Shown piece after piece: positions 1-64,000 of a stretch of 64,000 nucleotides of DNA. Within the stretch, counting starts at the first letter, position 1. Each line of letters starts with the position of its first letter. A program made the position numbers and the translations under genes. The notes beneath the pieces are model-generated. The model worked only from the letters and a program-made list of their open reading frames with translations, searched no databases and was not told where the DNA came from. Source of the stretch: Argopecten irradians (taxonomy: Eukaryota; Mollusca; Bivalvia; Pectinida; Pectinidae); assembly GCF_041381155.1 (NCBI RefSeq), contig NC_091144.1:34325262-34389261 (forward strand). Reading direction: 5' to 3'.

Positions 1-1640
1 ATATAAATCGTTACAGTGTAAATCGAATGAAGTATAAAGATGTAGCTGTTCGAGAACTAGGTTGTATAATCAAAAATTCATAAGCTATTTTAACACACGA
101 AGAGTACATATGTAATTTAAAATAAACACAATATCGGCCATTTAAATTAAATTACGTATTCCACTTTAACACAGAAATAAAAAAAAATCAATTTAAAAAC
201 TAATATCTGCCAAGCTAGGTTGTTTTAATTTGCGGAATACAATGGATGCTACACACTCGGAGATTAAACAAATATTTTCCTATGAACATTTCTAATTTAA
301 AATTTATGTCTTTCATCCACTAGGAATTCAAAAGGATGGTATTAACATTTATTCGTGTGCTTTATATATATTTATATCTAAGAGTTGGTTTCCTATAAAA
401 CTCACCCCTTTTTGTTCGAAAACGAACAATTTTAGATTAGGGAATACTAGACCAGTCAAAACAATGTGACTTTTGTTTAAAGTGAATAGTCGGGCAAAGG
501 AAACCAGTCTAAATGCGTTCTTTGGCCTTCCAAAAGTCATTGTATACCATAATGATGGTCAAGTTCTGCTTACGGTGTCCAGTTTTGACCATTGAAATTT
601 TGGGGAAGCCCCGTGTAAATTTAGCACAGTTCTAAATATAAATTCGCCAAACTCTTTGAAAACGAGGCTGCGTGGAAATGTCAACATGGACATGTGTGTT
701 TCTCAGTCGTGTCGGTTTCGTTTCGTGTGATAAACCACTAATGCGGTATGCAAATTGTTGTTTTGAGATGATACATTTGATGCAAATGAAGTATTCTTAC
801 ATTAATGACAATGCTTTGTAATCATTTTTCGATAAAAGCATCTTGTAGAATTAAAATCAAGTTTCAAATATGTCACATAAGGTAGGGGACCTTTATACTG
901 GCGCCTATCAATACCAAACATGAGGCGATGGCAAGGGAGACGATAGTACAGTTGAAACTCGTTAAGACGATCTTAAAGATATACAATCTATAACACGAAT
1001 AATGTATAATTTGCCGGTATAAAAGTGACTGTTATCTATATTCTGATAAACAGAAATGCTGAAATATTTAGTTCGTGTTAAACTCGGTTTGTCTCTTAAA
1101 ACAACAATTGAAATGGAGAAATTATGTAATGCGAGGTACAGCTATGTGGTTTGGGATGGACATCGATGTTGCTTATCGTTAATATGATTGAGAGAAATGG
1201 GATGCAGAGGGAAACAATTGTCATGTATTAACGTACGATAAAATTACTTAGACTATGCACTTTCTAAGTTGTAATGTATAATATTCTAAAAAAAAAAAGA
1301 TTATCAGAGCAGTCAATTACTAACGTTGTATTCATCACTAATTTTGAAAGTTTATTTTAACTTCTAGTCTGACAGAAATAACCATCGGATAATAGTGAAA
1401 CGACAGAAGTATTGTATTCCAACGAGCTATACAAAGTTGTCATAATAATTCATGCGCAGAAAGACACGGATCAAAATAAACATCTTTAGTTTATTGTAAT
1501 TATACTCTTTCTGGTAATAACATGCTCATAACGGACTCTATTTAACATTTATAAATAAATGTTGTTAATTTGGTTTTTACAAAACTATAATACATATTGA
1601 ATGAAAAACTCAATTTAATATAAACGGTTTTGAGTAAGGT
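1..1640. other. Non-coding AT-rich stretch
   Basis: No convincing coding region, RNA gene or inverted repeat is visible. Only short chance open frames occur. Confidence 0.5.
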
Positions 1641-2164
1641 TAAAGTGATATGTGCCGTATTTTTCATAGTCACGAATCAAGAGGAGCTTTTAATGTGTTA
1701 TTCAACTCCAAAAGTTACCAACATTTTGAGAATTACAATACTTTCAATATATAGGTTTTAATTTTACAAGTACAAAAAGGACTGAAAATGATTTTTGGCA
1801 GTACTGCCAAAAATCATTATATTGACATCTTTTGTGTAATGAAATGAGTACATACGGCCAGACCATGTTAGTGTCCACAATTTCATTGCACATTTTTAGA
1901 GTATTATTAGCAATTGTAAAGTGATTTCTGAAGATATATTTCCATCATCTAAACATGTAAAAGCCTATAAGGCATAAAAAACAAGAATTTCACAGTGCAT
2001 AACCAATGTGTTCTAACTAACGTTTTTAAGGCATTACATATGATTGTCTGTCCATTTGAATGATTTTCACAGCTTTATTCATTAAAACTTATGGTTTTAA
2101 ATAGATAATTGAAGAAAAAATAACATGTCCAAATTTTCGACCAGTTACGGCACATATAACTTTA
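1641..2164. mobile_element. MITE family M1, copy 1 (524 bp)
   Basis: Terminal inverted repeats of 19 bp: TAAAGTGATATGTGCCGTA at 1641-1659 and its near-perfect reverse complement at 2146-2164 (one mismatch). There is no coding capacity. The left 260 bp has a diverged second copy at about 60084-60390, which shows it is a dispersed element. No clear target duplication was found. The superfamily is unknown. Confidence 0.7.
1788..1817. repeat. Perfect 30-bp palindrome inside M1
   Basis: A perfect palindrome with 15-bp arms (ATGATTTTTGGCAGT and its complement) and no loop, inside the M1 MITE. The M1 copy near 60.2 kb keeps only part of it (TTTTGGCAGT). Confidence 0.85.
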
Positions 2165-2575
2165 AGTGAGGATTAAAGGTAGTACTCGGATGAAAATCGC
2201 CACTGTTCTGCCTAAGACTCGAAATCGCTGCACAATAAGTGGAGTTTTGGTATATAAGTGAGTTTTAGTTTCGGTAGGTAAGACTGGGATACAAAGTGGA
2301 ATGAGATATAATTTTCTCTGTATTAAATTCTGACTGTTTATTGAACAGGCGTCGGCATCACGTGTGTCTTCTGGGAGTTTCTTTTGAATATTATCTGCTT
2401 GTTCATGGGACCTGGTAGCGATAATGTGTCAAGAAGGAGGTCACATTAAAGGACTTTGAGTTGAGTACACATGTCCTACACTTTCAACGTAAACAAAAAA
2501 TATTCGACAAGCTCCATTTCTGAAGTTCAATAGGTTAGACTGTCTGATAATAAGGCTACAGCATCAATGATAAAA
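2165..2575. other. Non-coding, nothing recognised
   Basis: No gene or structured repeat seen between the M1 MITE and the 61-bp tandem array. Confidence 0.5.
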
Positions 2576-3330
2576 CTCAAATAAACATGGTGTTTCAGAA
2601 AAATAGTCCGACTTAATTACGTTAGAAAACCCTAATCTCAAATAAACATGGTGTTTCAGAAAAGAAGTCCGACTTAATTAAACATGATGTTTCGGAAAAA
2701 CAGTCCGACTTAATTACGTTAGAAGTTTCAGAAAAACAGTCCGACTTAATTACGTTATAAAACCCTCATCTCAAATAAACATGGTGTTTCAGAAAAACAG
2801 TCCGACTTAATTACGTTAGAAAACCCTAATCTCAAACAAACATGGTGTTTCAGAAAAACAGCCGACTTAATTACGTAAGAAGTTTCAGAAAAACAGTTCG
2901 ACTTAATTACGTTAGAAAACTCTAATCTCAAATTAACATGGTGTTTCAGTTAAACAGTCCGACTTAATTACGTTATAAAACGCTATAATCTCAAATAAAC
3001 ATGGTGTTTCAGTTAAACAGTCCGACTTAATTACGTTATAAAACGCTAATCTCAAATAAACATGGTGTTTCAGAAAAACAGTCCGACTTAATTACGTTAG
3101 AAGTTTCAGAAAAACAGTCCGACTTAATTACGTTAGAAAACCCAAATCTGAGTTTTAGAAAAGTCAAATATTACCTATACAGTTCCATTTTTGAGTATAA
3201 CTAGCTTGAGCTGATAAAACTCAAATAAATCTGGTGTTTCAGAAAAACAGTCCGACTTAATTACGTTAGAAAACCCAAATCTGAGTTTTAGAAAAGTCAA
3301 ATATTATCTATACAGTTATATTTGAGCTTG
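2576..3330. repeat. 61-bp tandem repeat array with truncated units
   Basis: Roughly a dozen full and partial copies of a 61-bp unit containing CATGGTGTTTCAG, then CAGTCCGACTTAATTACG, then AAAACCC. Several units are shortened by internal deletion, giving a higher-order pattern of full and half units. A short flanking segment (AAATCTGAGTTTTAG...) is itself duplicated at about 3148 and 3278, so the flank was copied together with part of the array. Non-coding minisatellite. Confidence 0.9.
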
Positions 3331-3383
3331 TGAATACAATGCTTTACATAGAAAACGCTTTTTAGTTGATACTGTGTCAGAAA

Positions 3384-3509
3384 TGACGTCATTTGTTTAT
3401 ATTTACATTTTCACTGCAGTCCCACTATATAACCTGACCAAGCGCAGTGGGCAGTCATATCCAATGGACTTCAATCGCTTATGATGACGTCATTATCATT
3501 GTGACGTCA
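3384..3509. promoter_or_regulatory. Cluster of three perfect CRE octamers
   Basis: TGACGTCA occurs at 3384-3391, 3485-3492 and 3502-3509, with a TATA-like CTATATAA between them at about 3424. CRE octamers bind CREB/ATF bZIP factors. No gene start is visible next to the cluster, and TGACGTCA also occurs in repeats elsewhere in this window, so a promoter role is only a possibility. Confidence 0.3.
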
Positions 3510-3632
3510 CAATTGTCGAGCTAGCGACACGTAAAACGGTTGTTTAAATGGCTGTTCCATTCTTAACGATAACGAATGATTAATTCATAATAGATTCAAA
3601 ATCCCTTGGTATGTCAGCAAAAAATTGTAACC

Positions 3633-3815
3633 AAATGTAAATATAAGCATTGAGTATCTTTCAGATGGCATTCATAACCAATATGAATGCCAACTGGACA
3701 GAGGCAAATTCAACATGAAGCGATAGCGCGCTTCATGGAATTTGCCTTTGTCCAGTTGGCATTCATATTGGCTATGAATGCCAACTGAAAGACGTTCAGT
3801 GCTTAAATAAATGTT
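3633..3815. mobile_element. Hairpin element family H, copy A
   Basis: A long imperfect palindrome with arms of about 78 bp and a 6-nt apex loop. The left end AATGTAAATATAAGCATT and right end GCTTAAATAAATGTT match the ends of the elements at 9643, 15754 and 21023. The apex reads AGCG-ATAGCG-CGCT. The arm sequence is not shared with those copies beyond short words, but the two arms within the element are nearly complementary. No coding capacity. Confidence 0.85.
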
Positions 3816-4921
3816 AGCTGGATATTTGATTTATTCAGATGTTTACGTTATTGTATCCGTAATTGCTACCCAAAACTTTGGCTTATTTGACCGTAAAACA
3901 CTGTTCCCGTTTTTCTGAAATTTTCGCAATATTTACTTCTTGTAATGAACCAACTTTTTAGATAATATTTTTGGTGCACTCAAACCAGACCTTTGGTAAT
4001 AACTGACATAGCCGAAATAGCATCCAAAATTTCGTCATTTTCTTTCTTAAAAATGTAGCCTAAATTTGTTGCATTTTGCTTAAATATGTGTGATCATAAT
4101 ATGTAATTATTTATACTTTTTAGAAAATTATATAGTTTGACGACATATAACATTATTTTGATACCGTTTTGGATCAAAAATAGAACCCTGTCATACACAT
4201 CTAATAGACAATAATAATTTGGTCGGAGCACATATAGACCCGTTGGACCTTTTAGATATTTTAAACGTATTTCAAGACTTTGTATTAATATTGCTTCATA
4301 TAACATTTAATTTTAATAAAATTAGTTCGTGGGGAAATTTTCATTATTCGTGAAAGAGGTACATTAAAAAGGAATAGAACTTCTTATTCTCCGTCAATGT
4401 TCCTGTAAGATATTTTATATATATATATTAAGAAATAATGTATCCGTTATAACTTTTGTTTTATTGTATATCATGTTTTTTATTGATCTTTATTTCTACC
4501 AAAACTTCACGTCTATTTCGAAGTCAGTGTTGGAGTAATTCTTTATCGACAGTTGATATAAAAAAATCTGTCACTGAATGTACCTCGGCAAAACCTAGAT
4601 ATCCTTATTTATCTAAGATGACGTCGAATGGTATTGATGCGTGGTTAATGTAATTTCTATTTCATGGATTATAATGTATTATCAAAAAAGTTTCAACTTT
4701 GACATGGTTTCATAAGCACCTTGTACATATTTTATTACCATTAGGATCCGACTCAACATTACAACATTATCAAAGCCTTCTCCCAGTACAATATACAATA
4801 TAAGGCAAAGAAAAGTAAAGGTCAATATAAATTATCATAACTGTGGCAGCATTGTTCTCCGAGTCAAAATACCAATATTTACAATCCTTCTCAGTACGAA
4901 TATTAAAATCTATCGCTGGTC
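3816..4921. other. Non-coding, nothing recognised
   Basis: AT-rich. Small open frames at 4094-4306 and 4456-4653 show no recognisable domain and no codon-use signal, and are treated as chance. Confidence 0.5.
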
Positions 4922-5286
4922 TTAAAGATGCTCCACCGCTGACAAATGGTATATTTTCACTATCAAAAACAGGAGCAGGCGATTTAGTATTTTTCTTCAG
5001 TAACAAAAGTTACTTACTTTACACCATTATAACCTTTGAAAAGTTTGAGCTTCTAATTTTACTTCAAGTTAAAATTACAAAAAAATAATTAATTGCATCC
5101 CGAAAAAATTCCGCGGCACTATATCCTATATGGAATGAAGTACTGATTGCGCATGCACCAAAAGCAAAATACATTATTTTATATTACTTTTTCTGTTAAT
5201 TAGACATATATATACACTATTAAATACCCATTATTGTTCAAGTGATGAATATCATTTATGCTCTGTCGGCGGTGGAGCATCTTTAA
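4922..5286. mobile_element. MITE family M2, copy 1 (365 bp)
   Basis: Terminal inverted repeats of 23 bp beginning TTAAAGATGCTCCACCGC at 4922-4944, mirrored at 5264-5286. The interior matches two other elements in this window in detail, including the word ATCAAAAACAGGAGCA: 58616-58999 (opposite orientation) and 60389-60748. There is no coding capacity; the 78-81-aa open frames inside are products of the repeat. Confidence 0.9.
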
Positions 5287-5405
5287 AAAATAATGCACAT
5301 TTAAATTACAATATTTAAATCTATAGGTAGATTTTCATCTCCCAAAAAAGTAAATTAATATCAATATTTAAATCTAAATCACTGAACCTGTCATTATTAG
5401 TAATA

Positions 5406-5533
5406 TAGTCAGTTACTGACCCCCTATAAAGGCATAGAGGGTCAGTAAGATTTATAGGGGCGGGGGCGTAGCAAGAGCCTCCTATACTTCTTACTGACAC
5501 TCTATGCCTTTATAGGGGGTCAGTAACTGACTA
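5406..5533. repeat. Long hairpin (arms about 55 bp)
   Basis: Near-perfect inverted repeat. The outer arm TAGTCAGTTACTGACCCCCT and its complement bracket a GC-rich apex (GGCGTAGCAAGAGCC). Its ends do not match family H, so it is a separate hairpin element or fold-back repeat. Confidence 0.85.
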
Positions 5534-5540
5534 CATAACG

Positions 5541-6254
5541 AATTTATCGCATCGAGGACCATTTGTTTGTTTCATTCATTCTTTGTTTCCTATTTCATAG
5601 TATTTGTTTGGTCAAGAATATGAAATCAAACTTAAATCATACTGGCGAATGATAACAAACAATCGACCCTTTTAAAATAATTGGCCTACTTCAGTAGGCT
5701 ATACATTTATTTATTCATTTATTAATTTCAAGAATTTTCAAATACACTGTATAAGGAACCTGCAGAATAATACTGAATAATTCATAAACCAACAATAAAT
5801 TCGACATTTCTATGTACACAGTAGGCCTACCTCAATACTACACCAGACCGTCTGTATATTGAAAGCATCGCAAACAAGAGTGACACAAACATCCATCTAA
5901 CATTTTAAGCACAATCTCCTTGATCATCTGTGCATTCTTGCTGAGATAATCACTGAAAAGTTATGCCGATAAATTGGTTGTATAGTGAGGATTGATCTGT
6001 GGATCCGAACACCTCCATTTGTTTATAATCACAGTCTAGAAAACGCTTGAATTGTTACGTTTGACTTTCGCCGCGTCATCAACTTTCAAACTGGCGTAGG
6101 GGAAGCAACTCGTATTTAAAAAAAATGCATTTCATTTCATTTGAAGTATTAAAACGATTAAAATTATTTTTTACACAACAATTAACAAGTAATATATAGT
6201 TTTACAGTAATGAAGTGGTATATTTAGTTGAAGAGAATGTGTTTAAATTTTGAA
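5541..6254. other. Non-coding, nothing recognised
   Basis: No gene, RNA or structured repeat is supported between the hairpin and the MULE-like MITE. Confidence 0.5.
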
Positions 6255-6733
6255 GCGAGGGCGATAGACTGGTTCCCGCCTCAGTTACCTCCCTTGCGTA
6301 CGCTTCACTGAGGACCGGTAGCGGGTAGCCATCTTGAGTGGGAATTCCAACTCCAGAGTAGTGCGCATCATTTCTACGCATGATATGTCATCATGGAGAC
6401 GGCTACTTCCGTTAAGAGAAAATAACGTCATTAACGTCGTTCCTATGAACACTCTAAACTCTGTTAGCACGAAATGATTTCAAAACTTAAGATCTTATTT
6501 ACTTTTGTTTATATATCGTTCAAATAAATTATTTATTCTTTACGTTAAGATCCGTCGCTTCGTGCGTAAAGGGGTTTCCCACGCCTAAAAAAAAGTGATG
6601 CAGGCGAACCGGATATGTAGATTGACCAATCAAAAAAATCATCATGGTTACCCGCTACCGGTCCCTAGTGAGCGGAGCGCAGCCTGGCGGAGAGTAGAGA
6701 ACTAAGGGAAGGGAACCAGTCTAGCGAGGGCGA
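6255..6733. mobile_element. MULE-like MITE with perfect 10-bp target duplication
   Basis: The element proper is 6265-6723 (459 bp). Its termini are inverted repeats TAGACTGGTTCCC (6265-6277) and GGGAACCAGTCTA (6711-6723), with a second inverted pair inside (ACCGGTAGCGGGTA near 6315; TACCCGCTACCGGT near 6650). It is flanked on both sides by the direct repeat GCGAGGGCGA (6255-6264 and 6724-6733). A 9-10-bp duplication is typical of Mutator-like transposition; the family assignment rests on that length only. Confidence 0.8.
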
Positions 6734-7395
6734 CAGCCGCCATATTGCACCATAATAAAATTTGCTAACCAGTGTTAGGGGGTCACCACGTGACGGCTCT
6801 CCGCCAATCATTTGGGGACATTTCTGTCCGAGGTGCGATAAAAAGTAAAGGCCTCTCAATATCAAATCCAGGGCAGTCAAGGAAAAAGCAGAATGCATTT
6901 TCACAAGGGTTGCCACATAAAAATTCAGCGGTTTCTACAACATTAACCCGAAGTACATCATATATCAAATCATTGGTGGCGCAGCTTTGTATGTATAATG
7001 ATGATTTCTACAAATGTTGTTGTTTGTGTCCATCATGCCGCTTCTGTATCCCTACTGACTTTAACCTACTCAATTTTCAAAGTGTAAAACATATATTTAC
7101 ATATTGGTCTTCTTTGGCATAGTAAAACGAGTCTGTATTCATATCACTGTAAGTCGGGTCAGGTAACATAGCAACGACAAGCATAGTTAGGCGGATGAAT
7201 ATTACAATCAAAATGGCCCCTGGCTATTTCTTTGTTTACTTCACGCTCCAACGAGATTTCATCAAAACAAAAACACATGTACTATGAGCTCCTATTTCAT
7301 AACAAACACAAACTATATGTACCAAAACACACAAAAAGTTCTACAAATAATATTATACCATTAAAAAAAAAAAAAAAAAAACATTTTTCCGACGC
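6734..7395. other. Upstream region of the recombinase gene
   Basis: A 116-aa open frame (6772-7122, +) and overlapping minus-strand frames have no recognisable domain. The stretch probably includes the promoter and 5' UTR of the gene starting near 7396, but no promoter element can be singled out. Confidence 0.35.
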
Positions 7396-9292
7396 ATGCC
7401 CTTCATCAACATAAAAAGAATCGTCTGCTCAACAATCATCATGATCATGGAGCAAAATATGTCGGACACTGATGAGAGTCTTAAAGACATGGACATTGGT
7501 CAGTTCAATGTCCCTTTGCCGGATGGGCTCAGTTTTAGTGATGAAGATTCCTTTGATGAGTTGTTTTCAAGTAATACTGTTATTGAGGCATCCGATAATG
7601 CTTCGAACATAGAAATTGAGAAAATGTTGAGAGATTTGAGACAGAGCGAAGACATCCAGATTCCCCAGCCAGGATTACCTGCTATGCCGGCGCCTAAGCC
7701 AAGATTTAAAAGTTTCTCAGAAGAAGAAATTGAAGAGTTTACCATATCCGCCCAAGCGAAAAGTACTCAAAAGAACACTTTATGGGGAATGAAAATATTC
7801 CAAGGTAAGCTTTGATCAAATGTGTAAAACTGCAATAAATAAATAAGGAGTTTAAAAAAAAAATGAAAAAAAAATTGCAGAAACCTGGTATCCAGCTGAT
7901 AGTCCTCTCTCGGTGTTGTTAAAATTTAACCCGTGTAAAACGCCGGAACAGCTTCGGAAATTACAAGTAATTGCATCTTCAATTATATCGCAATTATCAA
8001 GTAATACCGATTACACAGGAGAAAAGTAATATAAACTTTGTTTTTTGTTTTTTTTTCTCCCTGCAGACTGGAGTAACGAGGTATATGGGCATACCACAGA
8101 TATGCATGACATCACTGCAGAAAACTTGGCAACCAAACTAAAAAAATTCTACTGTGAAGCTACCCCTAGAAATGTACAAAAACGAAACGAAAATTTGACA
8201 GAAAAACAAGCCGAAGTCTACCATAAGAACACCATGATAAACATTAGAGCCGCCATCAACCGTCATTTACAAGACTTGAAAAGAGATATCGATATTGTTA
8301 GAGACAAACAGTTTAAACCCGCCAATAAAACCCTTGATGGCCTATTAAAAGTCCGAATGACAACAGGGGCATCCAGAGCAACAAAACACAAAGAAGTAAT
8401 ACCTGAAAATGACATGAAAAAAATCAGCACTTACCTGCAAGGGTCCCTTAATTCTCCTTACATCCTCCGACAGGCGGTTTGGTTTAATTTGGCGTTACAT
8501 TTCGTTTCTCGTGGGCTTGAATTCCACAAGCAACTGCGCTTAGATTCATTTGCGTTTTCCGAGGACGAAAACGGAAATTTTGTGACCCTCAGGCACTTAA
8601 CTCACCAAAAAAATCACACTGGAGGTATTTCAAAATCTGAGGATGAAAACACAAAAAAAATGTATGCTGTCCCGTCTGCCGGCCAGTTTTGTCCCGTGTC
8701 ATTGTTGAAATTACTGATAGATAAAACTGACCCATCAGCAGAAATGTTGTTCAATCAATATCACAAGAATGCTCTCCCAAATGCAGTTTGGTACACTAAG
8801 AAACCACTTGCTCCAAGAACATTCGTTGGCTTCATGCCAGAAATTTGCAAACACAGCGGTGTAAAAAAATACACCGCACACTGCCTCCGCGCGACGGCTA
8901 TTACTGCCATGAATGACTCGGGCTTTGAAGCGCGACATATCATGTTCATGTCTGGACACAGGTCAGAAGCTGCTATACGATCCTACAATCGAACATGCTC
9001 TAATCAACAAAAGAAATCGTTGTCAAATACACTGTCTTGCTTAGCATCTGGCGAAACTCCTCAAAATTCAGCTTCAAATTCTGAAATCGTCCCACGACCA
9101 CGTGTGTTACAACCTTCCCACACAGTCGCACGTAATCTTGACGAAGTTAGGCCTAGTACTAACCTGATGCCGAATGTCGGTGCCTTGGATGAAAACAAAG
9201 CGTATTCCTCCTCCGTTATGTCTAATTATACTTCCACGGGGATGCTAACTAACTCCGTATTCCACGGATGCACATTTAACTTTTCCAACTGA
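7396..9292 (+). CDS. Crypton-type tyrosine recombinase (DUF3504/ZMYM-QRICH1-like), two exons
   Basis: Exon 1 is 7396-7804 (donor GTAAGC) and exon 2 is 8067-9292 (acceptor CTGCAG). Joined, they give 544 aa. The junction is phase 1 and rebuilds the typical WGMKIF-QDW segment at the start of the core-binding domain. Residues 1-115 are acidic and low complexity. The rest matches the phage-integrase-like domain of Cryptons and of vertebrate ZMYM/QRICH1/KIAA1958-type genes. Visible catalytic residues are Arg285 (SRGLEFH), His408-x-x-Arg411 (HCLRAT), His434 (SGHRSE) and the nucleophile Tyr443 (RSYNR). A 100-residue polar tail follows. The start could instead be the Met at 7441 or 7447. All key residues are present, so it may be an active Crypton or a domesticated recombinase-fold gene; the sequence alone does not decide. 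It is flanked by hairpins at 5406 and 9643. A likely poly(A) signal lies at 9500. Confidence 0.8.
7881..8028 (+). other. Possible alternative exon inside the recombinase intron
   Basis: A good acceptor (AAAATTGCAG) at 7871-7880 precedes a coding-looking stretch. Joined in phase to exon 1 it reads ETWYPADSPLSVLLKFNPCK and continues to a stop at 8026-8028. Use as a terminal exon would give a short isoform lacking the recombinase domain. Splicing on from its GTAATA into exon 2 would be out of frame. It has no obvious homology to the main protein. Confidence 0.3.
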
Positions 9293-9499
9293 CGAATCCA
9301 GCTCGTTTTACAAATGGCGTGTCTCTGCAGTGTCACGCGCCGCTTCACAGTGACAGTGTTATCAATGCGCGGACTTGCCGACAGTTTGAATATTTAACAC
9401 AGCGACGTATTAAAAGGCGTTTAATTCACTTTCGGAAACGATTAAATATTTGAAGAAAAACAAATTGTGTTGAATTTTTATTATTTAAAACTCGAATGA

Positions 9500-9505
9500 A
9501 ATAAA
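9500..9505 (+). terminator. Candidate poly(A) signal of the recombinase gene
   Basis: AATAAA about 210 bp after the stop codon at 9290-9292, in an AT-rich stretch. It is the first canonical hexamer downstream. Confidence 0.4.
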
Positions 9506-9642
9506 ATTTTACGAAAATCGTAACAAAAACCCAGGGATTATATTTACCCAGTTCCAGTAGCTGCATAGACTACCGTAGCTACTCTACTTAGCAACCAATA
9601 TATTGTTTCAAAACCTTTAATATAGCTACTTTAGAGGACAAA

Positions 9643-9815
9643 AAATGTAAATATAAGTATTGAAAAGCGTTTTTATTGTGTTTACGGTGGTATGAATGCA
9701 ATGTGGATACAGTCATATTATACATGTAGCGCTAACGCGCTACATTAAATATGACTGTATCCACATTGCATTCATACCACCGTAAACACAATAAAAACGC
9801 TTTTCAATCCTTATG
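9643..9815. mobile_element. Hairpin element family H, copy C
   Basis: An almost perfect palindrome with arms of about 75 bp. The left end is AATGTAAATATAAGTATT and the apex is AGCG-CTAACG-CGCT. It lies about 350 bp after the recombinase stop codon. The left end and apex match copy A (3633) and copy E (15754), but the arms are largely private to this copy. The right end is the least conserved of the four. Confidence 0.85.
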
Positions 9816-10321
9816 TGATGGCACATCCAGAAGTAATAAAATGATTTTTACGTCATAACATGTAACACGATACTGAAGTAATTTGCGGCGAAATGACTCG
9901 ATAAAAAACATATCGATAACTATTACGCACATTAAAACTTACACTTTTGAGTTACGAGAAAAGTTTATAAAAGCTTATTACCACCAACACCCAAATGTAT
10001 TAGAGTTAATTATGTTATTTTCATCTAAAAATGTAAAAAGCTTAACTTTACTGGGAAAATATTTGAACAGAAAAAAAGAAAATTCTCATAAATCTGTAGT
10101 ATATCATACTCATTTATTAGTCAATTTGTTAAATTTGATATGAAGTATATCGGAATTATCCTCCGCCATCTTGAAACTAACAACGAATGTATTTATTATG
10201 TGTTAAACCTATATGCTGTATTGCATTTGGAAAATTAAAAAAAAAATGAAACTTGAAACTTTTGACTCTGAAATAAATGATTTAAATTATTTGATAATTC
10301 AAAACTATCATTAGATAGTGA
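9816..10321. other. Non-coding, nothing recognised
   Basis: An 86-aa open frame (9883-10143) is AT-rich and shows no domain. A candidate 8-bp target duplication of the following hAT element (GATAGTGA) ends at 10321. Confidence 0.45.
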
Positions 10322-12480
10322 CAGGCATGGGTTCAATTACATGGTAATGTAATTAATTAAATTACACATTACATTTCAAAATGGCATTACCATTACCATT
10401 ACCATTACATGTATTTTTCAATGTAATTAATCAAATTACCATTACTTTGCCAATGTAATTAATTAAATTACACATTACTCTTCACTCATAAATTTTATTT
10501 TATATACATATATATCATACAAAAAGCAAAAATTGATCGTCATCATAATTGCATATCATGACTATACAATGCACAAAATACATTATCTAATAGATATCCA
10601 TATATTGGTCAAATTTCAATATATATATATGTGTATTTACAATATCAAATGGACATTTCATTCCAGTGATCAATATGCTTGACATTCCAGCATCAAAGGT
10701 TAACTGCTAGGTTAATATTTATCTAGCAGATTACCTTGTTTTACTTTGTTAGTGAGTACTTGTTCAGATTTTGGAGTTGCATTTGATCATCATGAGGGTC
10801 TCAAACGTTTTGTCAGATAACTGCATCTATCTGGTCGGAAAGTTTTGCCAGCAATGCTGAAAAGTCTTTCCACGGGAGCAGAGGTAGCAGGGATACATAA
10901 GTATTTATTTGCTAGTATCGAAAGCAGAGGATATTTCTATGAATTTTACTTCCAGAACACTAATGGATCAGTTGATCTATCAACACATTCATCTGCAAGG
11001 TAAATGTCAACCTCACTGTTAACTTGAGATGGGTGTCGTTTTCTAGATGGAGTTGATGGCAGGAAACTGAAAAAGTCACCAGTTTTCAGTTTTTTCATTG
11101 GTGGAGAGATATCACTCTCGCTTAAGGTATGCCCAACAGAAATATTCTGCACTCTTTTCCTCAAAAGTTGTATATTTGACTCACTTTCGTTTTGATTCTC
11201 ACACCAAACTGTTGTTTTAAATCTTGGATCTAAAATTGTTGCAAGAATGTATGGTTCTTCATGCATGTAGTGGGTGAGGCGTGAGTCAATAGAAGTCTTG
11301 AGGGAAGTAATAGGTCTAGAACTGTAATCATTGGACAGTGAGTTTATTTGGTGTCTCAAAACAAGAGTTACTGGTATAGTTAAGCTACCACTTACAGCCT
11401 TTTCTTTCTGAACAATTACAGTAGCTTTTTCAAAATGTTCCAAAATCTCACATATCTCTGACAACAATTTTCGTTCATACAATGTAAGTTTGAATTTGCA
11501 CTCAATTTCATTCGGCTTTACCTCTGGTACATTCAGAACAGATTTTACCATGTGTAATTGTGAATTCCACCTAGTAGCAATTAGCTGCCTGAAGCCTGTT
11601 TTCAGTTTCTAGAACTTCAGAGGCAAGGATTGACTTTCTTACAAAAGATACAATGTTAGAGGCCCTATTGATAACATTTTTCAGGTGGGGGCTGCAATGT
11701 TTTAAACCGTCTATTACAACAAGCTGTAAAGTATGTGCATAACATGTGGCATGGGATGGCAAACATTCAGACAAAACATCATCATCACAACTGACTTCAA
11801 CGTTTGACAGATCATCATTTTCACTCTGTTTTCATCTTCAATTTCATTGTTTGACTTTGCTTTGCTTCAAACCCTGGTAAAGAAAAGGCTCATATCATAT
11901 TTGCAACATTGTCACTTGTTACACATACAATTTTAGAATCTACCAAGTTCAAAGCATGCTAATGCTTCTCCATACTCATTACGAATATTGTCAGAGGTAT
12001 GTCTACCTTTGACACGCTTACAACATATCATTACAGACTTCAATGTCCAATCAAGGATATAATGTCCTGTGATACCAAGGAATCCCTTCATTTGTCTGCT
12101 GGACCACAAATCAATTGTTAAACACACATTCTCTGCGTGTTTCAGCTGTTGGGCCAGGTTACTTTTTATTTCAGCACATTTTTCATGTAGTAGCTTGGAC
12201 GATAAATGGCGTCTGCTTGGAACTTGATATTTTGAATCAGCCTTGTCCAAAAGATTTCTAAAGTCTGGACTTTCAACGATCGACAATGGGAGTAAATCTC
12301 CAGCGATGAAATGAACTAAGACATCAGTTATTTGAATTTGTCGAGGATCAGTTGGTGAATATTTTGAAGTTCCTTTAAAGAACTGCATGAGTTGTGGACT
12401 CTTGCTTGGAGTAGACTCCACACTAACTGGGGCCTTTGTACCCAATGTCATATCTCTATGTTTTCTCTAAAATAGAGACA
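10322..12480 (-). pseudogene. Decayed hAT-family (ZBED-like) DNA transposon
   Basis: The low-coordinate end starts with a hAT-type terminus (CAGGCATGGGTTCAATTAC), followed by subterminal repeats of GTAATTAATTAAATTAC to about 10480. Transposase pieces on the minus strand, in order: 12451-11933, with the first catalytic Asp in CLTIDLWSSRQ; then VTSDNVANMI near 11900, carrying the second Asp, in another frame; 11774-11571 (ATCYAHTLQLVV); 11551-10946 (ILDPRFK); and the C-terminal dimerisation motif APVERLFSIAG near 10850. At least three frame changes and an in-frame stop before the last segment show that it is dead. An N-terminal BED finger and the opposite terminus were not found. There may be an intron acceptor just upstream of 12451. 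Confidence 0.85.
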
Positions 12481-12867
12481 AAAGCTTACTTTAAAACTAT
12501 GAATATGTTGCTTTTATTGAAGAGACACTGATATTTAAAAGTGTAAAATATTGTACTGTTTTCAGGACTGCATGATAATAAATTTATGAATTTAAGCAGG
12601 CATTATCAAAGGAAATTAATGTTCCATTTATACTATTATATTTTTAATGTTTTCTATATGTCAATGAAATGTATACAATATATTTTTCATCATCATAAGA
12701 TTAATTTGTATATTAATCAAGTAGTGACATAACATTTATGCTTTTTTACATAATCAAGATATCTTGTTGCTTTGCCAAGTATAGTCACTGACTTAATTGC
12801 ATCATCTATTACAATGGATGTGACGATCATGTGGTTGATATACTAAATGTGACTTGTACGGTGATTT
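12481..12867. other. Non-coding between hAT relic and duplication unit 1
   Basis: AT-rich, no gene seen. The missing 5' end of the hAT element should lie here but is not recognisable. Confidence 0.4.
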
Positions 12868-13140
12868 GGTATCAGTGCGATAAAGAGACTGGGAACAAAT
12901 TTACATAAGGTTGTGTAACTATCTACTCGTTTAAACCCCGTTCTTTTATATTCATCAGGTACATAGCGTAATTATTGAATTTCAACTTCAGCAGTCGTTA
13001 TTCTTTGGGTATCAATGCGATAAAGAGACTGGGGACTTTACATAAGGTTGTGTAACTATCTACTCGTTTAAACCCCGTTCTTTTATATTCATCAGGTATA
13101 TAACGTTATTATTGAATTTCAACTTCAGCAGTTGTTATTT
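12868..13140. repeat. 150-bp tandem duplication
   Basis: Two adjacent copies of a 150-bp segment, starting at 12868 and 13018, each containing GCGATAAAGAGACTGGG and TTTAAACCCCGTTCTTTTAT. The corresponding place in unit 2 (about 23260-23420) has a single diverged copy, so the tandem doubling is specific to unit 1. Confidence 0.85.
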
Positions 13141-13532
13141 ATTTTATTCATGGACAGAAATATATCATGTGATATTTAAAAAAAAATTCTTTTTGCATAC
13201 AACTGAAGAAATTAAAATGTGTTTGAGCAACTTGATCAAGAGGTAAACGGCAATGACATTTTGTCTCACCCTCGTTTTTATTTAGTTTTATTAGGTCTGT
13301 AATGAAACTAAAGTCTTAGATATATCCCCGAAACTGAATTCCTAGTAAAGAATTTAATTAACTAAATTTCCAATAGAAAGTATCATAAAATAAATATGAA
13401 ATAAAATAAAAAGAAATGAAATAAATAATAAAAATATCTATGTTTTGATGTAGTTTATTAGGTTCGTTTCCCTAGAAACAGAATTTTTCCTTCACTTCTA
13501 TAATGCGTCGTTTTATGGCAAATCTCCAGTTT

Positions 13533-13611
13533 AGCAATGCTCCAACTTCGCTAGCCAAGGGTAAAAGCAGAGTATCGGCTTATACCCTTGGCTAGCGAAG
13601 TTGGCAATGCT
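13533..13611. repeat. Hairpin (arms about 30 bp)
   Basis: Arms 13533-13563 and 13583-13611 (core AACTTCGCTAGCCAAGGGTA) around a 19-nt loop. It lies 100 bp before the conserved upstream block of HSD copy 1. Confidence 0.85.
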
Positions 13612-13699
13612 CATGAAACTAAATATTATTAAGGTATTACTTAACGACGCCGGTGTCAACATTTTCGTTTATGTCCAATGTTTTACAAAGTGAAAATCA

Positions 13700-14235
13700 C
13701 AGTTGGAGCTCGGTCAAGCTGTTTCTATTTGGCGACTGTATAACATCATATACCTAGAGGGATAAATGAGAGAAAAGATACACGTAATTTTTGCTGAAGT
13801 AAGTACACTATATGTTTATTAATTGTTTTATCACCTTCTTTTTACGTATTGGTCAACATCTAATAAAATACCATTCTGATGAAAATACAGGTCTCCATGA
13901 AACATAGAGCATTAAGGTACATGTACGTATACGTAGCGTATACATGTATATGGAGAGCTGTATCTAATCGGACTGATAAGATACTATCAAAGTTAAAGGG
14001 GGATAACTCTAGTTGACTGGCATGCTATTTCCCCTCTGTTATTGGAGTGCACCGGGCTCACATGTCTACAAGCGCACGTGTTTTGGTTATATAAGCGGCC
14101 TCTTCTGATTGTTGACAACCACGTGGTGAGTATAACTGCACCGATTGATCCTTACTAGTCGGGGACAGGTTCATTCCCATACAGCCATAAGCATTTCAGA
14201 TAAGTCTATCAGTTCCACAGGTTGTATGTGTGTTA
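13700..14235 (+). promoter_or_regulatory. Conserved upstream block of HSD copy 1
   Basis: Three patches are shared with 25145-25570 upstream of copy 2: GCTGAAGTAAGTACACTAT (CTCAAGTAAGTACACTATG there), a CTCTAGTTGA patch, and ATCAGTTCCACA with its surroundings. This conservation stands out against unalignable DNA around it, so it may hold a promoter or a 5' non-coding exon (AAGTAAGTAC looks like a splice donor). The function is inferred only from conservation. Confidence 0.45.
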
Positions 14236-15579
14236 TATTAACCGGCTAGTTATAGGTCAGTAAAGGGGGGTACACATATGTGTGTGTCCCTGTCAGATGG
14301 ACAGTCCAGTACTGAGATTATCAGATCGGGCAAAACCATCAACTAAACTGATTACATTCATACGAGAGCTGTGGCTCTTACGGTCTATAATGTGTTCCCA
14401 GCTGTTTGTAAGACTCCTCTATAGTAATTGACAATTCGTTCTGTGTAATATTTGCACGAAAGGTTGAACACACGAAATGCGCAATATTTACAGGAAAGGA
14501 TCGAATGACAAAACATTGGAATCAGCGAGTTTAAGCTGACCGATTACCTAAACAGCCAAAGAAAGCATGGACTTTGCCTAAATCTATTCACTATTCGCGT
14601 CCTACATATTGACCGCTAGCGGTTATATAATACAACAATGTAGTATTTGAGTAAACTCTTTTGCTTATCGAATTCACCCCTGGAGACATAACAATAGACC
14701 CTTCTCATCAAAGACTAGACTACTCCATTATGAAGTTTCAGGGGTGAATGCTTTAAATGCCCACCTTATGGTATTTCTAACCATACTTTAACTGTAGAAA
14801 TTAGATTGATGTCCATAATATACTATGTAGAGCGATTTGATACTAGATCGTGTATATATAAAGAGAGATGGATGATGGTATTCTGAATGACATTAAATAC
14901 CCTATGTACATGTATGTGTGTGATTATTTACGTTTTATGCCTTCGTGCACCTTTTATCACTCATGGGAGTTGAGAGATGAATGCACTCGACACCTTTTTA
15001 TCTTTCTGTATCTCCAGTATAGAACACCATGTTTGATCAAGGTATGGGACTTTCTAAATGATTTGTTTACGTTAATAGACATTTGTATAAATATTTAAGT
15101 TTAGGAGAAATATAACGATACAGAGACGGTGCTCGGTAAACGTATGAACATAATATATGAATGTATTGTAAGTATATCAAGAACATGCATATGTTCCCCG
15201 TGATAATACCAAAACAGTATGGGTACGTGTGTTGTTCTAAGGAAAGGGGCGTCTCTCAATACATAGTCAGTTTTAATAGCATGACTAAAATCATGTTATA
15301 TATAATATGCTTTGTTGCGAAAATTTGTATTAAAAAATGTTGGTGCTACTTATTGGAAGACAAAAGACCCGAAATGTAAATAAGTATTAAGATTTCATGT
15401 TTTTTTCTTCACCTTTTAGGTCAGTAAGACAATGTTTTATGGTATACATGTAGCTTGTGATAAATTTTATATATTATTGATTTGCAACGAAAATTTGTAT
15501 TAAAAGAAATGAAAGTGCTATTTATTGGAAGACAAGTTTACAGATGTATAATGATTTGGATTTTTGTTTTACTTTTCAG
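14236..15579. other. Non-coding upstream of HSD copy 1 exon 1
   Basis: Probably an intron of the 5' UTR or promoter DNA. Short open frames at 14868 and 15161 are not supported as genes. A pyrimidine-rich acceptor (ACTTTTCAG) ends the stretch at 15579. Confidence 0.45.
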
Positions 15580-15677
15580 GTCCATATTACCTTGTAATAA
15601 TGTAAATTGTCACATATAACAAATTTCGTTTGAATGAAACTAAAGCTGACTGGATCTGTTGAGGAGTGAAGTAAACG

Positions 15678-18600
15678 ATGTGGGGCAAAGTGATTGCAGT
15701 ACTGGTTGGAATTCTAGCTGGATTATGGTGGATGCGTGGGTTTGATGAAGGTGAACGTTTATTTAAACATTAAACTGTCTTCCTATGGCATATATGGTCT
15801 ATATATATAGATGCCAGAGCTTTGCAGACAATCTTCATAATGCGCGCTAGCCCATTATGAGATGATTGTCTGCAAAGCTCTGGCATCTGTGCGCGCATTA
15901 TGAAGATTGTCTGCAAAGCTCTGGCATCTGTATAGACCATAGATGCCATAGGAAGATAGTTTAATGCTTATATTTACATTATCAACTCTTTTTGGATCCT
16001 GTACTTAACGTTATTTAAGCTAGACCAGGAAAACCGTTCATCAACGACGATTTCGTTCACAAGATGGAACAGCCATTTTGACGGCGATCAGTTGACGTCA
16101 CCACGTCAGCATTAGTCACGTCATAATAGTCACGCTTTGAGTGTCAGTTTTGCCGCCATATACTTCACTTTGCCTTGGTTAGTTTATATAGTAGAAGTGA
16201 CAAACAAATGTAAATAAACATGTATAAACTTCACGGGATCATAATTTGACTAGCCACCAGACCCTAAATTGTTGAAAAGACTTTCTCAGCAGTGTTCTTT
16301 ACTAGATTATCTCCCACTAGTTTGAAACTTTCTAGAAAGAGACATATAGTAGTGACAGTAATAATCAAGCCAAATTTTAGTATTTTATTCCCCAATATTC
16401 TGGAGACTGGTGGCCATAGTCTAGGTCATAGAAATCTTGAGTATATCTCAACGTCAACATGGGTGTTTTTAACTTACATTGACAGCTTTAATATGTAAAC
16501 TGAAATACTGTTAAGTGAGGTGATATCTCAATTATATTCATTTAAGTCAACCTTCTTTCGCCCCAGTAATATTGATAACTGGACAAAATGAAGCAATATC
16601 AATTTTCTATTATCCTTTCCGACTATGTATTAAGAATGGTTAATTTCAAATTTCTATCTAATATGTACTTGTAATGTAAATACGATATAATTTAGGGGTC
16701 ATCCGCGGCAAAAAGGTGCTTGTGACGGGAGCCTCTACTGGGATTGGTGAACAGTTAGCCTATCACTATGCTCGGATGGGCGCCAGTGTTATGGTTACTG
16801 CGAGGCGTGCGCAGAGACTACAGGAGGTAAATAAGCCTACGTCACGTCATGTCGCTCATGTCATCTGCATAATAAAATTTTCTGATATCGGATTCTTGTG
16901 TCGACATTATTATGAAGTATATTCAGAAACTCTTGTCTTTTTGATATACATGTGGTGAATTTATATTCTTATCACTTCCGTTTTATTCTTTGTCTAAAAT
17001 ATTTTTATTTTGATCTTGGCGTTGTTTAAAAGGTCGTGGCCAAATGCAAGGAGCTGGGAAATCCGGACGCCATCTTTGGTTACGTCAATGGTGACATGTC
17101 AAATATGTCCTTCACGGAACACTTAATAAAGGTAAATGTTAACACATAGAAATCAAAATAATTTTAGAATGTGAAAGTTACGCGACAAATTATATATTGG
17201 CTCAAAATGTCTCAATTCCATTAGAAAAGTGAATTGGTTTAGAGTATATTTCTACATGCATATACCCTAACAATGCTATTACTGATAAATTCAGTAACGG
17301 AATATTGGGAATATCAAAATATCAATGAAAGTTTTTTAAGGTATTTTGATCACATACATCTATGTTGTTATCTGAAATTTATTGAACTAGTGTCGATTGA
17401 TTCTAAGAATCATCACTCTTTCTTAAAGTGTTAATCACACCTCAAACTTCATTTCTCTGAGGCCAAAAAAAATATATGTATGTTTCAGGTTACATGACTG
17501 GAAAAAATAGGGTAGGTCGGTCGGGAATTTATTTTATTTTATTTTTTATTTAATTATTTTAGGAGAGGTTGGGGAGGGGTTGAGTTGCTTTAATTACTAC
17601 ATTACAAAGTAATTTGTCTTTCTGGCTTTAGGCTGGCTAGAAGTCTTTTATTTCTCATTACCTTAATTGAACCTTATCTGGATAAACTTAAAGCCAGCGT
17701 AAAAATCTAAATTAAAAACTTCACACACTACATTTTTGTTTTGAAAAAAGTGTAATAAAATAGGTAGGGTCGGAGGCAAAAACTAGAGTAGGTAGGGGTA
17801 CCTGAAACATACATCTTCTTTTTTGGCCTGATCATTTTCAGATTCCCAGGTTGATTAGCAGATGCTATAATGTTCATAATCGAAGACTTGATGATGTGCC
17901 TCGACTATATAAAGTCAAGCCAATAGCCAATACTAGTCATTATTGAAAGTATTTGGGAGGTAGCTGTACTTGTTTCCTCGCAAATGACTTGTCAAATGGT
18001 CAACGTTTTCTCCATTATATCGCACTCAACGTGACCAACTTACCTGTTATGCGTCTTAATTTTGTTTTATTATTTTACAATTGAACCCACAGGGACCTGA
18101 CACGATTTTTTAACCAAATGTATACATATCAAGCGTATGAACTCGGCGGTCAAGAAAAAGAGACCTATTTTTTAACCGTGATTTTTTTAAGATAAACGGC
18201 CACTTTACACCAGTGACGCATGTCTTACGTTAAAGAGATCTAATATATCTTTCCAATGAATGCTTGATGAAAAACATTGGCCAAGTATTGATGAAGTTAT
18301 GGCCTGATGAATCGGGAAAGTTACGAAAAATATGCTAGGTAGACATTGCCTAGTCCGCTAAACCTGCCTATATTATTAGGCTTTTTATTTTTTTTTTTTT
18401 TGCCTAATATATATATTAGAAAAAAAGCCTAATAATATAGGCAGGTTTAGCGGACTAGACATTGCCCTGTCCGCTTGAAATGTCGTCTCGCCTCTCATGG
18501 GTACCTCAAAAACCAAGCCGAAATCACATAATCTACTCTTGTGGTGGTTAATAGTGCCCATGACTGTGTTCATCCACAATCCCCTGTGGAGATGCCATGT

Positions 18601-21600
18601 CCAATTCTTTGTAGAAACGCCATTTAAACACCATTGTGCACACTTATTTTAACCATTACTGCAATGTTAATTTTTTTCTCGGAATGATTCTCGATTTTAC
18701 TGGTTGTGACTGCATTATACAAATTATGTTGTGTTGCGCTTGTCGGTAAAATGGAAAAGTGTTCCGAAGAACATATATGTATGAAGCCTATATTGTTTGT
18801 TAAAATCGTGCCATGTCCCTGTGATTTGACCCAGATTTGTATGTCGCTGATCAAAGAAAAGAACGATAATTCTTCTGAGTTTATGAACGATAACCTAACA
18901 CGGGATTTTTAGCACGATCGTAGCTTACAGCATGACCCCTGGTTTTGAAAATCACGTAGTGAACAGGATATCTGAAGTTATATATCATTAACAGCAATGA
19001 AAGGCAAAGACATGTAGTTATAGATGAGGACGGAACTAATAAAACTTGGCGACAAACAGACATAAACTGTATTTTTGAGGAATTAAAATATATTTCATTC
19101 CTTCTTTGTCTATAGTAATATTTAAATGAAAATCACAATGCATAATGGGGAATTATGTGGCCGACGGTACCACTTCATACAAAAGAAATATAATTTAAGA
19201 AAAGATTAGGCAATTAAGATACATATATATTTAATATTTTTCTATTCTTAAATATTTTACTCAAAGTGTCATGACATCATAATCACCTGTGTTGGATAAT
19301 CTATATTCCCTAGACAGTGTCACAAGTCAGGTGCCCTAGTTTCATTTAGATGCTGCTTAAGGCCTATATGTGTGTGTAAATATGTTACATATACCCTTTA
19401 CTGTTGAAGGGAAAAACAATGGTTGAGAGTTAATTAATGTATTTTGTTATCAAGGCTCTGGGAAAGGCTCGACTGTAGCTGCCAATGTCAATTTGTTGAC
19501 CCGTAGTACACATTCTGTTGTGCCGAGACCCAGCCAATATAACTTGTGTGCATTGTTATCTTAATTGTGAAGTTTATATTGTGTTGAAGAAAATGAGATA
19601 AAAGTTAAGTAATTAATTTCAACATATTGAAGCTAATTCAGTTTACCTCTTATAACCAGGACAGCGAAACATCTTTGTTTTTTTGTCACCTATAATGAAT
19701 TAAGCCCTCCTCTAGCAGGCATCCTTTTAAAAGTCTAGTCAACTTAACACTTTGATTATACATATTTGTACATGTGTGATACCGATAAGCAATCATACAG
19801 GAAAAAGTTTCCCAAATCATTTTTTATCATATTACAATATTCTGATAAACTTGAATTAACAGCATTGTTAAATGTCTGAATTTTATTACATTTTCTTATA
19901 TTAAAGTTAAGTTGATGCTATTTGAATTGTCCCAACAATATTCACACTAAGAAGATGCTGCTTCTGCATACGCTCACACTAAAATCCTGCTTAGAAAAAA
20001 AATGTTCTGCACAAATCATTTTTTTTATAAAACTGTTGATTTATATATAAATTAACATTTGATAAATAGCATCTGTCTTGAAAGAATTGTATGATTGTTT
20101 TAATACCAACATTGATAACAAATACCAGTGGTCATTTGAATTGTCCTAATTATTTTTTAAGTTAAACAGTGCATATGAGTGATAATCAAGAATATTAGTC
20201 AAAACATATCATTGAACATTAAATAACTGGACCATCGTGCTACGAGACCATCGGCCTCTTGTTGTTAAATATTCTTTTTTTTTTCGTTTCTAAAGGAATC
20301 TACACAAAGAATGGGAGGTTTGGACTACTTGCTACTAAATCACATACTCTCACCAAACCTGGGGTTCTGGAAAGGCGACAAAGACGATATGGCTCACTTA
20401 GACAAGGTGTTTGAAGTGAACTTTAAAGCCTATGTACATCTGGCGTCCCACGCCCTCCCGGCATTAGAGAAATCGGGAGGTCACATTGTTGTACTGTCAT
20501 CATTTGCAGGTAACGGAAGCATGAAAATGCATTCAAACTTGATTAAAGGAGGGGGCGAGATATTGGAAAAAATACTTACTTGACAGGCATTGGAAGTATA
20601 ACATTATCATGTGTAATTATCAAATAGTTAAGTATAGCAATGGAATGAATTGAATCTGTTTCTTGTAATATGTATTGTCCACAAGGCTTTGCCTATTGCG
20701 ATTATTAGAAAACAAAAATATAATTCCGTTTCTGACATTACAATGTATGTGTTTCAAGAATTTGATTCGATAATATTTCATATTCGGTAAACTATTATGA
20801 TTACTTTTTATTTGTTTTCATACTAAATCCGACTTTGTGATTGGCAGATTCTTTTCCTTCATATAATATAAAGAAAAAATCCGAGAATGGGGCGAAACCC
20901 CGAGGTTATCATAACATGACGATAGAGACGTCGACGTTGCGTATTGATTTAGAAAAAAAAAATCCATTGGAAAATCAAAAGAGTCGTACGTTTTAACGTA
21001 TTTTATAAGTAGTCTGAAAAGCTAATAATAAGCATTGATTTAACTATTTTTAACTTCGTCGGGTTATGAAATACATTTTGTTTGCAAACTTTTGTGAGAA
21101 TTCACTACGCAGATACACAGTTTGCAAACAAAATTTCTTTCATACCATGATGAAGTTAAAAAATAGTGACAGTAATGCTTAAATAACGAAAAAGATTTAA
21201 ATACAAGTAGAACAGCACAAAATAGAGAACAAACGAAAATCAGTTCAAGCGGAATAACTCCTTTCTTAATATGACAAATAATTTGCCTATTTTATTGGCT
21301 TTGTACAGAGACATTTCAAATATGATGACTAATTTATCTTAATATATTTATTTTTTGACCATATGACCCATAGTCATCATGTTTTGTCCGTCGTCGTTCG
21401 CCGTGCGCCGTGCGCCGTGCGCAACTTTTCACATTTTGAACTTCTTCGCAAGTTCAACCAATACGATGTGGCTAAAATTTGTTAGAAATGATCCTGACAT
21501 GGTCCCGACCACTTGTTCTTTTTTGACATTCTTTATGTATTTTCTGTTACTGTCCACAATTAGTTTCGGTTCGTTGACCAATGATTACATAAATGATACA

Positions 21601-23030
21601 TTGATAACTGACTCGACATTATTTATTTCCGTTTTACAGGCAAAATAGCCCCGCCCTTCTCAGTTCCATACGCCTCTACGAAGTGGGCACTGGGCGGATT
21701 CTTTACTGGACTCCGACAAGAGCTGACGATGACGGGAAGCAATGTATCTATCACTATCTGTATCATAGGATTCATCGGTACGTCCTGCTCATCAATATGC
21801 TTCAAAAACATTTTTATTGCTTCCCAACATAAAAAAAAAATTTTTACCATCCCTACAACGCAAAGGAGAAGGTACGTTAAGACTCGAATATGGCCTCAAA
21901 ATTAATTCTCCAGTAAAGAAAAACATATTTTGCCATATAACAGCTGAATACATTTGTTAACACATTACATCTCGAAAATATCCCGCAGTGTGCCAATTAT
22001 GTTCACTATGACGTCATCAACATGCAGGTTCCCGCCATTTTTCACAAAAATCCTTGAAAAATCATACTTTTTGAGTGGTTTTCTCTGAAAATGAATGTGG
22101 CCGCCTTCGTGGAGCAGAAAGAGATTTTCACACGTTGTGTATCGTGTATGTATGCATATCCATGCAATATGTGAAGTTGCTCCAAGGTGGCGGCCAAATC
22201 TATTTTTAAGCCTTTTCTAACCTAAAGATGTTGAATTTCTAGCAAAATTTGGCGAGAAGAGGAAAATCATCAATTTGATGACGTCATAGGTGGGACACAT
22301 CGTGTACATGGTTATAAAAAATTATGTTTTGATGAATGGCAAGTATGAGAGTATTTATTGATATGAAATTGATGGGGATCAGAGTTAATTTTTTTCGGCC
22401 TGAAAAATTAAGGCCAAATACTTGTCCTATCATATCTACTCCTTTCGCATTATGATAAACTATATGTCATTAGTGAAGTTATATGGATTTCACAATATGT
22501 TTTTGGGCATTGCATTTTGATTGGTTTGAGCAGTATTTCTAATTTCCAACACTAATCTTGACTTTCCTGAAATCCGTGACGTATTACGTCGGTTGACGTC
22601 TTGTAATGTTGTGAAACCGTATGTTCCTGGATCTGTACTCTGGATGGTCCCATTCACCGAAGAATGCATTTTGCTTGTTTATTGCAGATTTGTCGTTAAT
22701 GCGTTTATTTTAATGCAAGTCACTGTCTATGCCATAAAATGGAGCGTCTTGGTAGCAGTAGATTTATTAACCAATGTCTTTGTTTTTATTCCAGCTACGG
22801 ATAATGCCGTGACAGCTTTTGGAGAAATTCAGAATGGATTGCCACTTCAACGAATCATAGGCTCGGCCGCCAGCCCGTCCGATACCGCCCTCGACATCAT
22901 CAGAGGAGCTGCAGCCCGCGAAGAGGAGATGTATACGCCCTTCCAGAAAACTTACATAACGACATGGATCAGTGGAGTGTGTCCAAGTTTAATGAATTAT
23001 TTAATACGTGCTATATACAGTGATGTGTGA
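15678..23030 (+). CDS. 11-beta-hydroxysteroid dehydrogenase 1-like SDR, copy 1 (intact, six exons)
   Basis: Coding exons: 15678-15750, 16696-16826, 17033-17131, 20296-20509, 21640-21777 and 22795-23030. All introns are GT-AG, and the sum is 891 nt or 296 aa (human HSD11B1 has 292). The first exon starts at an acceptor at 15580 and carries about 98 nt of 5' UTR. Residues 5-18 form a hydrophobic signal anchor, as in the ER-membrane enzyme. Classical SDR features: TGASTGIG at 35-42 (cofactor), TARR at 59-62 (Arg favouring NADP(H)), NHI at 116-118, Asn143, Ser170 in LSSFAG, and Tyr183-x3-Lys187 (YASTK), so the tetrad positions equal the human ones. It should reduce or oxidise a steroid or other carbonyl substrate at the ER; the true mollusc substrate is unknown. 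Introns carry a hairpin and a MITE (intron 1), a MITE and a palindrome (intron 3), a hairpin (intron 4) and a MITE (intron 5). Confidence 0.93.
15754..15980. mobile_element. Hairpin element family H, copy E (reverse orientation)
   Basis: The ends are AACGTTTATTTAAACATTAA (15754-15773) and AATGCTTATATTTACATT (15963-15980), the reverse complements of the right and left ends of copies A and F. The apex, read on the minus strand, is CTAGCG-CGCATTAT. One arm segment (GCCAGAGCTTTGCAGACAAT and surroundings) is present three times, so an internal duplication enlarged this copy to 227 bp. The element begins two bases after the GT donor of HSD exon 1 and is absent from the matching intron of copy 2. 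Confidence 0.85.
16250..16418. mobile_element. MITE family M3, solo copy
   Basis: Terminal inverted repeats: the left end is near TAGCCACCAGACCCTAA and the right end is GGAGACTGGTGGCCA. The interior is one unit of the 72-bp module that is repeated eight times at 52209-52800, followed by the same downstream segment (CAATATTCTGGAGACT here, CAATATTCTAGAGACT there). It sits in intron 1 of HSD copy 1 and is absent from copy 2. Confidence 0.85.
17461..17828. mobile_element. MITE family M4 (368 bp) in HSD copy 1 intron 3
   Basis: Terminal inverted repeats of about 30 bp. The left starts GGCCAAAAAAAATATATGTA and then ATGTTTCAGGT; the right ends with the complement. It is flanked by TGA on both sides (17458-17460, 17829-17831), a possible 3-bp target duplication. 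The subterminal parts carry GGTAGG-rich words. Not present at the matching place in copy 2. Confidence 0.8.
18342..18466. mobile_element. Palindromic MITE with 9-bp target duplication
   Basis: A 107-bp palindrome (18351-18457) with 37-bp arms (TAGTCCGCTAAACCTGCC...) around an A/T-rich loop. It is flanked by GACATTGCC at 18342-18350 and 18458-18466. The duplication length fits Mutator-like transposition. One arm of the same family occurs alone at 31385-31411. Confidence 0.85.
18467..20295. other. Remainder of HSD copy 1 intron 3
   Basis: Non-coding. Small open frames at 18385-19063 are not supported. No structured repeat is recognised apart from the elements listed upstream. Confidence 0.5.
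21023..21187. mobile_element. Hairpin element family H, copy F
   Basis: Left end TAATAATAAGCATTGA (21023-21038) and right end GTAATGCTTAAATAACG (about 21171-21187). The arms, about 60 bp, are complementary to each other and differ in sequence from the other H copies. The apex is longer and less ordered, with TTCACTACGCAG. It lies in intron 4 of HSD copy 1. Confidence 0.75.
21988..22300. mobile_element. MITE family M5 (313 bp) in HSD copy 1 intron 5
   Basis: Terminal inverted repeats of about 30 bp. The left begins GTGTGCCAATTATGTTCACT and contains the CRE octamer TGACGTCA; the right mirrors it (TTGATGACGTCATAGGTGGG). A second inverted pair lies inside (GTGGCCGCC and GGCGGCCAAA). It places two CRE octamers inside the intron. 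Confidence 0.8.
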
Positions 23031-24033
23031 ATTTCCACACGTCACCACTAGTCCCAAGACATCACTCAAAGGCTTGATAATGGTTGTCTCTTCGACATGT
23101 AAGAAAATATTGTATAACTAGCCTAATGATTTTTGGTTTTTATTATTAATATCACTATCGTCGCTTACATTATTGTACCATATCATTTATGTTCGATATC
23201 AAGTTTTCGTTTCACATTATAGAGACATCTTGGTCCTACAACATTTATCACCAGGTGGAGTGATTTGGTCAACATCCCAGTGACGTGTGCGATGAATGGG
23301 TAAAATGTGATAAAAAGACAAAAGAACAAATTTGGAAGAGGTTGCGTAACTATACATGTAAATCACAACCATTTATATATTTATGTACAAAAAAGTTGTA
23401 ACATGTATTTCAACTTCCACTTCTCCAGGTACATTATTTTTTTATTACATTTCAACGTCCACAGTTTTAGTTGTCTTGTTCGTGTTGTAATGAATACTGT
23501 GTGATATTGTTTTAAACTTCTTGTATACAATGTACGGTATTTAAATATGTGTTTGATCAATCTGACCAGTTTAGTAAATGACAATGATATTTTGCGCTTT
23601 ACTTTTTGCCTTTTCTTTAATGGCGGCGGCATTAATATTTGCTTTAAAGTCCCATGTAGACAAAGTAAATCACCCAATTGAGCTGGAACTTGGTCAAGTT
23701 GTTCATTGAATCCCCCAGAACACACGCACAAAGATCGCTGTTTTGGTAGAGAACGTGTTAGGGCTTAAAGTTTTAGTGGATTCTGAAAATTTGTGTGATA
23801 CCATTGAACTTAATTTGGGTCTATCGTATCAATATCAATAAAATAATAAACAGACTTCTATATGCTGTAACAAAGAGCATAACTACCAGAGTTCAAAGTA
23901 AGTTCACATTTTAAATTCTTAGGAAGTAAAGGAAAGTATTTATTACAATACAACAAGGACGTAAACCATCTCCTTGCAATAGTCCTAAGGGATAATGAGC
24001 GATAGTGCGACGTACACCTGTTACCGAGAATGA
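23031..24033. other. 3' flank of HSD copy 1 and start of duplication unit 2
   Basis: The 3' UTR of copy 1 matches that of copy 2 for about 90 bp. From about 23250 the sequence matches 12.85-13.3 kb, which marks the left part of unit 2. AATAAA near 23840 is a candidate but distant poly(A) signal. No gene. Confidence 0.5.
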
Positions 24034-24464
24034 TATCCGTGCGTTCCATTTGCAGATTCGTACCAGTTGTATCGATACGAATCTGTTGTATCCCAAACGG
24101 AACGCGCCGTACCAACAGAACCGTACCGGTATCGTTGGTTCGTTTTCAGAAGCGTACCACTTGGATCCAAGATGGCGGACTCGAGAATTTTCATTTGTGA
24201 TCGGAATGTTTTCTTTGTTGAAAACAAGACAGAGATTATTTATATCCTATAAAACTACATGGATTATTTATTTCAATGTAATCCGAAACTATTTATGTTT
24301 TACTTTTATATCCATTTTATTGTTAACACCGAAAATACTTTTATATTCGAAGCGTATCTTTCTTATGAGTGCCGCCATTATGGAAACATCAAAACGCGTT
24401 CAATTTGGCGGTGCCGTATCACTTAAGTACAACTGGTACGGATCCACAAATGGAACGCACGGAT
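24034..24464. mobile_element. MITE family M6 (431 bp)
   Basis: Terminal inverted repeats of about 38 bp with a few mismatches. The left begins TATCCGTGCGTTCCATTTG and the right ends CAAATGGAACGCACGGATA. Internally it repeats CGTACC-type words. The open frames here (153 aa and smaller) are repeat products. Superfamily undetermined. Confidence 0.85.
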
Positions 24465-25144
24465 AGTCATATGGGTATATACCTTTGGGTTATTTATTAA
24501 TTATTTGATACATTTTGTACATGCAAAATATCTCGGAGCATGGGCCTTATATACATGGATATGGATAATGTACTAGAAATAAGAGTTTTATGAAGTAGTA
24601 AGCAAGCACTTAACGTTTAACAGACATATTTCTAGTTTTAAATTTGAAGTCTGCTTCTGAAGTTTATTTATATTCGATTTTGTGCTGATATAAACTTGAC
24701 TAAGTTCTTAAGGTTGAAGACTCCGTTTAAAGTAGTGATTGTCTGTATGCATATACACGTATATCACATCTTAGGTGAAATTTACCATATTTTATATTTT
24801 TTTAAATTAGTTGATATAAAGTGTAAATAGTGCATCCGTCCTAACCTTAGATATTATCGTTGACTCGTAGACTGTTGTGTTGTTAATAAATTTTGGCAAA
24901 ATATAAAAAAAGTACATTTCAGTTATGCAAGTCCACATGGTTCACTACATAATTTCTGTCACTAAATAAGTATGCTATTATGTTTACTAGTGTTTATAGC
25001 ATGAAGTAGAAGTGAGGGTTAGGACGGATGCATCGGCACGTTATAGTGACTAAGTTATGTAGGCATAAAAATCACGCGGTCTTGAAACTTAATTCCTACC
25101 GTCATGATAGTGGATATTATCGATCATGGAAAGAAACATTAAGT

Positions 25145-25570
25145 TTGTACTGTTTGGCGATTACAGCATAATATACAAAGTGGGATATATTAATGAGAGG
25201 AAATCCACCTAACTTTTGCTCAAGTAAGTACACTATGTTTATTAGTTTTAATCATATTCGTTTTATATATGGTCAAGGGGCCACGATGGCCGAGTGGTTA
25301 ACATGTCTCCACGTATTACCACACGTCCTCCACCTCTGGGTCGCGAGTTCGAAACCCATGTGGGACAGTTGGCAAGTACTGGCCGCTGATAATCCTTACA
25401 TGACTCTGGCAGTTAATAGGACGTTAAACTAATAATGAAATGTGGTTCAGCAGCGTATAAGATAAAGGGGAATTACTCTAGTTGATTGTTATTATATTTT
25501 ATAAAAGGTTCATTCATATATAACCATAAGCAGTTCTGATAAGTATATCAGTTCCACATCTTGTAGGTTA
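25145..25570 (+). promoter_or_regulatory. Conserved upstream block of HSD copy 2
   Basis: Matches 13700-14235 in patches (see that entry). The block is split by a SINE at 25277-25428 and now lies about 11.7 kb before the first coding exon of copy 2, against about 1.4 kb in copy 1. Confidence 0.45.
25277..25428 (+). mobile_element. tRNA-derived SINE
   Basis: The 5' part reads like a tRNA: GATGGCCGAGTGGTTAAC carries the A box and GGTCGCGAGTTCGAAACCC the B box of a pol III promoter. A tRNA-unrelated tail follows, ending AGGACGTTAAA, a common end of invertebrate SINEs. The matching segment of unit 1 runs straight from GGTCAA into an AATAAAAT-like sequence without the SINE, so the insertion came after the duplication. 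Confidence 0.85.
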
Positions 25571-26228
25571 CTCCAACAATGTTAGATTTATAGCACGACG
25601 AGACACTTTTGGAACATTACGTCATGTCTAACCTCTAAATACCGATAGGCCATTTACCCGATGCTGAGGGTAACGTTTTCAAAGTTTGGATTGTGACAAT
25701 ATAAAACGTTAAAATCATATTTTAATCGTCATTAATGTCAAATATCTACCTCTTTTTCATAAATCAACAAGTTTTTTGACAAAATCAGCCGTAAAATTCA
25801 TCTAAAACAAATATTTACATCTCTTAACGTAAACTTTCATGACCCAGACAAAACTTTATGATGAAAGCGATCCGCCCGGTAAATAGAAAAAACGAAATGC
25901 AAAGTCCCCAAAACGTTTGATCTGCCTTTACTTTTACTTGCATTCTGCCCGCTTGAATTCACGTTCCGTTTTTTGTAGTTACCAGCCGCCATATTTAAAA
26001 CTAGGTCAAAATGTTAAGGAAAGGATTCATCATATCTAATCCGCTAAAATACTATTTATGAGGCCTCAAGTTATGGGTTTCCTAGATAAATGGGATCATT
26101 AATACCTAAACTGTAAGTACACATCAATGTTATCACTGTTAGAGCTATAAATATTGATATCATTGCACTTTTCATTCCGCCTTCATCTAACGTCGGAAGC
26201 TGCATCAAAGAAACGACCCTTCGGAAAT

Positions 26229-26289
26229 GAGAGTCGACAGTCAGCAAGCAAAATAATGTCCGATAAAACGGCTGACCAGTCGACTCTCA
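26229..26289. repeat. Hairpin (arms about 18 bp)
   Basis: TGAGAGTCGAC...GTCAGC is mirrored by GCTGAC...GTCGACTCTCA. The loop is about 25 nt. Confidence 0.7.
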
Positions 26290-27507
26290 CGTTATGGGAG
26301 TACTTGTAGGTATGTTTTCTTTAATACCTAATATAATAACACTGGCTGGTCTTGGGCAATACACTCGTGTCGTTTGAGGCTGTATCACATGTGTATTACA
26401 TTTGTAGATGAGAGGTTGAGTCTGGGGAACTCGCTCAGAAAACACGTCTTTCCTGTTCCACGTCTTTTTATCTACTCTCCAAATATGTCTTTTATTATAA
26501 GAGATTTACAATAAAGGGGAATAACTCGTATAAATTAGAGTTACAATTATCTCCCTTAGAATATACCAAGTAATCTACTTTCACCCATATATAGACATAT
26601 CAACATCAATCCGCCATCTTGAAATTTCAGAGTTATTCTCTCCTTGATCGGATTAAAGACACTTCCGGTTTTCATTACGCAATATAGAAACAGCTCACAA
26701 CTACTTGCATTTTTGAGTAACTTGAATCGATTTTTCCCGATTTGTGACACGTTTCTTTGCTGTTTTGTTGGTAATACTGTTTGAACTGCATATTTTCATA
26801 TATGTATGGGTTATACTACGTCTTCCATCTTTCTCGAGACTGTATTAAAGCATGGTGAAATTGACAATTGGTTATATATCCACTGTAATTGAAGCATTAA
26901 ATATCAACGTTAAAAAAACTCGGTGGTTTCACTAGAACCTTGAAAATCATGTTGTCCCTCTGCGAACTGTTTTGGCCAATTGATCAGTGCAATGATGACT
27001 GGTTTTCGTTATACATGTAGTGCAAATTGATGGTTACTTTTAAAAGTAATTCATAAGTGCATGATATAACAAATGCACTGCAAAACAATTAATCAGTATT
27101 GTTACATTTACATACACATGGACTTCAAGTTGATGTATTTTACAAGGTATAACTTCTGAAAAAAAATTGTAAAAGTTAAATATAATTCTTAAACATTTTC
27201 CGAGCCTGTTGTGACTTTACACGGCAAATGCTCCACATGCAATAATTATAAAAGCTGATTTCCATTTTGTTTGACTGTCTTGTAAACAAAAAATTCAATG
27301 AAGCAAAATTGGTCGTCATTTTTATCAAAGGAGGAAGTCAAATAAACCAAGGAGTAAAAATATATTTTTGCTATGTTGTATTTATTTAATTTAAACATGT
27401 ATATATACGAGCTGTGATCACTGATTTGTAGTATCTGATCGAACACGAATATATTAAGTTTTATACATCAATCAAAAGTAACTACATGAACTACATATTC
27501 TATAATA

Positions 27508-27619
27508 GGTACGAGTTCGCCAAATTCCATGGGTACGGGTTAGCCATGCTTGGGTGCGAGTTCTTAAAATGTGGGTACGAGTTTGTTTGGGTACGAAATT
27601 GAATGGGTACGAAATCGCC
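27508..27619. repeat. Degenerate GGTACGA short repeats
   Basis: Six copies of a loosely spaced GGGTACGA(G/A)(T/A)T word at 15-25-bp intervals. This gives the THGIWRTRT-like reading on the minus strand, which is not a gene. Confidence 0.7.
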
Positions 27620-29920
27620 ATAATTCGATCCAAATTAGTAACCGACAACTTATAACGCACTGTGTAAATGGACATGTAACTTTTCATTGGTTATAGGCAA
27701 TGGCTATTACAATATAGGACTCTTTCATATCATTTGGAATTATATTTACTCAAAACCTAATGCAAGTTGTCCATATCTGGTATGTGTCATCATTCAAACA
27801 AATGAAGTACTGTGTGGTTGATGTATTTGAATTGGACACAGAAAGAATATACTGTAGATTAAGGATTGTTTTTTTTCATTATAAACAGCACCCTTCAATC
27901 CAAAAGTCTAAAAGTGATATTTGTGTATACATAGATTTCTTTTCTGCACCCTAGGCTCTGGAAATAAAACTGTTAAAACTTACCATCACTGTTTTGTCAA
28001 TATTTCTGCTACTTGTAATAGTTTGAATCAATCATTTATGTGAAACCAAATCTTAAATGGATTATTTGACTTGTACCTTGAAAGGTTTGCTTTCCTCTGA
28101 AAGACTTGGGAAATGATGATAATCTTTTCATTGCAATCAGTAATATGTTATGCCATATCATGATCCCTTTAGGTAGATAAATGTAGTTATTATTATTTAT
28201 ATTCAAAATGAAGTGCACATGCATTCTTTACACATACTTCATAGCACTTTGTTGATTTATTTAGATATATATGTACATGTATGAATCCTGAATGTGCACA
28301 TAGTTTCAAATAAAAACAAATTTGAAATGACCTACATGTCAATCTTAAATAAGTTGTTATGCTGAAGACAACAATAGGTAATCAGTGGTACATGCAGGTG
28401 TTGCTGTCTAAATGAAGCGGAAGCTGAAAGAATGTACATATCTGTACTTATGTGTGTTTGTTTATGTGAATTGTATTCCACCGCCTTCATGAAGAAGTTA
28501 AACCGTTATTTAAAGTAGCTTGTCAACAATTAACCAAATTATTATTTATTTATAGTTTGAAGATAACTATATACAAACAATACATGCACATACATCAAAC
28601 CATACTATGATACAAATATACTTTGATGATATATATGGAATACAAATAGAAAATACATTAGAAATTTATCAGAAAATGATTCTTTTAGGTCCACTTTCAG
28701 ACATAACCAATGATCTTTTTCTAATCAGTGAAATTTTCCCTCCCATTGCTTCCAGAAATAGTTAATTATTTTTCAGGTTAGTTTATAAGTGTCAAAGTCC
28801 TATGTTTGAAGATTTTATTGCTCTCAGATGTATGACTGTGACATTGCCTTGGGACTAGTATAAACCAGTCTTAGAAGTATACATACATGTACATTGTAAT
28901 AACCAAATATGCATTATATATTATATATACCAGGGATCAAATCTAGGTATTGGGGAAAACTATGGCCCTTTTCAAAATTGGGAAAAGTTTATAATAGCGG
29001 CATTATCGGATTTTTGACCATTCTCATTTTGGTAGAAAGAAATCATTTTGAAGTGTTATAACACCTAGAATGTTATTGCAAGATTCAGTAAAACATATTT
29101 TTTAGCTCTATCATTATAGCTATATGTAGTAGATGTATGATAAACATGAAGACATTAACCAAAGTCTTAAAAAAATAAAATGTGTCTTAAAAAATTCCTG
29201 GAAATCCCCTTTTGGGCACAAGATTTCATAGAGAGGTGAATGTTTCGGAGCCTGCTGATTGGGTATTCAGGGCACATCAGTTTCAAATGTTTAATGTGTG
29301 GATTGGGCAATACATGTAGATGTAAAATGTGTAATGAAATTTTAAAATTCTGTTAAGTGTGTGTCTGACAGGGGGGGTAATCAATATTGGAATTTCATGA
29401 ATATTTTGGTCAATTTTTGGTGCGGAATTCAACATAAGATGGAACCCCAACATAAAAGTTTAGCAAGATGGTAGATCTTTATTTCTTTTTATTCACAGGT
29501 ATGCCAGATGCCATTCTTCAAAATAAGTGACAGGTGACCAGACTTGAAAACTCCATTTAACTTGGACAGTGGCAAACGTTAATATATCGTATATAGCGAA
29601 ATCATTTGGTTCTGCGGTCTCTTCAAAGGGGATTTTTTAAGTTTAGAGGGGAATTCAATCCTTGAGGTTCTAAATCAGAGCTAGATTGATACCTGTATGT
29701 ACATGTAATTGTTGTAAAAACAAAAACATACCCTTTTGAATGTTGTATGCATCTACATTTGTGCATGTTATGATGTACATACATGTAATAACAACATTCA
29801 TTTAGTTAGAGACTCTACAGGAGTTTAGATTTAAGATAAAATATTTTAATCAAACATGTTTGCAGATGGTTAATTAAAAGACAAATTTAGTCTACAGGTT
29901 CATATTTGTAGTCTGTTTTT

Positions 29921-30194
29921 ACGATTTCTACACCCCTGGACTATCTCATAGTAAAATTGGAGGCAACAGAACAAAACAGGTAATTTAGTCATTTGAAGAG
30001 CCGCATATAACGGAACATTGTGGTTGACTGTGTGGCTTTGATGTTAGGCGTCGCTCTCTCTGTAGTCTTCAAAGGAAATCTTTGCTGGCCTGTGATTGGT
30101 CAAATATTTTTCACTGAGCTGCCTTCAATTTCACTATGAGATAGTCCAGGGGTGTAGAGATCGTAAGTGATCGGAACCCCTGGAGTATCGAGGA
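29921..30194. mobile_element. MITE family M7, copy 1 (left end lost)
   Basis: Inverted repeats include CTACACCCCTGGACTATCTC at the left and its complement at the right, followed by the full right terminus GATCGGAACCCCTGGAGTAT. Copies 2 and 3 are at 50617 and 55467. The left terminal 25-30 bp is missing in this copy. Confidence 0.85.
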
Positions 30195-31384
30195 TGAAGA
30201 TGGTTATGACAGTGGAAATGTTTACATACATACACAATACATAACACAATTTAACAAAATCCTGTTAGAGTGACATTAAAACTTCATTCAGTTCAAACAT
30301 ATAAGTTTGACATTCTGTCAATAATAATTAGCACAAGCATAGTATTTTATAGCATAGAGGAGTATTTTTATGTCGATACTGTAGGTCTACATATTACCAA
30401 GAGCCGTACATGTATACAAATCGTGAGACGGCCAAACTCCTACATATGCTATGGTCAAAGACACAATATTTATTGGTCTATTTCACTGAAAACGGCTACT
30501 TTTAATGTTAGAATTTAATCACAGATGCTAACAAACAAATAGGATATGTAGACGATACATTTGTACATATAATACAGCTGTCAAATCACAGTCAACAGTA
30601 ATGTATCTACGCGAAAGGTACATATGTGCAGTGTAATACCACAGGCGTCTGCATCTGTTTTTGATAAAAATATGATAACCTATCTCTAGCATGTTCATAT
30701 AGTAGGGGTAGGACATTGTATTTTTCCAAAACCAGATGCAGACATCTGTGGTAATACCGCCATTAGATTACGTTACCGGCTACTTTTAGTCGGTAGTTTT
30801 TGTAGTAAACATGACAGTTAACAATATTCGTTCACGTGGTTTAACCAACAGTTCATGATCCAAACGTAACATACATGACAAACCTCTGAAATTTTGTTAT
30901 TAAAGTGTTTTACGCGAAAGATCGGCTCATGTCTACTACCATGCAATGCTCTGTCCATGCAAACCGGAAGTTGCTTTACTCCCGGCGCCACTATCGCTTT
31001 ACAAAGGGCGATAACTCAAAAAATGATATGTTGATACGTCTATACATAACACATGGCTACCCATCCAATAAACTTTGTGTAAAAAAACAGCGTCAGCAAA
31101 ATTATTTTTTTCTCGATGATTGACTGCCGTTTGCTCAACTTAATGTATAGTCGGCGACCTTTGCAAATGTGTGAAATAGAAGAGTCGCGGGAGTTTTACA
31201 TAGTGCAGAGTTGTTTAATTTCATAAATGGGATGTAACATGGGGTAGTGGAGTACACAAGATTCCCATGAAAAGGTATGTGTAAGATTTGCCGGCATTGC
31301 ATGGACGATGTATTATACATATGCCGCTTACGTAGCGTAGGCCAAGCATGTCCTACGATTTAACGTTTTTAGAGGTATCCCGAG
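30195..31384. other. Non-coding, insertion zone second part
   Basis: No gene is supported. Small open frames at 30270-31320 lack any domain. Contains the inverted repeat at 30636-30755. Confidence 0.45.
30636..30755. repeat. Inverted-repeat element (120 bp)
   Basis: The left arm (TACCACAG..GTCTGCATCTG) is mirrored by the right arm (CAGATGCAGAC..CTGTGGTA), with about 38 paired positions around a loop of about 45 nt. Probably a small MITE. Confidence 0.7.
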
Positions 31385-31411
31385 CTAAATATAGGCAGGT
31401 TTAGTGGACTA
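31385..31411. repeat. Single arm of the 18.35-kb palindromic MITE family
   Basis: ATAGGCAGGTTTAGTGGACTA matches the right arm of the palindrome at 18351-18457 with one difference. The other arm is absent. Confidence 0.65.
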
Positions 31412-31432
31412 TAGGATCCTATGTATAGAGCA

Positions 31433-31527
31433 AACACTGAAAACTGTAGATTAGTTAAGATAATAGACAATGCGAGGCCGGGTCGAGCATTGTTCATTAT
31501 CTTGACTAATCTACAGTATGAGGTGTT
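31433..31527. repeat. Hairpin (arms about 40 bp)
   Basis: The arm core CTGTAGATTAGT(T/C)AAGATAAT is mirrored around a GC-rich apex (GCGAGGCCGGGTCGAGC), the pattern seen at the apices of other hairpins in this window. Confidence 0.85.
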
Positions 31528-32514
31528 CTCTTACTTAATGTTCTCAAAACAATTATATAATGTCTACTCTGGTCATGCATGCATTGCATGAACTTTTTAT
31601 GAAATTCCATACCAATGATTTTACTAGAATTTTGTTGTGAGTTTGAAATTTCTTCATTCTGAGTGGAGCTGTACAAGAGGCAACATGGCAGACAGTGCAG
31701 ATCAGATCTTTATGAAGTCAAACTATCTAAATTGATTATTATCAAATATCCATTAAAGAAGTTTATTTTATGATATGTTAATTTAACTGCTGTTTATGTC
31801 AGAAGCAGACATTTCACTTGGATATAACTTCTCGGAAATTCACAAGGTATGGAGGATTACCATGGAAATGTAATACTTTTGAAAATACCGCCCGTTATGA
31901 AATGAAGCAATAACAACAGTTAAAGAATATGATTGGTCCTTTTAAAAATCACAATATCAGGATTGAGTGAATTCTAAAGGAAACTGCATTGGAATTAAGT
32001 GAAAACGGCAAAGTGATAAAAAGAAACTAAAGCTTAATTTTTTTTTCAAATTTGTTCAGTAGGCTTTGTGTGAATCTACAAAGGAATCACACAATCAAAC
32101 ACTGAAAATGTTCAATTTCGGGGAATGTGGATTTATGTGTTATGTGTATGCATTCAAGAAATGAAGTAATTTAAAAAAAAGTGAAATTTTTGGGACAAGA
32201 AAAAATTAAAGATAGCATTCAATTTTCAAAGAAAGAAAGTGCATGTTTCTACTAAAAATCAAAACATCATTTTAGGAATACCTGTGCTGTCAAAATACAT
32301 TTAACTAAAGAGTTTGGATTTTCAATACAAGGAGTAATTTTTAGCGTTGTGGTTGATATGATTGGATTTAAGCCGATGTCTACGAATCAATAAATTAAAC
32401 AGAAAATATGTAATATATGTATTATTGAAGTCTTGTATTACATTTATATTGAATTTAATTTGATTTATTTGTTATTTTTCTGTCTTTTCACAATGCTGCA
32501 TGTAGTTTTGCCCT
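31528..32514. other. Non-coding, nothing recognised
   Basis: AT-rich, with no gene and no clear repeat. Confidence 0.5.
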
Positions 32515-32606
32515 CTACCTTTCACTGTACATTAGTTTACCTAGACCTGTAGACTAGTTGTAATCTAATCTACAGCTACAGGTAAGCTAATGTACAGTGA
32601 AAGGTG
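32515..32606. repeat. Hairpin (arms about 42 bp)
   Basis: ACCTTTCACTGTACATTAG is mirrored by CTAATGTACAGTGAAAGGT. Arm pairing continues to a small apex near 32558. Confidence 0.85.
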
Positions 32607-32828
32607 TACTTATCTACAGACAGAACAAGTACTAAAACAATAGTCCTACTAAAGCACGGGTGACAACAAAAGATGACACATCATAGCCATGTTTTAACTA
32701 AGGAATCATTGACCAGTTTGGCATGTTCCTCTGTGGGGTCCCTACACAGTTTCTGGTAGTTCATTGTCCCATATTTCTGTTATATATATTAGAAGTACAA
32801 TCGTGTTCGTTTTGCGTGTCATGATAAA

Positions 32829-33697
32829 GGGACAGGTCGCCTCAAAAATGTGACAGTTTGTATTGTCCACACGGTTGGAATTACTACTTTATTACATAAA
32901 TACATACAATCACACATACAGACACATACTATAACACACACATACATTACAAGGGACAGGTCGCATCAAAAATATGACAGTTTGTATTGTCCACACGGTT
33001 GGAATTACTACTTTATTACATAAATACATACATTCACACATACAGACACATACTATAACACACACATACATTACAAGGGACAGGTCGCCTCAAAAATATG
33101 ACAGTTTGTTTTGTCCACACGGTTGGAATTACTTCTTTATAACATAAATACATACATTCACACATACAGACACATACTATAACACACACATACATTACAA
33201 GGGACAGGTCGCCTCAAAAAATATGACAGTTTGTTTTGTCTACACGGTTGGAATTACTTCTTTATTACATAAATACATACAATCACACATACAGACACAT
33301 ACTATAACACACACATACATTACAAGGGACAGGTCGCCTCAAAAATGTGACAGTTTGTTTTGTCCACACGGTTGGAATTACTACTTTATTACATAAATAC
33401 ATACAATCACACATACAGACACATACTATAACACACACATACATTACAAGGGACAGGTCGCCTCAAAAATATGACAGTGTATTTTGTCCACACGGTTGGA
33501 ATTACTACTTTATTACATAAATACATACAATCACACATACAGACACATACTATAACACACACATACATTACAAGGGACAGGTCGCCTCAAAAATATGACA
33601 GTTTGTTTTGTCCACACGGTTGGAATTACTACTTTATTACATAAATACATACAATCACACATACAGACACATACTATAACACACACATACATTACAA
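32829..33697. repeat. 124-bp tandem array, seven units
   Basis: Units start at 32829, 32953, 33077, 33201, 33326, 33450 and 33574, a period of 124 (one of 125). Each begins GGGACAGGTCGC and ends in a CA-rich segment (CATACAGACACATACTATAA). Units differ by only a few substitutions, so the array is young or homogenised. Non-coding. Confidence 0.95.
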
Positions 33698-34829
33698 ACT
33701 TGATATAGTTGTGGTGATTTTAAACTAAAGTATATGGAATAAATACATGTGAAATATAACATTGTAATAAGAAATCTTAACAGTTAAGTGGGTTGATGAA
33801 ATGTCCCTGTGCATTATTGATACACAGGTCATAACCATCCTATCTGAAAATGTCTGAACTTAAATGTGTATAATTTAATTTATATTTATGATTGCATGCT
33901 AATTATATATTTGAATCATTAATAAGAATTGTTAAAAGTAAAGTTTAAAGAAACACAAACTAATCAATTGAAAATTGGTATATTAATACGCAAACAGTAT
34001 TATTGTTCAACTGAATTCCGTCAAAATCAAGAATTAGGCCTATAATATATTAGTAAGTGAATTCTATGGTCAATACAGAGACTTATATTTTGAAAATGTT
34101 AAATCGTTTAGAATTTCCAATGAAGAAATGATTATCATTAAGCATTTGTCTATCTATATTAATATTATAACTATTACATCCATATAGAAATGTATCAATA
34201 CTAATGTGATTATGTGTATTATTGTATGTGTTGATGTTTTTGAATACTTCTTTGCGAAAATCAATGTAGGTGGGACATTTAAGAAAATGATATTGTAATA
34301 AGAAAATAACATATTTTAATATCTAATATCATAAAACTTTAATTTTTTTATTGTTATAAAAACACGGTTTACACGGTTGAACAAAGACCAGGCTCCGTAA
34401 TCTTATAGCCCTTGAGGGAATTAGAGTTTTCAAGAATGGTCTGGCTGGTCCGCTCGCGAGCGCGGACATCCAGCAATGTAATGATCCTACAGATGATAGA
34501 GGGGTTAGAAAGAAAGCTAGGGAAGTGACGTAGTTACGTGAGGAACTCGAGAAGCATGCAGTGCAGGTGTCAAAGAATGTCGAGTACATGTCAATGTCAC
34601 GTCGGACCGGTTCGTCCACATTCCACAGTACAGGTACATTGGACAATTACGTATACTTCACAACACAAACACAAAATAACAATACCAGGTGTACACACCT
34701 GGAATATACATGTATACATGACCTGGGTCACATAATATTTATCTTTTTACATAAAAGTTATTTTGTATCAAAAGAAGTGTTAGTACGGTTATCAAATTTC
34801 AATACACATGTATATAGGATCTTACACGA
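33698..34829. other. Non-coding with a possible coding relic near 34.49 kb
   Basis: At about 34485-34640 one frame reads TDDRGVRKKAREVT, stop, LREELEKHAVQVSKNVEYM, which looks like a decayed coiled-coil exon, but no family is recognised. The rest shows nothing. Confidence 0.3.
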
Positions 34830-35080
34830 GTGTTCACGTCATATGAGATTTTATGAAACGAGTCTAAGAAGTTTTTTTGTAAGCCTTGGGGAGCAAACAT
34901 TAAAACTTCGAGACGAGTTTCATAAATCTAAGATACTTTTTAATCCCATAAATACAAATACCTACATAACAAAGAATTTCACGTCAAAAATATATTCCGA
35001 AAATCCAACAAAGGCTGCCATTTTGTCCCGCCAACCTGACGTCATTTTATTGTTTCTGTCTGACGTCACAATGAATTTCC
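34830..35080. repeat. Dispersed repeat M8, copy 1
   Basis: Aligns in patches with 51420-51655: a TTTTATGAAAC segment, ACAAGCCT-like words, TTTCACGTCAAAA against TTTCGACGTCAAA, and GCCGCCATTTTG-type and GACGTCAT words in the same order. It makes up a large part of a 238-aa open frame (34561-35277), which is therefore not a gene. Confidence 0.6.
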
Positions 35081-35280
35081 ATTCCAATGAAAATCGCTCC
35101 AGGTCATATTACGCTAATGACACATGGAAAAATATTACACGAGCGAAATCACTAGATATGGGGGGATTATATGATAAAATATTTATATTTAGCGTGAATT
35201 CGTATCAAAAGCAATGTATCATTGTTATGTTTGATATAAAATTTACATTTGGAACACATTATCTTTTTTCAAAGTAAATC

Positions 35281-35448
35281 ATCATGTCAAAGTTAAATTG
35301 CTGAGTGAATTCGCAACCCGAATATTGTAAATTGTACTGAATATCTTCTCATTTTACATAATGAAAATATATTATCAAAATGTGCAGCAAGAAAATGAAC
35401 CAAAATTCGGATCTCAAATTCACTCAACAATTAATCTTTGACAGGATA
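35281..35448. mobile_element. Palindromic MITE M9, copy 1
   Basis: The outer arms (TCATGTCAAAGTTAAATTGC and ATTAATCTTTGACAGGAT) are inverted repeats, and pairing continues to the centre GAATATCTTCTCATTTTACA. A second copy at about 62033-62280 shares the centre and right arm. Confidence 0.75.
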
Positions 35449-37279
35449 TATATGTACTTGGTAGCCGCAATATTGTCTATTACACTAGTTCTCGCTGAGC
35501 CTCACGGGTATATCTTGTTATTGTTAAATGTACATATGTTAAACGTTAATAAACTGTAAAACAGGTATTAGCTTCCCAAAAAGCTGAGAAGGCTACCATA
35601 CAGCATTATTTATTAGGAAGCGATGATAGGAAAGCTTGACGCATTGTTCTGTTCACAGTAAGCTGCCATAGTTCTTATGACAATTCATTTTTGAAGAATG
35701 ATGATTTAAATAAAACAATAAAATAAGATTTTCTTTAAAACAATTATAACATAATATGGCCAAAGATGAGGTAACAACACCAAACAAGTTGAAGTTTTGC
35801 CGTCAGGCGCATAAATAGACAACTAACGCGTTGTAATTATGTATGCCGACGTCGGGAAACATAATACGACCTGCGTTATGAAAATGAACGTTTTGTTTAT
35901 TTCATAAAGTTGTTCAGAAGGTACAGTGGGCCTTTCCCCAATGCTAACAAGTTTTCCGTTTAATAGTACCGTACTGATATGCATGTACATGTACTTGGAC
36001 AAGTTGGTGTAATACATATCATACGCATAGAAACAAGCATAACATTTCGGTTAAAACTGTAATTTACTTTAGCGCATACAGTTCCGAAAATATCTCCTAA
36101 GTAAAGCCTAACTTTGTCTCAGCATCTCCCATATACGGACACTTTTTACAAGTAGTTCATGATCATCTAGCTACCAGTAGTAGTTAGGCTATATATAGAT
36201 GTTCCACGCGCTCCCGACAACGTAAACAAAACTCGGCAAATCACCGAACTATTTCTGTCAATTTCTCCGAGGGGACTCGATTGCGAACTTATGTTCTAGA
36301 ACAAGTACGTGTAGCGCCGCCTTGTGTGATTTCTGAGAATAATGTCCGACAACCAGAAAAATATTCGGACTTCTCTGGGTTTATGAAATGATAAATTGTT
36401 TGCAATAATTTCCCCACTGGTACCCCTTACACACATGAAATCTTCAACAGCAAGTAAGCAATCAACACACGTAAATCTCTTTGACTATTTATAACCATGT
36501 GAAATCCAAACAAAATGGCAGGCAAAGCGACCGATTGTAATAGCTACCATCCTGGGATGGAAGCAATAAATGTGGTGTCGTCCATTATCCATGCTCACTA
36601 GCAGAAACATATATACATAGAATTAACTCTGCCATTTTCACGATCGCCAAATGTACCTCTGTATGTGCTTAGGAGCTATTAAATATACTTTATAAAAATA
36701 ATATACAAGAGAACAGCTTTGATATGTTACAAAAGTTCAGTAACTTTCAGATGAGTTGACTACGATTTTGGAAAGAAAAAATAATATTTTAACTTATATG
36801 CTAACAAACTAAATGTGCTTCCGATTTTGAATGGCTGATTTTCGGAAAACTAGGTACAAATGGTTATTTTCATGCTTTCCAAAATCATATTAAATCATAT
36901 TGATCGGAACAATAGGTCATATCAAACCATGATATAATGTTTGAACTTTGTATTGATGTAGAAATATATATCATGTTTAAAAGATTACACTAAAAAGTAG
37001 TATGCCAATGGAAAATGCCTATAAACCGGAGGTCCCTCTGCCTGTCAGCAAAGATAAGGGAGTTTCCATTATCTATGTATATATGTTTCTTTCATCAGCA
37101 TCCGGAAACTTCTTAGCGAGACATAGGAACCTGCAAGCTAACGCAGCAGTTGAACTCAGGGCAAAACAATATGTATACAATAACACTATACTAGATTTCT
37201 GATTTCGTTCGTAACAAACCGGTCGTTACAATAGCTATTAAGCAGTATGTTTGTATTATTACTTTTTTTCACTTTTCAG
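35449..37279. other. Non-coding before HSD copy 2
   Basis: No gene supported. The acceptor ACTTTTCAG at 37271-37279 opens the first exon of HSD copy 2. Confidence 0.5.
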
Positions 37280-37665
37280 GTCAATCACTCGAACGGTGAC
37301 TTATAAGCTTGTGATAATGTGAATTGTCAATAAATTACTTTTGAATGAAGACCAAAGCTGACTGGATCGGTTGAGGAGTGAAATAGAGGATGTGGAGCAA
37401 AGTGGTTGCTGTTCTGGTTGGAATTCTAGCTGGATTGTGGTGGTTACGTGGCTTTGATGAAGGTAACTTAAAAATGACATTGATTATATCTCAACATGAA
37501 TGTTTTAACTTGCATTGTCAGATTAAGTATATATGTACTTAATATATATTAAATATTGCTTAGTATCAAATGATATTTCAACTTTGTTCACATGCTCACA
37601 TCGTACATTTGCCCCAGTAATATTGAAAACTGGACAAAATGAAACATTTTGCGATTTTTTGATGA

Positions 37666-38073
<408 letters not shown>

Positions 38074-38344
38074 TAAAAGGTCGTGGCCAAATGCAAGGAG
38101 CTGGGGAATCCGGACGCCATCTTTGGTTACGTCACAGGTGACATGTCAAATATGTCCTTTACGGAACACTTAATAAAGGTAAATATGTTAGCATCAATGT
38201 AAAAGTTATCTATATGTGTCATATATAATTCGTCCCAAAAGTCATAATAGTATCAGATTTTAAAGACATCAATGAAAATAAGATACATATATATATGTGG
38301 AATCTACGGCGGCGTATTAGGGCCACATACAAAATTTTATTTAT

Positions 38345-38700
38345 CTTGTACGTACAAGATAGTATCTTGTACGTACAACTTAGTAATCTTGTAACTTACA
38401 ACTTAGTATTTGTACGAACAAGAATAGTATCTTGTACTACAAGATAGTATCTTTTTGTACGTAACAAGTTAGTATCTTGTACGTACAAGATAGTATCTTG
38501 TTACGTACAAGTTTACTATCTGTGTACGTACAAGGTTAGTATCTTGTACGTACAAGTTAGTATCTTGTACGTAACAAGTTATTATCTTGTACGTACAACT
38601 TAGTTATCTTGGTACGTACAAGTTATTAATCTATGTACGTACAACTTAGTATCTTGTACGTACAAGTTACAGATCTTGTACGTACAAGTTACTAATCTTG
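38345..38700. repeat. TACGTA-rich tandem repeat in HSD copy 2 intron 3
   Basis: About seventeen degenerate copies of a unit near 21 bp containing the palindrome CTTGTACGTACAAG plus TTAGTATC. Each unit can fold on itself. Intron 3 of copy 1 lacks it. Confidence 0.9.
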
Positions 38701-39752
38701 CCATCGTGGCTCACAATATGTTTATTTGATTAAAAAAGTGTTTTGGTTTAGAATATATACATGAACAATGTTGTTAATGTGAAATCCAGTAAAATAATAT
38801 TGCGAATATCATTATATTACATGTCAAACATACGATATTTTGCTCATATCCGCCTCTATTTTTGCTGAAATTACCACCTTGAATATCGAGTTCAAAAACA
38901 AAGAATCATCACAATCAAACTTTGAACTATTTTTAGTCAGAACCCAGATCACTACTCAGTTTATTTATCGGATTTTTTTAGTTTTGGGATTGCTGATGAC
39001 CTCGACTACAAATAGTCAAACCATCACTATTCATTATCTAATCTAAAATATTTTTGAAGTTTTAGATTTATTTTTCTTGCGAATAACAAATCTTTCTCTA
39101 CAGAATGTGATCGGCTTACTTGTTATGCGTTTTATTTTGCGATTCTCATTCGATATAAACTAGATTTTATCCAGATTTATATGTCGTTGATCAAAGCAAA
39201 GAACGGGTTTTAAAATGCTACCTCTTCCGGGATTGTCCGTTTTCATTACGATTATGTTGCTAGATCGTAATCAGCTATTCTGGTTCTTCAGGAATCCATC
39301 CAGAAGATGGGAGGTCTGGACAATATACTATTGAACCACATACTAGCACTAAATATGCGGTACTGGAATGGGGACGTAGAGGACATGGCTCACTTGGACA
39401 AGGTGTTTGAAGTGAACTTTAAAGCCTATGTACATCTGGCCTCCCACGCACGCCCTCCCGGCATTAGAGAAATCGGGTGGTCACATTGTTGTGCTTTCAT
39501 CATTAGCAGGTAACGGAAGAATGAAAATGCATTCAAACTTGATTTAAGGATGGGGCACGATATTGGAAAAGATATTCTTACTTGACAGGAAGCATACCAT
39601 TATCATATTTGATAATGAAATACATATGTATTTCAATAAAATGATTTTGTAACAGTTATATATATTGTCCACATGGCTTTTACTAGAAATAAAAGCATAT
39701 AACCGAAGCTTAAATTCAGTTTCACGAGGTGAATTTGATAATAATCTTATTT

Positions 39753-42128
39753 AATAATTTTTTAGACGAGCAAACAATTTCATAAAAAGTTATTTTCTTC
39801 TGAAGGTTGGGATAGAGATGTAGCAAACTCTCTTCTAGAAAATGTCAATGCTAAAATAACTGATGAACAGAGGGGCGAATTAGAAAGAGATATAACCGAA
39901 AATGAAATACATTACAGCATTTGTCAAATGAAAAAGAACAAATCTTCAGGCGAAGACGGTATTATATCCGAATTCTATCAACAAAACCGGTACCTAATAA
40001 AAGGGGAATTCTTCGAAGTTTTAACAGAAATATTTGCTTCAAATACATTATCTGAATCTCAGTCTAAAGGTACATGTATGCTTACTTTATTATATAAAAA
40101 GAGAAAGATAACTTCAAAATTGGAGACCGCTAACTTTACTTAACGTTGATTATAAAATTATTGCAAAGGTTCTGGCTAATAGAATAAAACCTTATCTAAA
40201 ACCTATCATCCATTCGGATCAAAAAGGTTTCGTTCCTGGTCGAAATATTTCAGATGCTAATAGTCTTATTTAAGACATTTTTGAATATACGGATTTAGAA
40301 CAATCAGAAGGAGCGATAATTTTCCTAGATCAATCTAAAGATTTCGATAGAGTAGAATGGTCATGGGTTAACAGATGCCTAGAACACTTTATTTTTGGTG
40401 AAAAATATCTAAACTGGATAACAATGCTTTTAAAACATTAAAAAACATGCATTTAAACAAATGGGTATGTAAGTAAATATTTCCCGATATCGAGATCAGC
40501 AAGGCAAGTTTGTCCAATCGCTCCTACATCCTACAAGCTGAGCCATTAGTTTGCTCTATAAGGCGAAACGAAAATATAAAAGGTATAAAACTTCCGAATG
40601 AAAAAGAAACTACTATAAATCTGTTTGCAGAAGACACACAATTCTTCGTAAGGGACGAACATTCGATCGTAGAAATATTCAATATTTTAGATATATTCAA
40701 ATCAGCTTCTGGTTCAAATTTAAATTAGATAAAACAACAGGTACATATTTAGGCAGATGGAAGCATAAAGATCCAATATATACAAATATATCCTGGTCGA
40801 AAACTTGTGTGAAAACATTAGGAGTCCATCATGGATACGTCATCGATGAAAATTCAATACGGAAAGAAAAAATTCAAAAAATTAAATCATGCTTGCAGGT
40901 TTGGAAAAGTAGAAATTTAACACTATATGGTAAGATTTTGGTAATTACGTCTTTAGTAATATCACTTATAGGTTATGAAATTGAAGCACGTGGTATCTCA
41001 GAACGTTATATAAAAGAAATCGATTCATAAATATTGGAATTTGTATAGAATGGGAAAAGGGATTTAGTCAACAGGAATATGTCATCAAAAAGGGGGAATG
41101 GAAATTGTTAATATCAGAGAATTCATTTTCAGGAGGCAAATAAAAACAATGTATAAAATTATGCAAAGTGATATTGACACATGGAATGCAATATGTAAAT
41201 ACTGATATAGCTATATGGATGAAAAATTTAGAGTAACCTATTTTCTATGTAAATTATCAGACATACGCACTATTGACACATCAAAAATTCCAATTTTCTA
41301 CAGAAATTTTATTGAAGCATGGGCAAATTTCCAAAAATCTAGCCACTCAACTCTCAACAAAAACAAAATACTAGAACAGCCAATTTTTGGAAATTATTTC
41401 ATACAATATAATAAAACAGCCATATATTTTCCTTCTTTTCTCAAAAGCAATATTTTTACTATACACGATTTATGGGATGAACGCAGAAATAATTTTAAAC
41501 AGGATTACGATATATATAACATGTTAACTGACTAAAGAAACTGTATCGCTGAACTAGCAAAGTTTAAGATCGCTTTTCCGGCACAACGGTTGAATGTTCT
41601 AAAAGTAGATGCTGGGGCGACAGAGTTTGTTTATCCTAGTATAGACGCTAATCTTAATATTATAGGGAAAGCTAACAAACCTATAGGATACAAAAGTCTG
41701 AAACCAAAAATGATAACGATAAATGATAAATGGTCCATTTGGAAATGTAGAAATGAAATTAAGTATAACAAAATAGAAATTACTGTTGATCATATATATA
41801 GGAAAGTCCAATACCTATTTCTAAGTAATTTAGAAATGTTTATAAAATCGAAGAAAAAGAAAATTGTATCAATAAATTATGTTAAGAATATTTCAGATAA
41901 ATTTAAGAATTAAGGAATAGCTACAGAATGCGAGGATGAATTAAGAATGAAAGAACTCTAATAAATGAGTATGAAAGATTGAAATGAATGAAAGCCATCT
42001 TGCAAGAGGACAATTCATGTACGGATGCTGAATCCAGGGTCCCAACCCTGGCAGTCATCTACGTTTATCATGTCTGGGGAATAAAGTAATTGGGTTTTTT
42101 TTGGTGGTTTTTTTTTTGCGAAAAAAAA
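39753..42128 (+). pseudogene. 5'-truncated L1/Tx1-like LINE in HSD copy 2 intron 4
   Basis: Bounded by a 17-bp target duplication with one difference (TGATAATAATCTTATTT at 39736-39752; same with G at 42129-42145). It carries reverse-transcriptase fragments in order: MKKNKSSGEDGIISEFY, VDYKIIAKVLANRIKPYLKP, QKGFVPGRNISDANSLI, FLDQSKDFDRVEW (first catalytic Asp), and FAEDTQFFV where the family has a YADD box (first Asp changed to Glu). A C-terminal region (41215-41913) typical of L1-like ORF2 follows. Many stops and frame changes show it is dead. The endonuclease is missing. The 3' tail includes a CCAGGGTCCCAACCCTGG hairpin and an A-rich end. It was inserted after the HSD duplication. Confidence 0.88.
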
Positions 42129-43291
42129 TGATAATAATCTTGTTTGATATGATATTGCTTGTGAATAGTTCAAGAAGAATAAAAAATATAAAGAACAAAT
42201 GAAATTAAGTTCAAGAGAGATAACTCCTTAGTTAAAACAGATTATTTTGACTATTATCATGCATTTTCAGAAACATATCAAATGTAATGACTAATGTATC
42301 CTAAGTTGTTTATGTTCTGATGGTCTTTAGGTATTGTTATTTTTCATACTCCAATGGTTTTGGTTCTCCAACGTATGGTTACAATAAATATCATACACTG
42401 GTTGCTGACGTGACGTTTTGTATTTTCCACTTTCCAGGCAAATTACCCCTGCCCTTCTCTGTTCCATACACCTCTACGAAGTGGGCACTGGGCGGATTCT
42501 TTACTGGACTCCGACAAGAGCTGACGATGAGGGGGAGCAACGTATCTATCACGATTTGTATCATAGGATTTATAGGTACGTCCTGCTCATCAATTGGCTT
42601 CAAAAGCCATTTGTATTGGTTCATAAAAAATACTTTGCCTCCTCTGCAACGCTAATTTGGCATTTTAATAAGATATAGTTCATAATTGATCTTACTGTAA
42701 ACGCACATATTTAGCACTAATGCATGTATTGTGTTAAATTCTATAAAAGGATTTATTATTTTTCTGGATTTTTTTTCACTTCTCATTGATAAAAAGCACG
42801 CCACGTGATCACAAATATAAATTATATATCGTCCTATTATTCCAGAATTAGTTTATAGAAAAGTATATTGCACGGTTTTTTAGATGACATTAGCATCTAT
42901 GTAACCAAAACGCTTCCTGTTCCCGGCGCTTTAAAACAAACGCTCAATGATCATATTGATGATGATGATATCTACCAGCTGATGGCTACAGTTTAAACTT
43001 TTACAGTTTCAACATACACACGTTAGAGAAGTAGGAAAATAGGACAGCATTCAATAAGTGTCTGGAGCCATCGAATAATGAAGAAGTTAGAAGTTTATTC
43101 TGACTAGGCTAGTTACAATACGGTATACGGTTTATTTTACTGAATGAAATACTTAGCATAAGAGAATAGATTTTAATGTTAATATATCATCGGTATCAAC
43201 GTGGATTATTTCATCGGAAAAGGAACTTTACATTCGACTGTGTCCTGAACATGGAGCTACGGGTGTAATGTTGTACATTTATATTTATGCA

Positions 43292-43398
43292 TTTTCATTG
43301 TACATATACATCTACCGGGTGCATTTAATAAAAGATTTATAGTGTTTTCATTGTACGTATACAACTACCGGGTGCATATAATAAAAGATTGATAGTGT
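43292..43398. repeat. 53-bp tandem duplication in HSD copy 2 intron 5
   Basis: Two copies of TTTTCATTGTAC..., each with ACCGGGTGCAT and ATAAAAGATT, starting at 43292 and 43345. Confidence 0.85.
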
Positions 43399-44611
43399 GT
43401 TCAAATCGACCTCATCAAAATACCATATTTGTATAATGTCAAATATTAAATCACCGAATTTCGCTTGTGTATATACATGCTAATACATCATATTTTTTTT
43501 GTAGTTTTTGGCATTCGTATTTGACTGCGCTTAGTAAGCTTACAGTATATGGATTGCACAAGAGGTTTCTGCATTACAATTTGAGCAGTATTATTTATTT
43601 TCACCCTTCCCTAGATTTCCTGAAATTCGTCCTTGGAAGTATTACCTCGAGTGGTGTCAGATAATATTCAAAACCTCGTTTTGTGTTTAATGGATGGTTT
43701 ATTCATTGGAGATTTAATTTCGCATGCTCACATTATTTAATACGGACATACTTAGAAATAATCATTTCGCAATGTAGATATTTCACACACTGCCTATCTG
43801 ATAGAAAGGGAAGTCTTTGCACTATCAGGATTGATTACCTACTGTCTCTAATTTTATTCCAGCTACGGATAATGCCGTGACAGCTTTAGGAGAAATTCAG
43901 AATGGATTGCCACTTCAACGCATCATAGATTCGGCCGCCAGCCCGTCCGATACCGCTCTTGACATCATCAGAGGAGCTGCAGCTCGCGAAAAGGAGATTT
44001 ATACGCCCTTCCTGAACATGTACATAACGACATGGCTCACTGAGGTGTGTCCAAGTCTAATGCACTACATCATGCGTGATGTATTTAGTGATGTGTGAAA
44101 GTTCACCAATTCTCCATAGACTGTTAAAACATCACTAAAATCTGGTTTGGTAATTGGTAACTTCTGTCTCTGCGACATGTCTGATCCAAATTAACGGAAG
44201 ATAATTTAATATTATAAATCTGCTCAGAACACATTTTCTCCCATCATTCACTGATTTGTCACCGGTTTTAGCAATGGGAGATTGTTTCTGTCAACCCCTA
44301 GGGTGTGATAAATTGCGCGCTAACCTTTTGAACCTGATTTGTTTGTTTGTTTGTTTGTTTGAGTTTTACGGCCCATCGACAACTAAGGTCATTTAGGGCC
44401 AAACTACAAGTCATGCATTAATATCAGGATAAAAGATCAGGGTAAGAAAAAGCAAGTAAGGACTAAAACACAGATTGTAAACGTTAATTTGATAAAAAAA
44501 AAGGTTTGCATGGGATAAAATAAATTTGGCTAAAACACACGAGAAAACTCATGCACAATGTTGATGAAACGATGAAATGTTGAGTTGATACGATGTATGA
44601 TGAGAAAACGT

Positions 44612-47600
44612 TCATATTTTGCTTAAAATACCGATCTCTTTGAGATAATTAAAAATACGATTATGTCTCACGGCATGAAACAAAGTGTACATGTCGGAGA
44701 CATCATAGTACTTATCTCGTATGTGTTTAAAATCAATACAATGCAATAAAATATGCTCCACTGTGAGAAGAGAATCACATGCATGGCATGTAGGAGGATC
44801 CTCCCCTCTCAATAGATAGGAATGTGTAAAATATGTGTGTCCAGTTCGGAGCCGAGAGAGAACAACTTCCTCTCTGCGGTCTCTCCGACTGGACAGTTTA
44901 GGATTAAGTGTAGGTTGAATTTTAAACAGTTTATTGTTTGTTTCGGTAGACCACCTTTGTTGCCAATGGTGTTTGATGGCTGACTGAATTGAAGGTTTGA
45001 TGTCGGTATATGGTAGTTTCAAATCTGTTTGTGCTAGGCGAAGAGCAGTCTTAGCTGCTTTATCAGCCTGTTCATTCCCCTTTATACCCACATGACTGGG
45101 AATCCAGAGATAAGTAATTTGAGTTTTAGAAGATAATCGAAATGTTCGGATTAAAAGATTTTGGATTAGAGTATTTCTAGGGCTTCTTGATTTCAAAGCC
45201 TGAAGAAACCGAAAGAGAGTCTGAACAGATGATTGCCTTTTCAATGCGGTGTTCTTCGATATGGTCAAGCGCCAGACCGATAGCACATGCTTCCGCAGAG
45301 AAAATGGAGGCAATATCCGGGAGTCGGATAGAGGAGCAGTGATTAGATGTACAGCATGCTGCCGCAACATTATCACCATCTTTTGATCCGTCAGTGTAGA
45401 TCTGAACATGGTCAGGGAAAGCCCTAATGCACTCCCGAAAGGAGGATTTGTGTTCTTCGGGTAATGCACTGGATTTTGCCCTCTCATGTAGAGATAAATT
45501 GATATCAGGTGTTTGAATGAGCCATGGTGGTACATCCGATACGGTGTACTCGTCAATGGTGTCGAAAGTTATATTAAGTTCCAGCAACAATTTTGAAATT
45601 CTGATGCCAAATGTTGGTATGAGCTTTTGATTTTGTGTAAATATTTCTTGATATTGTGGATTGAATAAAAGGTTAAATGCAGGATTTTGGGGGTTGGATT
45701 TCAGTTGAGCAGCATACTGTAAGGATAATTTCTTTCGTCGATAGTCTAGAGATGGCTCATTAGCTTCCACATGGAGACTCTTCACAGGTGTTGTTCGTAA
45801 AGCTCCAAGTGCGAGACGCAGTCCCTGATTCTGTATAGGGTCAAGCATCTGTAGATAGGAGCTGCGAGCCGATCCATAGACAATAGAGCCGTAGTCAAGT
45901 TTTGATCTTATAAGTGCCCGATAGATACGTAGAAGCATTTCACGGTCTGCACCCCAATCAGAATGGGAAAGAACTCGTAGAATGTTCAGCGCCTTCGAGC
46001 ACTTATCCTTCAGATGTTTGATATGTGGAACAAAGGACAGTTTCGAATCAAATATTAGTCCAAGAAATTTAGTTTGTTCAACTACTGGAATTTTAATTCC
46101 ATTGAGTGTGAGGTCAGGATCATTGTGTGGTTTTCGTTTTTGACAGAAGTGCATACAGACAGTTTTTGATCTTGAAAATCTAAAGCCATTTTCGTCAGCC
46201 CAATTTTGTAATTTGCCTAAACATTGTTGTAGTTGCCGTTCTATAGTGTGCCTGTTTTTTGATCTGTAACAGATCAAGAAATCATCCACAAACAGAGACC
46301 CTTCCGTAGATTGGCCAAGACATTTGGTTATGCTGTTAATTTTTAGTCCAAAAAGTGTGACGGACAAGATACCACGCTGAGGGACGCCCATCTCCTGTGT
46401 TTCTGTTTCTGAATAAGTTGAACCCGTTCGAACTTTGAAATGCCTGTCAGATATAAAATTTGATATAAACTTTGGCAAATTACCACGTATACCGATATCA
46501 TGGAGATCGTTCATGATTCCATATTGCCAAGTTGTGTCGTATGCCTTTTCAAGGTCAAAGATACGGCCACAAGATGTTCTTTCTTGGCAAATGCTTCTCG
46601 TATAAATGTTTCTAGTCTAACTAAGTGGTCTACCGTTCCCCTGCGGTTTCTAAAGCCGCTTTGCAAAGGACTTAAAATATTGTTTGATTCCAGGAACCAA
46701 ACTAATCTGGTATTTATCATACGTTCTAGAGTTTTACAAATACAACTCGTCAATGAAATAGGACGATAGTTATTGGCATCAGTAGCATCTTTCCCGGGCT
46801 TCGGAAGGGGTATAATAGTAGATTCCTTCCAAGACTCGGGAATTTTGCCAGAAGAGTAAACTTGGTTAAATATAGTTAAAAGACATTTTATTGAAGAGTC
46901 TGGTAATTGTTTTAAAAACATATATGGAATTTCATCTGGTCCAGCTGCCGAGTCCTTTGATTTCTCAAGGGACTCGAGCAATTCTGGTATCTCGAAAGGG
47001 CTATTGTAACTTTCACTATTGGAGGATTTAAAATTAAGACGTCTCTTTTCCTTTTCCTTTTTAAATGTTTGAAATTTTTTGGAATGATTTTTGATGGATG
47101 AATTTTTAGCAAAATTTTTGGCAAAGGCGTCAGCTATTTCGGATTTTGAAGAAAATATTTTATTGTTGTTAATGAGGTGGGAGGATGGTGTTGCTTTTCT
47201 TTTCCCACTGATTTTACCAATCATTTCCCAAACTTTCCTCGAAGATGTATTGGAATTAATGTTTGAGACGTACTCTTTCCAAGTACTTTTCTTGTCGGAT
47301 TTGATAGACCTTCGAGCTTTTGCTCTCCAAATTTCAAAATTGTTATAGTTTGAGACGGTTGGCGAAGCTAAGTACCGCCTCAGAGCGGAATTTCTACCAG
47401 ATCTATTGAAAAATGAATCATTTGAGAGACGAAACTTTGTTGGTTTTGGCACGGATTTTGGTATGGTTTTTGTAGCGATAGAAGTGAGCGCTTCTGTGAA
47501 AATTTTAATGGGGTCATCGAGGTTCAAAAATTTATCCTCAATGAGCTCCTCTGCGCACAAATTTTTAAATTGAACCCAGTCCGCCTTATGTAAATTCCAA

Positions 47601-48290
47601 CGAGGAATCGGCTCCTCAAGTTTTGGTGACCCTATGTTTTTTAATATAATTGGAAAGTGATCGCTTCCACAAAGATCATCGTTGACCCTCCAATCATAAT
47701 CCAGAAGAATTGATGGATGGCACAACGATAGATCAATGTGGGTAAGCGAGCCAGAGGCAGGGTGCAAATATGTTGGGGCATTGGTGTTATAAAGACATAA
47801 GCTGTTTTTATTAATAAAATCTTCGATACGTCTACCTCTATCGTCAGTGCCTGGGGAGCCCCAGAGGCTATTATGACCGTTAAAGTCACCCATGATAATA
47901 TATGGCACTGGTAGTTGTGATACGATGTTACTCAGTTCATCACAACTAAATGGAGTATTTGGAGGTAAATATATAGAACAGACTGTTATTTTTCGGTGAA
48001 GAGTTGCGCTTATAGCAACAGCTTGCAAGGTGGTATCTAGCTGAATGTGTCTGTGAGGAACGTTTATATGCACCGCCACCGCCACACCACCTGATGGGCG
48101 GCCACCTGTTGTTGGAGTTTTGGTGTATAGTGTAAATTGTCGGAGATTGATGGTGTCTTTCAGCATTATTTCTTGAAGGCAGAATATGGATGGGTTTTTT
48201 TGTTTGTATAAGATGTTTTAATTCTTCTATGTTCGCTTTAAATCCGCGTATGTTCCATTGTATGATAGTGTTTGTCTCTATATTGATCCT
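44612..48290 (-). pseudogene. LINE ORF2: endonuclease, reverse transcriptase, RNase H
   Basis: The frame begins near 48290, overlapping the ORF1 end, with IIQWNIRGF, the usual start of an APE endonuclease. Further motifs are GDFNGHNSLWG and GSDHFPI (endonuclease), PGKDATDANNYRPISL (RT), FVDDFLI as the catalytic box, IYTDGSKDGDNVAA and WIPSHVGIKGNEQADKAA (RNase H), and a C-terminal CHACDSLLTVEHILLHC zinc-binding segment. Frame breaks: an extra base near 48200 before EIMLKD; a missing T near 46553 in the DLEKAYD motif; and a change near 45230 inside RNase H, where one of two expected repeats of CATCTGTTCAGACTCTCT seems lost, as if by slippage. The residues themselves are well preserved. Confidence 0.85.
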
Positions 48291-49097
48291 TGAGGATAGT
48301 TTGTCGGACCGACAGGACTACTTGAAGCAGGTTGTTTGGTGGCGATAAATGTGTTGTCACCAAACTCGCTGTCGTCCGATAGAACATCATAGATGTTCCG
48401 TCCAAGGATAGGGTCATCTGATCCCTTACTGGGTTTGTTGTTTAGTGCAGGGAGCCTCGCCAGCTTTACCCTGGTGGTTTTGGTCTGGCGTTGCTCCTGC
48501 GGTGGTGTATTTGCTGGACGCTTTGCTTTATCGGGGAGTTTTTTAACGTCAATAGACGGTGAAGATGTAGCACGTCTATGACGAGCGGCGGTAACTTTTT
48601 TCCTGATGTTCGGTGTTTGAATTTGGTGTTGTGTAAGTCCTGGAGACGCCGGTGGGATTGGCGTTTTAGCTCCAGGTTGCCCAGCAGGTGGATTTTGTTG
48701 TGGTTTGTGTTGTGGCTTCGATGGACCCGACTTGAACCTGTTCGGGTCCCCAATGATTACTTTACAGGCCTTAGCATCAGCCATATCTGGGACATCATTG
48801 TCCCAGTTAGGCTTGTCAACCAAGGCCTGGACCGACGCATGTTTGACGGTGACACTGTCAACAGGCGTCTTTGCGCGGGTTATCTGAGCATAGGTTGCCA
48901 CATTCAGGTCTGAACGCTCGACTATCCTCCGAGCCTCGGGGAAAGAGACACCTTGGGTATATTTGACCCGTAATATCTCCCTCTCCCGAGTCCAGGCAGG
49001 ACAGGTGCGAGCAGACGCAGCATGGTCACCCCCGCAATTGACGCAGTGACGGTTGACAATGTCACATTCGTCTTTTTCGTCGTGACCTTCACGGCCA
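48278..49097 (-). pseudogene. LINE ORF1 (gag-like) remnant
   Basis: The C-terminal half of a gag-like ORF1. It has a CCHC-type segment CVNCGGDHAASARTCPAW, then the EREILRVKYTQGVSFPEARR region found in such proteins, then a Pro/Lys-rich basic tail ending at 48278. The first knuckle seems to have lost cysteines (FRFNGREGHDEKDEC). The 5' end is cut by truncated reverse transcription at 49097. Confidence 0.8.
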
Positions 49098-49259
49098 TTG
49101 AACCTGAAGACAGTTACGTGACGTCATGACTTCATGAGGTGTGACCGTCGCGTGCATTGTCGATGGTGTCATCAATATTGACGTGCAGACAACGGAACTA
49201 CGTAATTTGATTATACTTATATTTGTAAGGTTATACTGGAACATGTGTGTATCACATCA

Positions 49260-49435
49260 CTGTAAAACTGAAGTGCATTACGTAGTGGACTAGAGTTAAC
49301 ATCATAGTGTACTAGAGATAACACTGTAGTGCACTGAAGTTCACATCGTAGTGCACTCTAGTGCACTACAATGTTTAGTCTAGTGCACTACGTTGTTCAC
49401 TACATGTGCACTACAAAATGCACTAGATACCAAGT
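49260..49435. repeat. Cluster of AGTGCACT palindromic words
   Basis: GTAGTGCACT, AGTGCACTAC and variants occur about eight times in 170 bp in both orientations. A degenerate short palindromic repeat of unknown origin. Confidence 0.7.
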
Positions 49436-50616
49436 TTAGTTTGCTCCCAAAGGGAAAGAGCGATTTTGACGGAAAGTTTTATTTTTCTAATTCATAAGAA
49501 ATTATACCGGATATATTAATATCATTTTTACCGATTTTACAGGGTCTAGTTGCCAGTCTTGTCATAAAGAGGCACGGATGTTATACCTTTACCCCATAAT
49601 TTCTATACATTTTAGATGCTAGCGTCAAATATATATTTATCGGATGTTGACTGTTTACGTTAGAGTGTATTATTAGTCCGTGTTACTCGGCAAAGTCCGT
49701 GTTATTCGGCAAAGTCCGCCGTCATGCGATAACCAATGGGGGAACTCGTCACATCTCGACAGCTACCCGACTTCCATAAAGGATGTTGGAGTCAGCCGAG
49801 ATTAACTGAATGGAAATTGAGGCATTTCTCGATCACGCCTATTCGACTGTTGGTTTGGATTCATAATATCATAATAATTCTGTTTTCCTAACGATTGCTC
49901 TATTGTAATACTAGAAGGTAACTTTGATATGATATAGATTACTGTTCACAAAGCCACGTATTCATCCTCTACTTAACCCTTAAATGTACTTTAAATATGA
50001 AAATGTGGTGGATTTTTTAAAATTAATTTTAGTATTATATAACCATATTTTTTATTGATTTGTAATTTGCCTGCTTTGTTTTCGTTGAATTAAATAATAT
50101 AGGATGTGTATTTTTTTTTATTCATAAACGTAGTGGCCTTACACATTCCAGCAAGTCAAGGTTCAACTGCTCAGGAAAAATTATCACGTGCGTACTGCAT
50201 AGATTATATGAGATATGTATTATATAAAGGAAGTTTGAAAATCAGAGAAAATATCTATCTATAGACACTTTATTTTTTTAAATCCAAATTATATAATATA
50301 TAATTTATCTTGTTTATTAAAAAATACATATTTTTAATATTGATTACAGGAAAAAATGTTGGAAATTTTCACATAATATAATGAGCTTGAAAGATCAAAT
50401 AACTTTTGTTGTTGTGGATTGTAACTTTTGATTTAATCTACATTTATGCGCTTATTTCAAATGTGCGTATATAAATGTCAAATTCAAATATACGGTTGTT
50501 TGTAAGTCAATGTCATAATAATATGAGGAATGGTAAATGAATATATACTGTTCAAATAAGTAAAATGTAAGTAAAATCCATTTTTGTATATTTTTAAAGT
50601 TGTAGACCCGTAAAGA
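49436..50616. other. Non-coding, nothing recognised
   Basis: AT-rich. No gene, RNA or structured repeat seen. Confidence 0.5.
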
Positions 50617-50795
50617 GCATCCTCGATACTCCAGGGGTTCCGATCACTTACGATCTCTACACCCCTGAACTATCTCATAGTAAAACCGAAGGCAGCCCAG
50701 GGGAACAAATCTGAACCAATCACAGACCTCCACTCTGAGATAGCCCAAGGGTGAAGGGATCGTAAGTGATCGGAACCCCTGGAGTATCGAGGGTG
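50617..50795. mobile_element. MITE family M7, copy 2 (complete)
   Basis: Terminal inverted repeats of over 50 bp. The left begins CCTCGATACTCCAGGGGTTC and the right is its mirror ending TATCGAGG. The loop is about 60 bp. Related copies at 29921 and 55467. Confidence 0.9.
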
Positions 50796-51419
50796 CGTAA
50801 ATGGGAACTATTCATGTACATGTGTGCGTGTATCAATATAATAAAATAAAATGTAACCATGTGCCGTTTAATTTACATGATGTTTTTATTTTAAGTAAAA
50901 TGTCAAGAACAAAACATTAACAAACCAGGATAGTAAATGGAAATCTCCATAGACAACTTATAAATACTGAATTCAGAACTAGCTGACAAACCAAGCAAGC
51001 CACTTCACTATAGCTGTTATGTTTTGTAGCCTCTGTAATCTTACATATACCCATCAAGATCTCAATCAACAAGACCTAAAACTCTCTGAAAAATATGACT
51101 TCACATCTTATGAGAAATAGAAAATCACGAAATATGATTATTTTATCTTACAAAAACTCTGGCCTTCATCATTCAGCTTAATTCCAATCCTTGTCCCTTG
51201 ACCAGAAGTTTGTCGCTGAAATGTTTCTGATTTAAACTAAACGGAGACGGGCATTAAGTGAATTAAGGACTTATCTTGCATAAGGAAACTTAACATTTTT
51301 GTTCTGTGGCTATATCGATTTTATGATAAAAGATTTAATAAAACAAAGAAAGTGAAATCTTCGTTTTCGCGAATGAAACATGTTTACAGACGTAGAAAAT
51401 CGACAAACTCATATTTGGT
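50796..51419. other. Non-coding, nothing recognised
   Basis: No gene or clear repeat. Confidence 0.5.
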
Positions 51420-51655
51420 CTTAAATGGGTGTTCATTTCCTATGGAATTTTATGAAACAATTTTTTACAAGCCTATGCAAACAAAAATTGAAACTTTTTT
51501 TATGAAATCTGTTATGAAATGAACACTTTACGACACTTTTTATCACATAACTACAACAACCTACAACTCGCAGAATTTCGACGTCAAATTGTGTTGAAAA
51601 TTTAAGCGGATGCCGCCATTTTGTTTCGACGTCATCGAATCCTGCCGTCATTTAC
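51420..51655. repeat. Dispersed repeat M8, copy 2
   Basis: Second copy of the family at 34830-35080 (see that entry). A 72-aa minus-strand open frame inside it is a product of the repeat. Confidence 0.6.
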
Positions 51656-51904
51656 ACATATACCTTAATATTATACCTCATGTTTATAACAATGTCTATA
51701 GTAGTTGAAACACATCACTTGATACGGAAATAAAACATCGTATTTCCCTTGGGCGTGTGCCTGTATGATGACTGCCCGTCTTTCAAGTTGATATCTCCTC
51801 TTCCCATTGTACAACAATGACGGACGAAGCGTGAAATGTCATCGCGAATTTAGGAAATATCTAACCCAGATTAGCAAATCGCAAATGTTCGGTATCATAA
51901 ACTA

Positions 51905-52044
51905 TTTATGTCCGTGGTTGCAGTGTGATATGATGGTTTATTTTCCAATCAGATGATATATTTCCCTCGGGCAAGCCCTCGGGAAATATTACACTTTCTG
52001 GTAAATAAACCTTCATATCACACTGCCACGGGGCCCATAAATGC
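51905..52044. repeat. Hairpin (arms about 65 bp)
   Basis: The left arm (CAGTGTGATATGATGGTTTA) pairs with the right arm (AACCTTCATATCACACTG). The apex is GC-rich (CTCGGGCAAGCCCTCGGG). Confidence 0.85.
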
Positions 52045-52208
52045 ATAATATCAGCTCTAGTGATTTATAGTTCTATTATGTAACACGACCATCGAATTAA
52101 CAGAGGCATAGGTTAATTTATAGATGTAATAATTAATTTTATAATATCAATATATATTTTTGTACGTTATAGTGACAAACACAAACGAGTATCAATTCTT
52201 CAATCTAG

Positions 52209-52878
52209 GCTGGCCAAGAGACCCTAAGTTATTGATAAGACTTTCTCAGCAGAGTTCTTTATTAGATTATCTCCCCCTACACTGGCCACCAGACCCTAAG
52301 TTTTTGATAAGACTTTCTAAGTAGAGTTCTTTACTAAATTATCTCCCCCTAGACTGGCCACCAGACCCTAAGTTTTTGATAAGACTTTCTAAGTAGAGTT
52401 CTTTACTAAATTATCTCCCCCTAGACTGGCCACCAGACCCTAAGTTATTGATAAGACTTTCTAAGTAGAGTTCTTTACTAAATTATCTCCCCCTAGACTG
52501 GTCACCAGACCCTAAGTTATTAATAAGACTTTCTCAGCAGAGTTTTTTATTGATTATCTCTCCCAAGACTGGCCACCAGACCTTAAGTTATTGATAAGAC
52601 TTTCTCAACAGAGTTCTTTAATTAGATTATCTCCCCCTAGACTGGTCACCAGACCCTAAGTTATTAATAAGACTTTCTCAGCAGAGTTTTTTTATTGATT
52701 ATCTCCCCCAAGACTTGCCACCAGACCCTAAGCTGTTGATAATACTTTCTAAGTAGAGTTCTTTACTAGATTACCTCCCCCTGGTTTATAACTTAGAATC
52801 AGGCATGTAGTGGAGACAAAAGCAATCAAGCCAGATTTAGTGATTTTTTTTTTCAATATTCTAGAGACTCGTGGCCAG
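52209..52878. mobile_element. MITE family M3 with its left module expanded to eight 72-bp units
   Basis: Unit starts are near 52209, 52281, 52353, 52425, 52497, 52568, 52641 and 52713, each beginning (A)CTGGCCACCAGACCC and containing AAGACTTTCT and TTATCTCCCCC. The last unit runs into the same right part as the solo element at 16250-16418 and ends with the mirrored terminus (CTCGTGGCCA). So this is one element whose left terminal module was amplified in tandem, as known for bivalve pearl-like elements. Confidence 0.88.
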
Positions 52879-53454
52879 ATATATGGCATCCAACAACTAT
52901 GGATTCCGGACATTATGTTCTACCTAGTCTGAAGATTAGTGTAATCCTTTTGTTTATAATCCAAACACGGCGAATCAAATTATCTGCTCCATTAGATTGT
53001 CCATGTGTCGTATGAAGCCTTTAACGTTATCGATAGAAATCTAAGTAATATTCAGAAGCAGAAAGTGCAAATGTGTGTAGCACAGGGAGGCGATGATTGG
53101 ATTATCTGTCACAATTCATTCAGTCGAGGTGTTGAGTACTTGTTACAACCTGTGTATAGCATATGTACCTTGGACTATAAAGATTTCAGGGAAAGTCAAG
53201 AAACAAAACCTTTGAACGGTATGTGTTTAACCAAAATCGATAGACATTTGTGAATTTTTGACATCGTGGGACACATCATGTACTTATTAGGCTCAACAAC
53301 TTTTTAATAATACTAATTGTTTATCAAATATCACTTTTAAACCTATTTGTTTTGGCGTGTTGTAGACAATGAAGAGAACATTCGTTCGAGAACAGCTTCA
53401 TTACCGCCTATCTGACCAGGAGTATGATGTGTAATGAAAACAAACACAACCATA
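52879..53454. other. Non-coding, nothing firm
   Basis: An 82-aa open frame at 53005-53253 (+) has no recognisable domain and no splice or family support. Confidence 0.4.
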
Positions 53455-53674
53455 TACTGTAAACGTGAATATTTTCGCGAGTGCTTAATTTCGCGATTTG
53501 CATGCGTGAAACTTTTGCGATGTTGTTATTTTTGCGATTTATAAACTTTTAGACATAAACACCAAAGTTCATATATGTACAAAATATTACGCGTGGGGGA
53601 AATTTCCGCGATCAAGCGGCTTCACGTTATTAGCGGAAAATTCCCCACTCACGAAATTTTCCACGTTTACAGTA
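53455..53674. mobile_element. MITE family M10 (TACTGTAAACGTG ends, 220 bp)
   Basis: Inverted ends TACTGTAAACGTG and CACGTTTACAGTA, with TTTCGCGA-type words repeated in both orientations inside. It stops about 15 bp from the stop codon of the minus-strand gene at 53689, so it probably supplies part of that gene's 3' UTR. Confidence 0.85.
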
Positions 53675-53688
53675 TGTACAATGTCTCC

Positions 53689-54901
53689 CTAATACTGAGA
53701 GTATGGAGGCGGAACAGGAGGTGAAGCAGGAATCGGGACGTCTATCAAATGATCCGTATCCGGTCTGGAAGGTGGCGCTGTGGGCTGATTCTGATAATGA
53801 GGTCGTGTATATTGAGGAATGTACTGGATAGTTGTCTCCCCTATCGGGGGATCTGCGCACGCAGCCGCGGAGGTATTTGTTCGTCCGTTATTGAGATGTT
53901 TGGAATCATATTCCTGAAGTATTCTAAAGAATTCCCCGTCCTGGCTCTGCAGAACAACAAGACCTGGTTCCAGCTCGTGGGCATAGATCGGCGTCACGGG
54001 GAAGCTTTGTTTGGGTATGTTTGTATTTGGTTTTTCTTCTATCCAGTCACAACATTTCCAGAGGAAAGCCACGAGTACCAGAAACATCGCCAGTCCTATC
54101 ACTGCCACAAAGAAGTTTTGTACGCTGTAATCCCATCTGAAAATAGAAATTGTTTGTGTTACATTTATGCCACACGCCTTGTCTAATCACAAAACAACTA
54201 TGATATTCGTGTACAAAGAACACAAGAACACACAAAATAAAAAAGTACATATAAACTAAATAAAAACGTCTGTCCTTCTACAGTTCTTCGTAAGTGGTTT
54301 TTAACTAGAACATTCCGACCCGCTACCTTCGCAATTCCTTTAAGCTATTGTCGCCCGTTCACTCTAACGATATTAGTTCACCGCTATAAAACACATCTTT
54401 TGGTGAAGTTGCTCAGAACTATGTTGATCAAAGGTTTATCGCGCCATTTGCATGTCAAGTCAAAAATGACTCGATGTGCATGTTTTTTTTTATATAAGGC
54501 AAACACTGGTAGTACTTGATATAAACACCAGTAAACATAACGGCATGGTTGTGTGGTGGTGACAGAAATATGTTCCGAACCTGCAACACTTATTTTCTGA
54601 AACGCACATTATTTCACTTATTATTTCAAAAGTTAAAATCAACACAGCCAACGATTCAACAGTAATAGTTTAATGATAATAGTCCCTGATAGGAATAATA
54701 AACTAGCTGACCAACTAGTCAGCCCATCTTGGGGATCACCGTTGGTTACCCATGTAATCACTACGTTGCGTGGTGCAGTTTCTGACACTGGGTTTCCGAG
54801 GGTCACGCGGATTGACTTGTTATTGATATTTGGAAATTATTGACAACTTACGGTTCTATCCAGAATGCCTTCCCGGGGTCCGTGTCTGTCGTGTTGTTCA
54901 T
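53689..54901 (-). CDS. Small single-pass membrane protein with C-terminal PPPY motif
   Basis: Two coding exons: 54901-54852 (ATG at 54901, inside an exon whose acceptor is at 54913) and 54136-53689, joined at a GT-AG intron. They give 165 aa. An N-terminal 24 residues with two possible N-glycosylation sites (NNTT) precede one hydrophobic helix at about 25-43, then KCCDW, a likely palmitoylated juxtamembrane pair. The tail is about 120 residues, Pro/Gln/Tyr-rich, and ends in PVPPPYSQY. PPxY motifs recruit WW domains such as those of Nedd4-type E3 ligases, so an adaptor or trafficking role is possible, but no family is recognised. Upstream non-coding exons are likely. A MITE abuts the stop codon. 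Confidence 0.7.
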
Positions 54902-54913
54902 CTGTGTCTGGCC

Positions 54914-56170
54914 TGGAAGGAGAAGTGTATATATTTTTTGTAATTTGATACAGCTAAAATTAACAGGCTTGCATTATATTATTATGGGAATTAATTTTTC
55001 ACTGTACAACTAATGAAATGTTGGTGGGTTTTTTTAAATAATAAAATAACTGTATCCTGTTAACGCTATTTTTGCTGAATACATGTATACAAGGAACTTT
55101 ATTACGGTGTTGGATTGTATTTTACTCTATATGTTTGTTTAAACTCAGGTATTTTGGCGTACAGACGGCTGCGGGCTAGGAATACGAGTACACGCAGATA
55201 TTTACTTTAATAATATATGTAGTAAATATATTTAATACATACTTATTGAGCGATCATATACTTCAAATGACAAATAATAAGATTCTAGCACTTCATATAT
55301 GAAACATTATTATAATAATATTCATATCTAGACAACACGGAGTCTTTAAATTGGTCGCTGTCGGGTGTATCGTATTCCAGAATAAAACAATGGTGAAACT
55401 TTTATTATTGGTAACTATGGTATAAATGTTTACGAAATATCATCATTAGCGTTCTCATTGAAGCAGGTATCTTCAATACTCCAGAGGTTCCGATCACGTA
55501 CGATCTCTACAACCCTGGACTATATCATAGTAAAATTGGAGGCAATAGAAAAGAACAGGTAATAGTGTAGTTTGATTTGCCTCATCCTAGAGTATCGAGG
55601 ATATGGAGTAGGTAACAACCCATTACCAATTTGTTTACTTGTGTTCTATCCCATTATGTAGTATCACCATTTGAATATGCGAACCTTACTGTTTTGTAAC
55701 TATGGACACCAGCCTTTGTGTACTGTTTCAAAACATGTAATTGTAATAAAACATGTGTTGGTATTTATCAACATCGTATCATCGATTGTCAGGTTGAATT
55801 ACAATTCTAGACTCCAATATACAGTGCAATAATCGTTGAGCAGATGTCTCCAATGCGACTACAATAATAATGTTACAAGAATATGATCTTACACGGTCAT
55901 ATTTCCTCTGTATATTATATGCTGTGTCCAGCCTTCGGAAACCGAATATTCATGGCCTTTAGCAATCAATGTATCCCTGAAGTATAAAACATATTTTAGT
56001 TGTATGTGTTTACTTTCACCGAGTGACAACTTTTTGGTGATTTGCTCGACAATGGTTCAAAGGTTTGTACATTTGTGTCTGAAATTTCTTATTAAACATA
56101 TTGAAAATCTTTTCTTAAGACATACGATGTCAAAGGCATGTACTAGGTACGGTATACATGTTGATTTAAT
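54914..56170. other. Non-coding, contains MITE M7 copy 3
   Basis: Nothing else supported. It probably belongs to the 5' region of the minus-strand membrane-protein gene. Confidence 0.45.
55467..55602. mobile_element. MITE family M7, copy 3 (internal deletion)
   Basis: The left half (TTCAATACTCCAGAGGTTCC, then ACGATCTCTAC) matches copies 1 and 2. The right half is reduced to the terminal CTAGAGTATCGAGGAT. Confidence 0.8.
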
Positions 56171-57025
56171 GATGACTAGATATATATCGCCACACTCGCT
56201 TAATTTACAGATGACTAGATATCGCTACACTCGCTTAATTTACAGATGACTAGATATCGCTACACTCGCTTAATTTACAGATGACTAGATATCGCCACAC
56301 TCGCTTAATTTACAGATGACTAGATATCGCCACACTCGCTTAATTTACAGATGACTAGATATCGCCACACTCGCTTAATTTACAGATGACTAGATATCGC
56401 TACACTCGCTTAATTTACAGATGACTAGATATCGCTACACTCGCTTAATTTACAGATGACTAGATATTGCCACACTCGCTTAATTTACAGATGACTAGAT
56501 ATGTCGCTACACTCGCTTAATTTGCGGATGACTAGATATCGCCCACTCGCTTAATTTACACTGTATCGCTACACTCGCTTAATTTACAGATGACTAGATA
56601 TTCGCACACTCGCTTAATTTACAGATGACTAGATATTGCTACACTCGCTTAATTTACAGTGATGATAGATATATCGCCACACTCGCTTAATTTACGATGA
56701 CTAGATATCGCTACACTCGCTTAATTTCAGATGACTAGATATCGCCACACTCGCTTAATTTACAGATGACTAGATATCGCTACACTCGCTTAATTTACAG
56801 ATGACTAGATATTGCCACACTCGCTTAATTTACAGATGACTAGATATCGCTACACTCGCTTAATTTACAGATGACTAGATATCGCCACACTCGCTTAATT
56901 TACAGATGACTAGATATCGCCACACTCGCTTAATTTACAGATGACTAGATATCGCTTCACTCGCTTAATTTGCGGATGACTAGATATCGCTTCACTCGCT
57001 TAATTTGCGGATGACTAGATACACT
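56171..57025. repeat. 35-bp tandem array, about 24 units
   Basis: The unit reads ATGACTAGATATCGC(C/T)ACACTC and then GCTTAATTTACAG. Units vary mainly at one C/T site, with a few indels in the central part. Non-coding satellite. Confidence 0.95.
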
Positions 57026-58615
57026 CACGGTAAAGTAAATGTCTCCAAACTAAATCCAAGCTCCTAACTTAAAATGGGAAAAATGACCAGTAAAATAGAC
57101 TTCCTATTCTTTTACAGTTAAAATCTCGGCGCAATAGAATCTAAGAGTTAATAGCGAATTTTTCCCCCACGAATTTTATATGATACATGTATAATACGAT
57201 ATACACGTGAACATGTAATAGTTTCATCTGAATGATCTACCTGGATTTTCCTGGTGTTTCCATTTTCAAAATACAAAAATAAAAACTTATAATATACTCA
57301 TCAAATCTCATACGGAATGAACACTCACTTAAGATAATTTATGTCGTCACTCTATAATAAAATGGCACATTAAGTTTGTTTTAACAAAACTATAATAATT
57401 GATGTATGACAATACTCACCAAATGTTGATAATATCTCCTAAATATCGTTATAATGAAGACTATACTATAACACCTTGGACTGTTAACAATCTGTGTAAA
57501 ATGACCAGTAAATATGACGAATTAAAATATAGCTCTCCGGCTGATGTTACTCATACCCGAACAGGTATATAGAAAGGCCAAGCCAAACATTTTCCATGGT
57601 TTATATGACTGTCATTGACCATATGTTACGACATTAACCACAGATTGTGAACATTACAATATAATCAATATGGATATTTGTTACGTTAACGGGAAAAATT
57701 CATTCTCAACCCGAAATTACCAATCTTCTGTTACCAATACAAAAACAGGCAAACTGTTTAAGGGCTTAATTTTTAAGAAAACAATATTGATCTCATCTCT
57801 ATCTTTCATCAATGCCTTTATTTTTTTTCTAATTAAATACCTGTTTCGATCATTTACATAGACAAGAATTCTAACACCAATAGACCCAGAATTTGCTGAA
57901 ACGTCGTGCTAAGTAAAATATCATAACTCTTTGACGCTAAGTATGCAATCGTATTTGCCAACAAACATCACTTGCTTAGTTACTGAAATGCGTCATCGAC
58001 AATTGATTTTTGGGACAATCGATGTATATGTATCAGTTTTTGTTATAGGATGAGCTCGAGATTTTATCAATAATGGAAACATCTAAAGATTTTGATGAAA
58101 GAATCTCAATGGCTTTCAAACTTCACTTTGACATTGAGCGATTTAGAGCGACACCATACGAAACCTTTTTTTGAGTTCAAGAATAATTGCACAGAATGTT
58201 TTTGAAATTTTGATATTATATAAAACCGACACACAGTGTAGCAATATTATTATTAAAGTCGTCATGAGTTTTAGTAGAAGCAAAATATCATATGGAATAG
58301 TTTATTAGCTGATGCTTTTCGTAGACAATAGAAGTAGGTCTCAGTTAAACAAGAACCAAACAAACTTTTTAGCATGGCCTATGATTACGCAGCTGTCACA
58401 ACAGGTAGACGACATTGCGAGGCAAAACAGTACAGACATCGATCTATAAATGTAACATACGTTGTCTTCGCCGAAACTCAATGAATATCTTTATTTACAC
58501 TTGGGTTCAGTCATCAGTAGACTCATGGCGTAGGTGGTTACATCTGTAGCATATAAGCGGTCAATCGTCAAAGTCTGTCACTACAAAGTAAGAAATATCA
58601 TAATCAACGACCAAT
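57026..58615. other. Non-coding, nothing recognised
   Basis: AT-rich. The 63-aa open frame at 57670 has no support. Confidence 0.5.
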
Positions 58616-58999
58616 CGGAAATGCTACATCGGCGACAGAGCATAAACTATACTCATCATTTGAACAATAATTGGTGTTTGATCGTGAATATATATATGTC
58701 TAATTAACACAAAAATGATATAAGATAATTTATTTTGCTTTTGGTGCATGCACAATCAGAACTTTATTCAATATAGGGCAAAGTTCCACATTATTTTCGG
58801 AATGCAAATAATTATTCCTAATTATATTTTTTATCTTTAAGTAAAAGTAGAATCTTCATTTTCCGTTTTCATGATGTTTTTATGGTGGTAATGGTGTTAA
58901 GTTAGTACATTTTGTAACGGGGAAAAAATACTAAACCGTCTACTCCTGTTTTTGATAGAGAAAAAAAAATACAATTTGTTACTGATGGAGTATCTTTAA
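58616..58999. mobile_element. MITE family M2, copy 2 (reverse orientation)
   Basis: Read on the minus strand it aligns along its full length with 4922-5286, including ATCAAAAACAGGAGTAGACG and GCGCATGCACC-type words. The terminal inverted repeats are recognisable but diverged. Confidence 0.88.
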
Positions 59000-60083
59000 C
59001 AAGGACAGGGGATAATGCACTAAAATGGGAAAAGAATCGACGCCTACCTCATACTGGTCATACTGGTCAAGAAGATGGAGGATGAGTATAAGTCAGTATC
59101 AAGCATGTCAGTATTCGAACACCATAGCGACAGCAGTAGAATGCTGGTCATTTTATAAACTACATTGTGCCAGGGCCTTTGTGTCGTCACTTTAAACTAT
59201 GTATAACTGTATTTGATTATAACGCGTGATATATTGTTTTAAATACTATGAAATCTGTAAACTGTATACAATTGGATCATATCTGGACTATTTTCTTTGT
59301 TTTTATTCTCTTCTAATTCTTCAGTGAGTTTGTTATTTTTGTTCAGTTTAGTCTCAATTGTGTAGGTCTACTCCACCAATAAACAATTGTCACTTTGTAT
59401 TGTAACACTAGCGTCTATGATAGCTATATGTCATTTCAGTGTCAGCAAAACTATTATAAAATAACTAATATGTAATGTTTAATTCAAAATAGAGCAACAA
59501 CTAACTTCAGAAAAATAACTAATTTTCGTTAAAGCCATTACAAAATTGCACCGACTGAACTGAAAAGTCCTTCAAGTTTAGTACTTCTAAACACTTAACT
59601 GAGATTGAGAGATAGTTGTACTATCTATAACATCGCTGACCTGTCACAACCGTAGATAAGATATGCGTATGCTATTCTTGCTCTTAGTATACTTAAAGAC
59701 ATCTAAACAAATTTCTAAAAAGTGAACGTAATGGCTTTGGTATGAAGAGACATTTCACAAGACTAAAACGAAAGGAGTATTTTAAAAATATAGAATGCAT
59801 AATAACAACTTTTGATCCAATGCATAATTGATTAAAAGAGAGTTTTTGAAGAAATGTAAACCCTTCTGCATTTCATCGATTGTCGTATGATGCGATAAAG
59901 TAAAGGTCGAAAGTGATTTTCACAATACCGTGTCTTCGGAAGATTAAGGTCAAGAATAAGACCTAATCGTAGATGACACGTAAGAGGGGTACATAATATA
60001 CTATATATATGAATATATGCCCTAATTTTTGCACATGTAAAATACAAATATTTATATAAAAAAAGAGGTTAATAAAATAAAAA
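59000..60083. other. Non-coding, nothing firm
   Basis: On the minus strand near 59150 a short signal-peptide-like frame (MTSILLLSLWCSN) ends at a possible donor, but it does not join the downstream exon in frame. Nothing else seen. Confidence 0.35.
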
Positions 60084-60390
60084 CAAAAGTAATATGTGTC
60101 GTAATTTTCATACTCACGAAGCCTGCAGAGCTTTTCATATGTTATTCGACTCCAAAATTTACCAATATTTTGAGAATTACTAATGCCAACAATGCTTTAG
60201 TTTAAATTCTACACAGACAAATAAGAGCTCCAAATGAGTTTTGGCAGTTATCATATTCACGGCTACAGTGCAGTAAAATGATTATACACGGTCAGACCAT
60301 GAATCAAACTTGTGGTCTACCAATTAATTTCACACAGTGGAAATCCTCATCAATTTGAAGAATGATATATAATTCATTGTTAAATACAAG
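60084..60390. mobile_element. MITE family M1, copy 2 (partial)
   Basis: Aligns with 1641-1905 (ATATGTGTCGTA, TATTCGACTCCAAAA, TTTTGAGAATTAC, GGTCAGACCATG). The right terminus is not found, and the M2 copy 3 begins at about 60389. Confidence 0.75.
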
Positions 60391-60748
60391 TATGCTACAT
60401 AGTTGGCGAATGACATTTATATCTAGCAAAAACAGCATTACCACCATTAAAAAAATTGAACTTCACGTTTTTCTTCAAGATGTTAGAAAGATTTGCGTCC
60501 CGAAATAAGTCCTTGACACTAAGCCCTATATGGAATGAAGAACTGACTGCGCATCTAACAAAGCAAAACAAGTTTCTTTATATATATATATATATTTTTC
60601 ATTTCAAAATATTTTTATTAAATCATTTGATCATTTAATATATATATATATATTGTTTTAATTAGATTTAAATTTACAAGAGTAAACATCAATTATTCTT
60701 CACATGACGAGTATTGTTTTCGCTTAATCGGCAGCGGATCATTTTTAA
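60389..60748. mobile_element. MITE family M2, copy 3
   Basis: Aligns with 4922-5286: ATGCTACAT..GGCGAATGAC at the left, CCTATATGGAATGAAGAACT in the middle, TCGGCAGCGGATCATTTTTA at the right. A TA microsatellite has expanded inside. Confidence 0.8.
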
Positions 60749-60948
60749 TTATACAGTCTCATAATGTGACCGACATACTGAATTAAAATTTACATATTAT
60801 TATAAACATAATCGTATAAAGGAGTACGCATGCATATAGAAAGATAAGGAAATTATGTATAACAGTTCGGTAACACGATAAGACTACATACCGATAGGTC
60901 ACGTCTACCAATCTAAGGACAGTTGGTCAAGCCCGAGGTCCGAGCACC

Positions 60949-63869
60949 ATGACAAACAAACAAGATCAAAAGGATGCTGGGAGTAATCTACCAATGAGCA
61001 TCCTCTCCATCATTTGTCTCGGGCTGGTTGCCATGGTGACGTATCAGATGGTAGAAATAGTCAGCATCAAAAGTAATCTTCAGCTGGTAAAGGAGCAGTG
61101 TGCCTGTGACGTCATTTTGGAGCAGGTAGATCTTGGCTTGTTGTAAACTAGTAAATGTTTTTGATATTGTGACAAGTGAACATATTAAAATTAACCATGT
61201 TAAGCTAAATTAGCCGTATGAACATTAAGATAGAGGCGATTTATAAAAAAATGAAAAAGACGAAAAATTTGGTTCAAACAAATGGAAAAACTAAACCCCA
61301 AACTAAACACTACTTTGCTTTCATTATTTACTTATGCAATCATCGATGTCCTATATGAACCCTTTTAATATACAGTCATGCTCATCATCTTTATGAAGAG
61401 ATTGGATCGATCAAAATATAAATGGCCCTTCCTTGGTGTTTGCTTTATTGCATACTCTCGTTTTATAATATTTCATATCACTTCAAGTCTCCATTGAAAT
61501 ATTTTGTTTTCCAATAAGTTATGGGATGGCCCTATGATACTGGTATTCTGTTTTGGATAAAATCATGCCATTTCACAGAAAAAATCCTAATATAGTATAA
61601 TAGCGATACCACTGTCTAGATAGCCGAGATTTTCACGCCTTGTAACGGGTTTGAAGTGTCTCTAAACCCGTTCATAGTAGTTCTAATTCCACCTTCAAAC
61701 GACCAATCAGTACACATCATCATTCCTGACCATGAATGCTAATACTGCAAAATTGAAAAGCCACCAAGACTTTTGTGAACTTGTATTTGAGCTGTCATTA
61801 TGTATATACGTGATTATTTTGTAATTTATTTGTGCTGTATGACCAGGAGAATACATCGGACGACCATAGAAGACTTAGAAGGCAAGTTGGGCTTAGTCTC
61901 AACCAGACAGTCGTTTCTGCCTTATTACCTTATGTGGTGAGTTGAACAAAAATACATATATGTACATTTTTCCATATTGTTTGAGAGACATTTACATCTC
62001 TTACACATTTTTTTTAAATAAATTATGCTGTAAAATTTGTTGAATATCTTCTCATTATGCATAATTAGAGAAAATATTCAGTACAATTTGCAGTAAGAAT
62101 CACAGCCGGGCGCATTTTTGTCTGTTTAAGATTTTACTATAGAGTAATGTCTAAGTAAAATTCTCTGAAGTCTACCAAGACATGCTGTCAGATTATTTTT
62201 TAGTCTGCAAATGCCCGTGGTAAGAATAGGACCAAAATGCGGTTCGCAAATTAGCTCAGCAATTTTACTTCGACAGGATAATTTACTTCGAAAAAATAAT
62301 GTATTAGCCTCGTAAAAACAAATGTTTATGAATAATTTGTGAAAAGAAAAGGGCATTAAAGAATAAATGTTCATTTCTTACGACAAGTTTTATTTTATAT
62401 TTTTACTTCACCTAGGAGCTAAATGTGCATATAATTGAACTTATCAATGACCTTTCCGTGATACCTTAATGCATACACAAATCATTTCAAATACTCATAG
62501 ATTTGTAGTTTACGTAAAAGTTAGCAATATGAAGTATACCAAGTAAGTGAAGTGACACAGTTTTCTCTTGTCCTATTAGGAGACGCTGTTTCAACAGAGA
62601 TGTGTGAACAACGAGTCTTTGTGTATATCAGGTAAATGAGACCAAACAATGGTAGAGGCATTGGTCAACTGACACTTATTGGTCACTTCATTGGTCAACT
62701 GACACTTATTGGTCACCTTGTCATTGGTCAACTGACACTTATTGGTCACCTAGCTAGTCATTGGTCAACTGAAACTTATTGGTCACCTAGTCATTGGTCA
62801 ACTGACACTTATTGGTCACCTCATTGGTCAACTGACACTTATTGGTCACCTAGTCATTGGTCAACTGAAACTTATTGGTCACCTAGTCATTGGTCAACTG
62901 ACACCATTGGTCACCTCATTGGTCAACTGACACTTATTGGTCACCTAGTCATTGGTCAACTGACATTTATTGGTCACCTAGTCATTGGTCAACTGACACT
63001 TATTGGTCATCTAGTCATCTCTTACACGTTTTTTAAAATAAATTATGCTGTACATTTTGTTGTATATCTTCTCATTATGTATAATGAGAGAAAATATTCA
63101 GTACAATTTGCAGTAGGAATCACAGCCGGGCGCATTTTTGTTTTATTTAAGATTTTACTATCGAATGATGTCTACGTAAAATTCTCTGAAGTTTACCAAG
63201 ACATGCATTGGTCAACTGACACTTATTGGTCACCTAGTCATTGGTCAACTGACACTTATTGGTCACTTCATTGGTCAACTGACACCATTGGTCACCTCAT
63301 TGGGCAACTGAAACTTATTGGTCACCTAGTCATTGGTCAACTGACACGTATTGGTCACCTCATTGGTCAACTGACACTTATTGGTCACCTAGTCATTGGT
63401 CAACTGACACCATTGGTCACCTCATTGGTCAACTGAAACTTATTGGTCACCTTGTTTTTGGTCAAATGACACGTATTGGTCACCTAGTCATTGGTCAACT
63501 AACCTTATAGGTCGGGGAAGATTAGGTGTAAATGTTATGACCATGACACGCTCAGATACAACAAAAATCTATTTTCATAACTTATTTAACAAAATTACCC
63601 ACAAATCTTTGGATTGCAGATTAACTTAGTGCTAGTGCCAGTAATCAGCATATTTAACAAGCAAAACGCATACGAGTTTGTCACATTCCATTAATATTTC
63701 TAAACCCATATCTTACTTGTATGTATAGTTGTATTTAGTATTTATAAAGAGATACAATGTATTTTTTGAGATAGGGAAACCCATTGATATTTTTTAACAT
63801 GTACATGCGCTTTGAATTTTTTTGTAGTTCCTGGTCCACAGGGCAGCCAAGGATTGCAAGGTCAAAAAG
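60949..63869 (+). CDS. Type II membrane collagen-like protein, 5' part (runs off window)
   Basis: Exons seen: 60949-61125, 61847-61936, 62580-62631 and 63828-63869, all GT-AG and in phase. The last ends at a donor (GTCAGT), so the gene continues to the right. The N-terminus has a cytosolic polar segment, then a hydrophobic signal anchor at about residues 15-32, then a short Cys pair (CAC). Next comes a basic furin-type site RRLRRQ (residues 67-72, RLRR at the core), an N-glycosylation site (NQT), a region ending CVNNESLCISG, and then Gly-X-Y repeats (GPQGSQGLQGQKG). This order, signal anchor then furin site then collagen, is that of membrane collagens (XIII/XXIII/XXV), ectodysplasin and gliomedin-type colmedins. 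The C-terminal domain that would decide between them lies outside the window. Confidence 0.75.
61995..62189. repeat. Source copy of a 190-bp segmental duplication (to 63016-63207)
   Basis: About 90% alike by eye to 63016-63207. It spans part of the M9 element and most of the 119-bp element nested in it, so the later copy arose by duplication of the composite and not by independent transposition. Confidence 0.85.
62033..62280. mobile_element. Palindromic MITE M9, copy 2 (left arm lost, with nested insertion)
   Basis: The centre GAATATCTTCTCATTATGCA and the right arm (TTAGCTCAGCAATTTTACTT, then CGACAGGAT) match 35281-35448. It is interrupted at 62101-62219 by another element. Confidence 0.75.
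62101..62219. mobile_element. 119-bp MITE with 8-bp target duplication, nested in M9
   Basis: Flanked by GTAAGAAT at 62093-62100 and 62220-62227. The ends are short inverted repeats (CACAGCCGGGCGCATTT and AAATGCCCGTG). The 8-bp duplication fits a hAT-type element. The uninterrupted host sequence can be read at the M9 copy at 35.4 kb. Confidence 0.8.
62660..63512. repeat. 33-bp tandem array in collagen-gene intron 3
   Basis: Units read TTGGTCAACTGACACTTATT and then GGTCACCTAGTCA, with shorter variants lacking TAGTCA or TTATT. It is open in one frame over 266 codons (HWSTDTYWSP-like repeats), but it lies in an intron and is not a gene. It is split by the duplicated segment at 63016-63207. Confidence 0.93.
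63016..63207. repeat. Derived copy of 61995-62189 inside the 33-bp array
   Basis: Identical order of elements to the source segment in the neighbouring intron. The array continues on both sides without loss of its unit pattern. Confidence 0.85.
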
Positions 63870-64000
63870 GTCAGTGGTAGAGAGAAAAGCAAGTACATAA
63901 ACAAAGATATGAACATATCTAATAACGATTTCGTGACCCAAGTAAATTCGTGAAGGTTTAACTTGGCAAATTACCATCTACAACAATTTATTGATAGGAA

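Follow-up and report, generated by a model that had tools for sequence, protein, structure and literature searches.

Long hairpins in Argopecten irradians as 3' ends of Crypton-type tyrosine-recombinase transposons and a probable part of their recombination site

The window, the whole 64,000-nucleotide stretch of Argopecten irradians DNA analysed here (contig NC_091144.1, 34,325,262 to 34,389,261), contains a complete autonomous transposon of about 2.7 kb (family D; 7092-9814, plus strand), in which the 5' end TATTTACAT at 7094 is followed by a tyrosine recombinase gene and a 3'-terminal hairpin. An ORF at 7396-7815 (plus strand) holds the probable first coding exon, for the N-terminal part of the recombinase, with a splice donor predicted from the sequence at about 7805; the main exon of this Crypton-type recombinase lies in the ORF at 8045-9292 (plus strand), where coding probably starts near 8067 and the motifs SRGLEF, HCLR, GH and RSYNR are found. 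This ORF ends 352 bp before the hairpin (9644-9813, plus strand), which has a TAAC loop and two unpaired left-arm bases 9-11 bp from it. At the left base of the hairpin lies an internal site (9643-9662, plus strand) whose reverse complement agrees, in 18 of its 20 positions, with the sequence formed by joining the 3' end to the 5' end. Eight other genome copies match the D element from window positions 7089-7101 (seven of them within 7089-7092), and three of these have the hairpin in line, with spans of 2727, 2849 and 2708 bp (C12:26881984-26884710, C14:30354047-30356895 and C12:31680998-31683705). Three non-autonomous elements accompany it in the window: one of family A, of about 410 bp (3400-3807, plus strand; hairpin 3635-3806; 90.3% identical to L008 over 411 bp); one of family B, of about 460 bp (15758-16216, minus strand; hairpin about 15758-15980; matching L016 and L022 from end to end at 78-81% identity); and one of family E, of about 390 bp (20796-21185, plus strand; hairpin about 21023-21185; 81% identical to L066 over 401 bp).

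The recombinase is the only gene of the D element: apart from its own ORFs, only two of 80 aa or longer fall in or overlap 7092-9814, an antisense one of 81 aa and one of 116 aa (6772-7122) that lies almost wholly outside. The main-exon ORF matches the Pfam families DUF3504 (1.4e-10) and Phage_integrase (2.2e-9), as does the E-type protein (7.5e-8 and 9.6e-9), and NCBIfam returned only XerA/XerC-like matches far below the cut-offs and one unrelated match. SRGLEF, HCLR, GH and RSY[N/S]R occur in both proteins, and a relative, L119, keeps the same residues as the D recombinase; by our own assignment, these motifs appear to supply the catalytic R, HxxR, H and Y. The available text of Kojima and Jurka (2011, PMC3212892) gives the catalytic tetrad of Crypton recombinases as R-H-R-Y. 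In a weak match to the solved integrase 3nkh (E 0.027), HxxR and GH align and the tyrosine is one residue off; a recombinase structure predicted from two sequences was of too low a quality to be informative (mean pLDDT 35). Two further D copies are open across the main recombinase exon (99-100% identity), and the E and D proteins are 48.8% identical, with codon-position identities of 0.54/0.67/0.36, a pattern as expected of a selected protein.

Recombinase and hairpin recur together elsewhere in the 846 Mb genome. Six of eight recombinase relatives, picked for length from the upper part of 101 scored rather than at random, are followed within 800 bp by a long hairpin: two belong to family A, two are near-identical neighbours of family E and two represent new families, while the remaining two have no clear long hairpin, only short inverted repeats. 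The family E recombinase element also bears the E 5' end, TAATTAATTTTTCTTTG. Hairpins of families A, D, E, F and G occupy the same place in elements with homologous recombinases, and for each of A, D2 and E there is a relative that encodes a recombinase and bears such a hairpin. No autonomous B or C element turned up among the loci read.

A sequence-only reading of this DNA had described the four hairpins, starting at 3633, 9643, 15754 and 21023, and their within-copy complementarity, and on both points it was right: an inverted-repeat scan recovers arms at 3641-3711/3738-3808 (89% complementary), 9653-9719/9748-9814 (99%), 15804-15847/15891-15934 (98%) and 21047-21090/21119-21162 (86%). The internal duplication it had reported for the 15754 copy is likewise seen, inside the hairpin of the family B element. 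An Rfam search gave no match. Where it had taken the hairpins for whole elements, each proves to be the 3' end of a longer transposon, whose start lies about 235-240 bp further left than the hairpin in A, B and E, about 1 kb further in D2 and 2.55 kb in D; free-standing hairpin elements were ruled out because the left flank is conserved within families. The left end said to be shared exceeds chance genome-wide (15,970 matches with at most 3 mismatches, against 5,757 for a reversed control), but the element does not begin with AATGTAAATATAAGCATT; the descriptor AAGCATT-N-GCGYTARCGCGC-N-AATGCTTAA has 60 exact genome-wide matches, against 0 for its control. The supposedly eroded right end of the 9643 copy, CAATCCTTA, is simply the end of all five D loci read, the window copy included, and the apex of the 21023 hairpin is of its own family's type, around CCGCTACGCGG.

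The claim that each copy has private arms does not hold. Relatives with the same arms exist for all four hairpins, and copies genome-wide form families with shared arms (A, B, C, D/D2 and E), an outcome that the reading itself had named as counting against it. Sorted by eye on their left arms, the 60 descriptor matches comprise 44 A, 10 B and 6 C copies; D, D2 and E cannot match the descriptor because their ends or apex differ. Judging by motif excess, the non-autonomous relatives number in the thousands. The idea that ends and apex are kept while arms diverge and stay complementary survives between families and fails between copies: from family to family, the base, the TARC loop and a left-arm excess of 1-3 nt of the hairpin of about 165 nt are mostly kept, and compensatory changes accompany the divergence of the arms. 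A relationship between the A and D arms is detectable (consensus identity 0.68, against a mean of 0.575, sd 0.034 and a maximum of 0.652 for shuffled left arms) and the arms of A, D, F and G are homologous (0.66-0.75), while those of B and E compare with other families mostly at the shuffled level, the exception being the B-F left arms (0.66). When seven hairpins from related families are compared, both sides have changed in 41 of 77 pairs (shuffled mean 21.9) and 95.7% of cells are paired (shuffled 77.8%); none of 500 shuffles reached the observed both-sided changes or pairing. Within E and A, recombinase elements excluded, both-sided changes are barely above coincidence (17 cells against 11.2 expected and 5 against 2.7). 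B and C were left out of the pair counts because their copies are decayed, as were, from both the pair and excess counts, hairpins beyond the set length limits; hairpins without both ends located (L024, L025, L028, L029 and L019) and L043, in which the seed was not found, were also left out, and 8 of 60 loci of D/E relatives, most being the same places on the other strand, were not tabulated.

Taking one representative set of ends for each of five families and comparing it with the reverse complement of the internal site, the two ends placed together agree at 20/20 positions in A, 19/20 in B, 18/20 in D, 18/20 in D2 and 19/19 in E; the E site differs in sequence from those of the other families, yet matches its own joined ends. 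In the predicted structures of hairpins of usable length, a left-arm excess near the loop is found in 34/34 D2 hairpins (16 distinct sequences), 4/4 D, 31/32 E, 7/9 A, 4/7 B and 3/3 C, although two of the four B excesses measure 8 nt, a sign of decay. Insertion is one-sided in family A, with 721 copies having the body on the expected side and 10 in the reverse arrangement, each of them with exactly 3 mismatches. Because the reverse arrangement is practically absent in this family, we rejected a symmetric model where either hairpin base could serve as the insertion side. The one nested insertion with a known empty site, L055, shows no more than 1-2 nt of target duplication. In A, B and E the 3' end is usually GCTTAA, and the D2 5' end has an extra TA; the element border is therefore uncertain by 0-2 nt, and one or two further bases may belong to the true junction.

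That these elements are tyrosine-recombinase transposons is well supported, and the hairpins are probably the 3' ends of Crypton-type DNA transposons and their short derivatives, forming part of the recombination site. How they might act we infer as follows. The hairpin would fold in one DNA strand; this would bring the right half of the internal site AATGTAAATA|TAAGCATTG, at the left base of the hairpin, into pairing with the 3' end CAATGCTTA, and the 5' end TATTTACATT is complementary to the other half. The internal site would thus be a splint on which both ends meet, rebuilding the circle junction to be cut and joined by the recombinase. The bulge near the loop would make an otherwise symmetric hairpin one-sided, and therefore the elements would insert by one side only. 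Base, loop and bulge would be held and the arms would drift by paired changes because they need only stay complementary. By analogy with integron attC hairpins, the folded single strand may align both ends for recombination. That the recombinase acts on the hairpin, and on a folded single strand, is a serious possibility falling somewhat short of an even chance; the complete scheme, a eukaryotic tyrosine-recombinase transposon recombining through a folded single strand with an inverted circle-junction copy as splint, we propose tentatively, as somewhat more doubtful still.

The hairpin could instead have another role in Cryptons that move on double-stranded sites, such as stabilising or silencing transcripts as an RNA hairpin, or easing replication as a cruciform. 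Covariation would fit an RNA structure too; however, the hairpin base coincides with the element end and an inverted junction copy in five families, non-autonomous copies of about 400 bp keep the hairpin, and the freedom of the arms contrasts with a left-arm excess and a loop that are largely retained. We consider this explanation unlikely, at perhaps one chance in four.

A second alternative is that the ends are those of a Helitron2 (Helentron-like) element, with asymmetric terminal inverted repeats, a hairpin terminator, copies moved by a RepHel protein from elsewhere and the recombinase as a passenger. In the available description of Helitron2 (Bao and Jurka, 2013, PMC3627910), a short inverted repeat lies 0-2 bp from the 5' end, where T is preferred, and its partner immediately upstream of the 3' hairpin, which matches the layout found here; the genome also has 104 matches to Helitron Rep genes, and a weak 5' inverted repeat (arms of 4-6 bp in the representative ends of the five families) sits at a similar place in four of five family representatives. 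This repeat is, however, not significant in any single family (22, 413, 163, 357 and 94 of 500 shuffles are as good for A, B, D, D2 and E), and the Helitron2 3' repeat lies about 20-30 bp from the end, compared with about 160 bp here. The D element, complete at 2.7 kb, offers no ORF of sufficient length for RepHel; the position of the hairpin is the same for recombinase genes about half identical in protein, and the recombinase-coding relatives noted for A, D2 and E carry such hairpins. Our first reading as Helentron non-autonomous elements was dropped because the recombinase lies inside the D element, and we now hold a Helitron2 origin to be improbable.

More improbable still is a rebuilding of the arms in each copy, through template switching or frequent conversion of one arm by the other. 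The 34 near-identical D2 hairpins do contain 2 private both-sided complementary changes where 0.1 are expected, so that some arm-to-arm copying is possible; but 19 distinct one-sided changes persist in the same hairpins, one of the two changed pairs also varies one-sidedly in three other copies, and the left-arm excess persists, although conversion would erase it. The 34 D2 and 30 of the E hairpins come from the top scores among 595 and 1783 candidates and are thus biased to intact copies; D2 end-versus-arm substitution rates were not used because the copies had been chosen as best hairpin matches. Since copies fall into families with shared arms, no per-copy rebuilding is needed, and as the main cause it is largely refuted, slow conversion being possible. 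Finally, unrelated MITE families with ends alike by chance or convergence would suit the B and E arms, mostly no closer to other families than shuffled ones, but are scarcely credible given the homologous arms of A, D, F and G, the common hairpin position next to homologous recombinases in A, D, E, F and G, and the target site of L055.

Ends, hairpin, bulge and junction copy are now defined in several families with intact recombinase genes, and how animal Cryptons recognise their ends and multiply is therefore directly testable. Should the folded-strand scheme be true, integron-like recombination would exist in animals, Cryptons would gain a strand-specific, replication-coupled way to multiply, an internal circle-junction sequence would be common to DNA and RNA tyrosine-recombinase elements, and Crypton end structure would be tied to the internal circle-junction sequence of DIRS and to Helitron2 ends. 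The present findings also account for a large class of this genome's short repeats, which, we guess, annotation would probably label as unclassified MITEs. In the searchable literature, among the titles and abstract openings listed, hairpins of animal Cryptons were not reported, and a long self-pairing tail with an inverted copy of the end joint appears to be undescribed for them.

Among known systems, MITEs, whose terminal inverted repeats come with a target duplication and which a DDE transposase moves, differ from the present elements, which have a one-sided terminal hairpin, recombinase-coding relatives and, in one case, no target duplication beyond 1-2 nt. Recombination through a folded single strand is known from bacterial integrons and CTX phage; in integron attC sites, which are shorter than the hairpins described here, the arms vary and the ends are conserved. 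As far as the available account goes (PMC3053210), attC is also a palindromic site folded from one strand, with one-sided extrahelical bases that matter for recognition by the tyrosine recombinase; such bases recur in our predicted hairpins (in family B, only in 4/7), but attC is bacterial, and here the loop is conserved and action on the folded strand conjectural. Helitron2 shares the inverted segments, one at the 5' tip and the other directly before the 3' hairpin, as well as the T at the 5' end, but in its available description (PMC3627910) it has RepHel, which is absent from the 2.7 kb D element, and a short hairpin, where the present elements have a tyrosine recombinase and a terminal hairpin some 165 nt long. 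DIRS-1 likewise has a tyrosine recombinase, and an internal stretch that is complementary to its two ends and is proposed, in the part of the source available, to help form a circle (PMC5633606); unlike DIRS-1, the elements here have no long terminal repeats, the internal site is at the base of a terminal hairpin, and the D ORFs include no reverse transcriptase or RNase H. The closest likeness is to animal Cryptons (CryptonA), where, in the available text, the sole gene is also a DUF3504-type tyrosine recombinase, non-autonomous copies outnumber autonomous ones and there is no notable target duplication (Kojima and Jurka, 2011, PMC3212892). The same text reports these Cryptons without terminal repeats and differs from what we find in the long 3' hairpin, the paired evolution of its arms, the left-arm excess and the inverted internal junction copy; because of this terminal hairpin and the inverted end segments, we regard the present elements as a variant of animal Cryptons.

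The hairpins are the 3' ends of longer elements to which recombinase genes are linked. An inverted-repeat scan of the window recovers all four reported by the sequence-only reading, at 3633, 9643, 15754 (reversed) and 21023. Across the 845.8 Mb eukaryotic genome the left-end motif exceeds chance, with 15,970 matches (at most 3 mismatches), about 10,000 more than the 5,757 of the reversed control; the layout of left end, loop and right end with free arms gives 60 exact matches vs 0 in the control. The arms had been thought private to each copy, which does not hold: among the loci read (30 with the exact left-end motif; 52/60 matching the 9643 and 21023 hairpins, from 595 first-look candidates in the D search and 1783 for E), common arms define families A (3633), B (15754), C, D (9643), D2 (hairpin about 87% identical to D) and E (21023). 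By all-against-all comparison inside each family, A, B and E elements begin about 235-240 bp to the left of the hairpin and D2 elements about 1 kb to its left, and in four of five D loci the border lies more than 1.3 kb away; the fifth, L034, shares a stretch of just 170 bp and, from its match positions, seems to be part of a D copy on contig C3 split by an insertion. Borders this far upstream show the hairpin to be the 3' terminus of a longer element. In the window, comparison with genome copies delimits an A element at 3400-3807 (+), D at 7092-9814 (+), B at 16216-15758 (minus) and E at 20796-21185 (+). Elsewhere in the genome, an E copy directly abuts the 5' end of an A copy (L071), and a D2 copy that of another D2 copy (L057).

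The window also holds other repeats. A family of unrelated sequence (5393-6267 and 6723-6843; matched several dozen times in the genome, chiefly at 86-96% identity) begins with its own 63-nt-arm hairpin (5396-5543, 90% complementary), and a 43-nt-arm hairpin at 18344-18464 (95% complementary) falls outside families A-G. A non-LTR retrotransposon fragment (44612-48166, minus strand) carries an endonuclease (Exo_endo_phos_2), a reverse transcriptase (RVT_1) divided between two ORFs, and a match to RNase H, and short overlapping palindromic repeats cluster at 38455-38611 and 49294-49401 (ACAAGTTAGTATCTTGTACGT; GTGCACTA).

The D element carries a recombinase gene. In eight other genome copies similarity to the window sets in at 7089-7101, for seven of them inside a four-base range; the sequence there is TATTTACAT, the 5' motif that A and B also have. 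Three of the eight have the hairpin in line, hence end-to-end spans of 2727, 2849 and 2708 bp. Between the ends of the D element lie ORFs of 139 aa and 415 aa, the latter matching DUF3504 (1.4e-10) and Phage_integrase (2.2e-9); we read the two, with splice sites predicted from the sequence, as putative exons of one Crypton-type tyrosine recombinase. The main exon is open in two other D copies too (99-100% identity).

A genome search with this protein gave 518 candidates, 101 of which were scored. A long hairpin follows the gene, within about 800 bp, in six of eight upper-list relatives, a non-random sample picked for a long match reaching the C-terminus. It is of family A type in two of the six and of family E in two more, which are nearly identical and lie 5 kb from each other; the last two of the six represent two new families with loop TAAC. 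The other two of the eight relatives have, respectively, a 30-nt-arm hairpin and short inverted repeats only. The apices of the new families (recombinase elements L093 and L096) read GCGCCC-TAAC-GGGCGC and CGCCC-TAAC-GGGCG. The E 5' end is present in the E-type recombinase element; the A-type one has a related 5' end, TTACATTCGTCACTATATAACC. E-type and D proteins are 48.8% identical (gene identity by codon position 0.54, 0.67 and 0.36), R, HxxR, GH and Y are kept in the E-type protein, and the D and E arms are unrecognisable to each other. Divergent proteins, each with a hairpin, thus indicate that recombinase and hairpin have remained linked through a long divergence.

Ten family consensus or representative hairpins measure 163-175 nt with 69-78 pairs. 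The loop is TARC in A, D, D2, F and G (ATAGCG in the window A copy) and TAC in E; C has a larger loop with TAAC inside, and the B consensus has lost the TAAC/TARC loop. Among hairpins of usable length, the left arm has an excess of unpaired bases, in most cases 7-12 bp away from the loop, in 34/34 D2 (16 distinct sequences), 4/4 D, 31/32 E, 7/9 A, 4/7 B and 3/3 C. With identity scored over the longer arm, values are 0.89-0.97 between the paired arms of a single element and 0.51-0.75 between families, D and D2 counted as one; shuffled arms average 0.575 (sd 0.034, maximum 0.652 in 300), and the arms of A, D, F and G, at 0.66-0.75, exceed all the shuffles.

Paired change shows up between families. 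In an alignment of seven hairpins from related families (D, D2, A twice, the A-type recombinase element, F and G), 95.7% of cells are paired, which is partly expected because the structure was chosen for the sequences that form it; the stronger point is the number of pairs with a change in both arms, 41 of 77. Neither value is reached in 500 shuffles, and sliding partners by 1-3 columns lowers pairing to 32-40%. Among 34 young D2 hairpins there are 20 one-sided and two both-sided complementary changes, the latter each confined to a single copy (L049; L058), with 0.1 coincident changes expected if the arms mutate independently. The 32 E hairpins show 27 both-sided complementary cells (10 events; 12.5 coincident expected) and 6 both-sided non-complementary ones, or 17 complementary cells (6 events) vs 11.2 expected without the two recombinase elements; for eight A hairpins the counts are 22 cells (13 events) vs 10.1 and, without the two recombinase elements, 5 cells (3 events) vs 2.7. 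The signal is thus weak inside families and strong between them. Selection that keeps the arms paired, perhaps together with slow copying from arm to arm, accounts for these patterns, leaving the arm-rebuilding process envisaged earlier unneeded.

The element ends are copied inside the element. Joined together, last bases then first, they are the reverse complement of an internal site at the hairpin's left base, matching with representative ends at 20/20 positions in A, 19/20 in B, 18/20 in D and D2, and 19/19 in E, where the 5' end differs (TAATTAATT) and the internal site is altered correspondingly. Borders are uncertain by 0-2 nt, because A, B and E usually have GCTTAA before the flank and D2 an extra 5' TA. 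In L055, a D2 copy within another D2 with the empty site visible, target duplication is no more than 1-2 nt; a T follows D2 copies in 15/16 cases. Flanked by a site at each end, the hairpin is almost symmetric, and in principle insertion could use either side. Insertion in family A is one-sided: the body lies on the expected side in 721 copies, and the pattern for the other side or a perfect tandem junction has 10 matches, all at the maximum of 3 mismatches and resembling ordinary 5' ends beside AT-rich flanks. Some feature breaks the symmetry in family A, the left-arm bulge being the obvious candidate.

We propose that the hairpin, folded in a single strand, would place the 3' end on the internal site, that the 5' end would pair there adjoining it, and that the recombinase would join the paired ends. 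The main rival, Helitron2-type movement in trans, could draw on the 104 Helitron Rep matches in the genome; we disfavour it because a recombinase, not RepHel, is found between the element ends examined.

The Crypton survey by Kojima and Jurka reports that terminal repeats were not found in the animal members (PMC3212892). Among the matches listed from openly searchable literature, no title or abstract opening describes hairpins of animal Cryptons, and we regard the hairpin-ended elements as a novel Crypton variant. CTX phage integrates via a folded strand. Parts of the proposed plan also appear, as far as the available text of each source goes, in other systems: an internal complementary region in DIRS-1 (PMC5633606), inverted end segments with a 3' hairpin in Helitron2 (PMC3627910), and extrahelical bases on one side in integron attC sites (PMC3053210).
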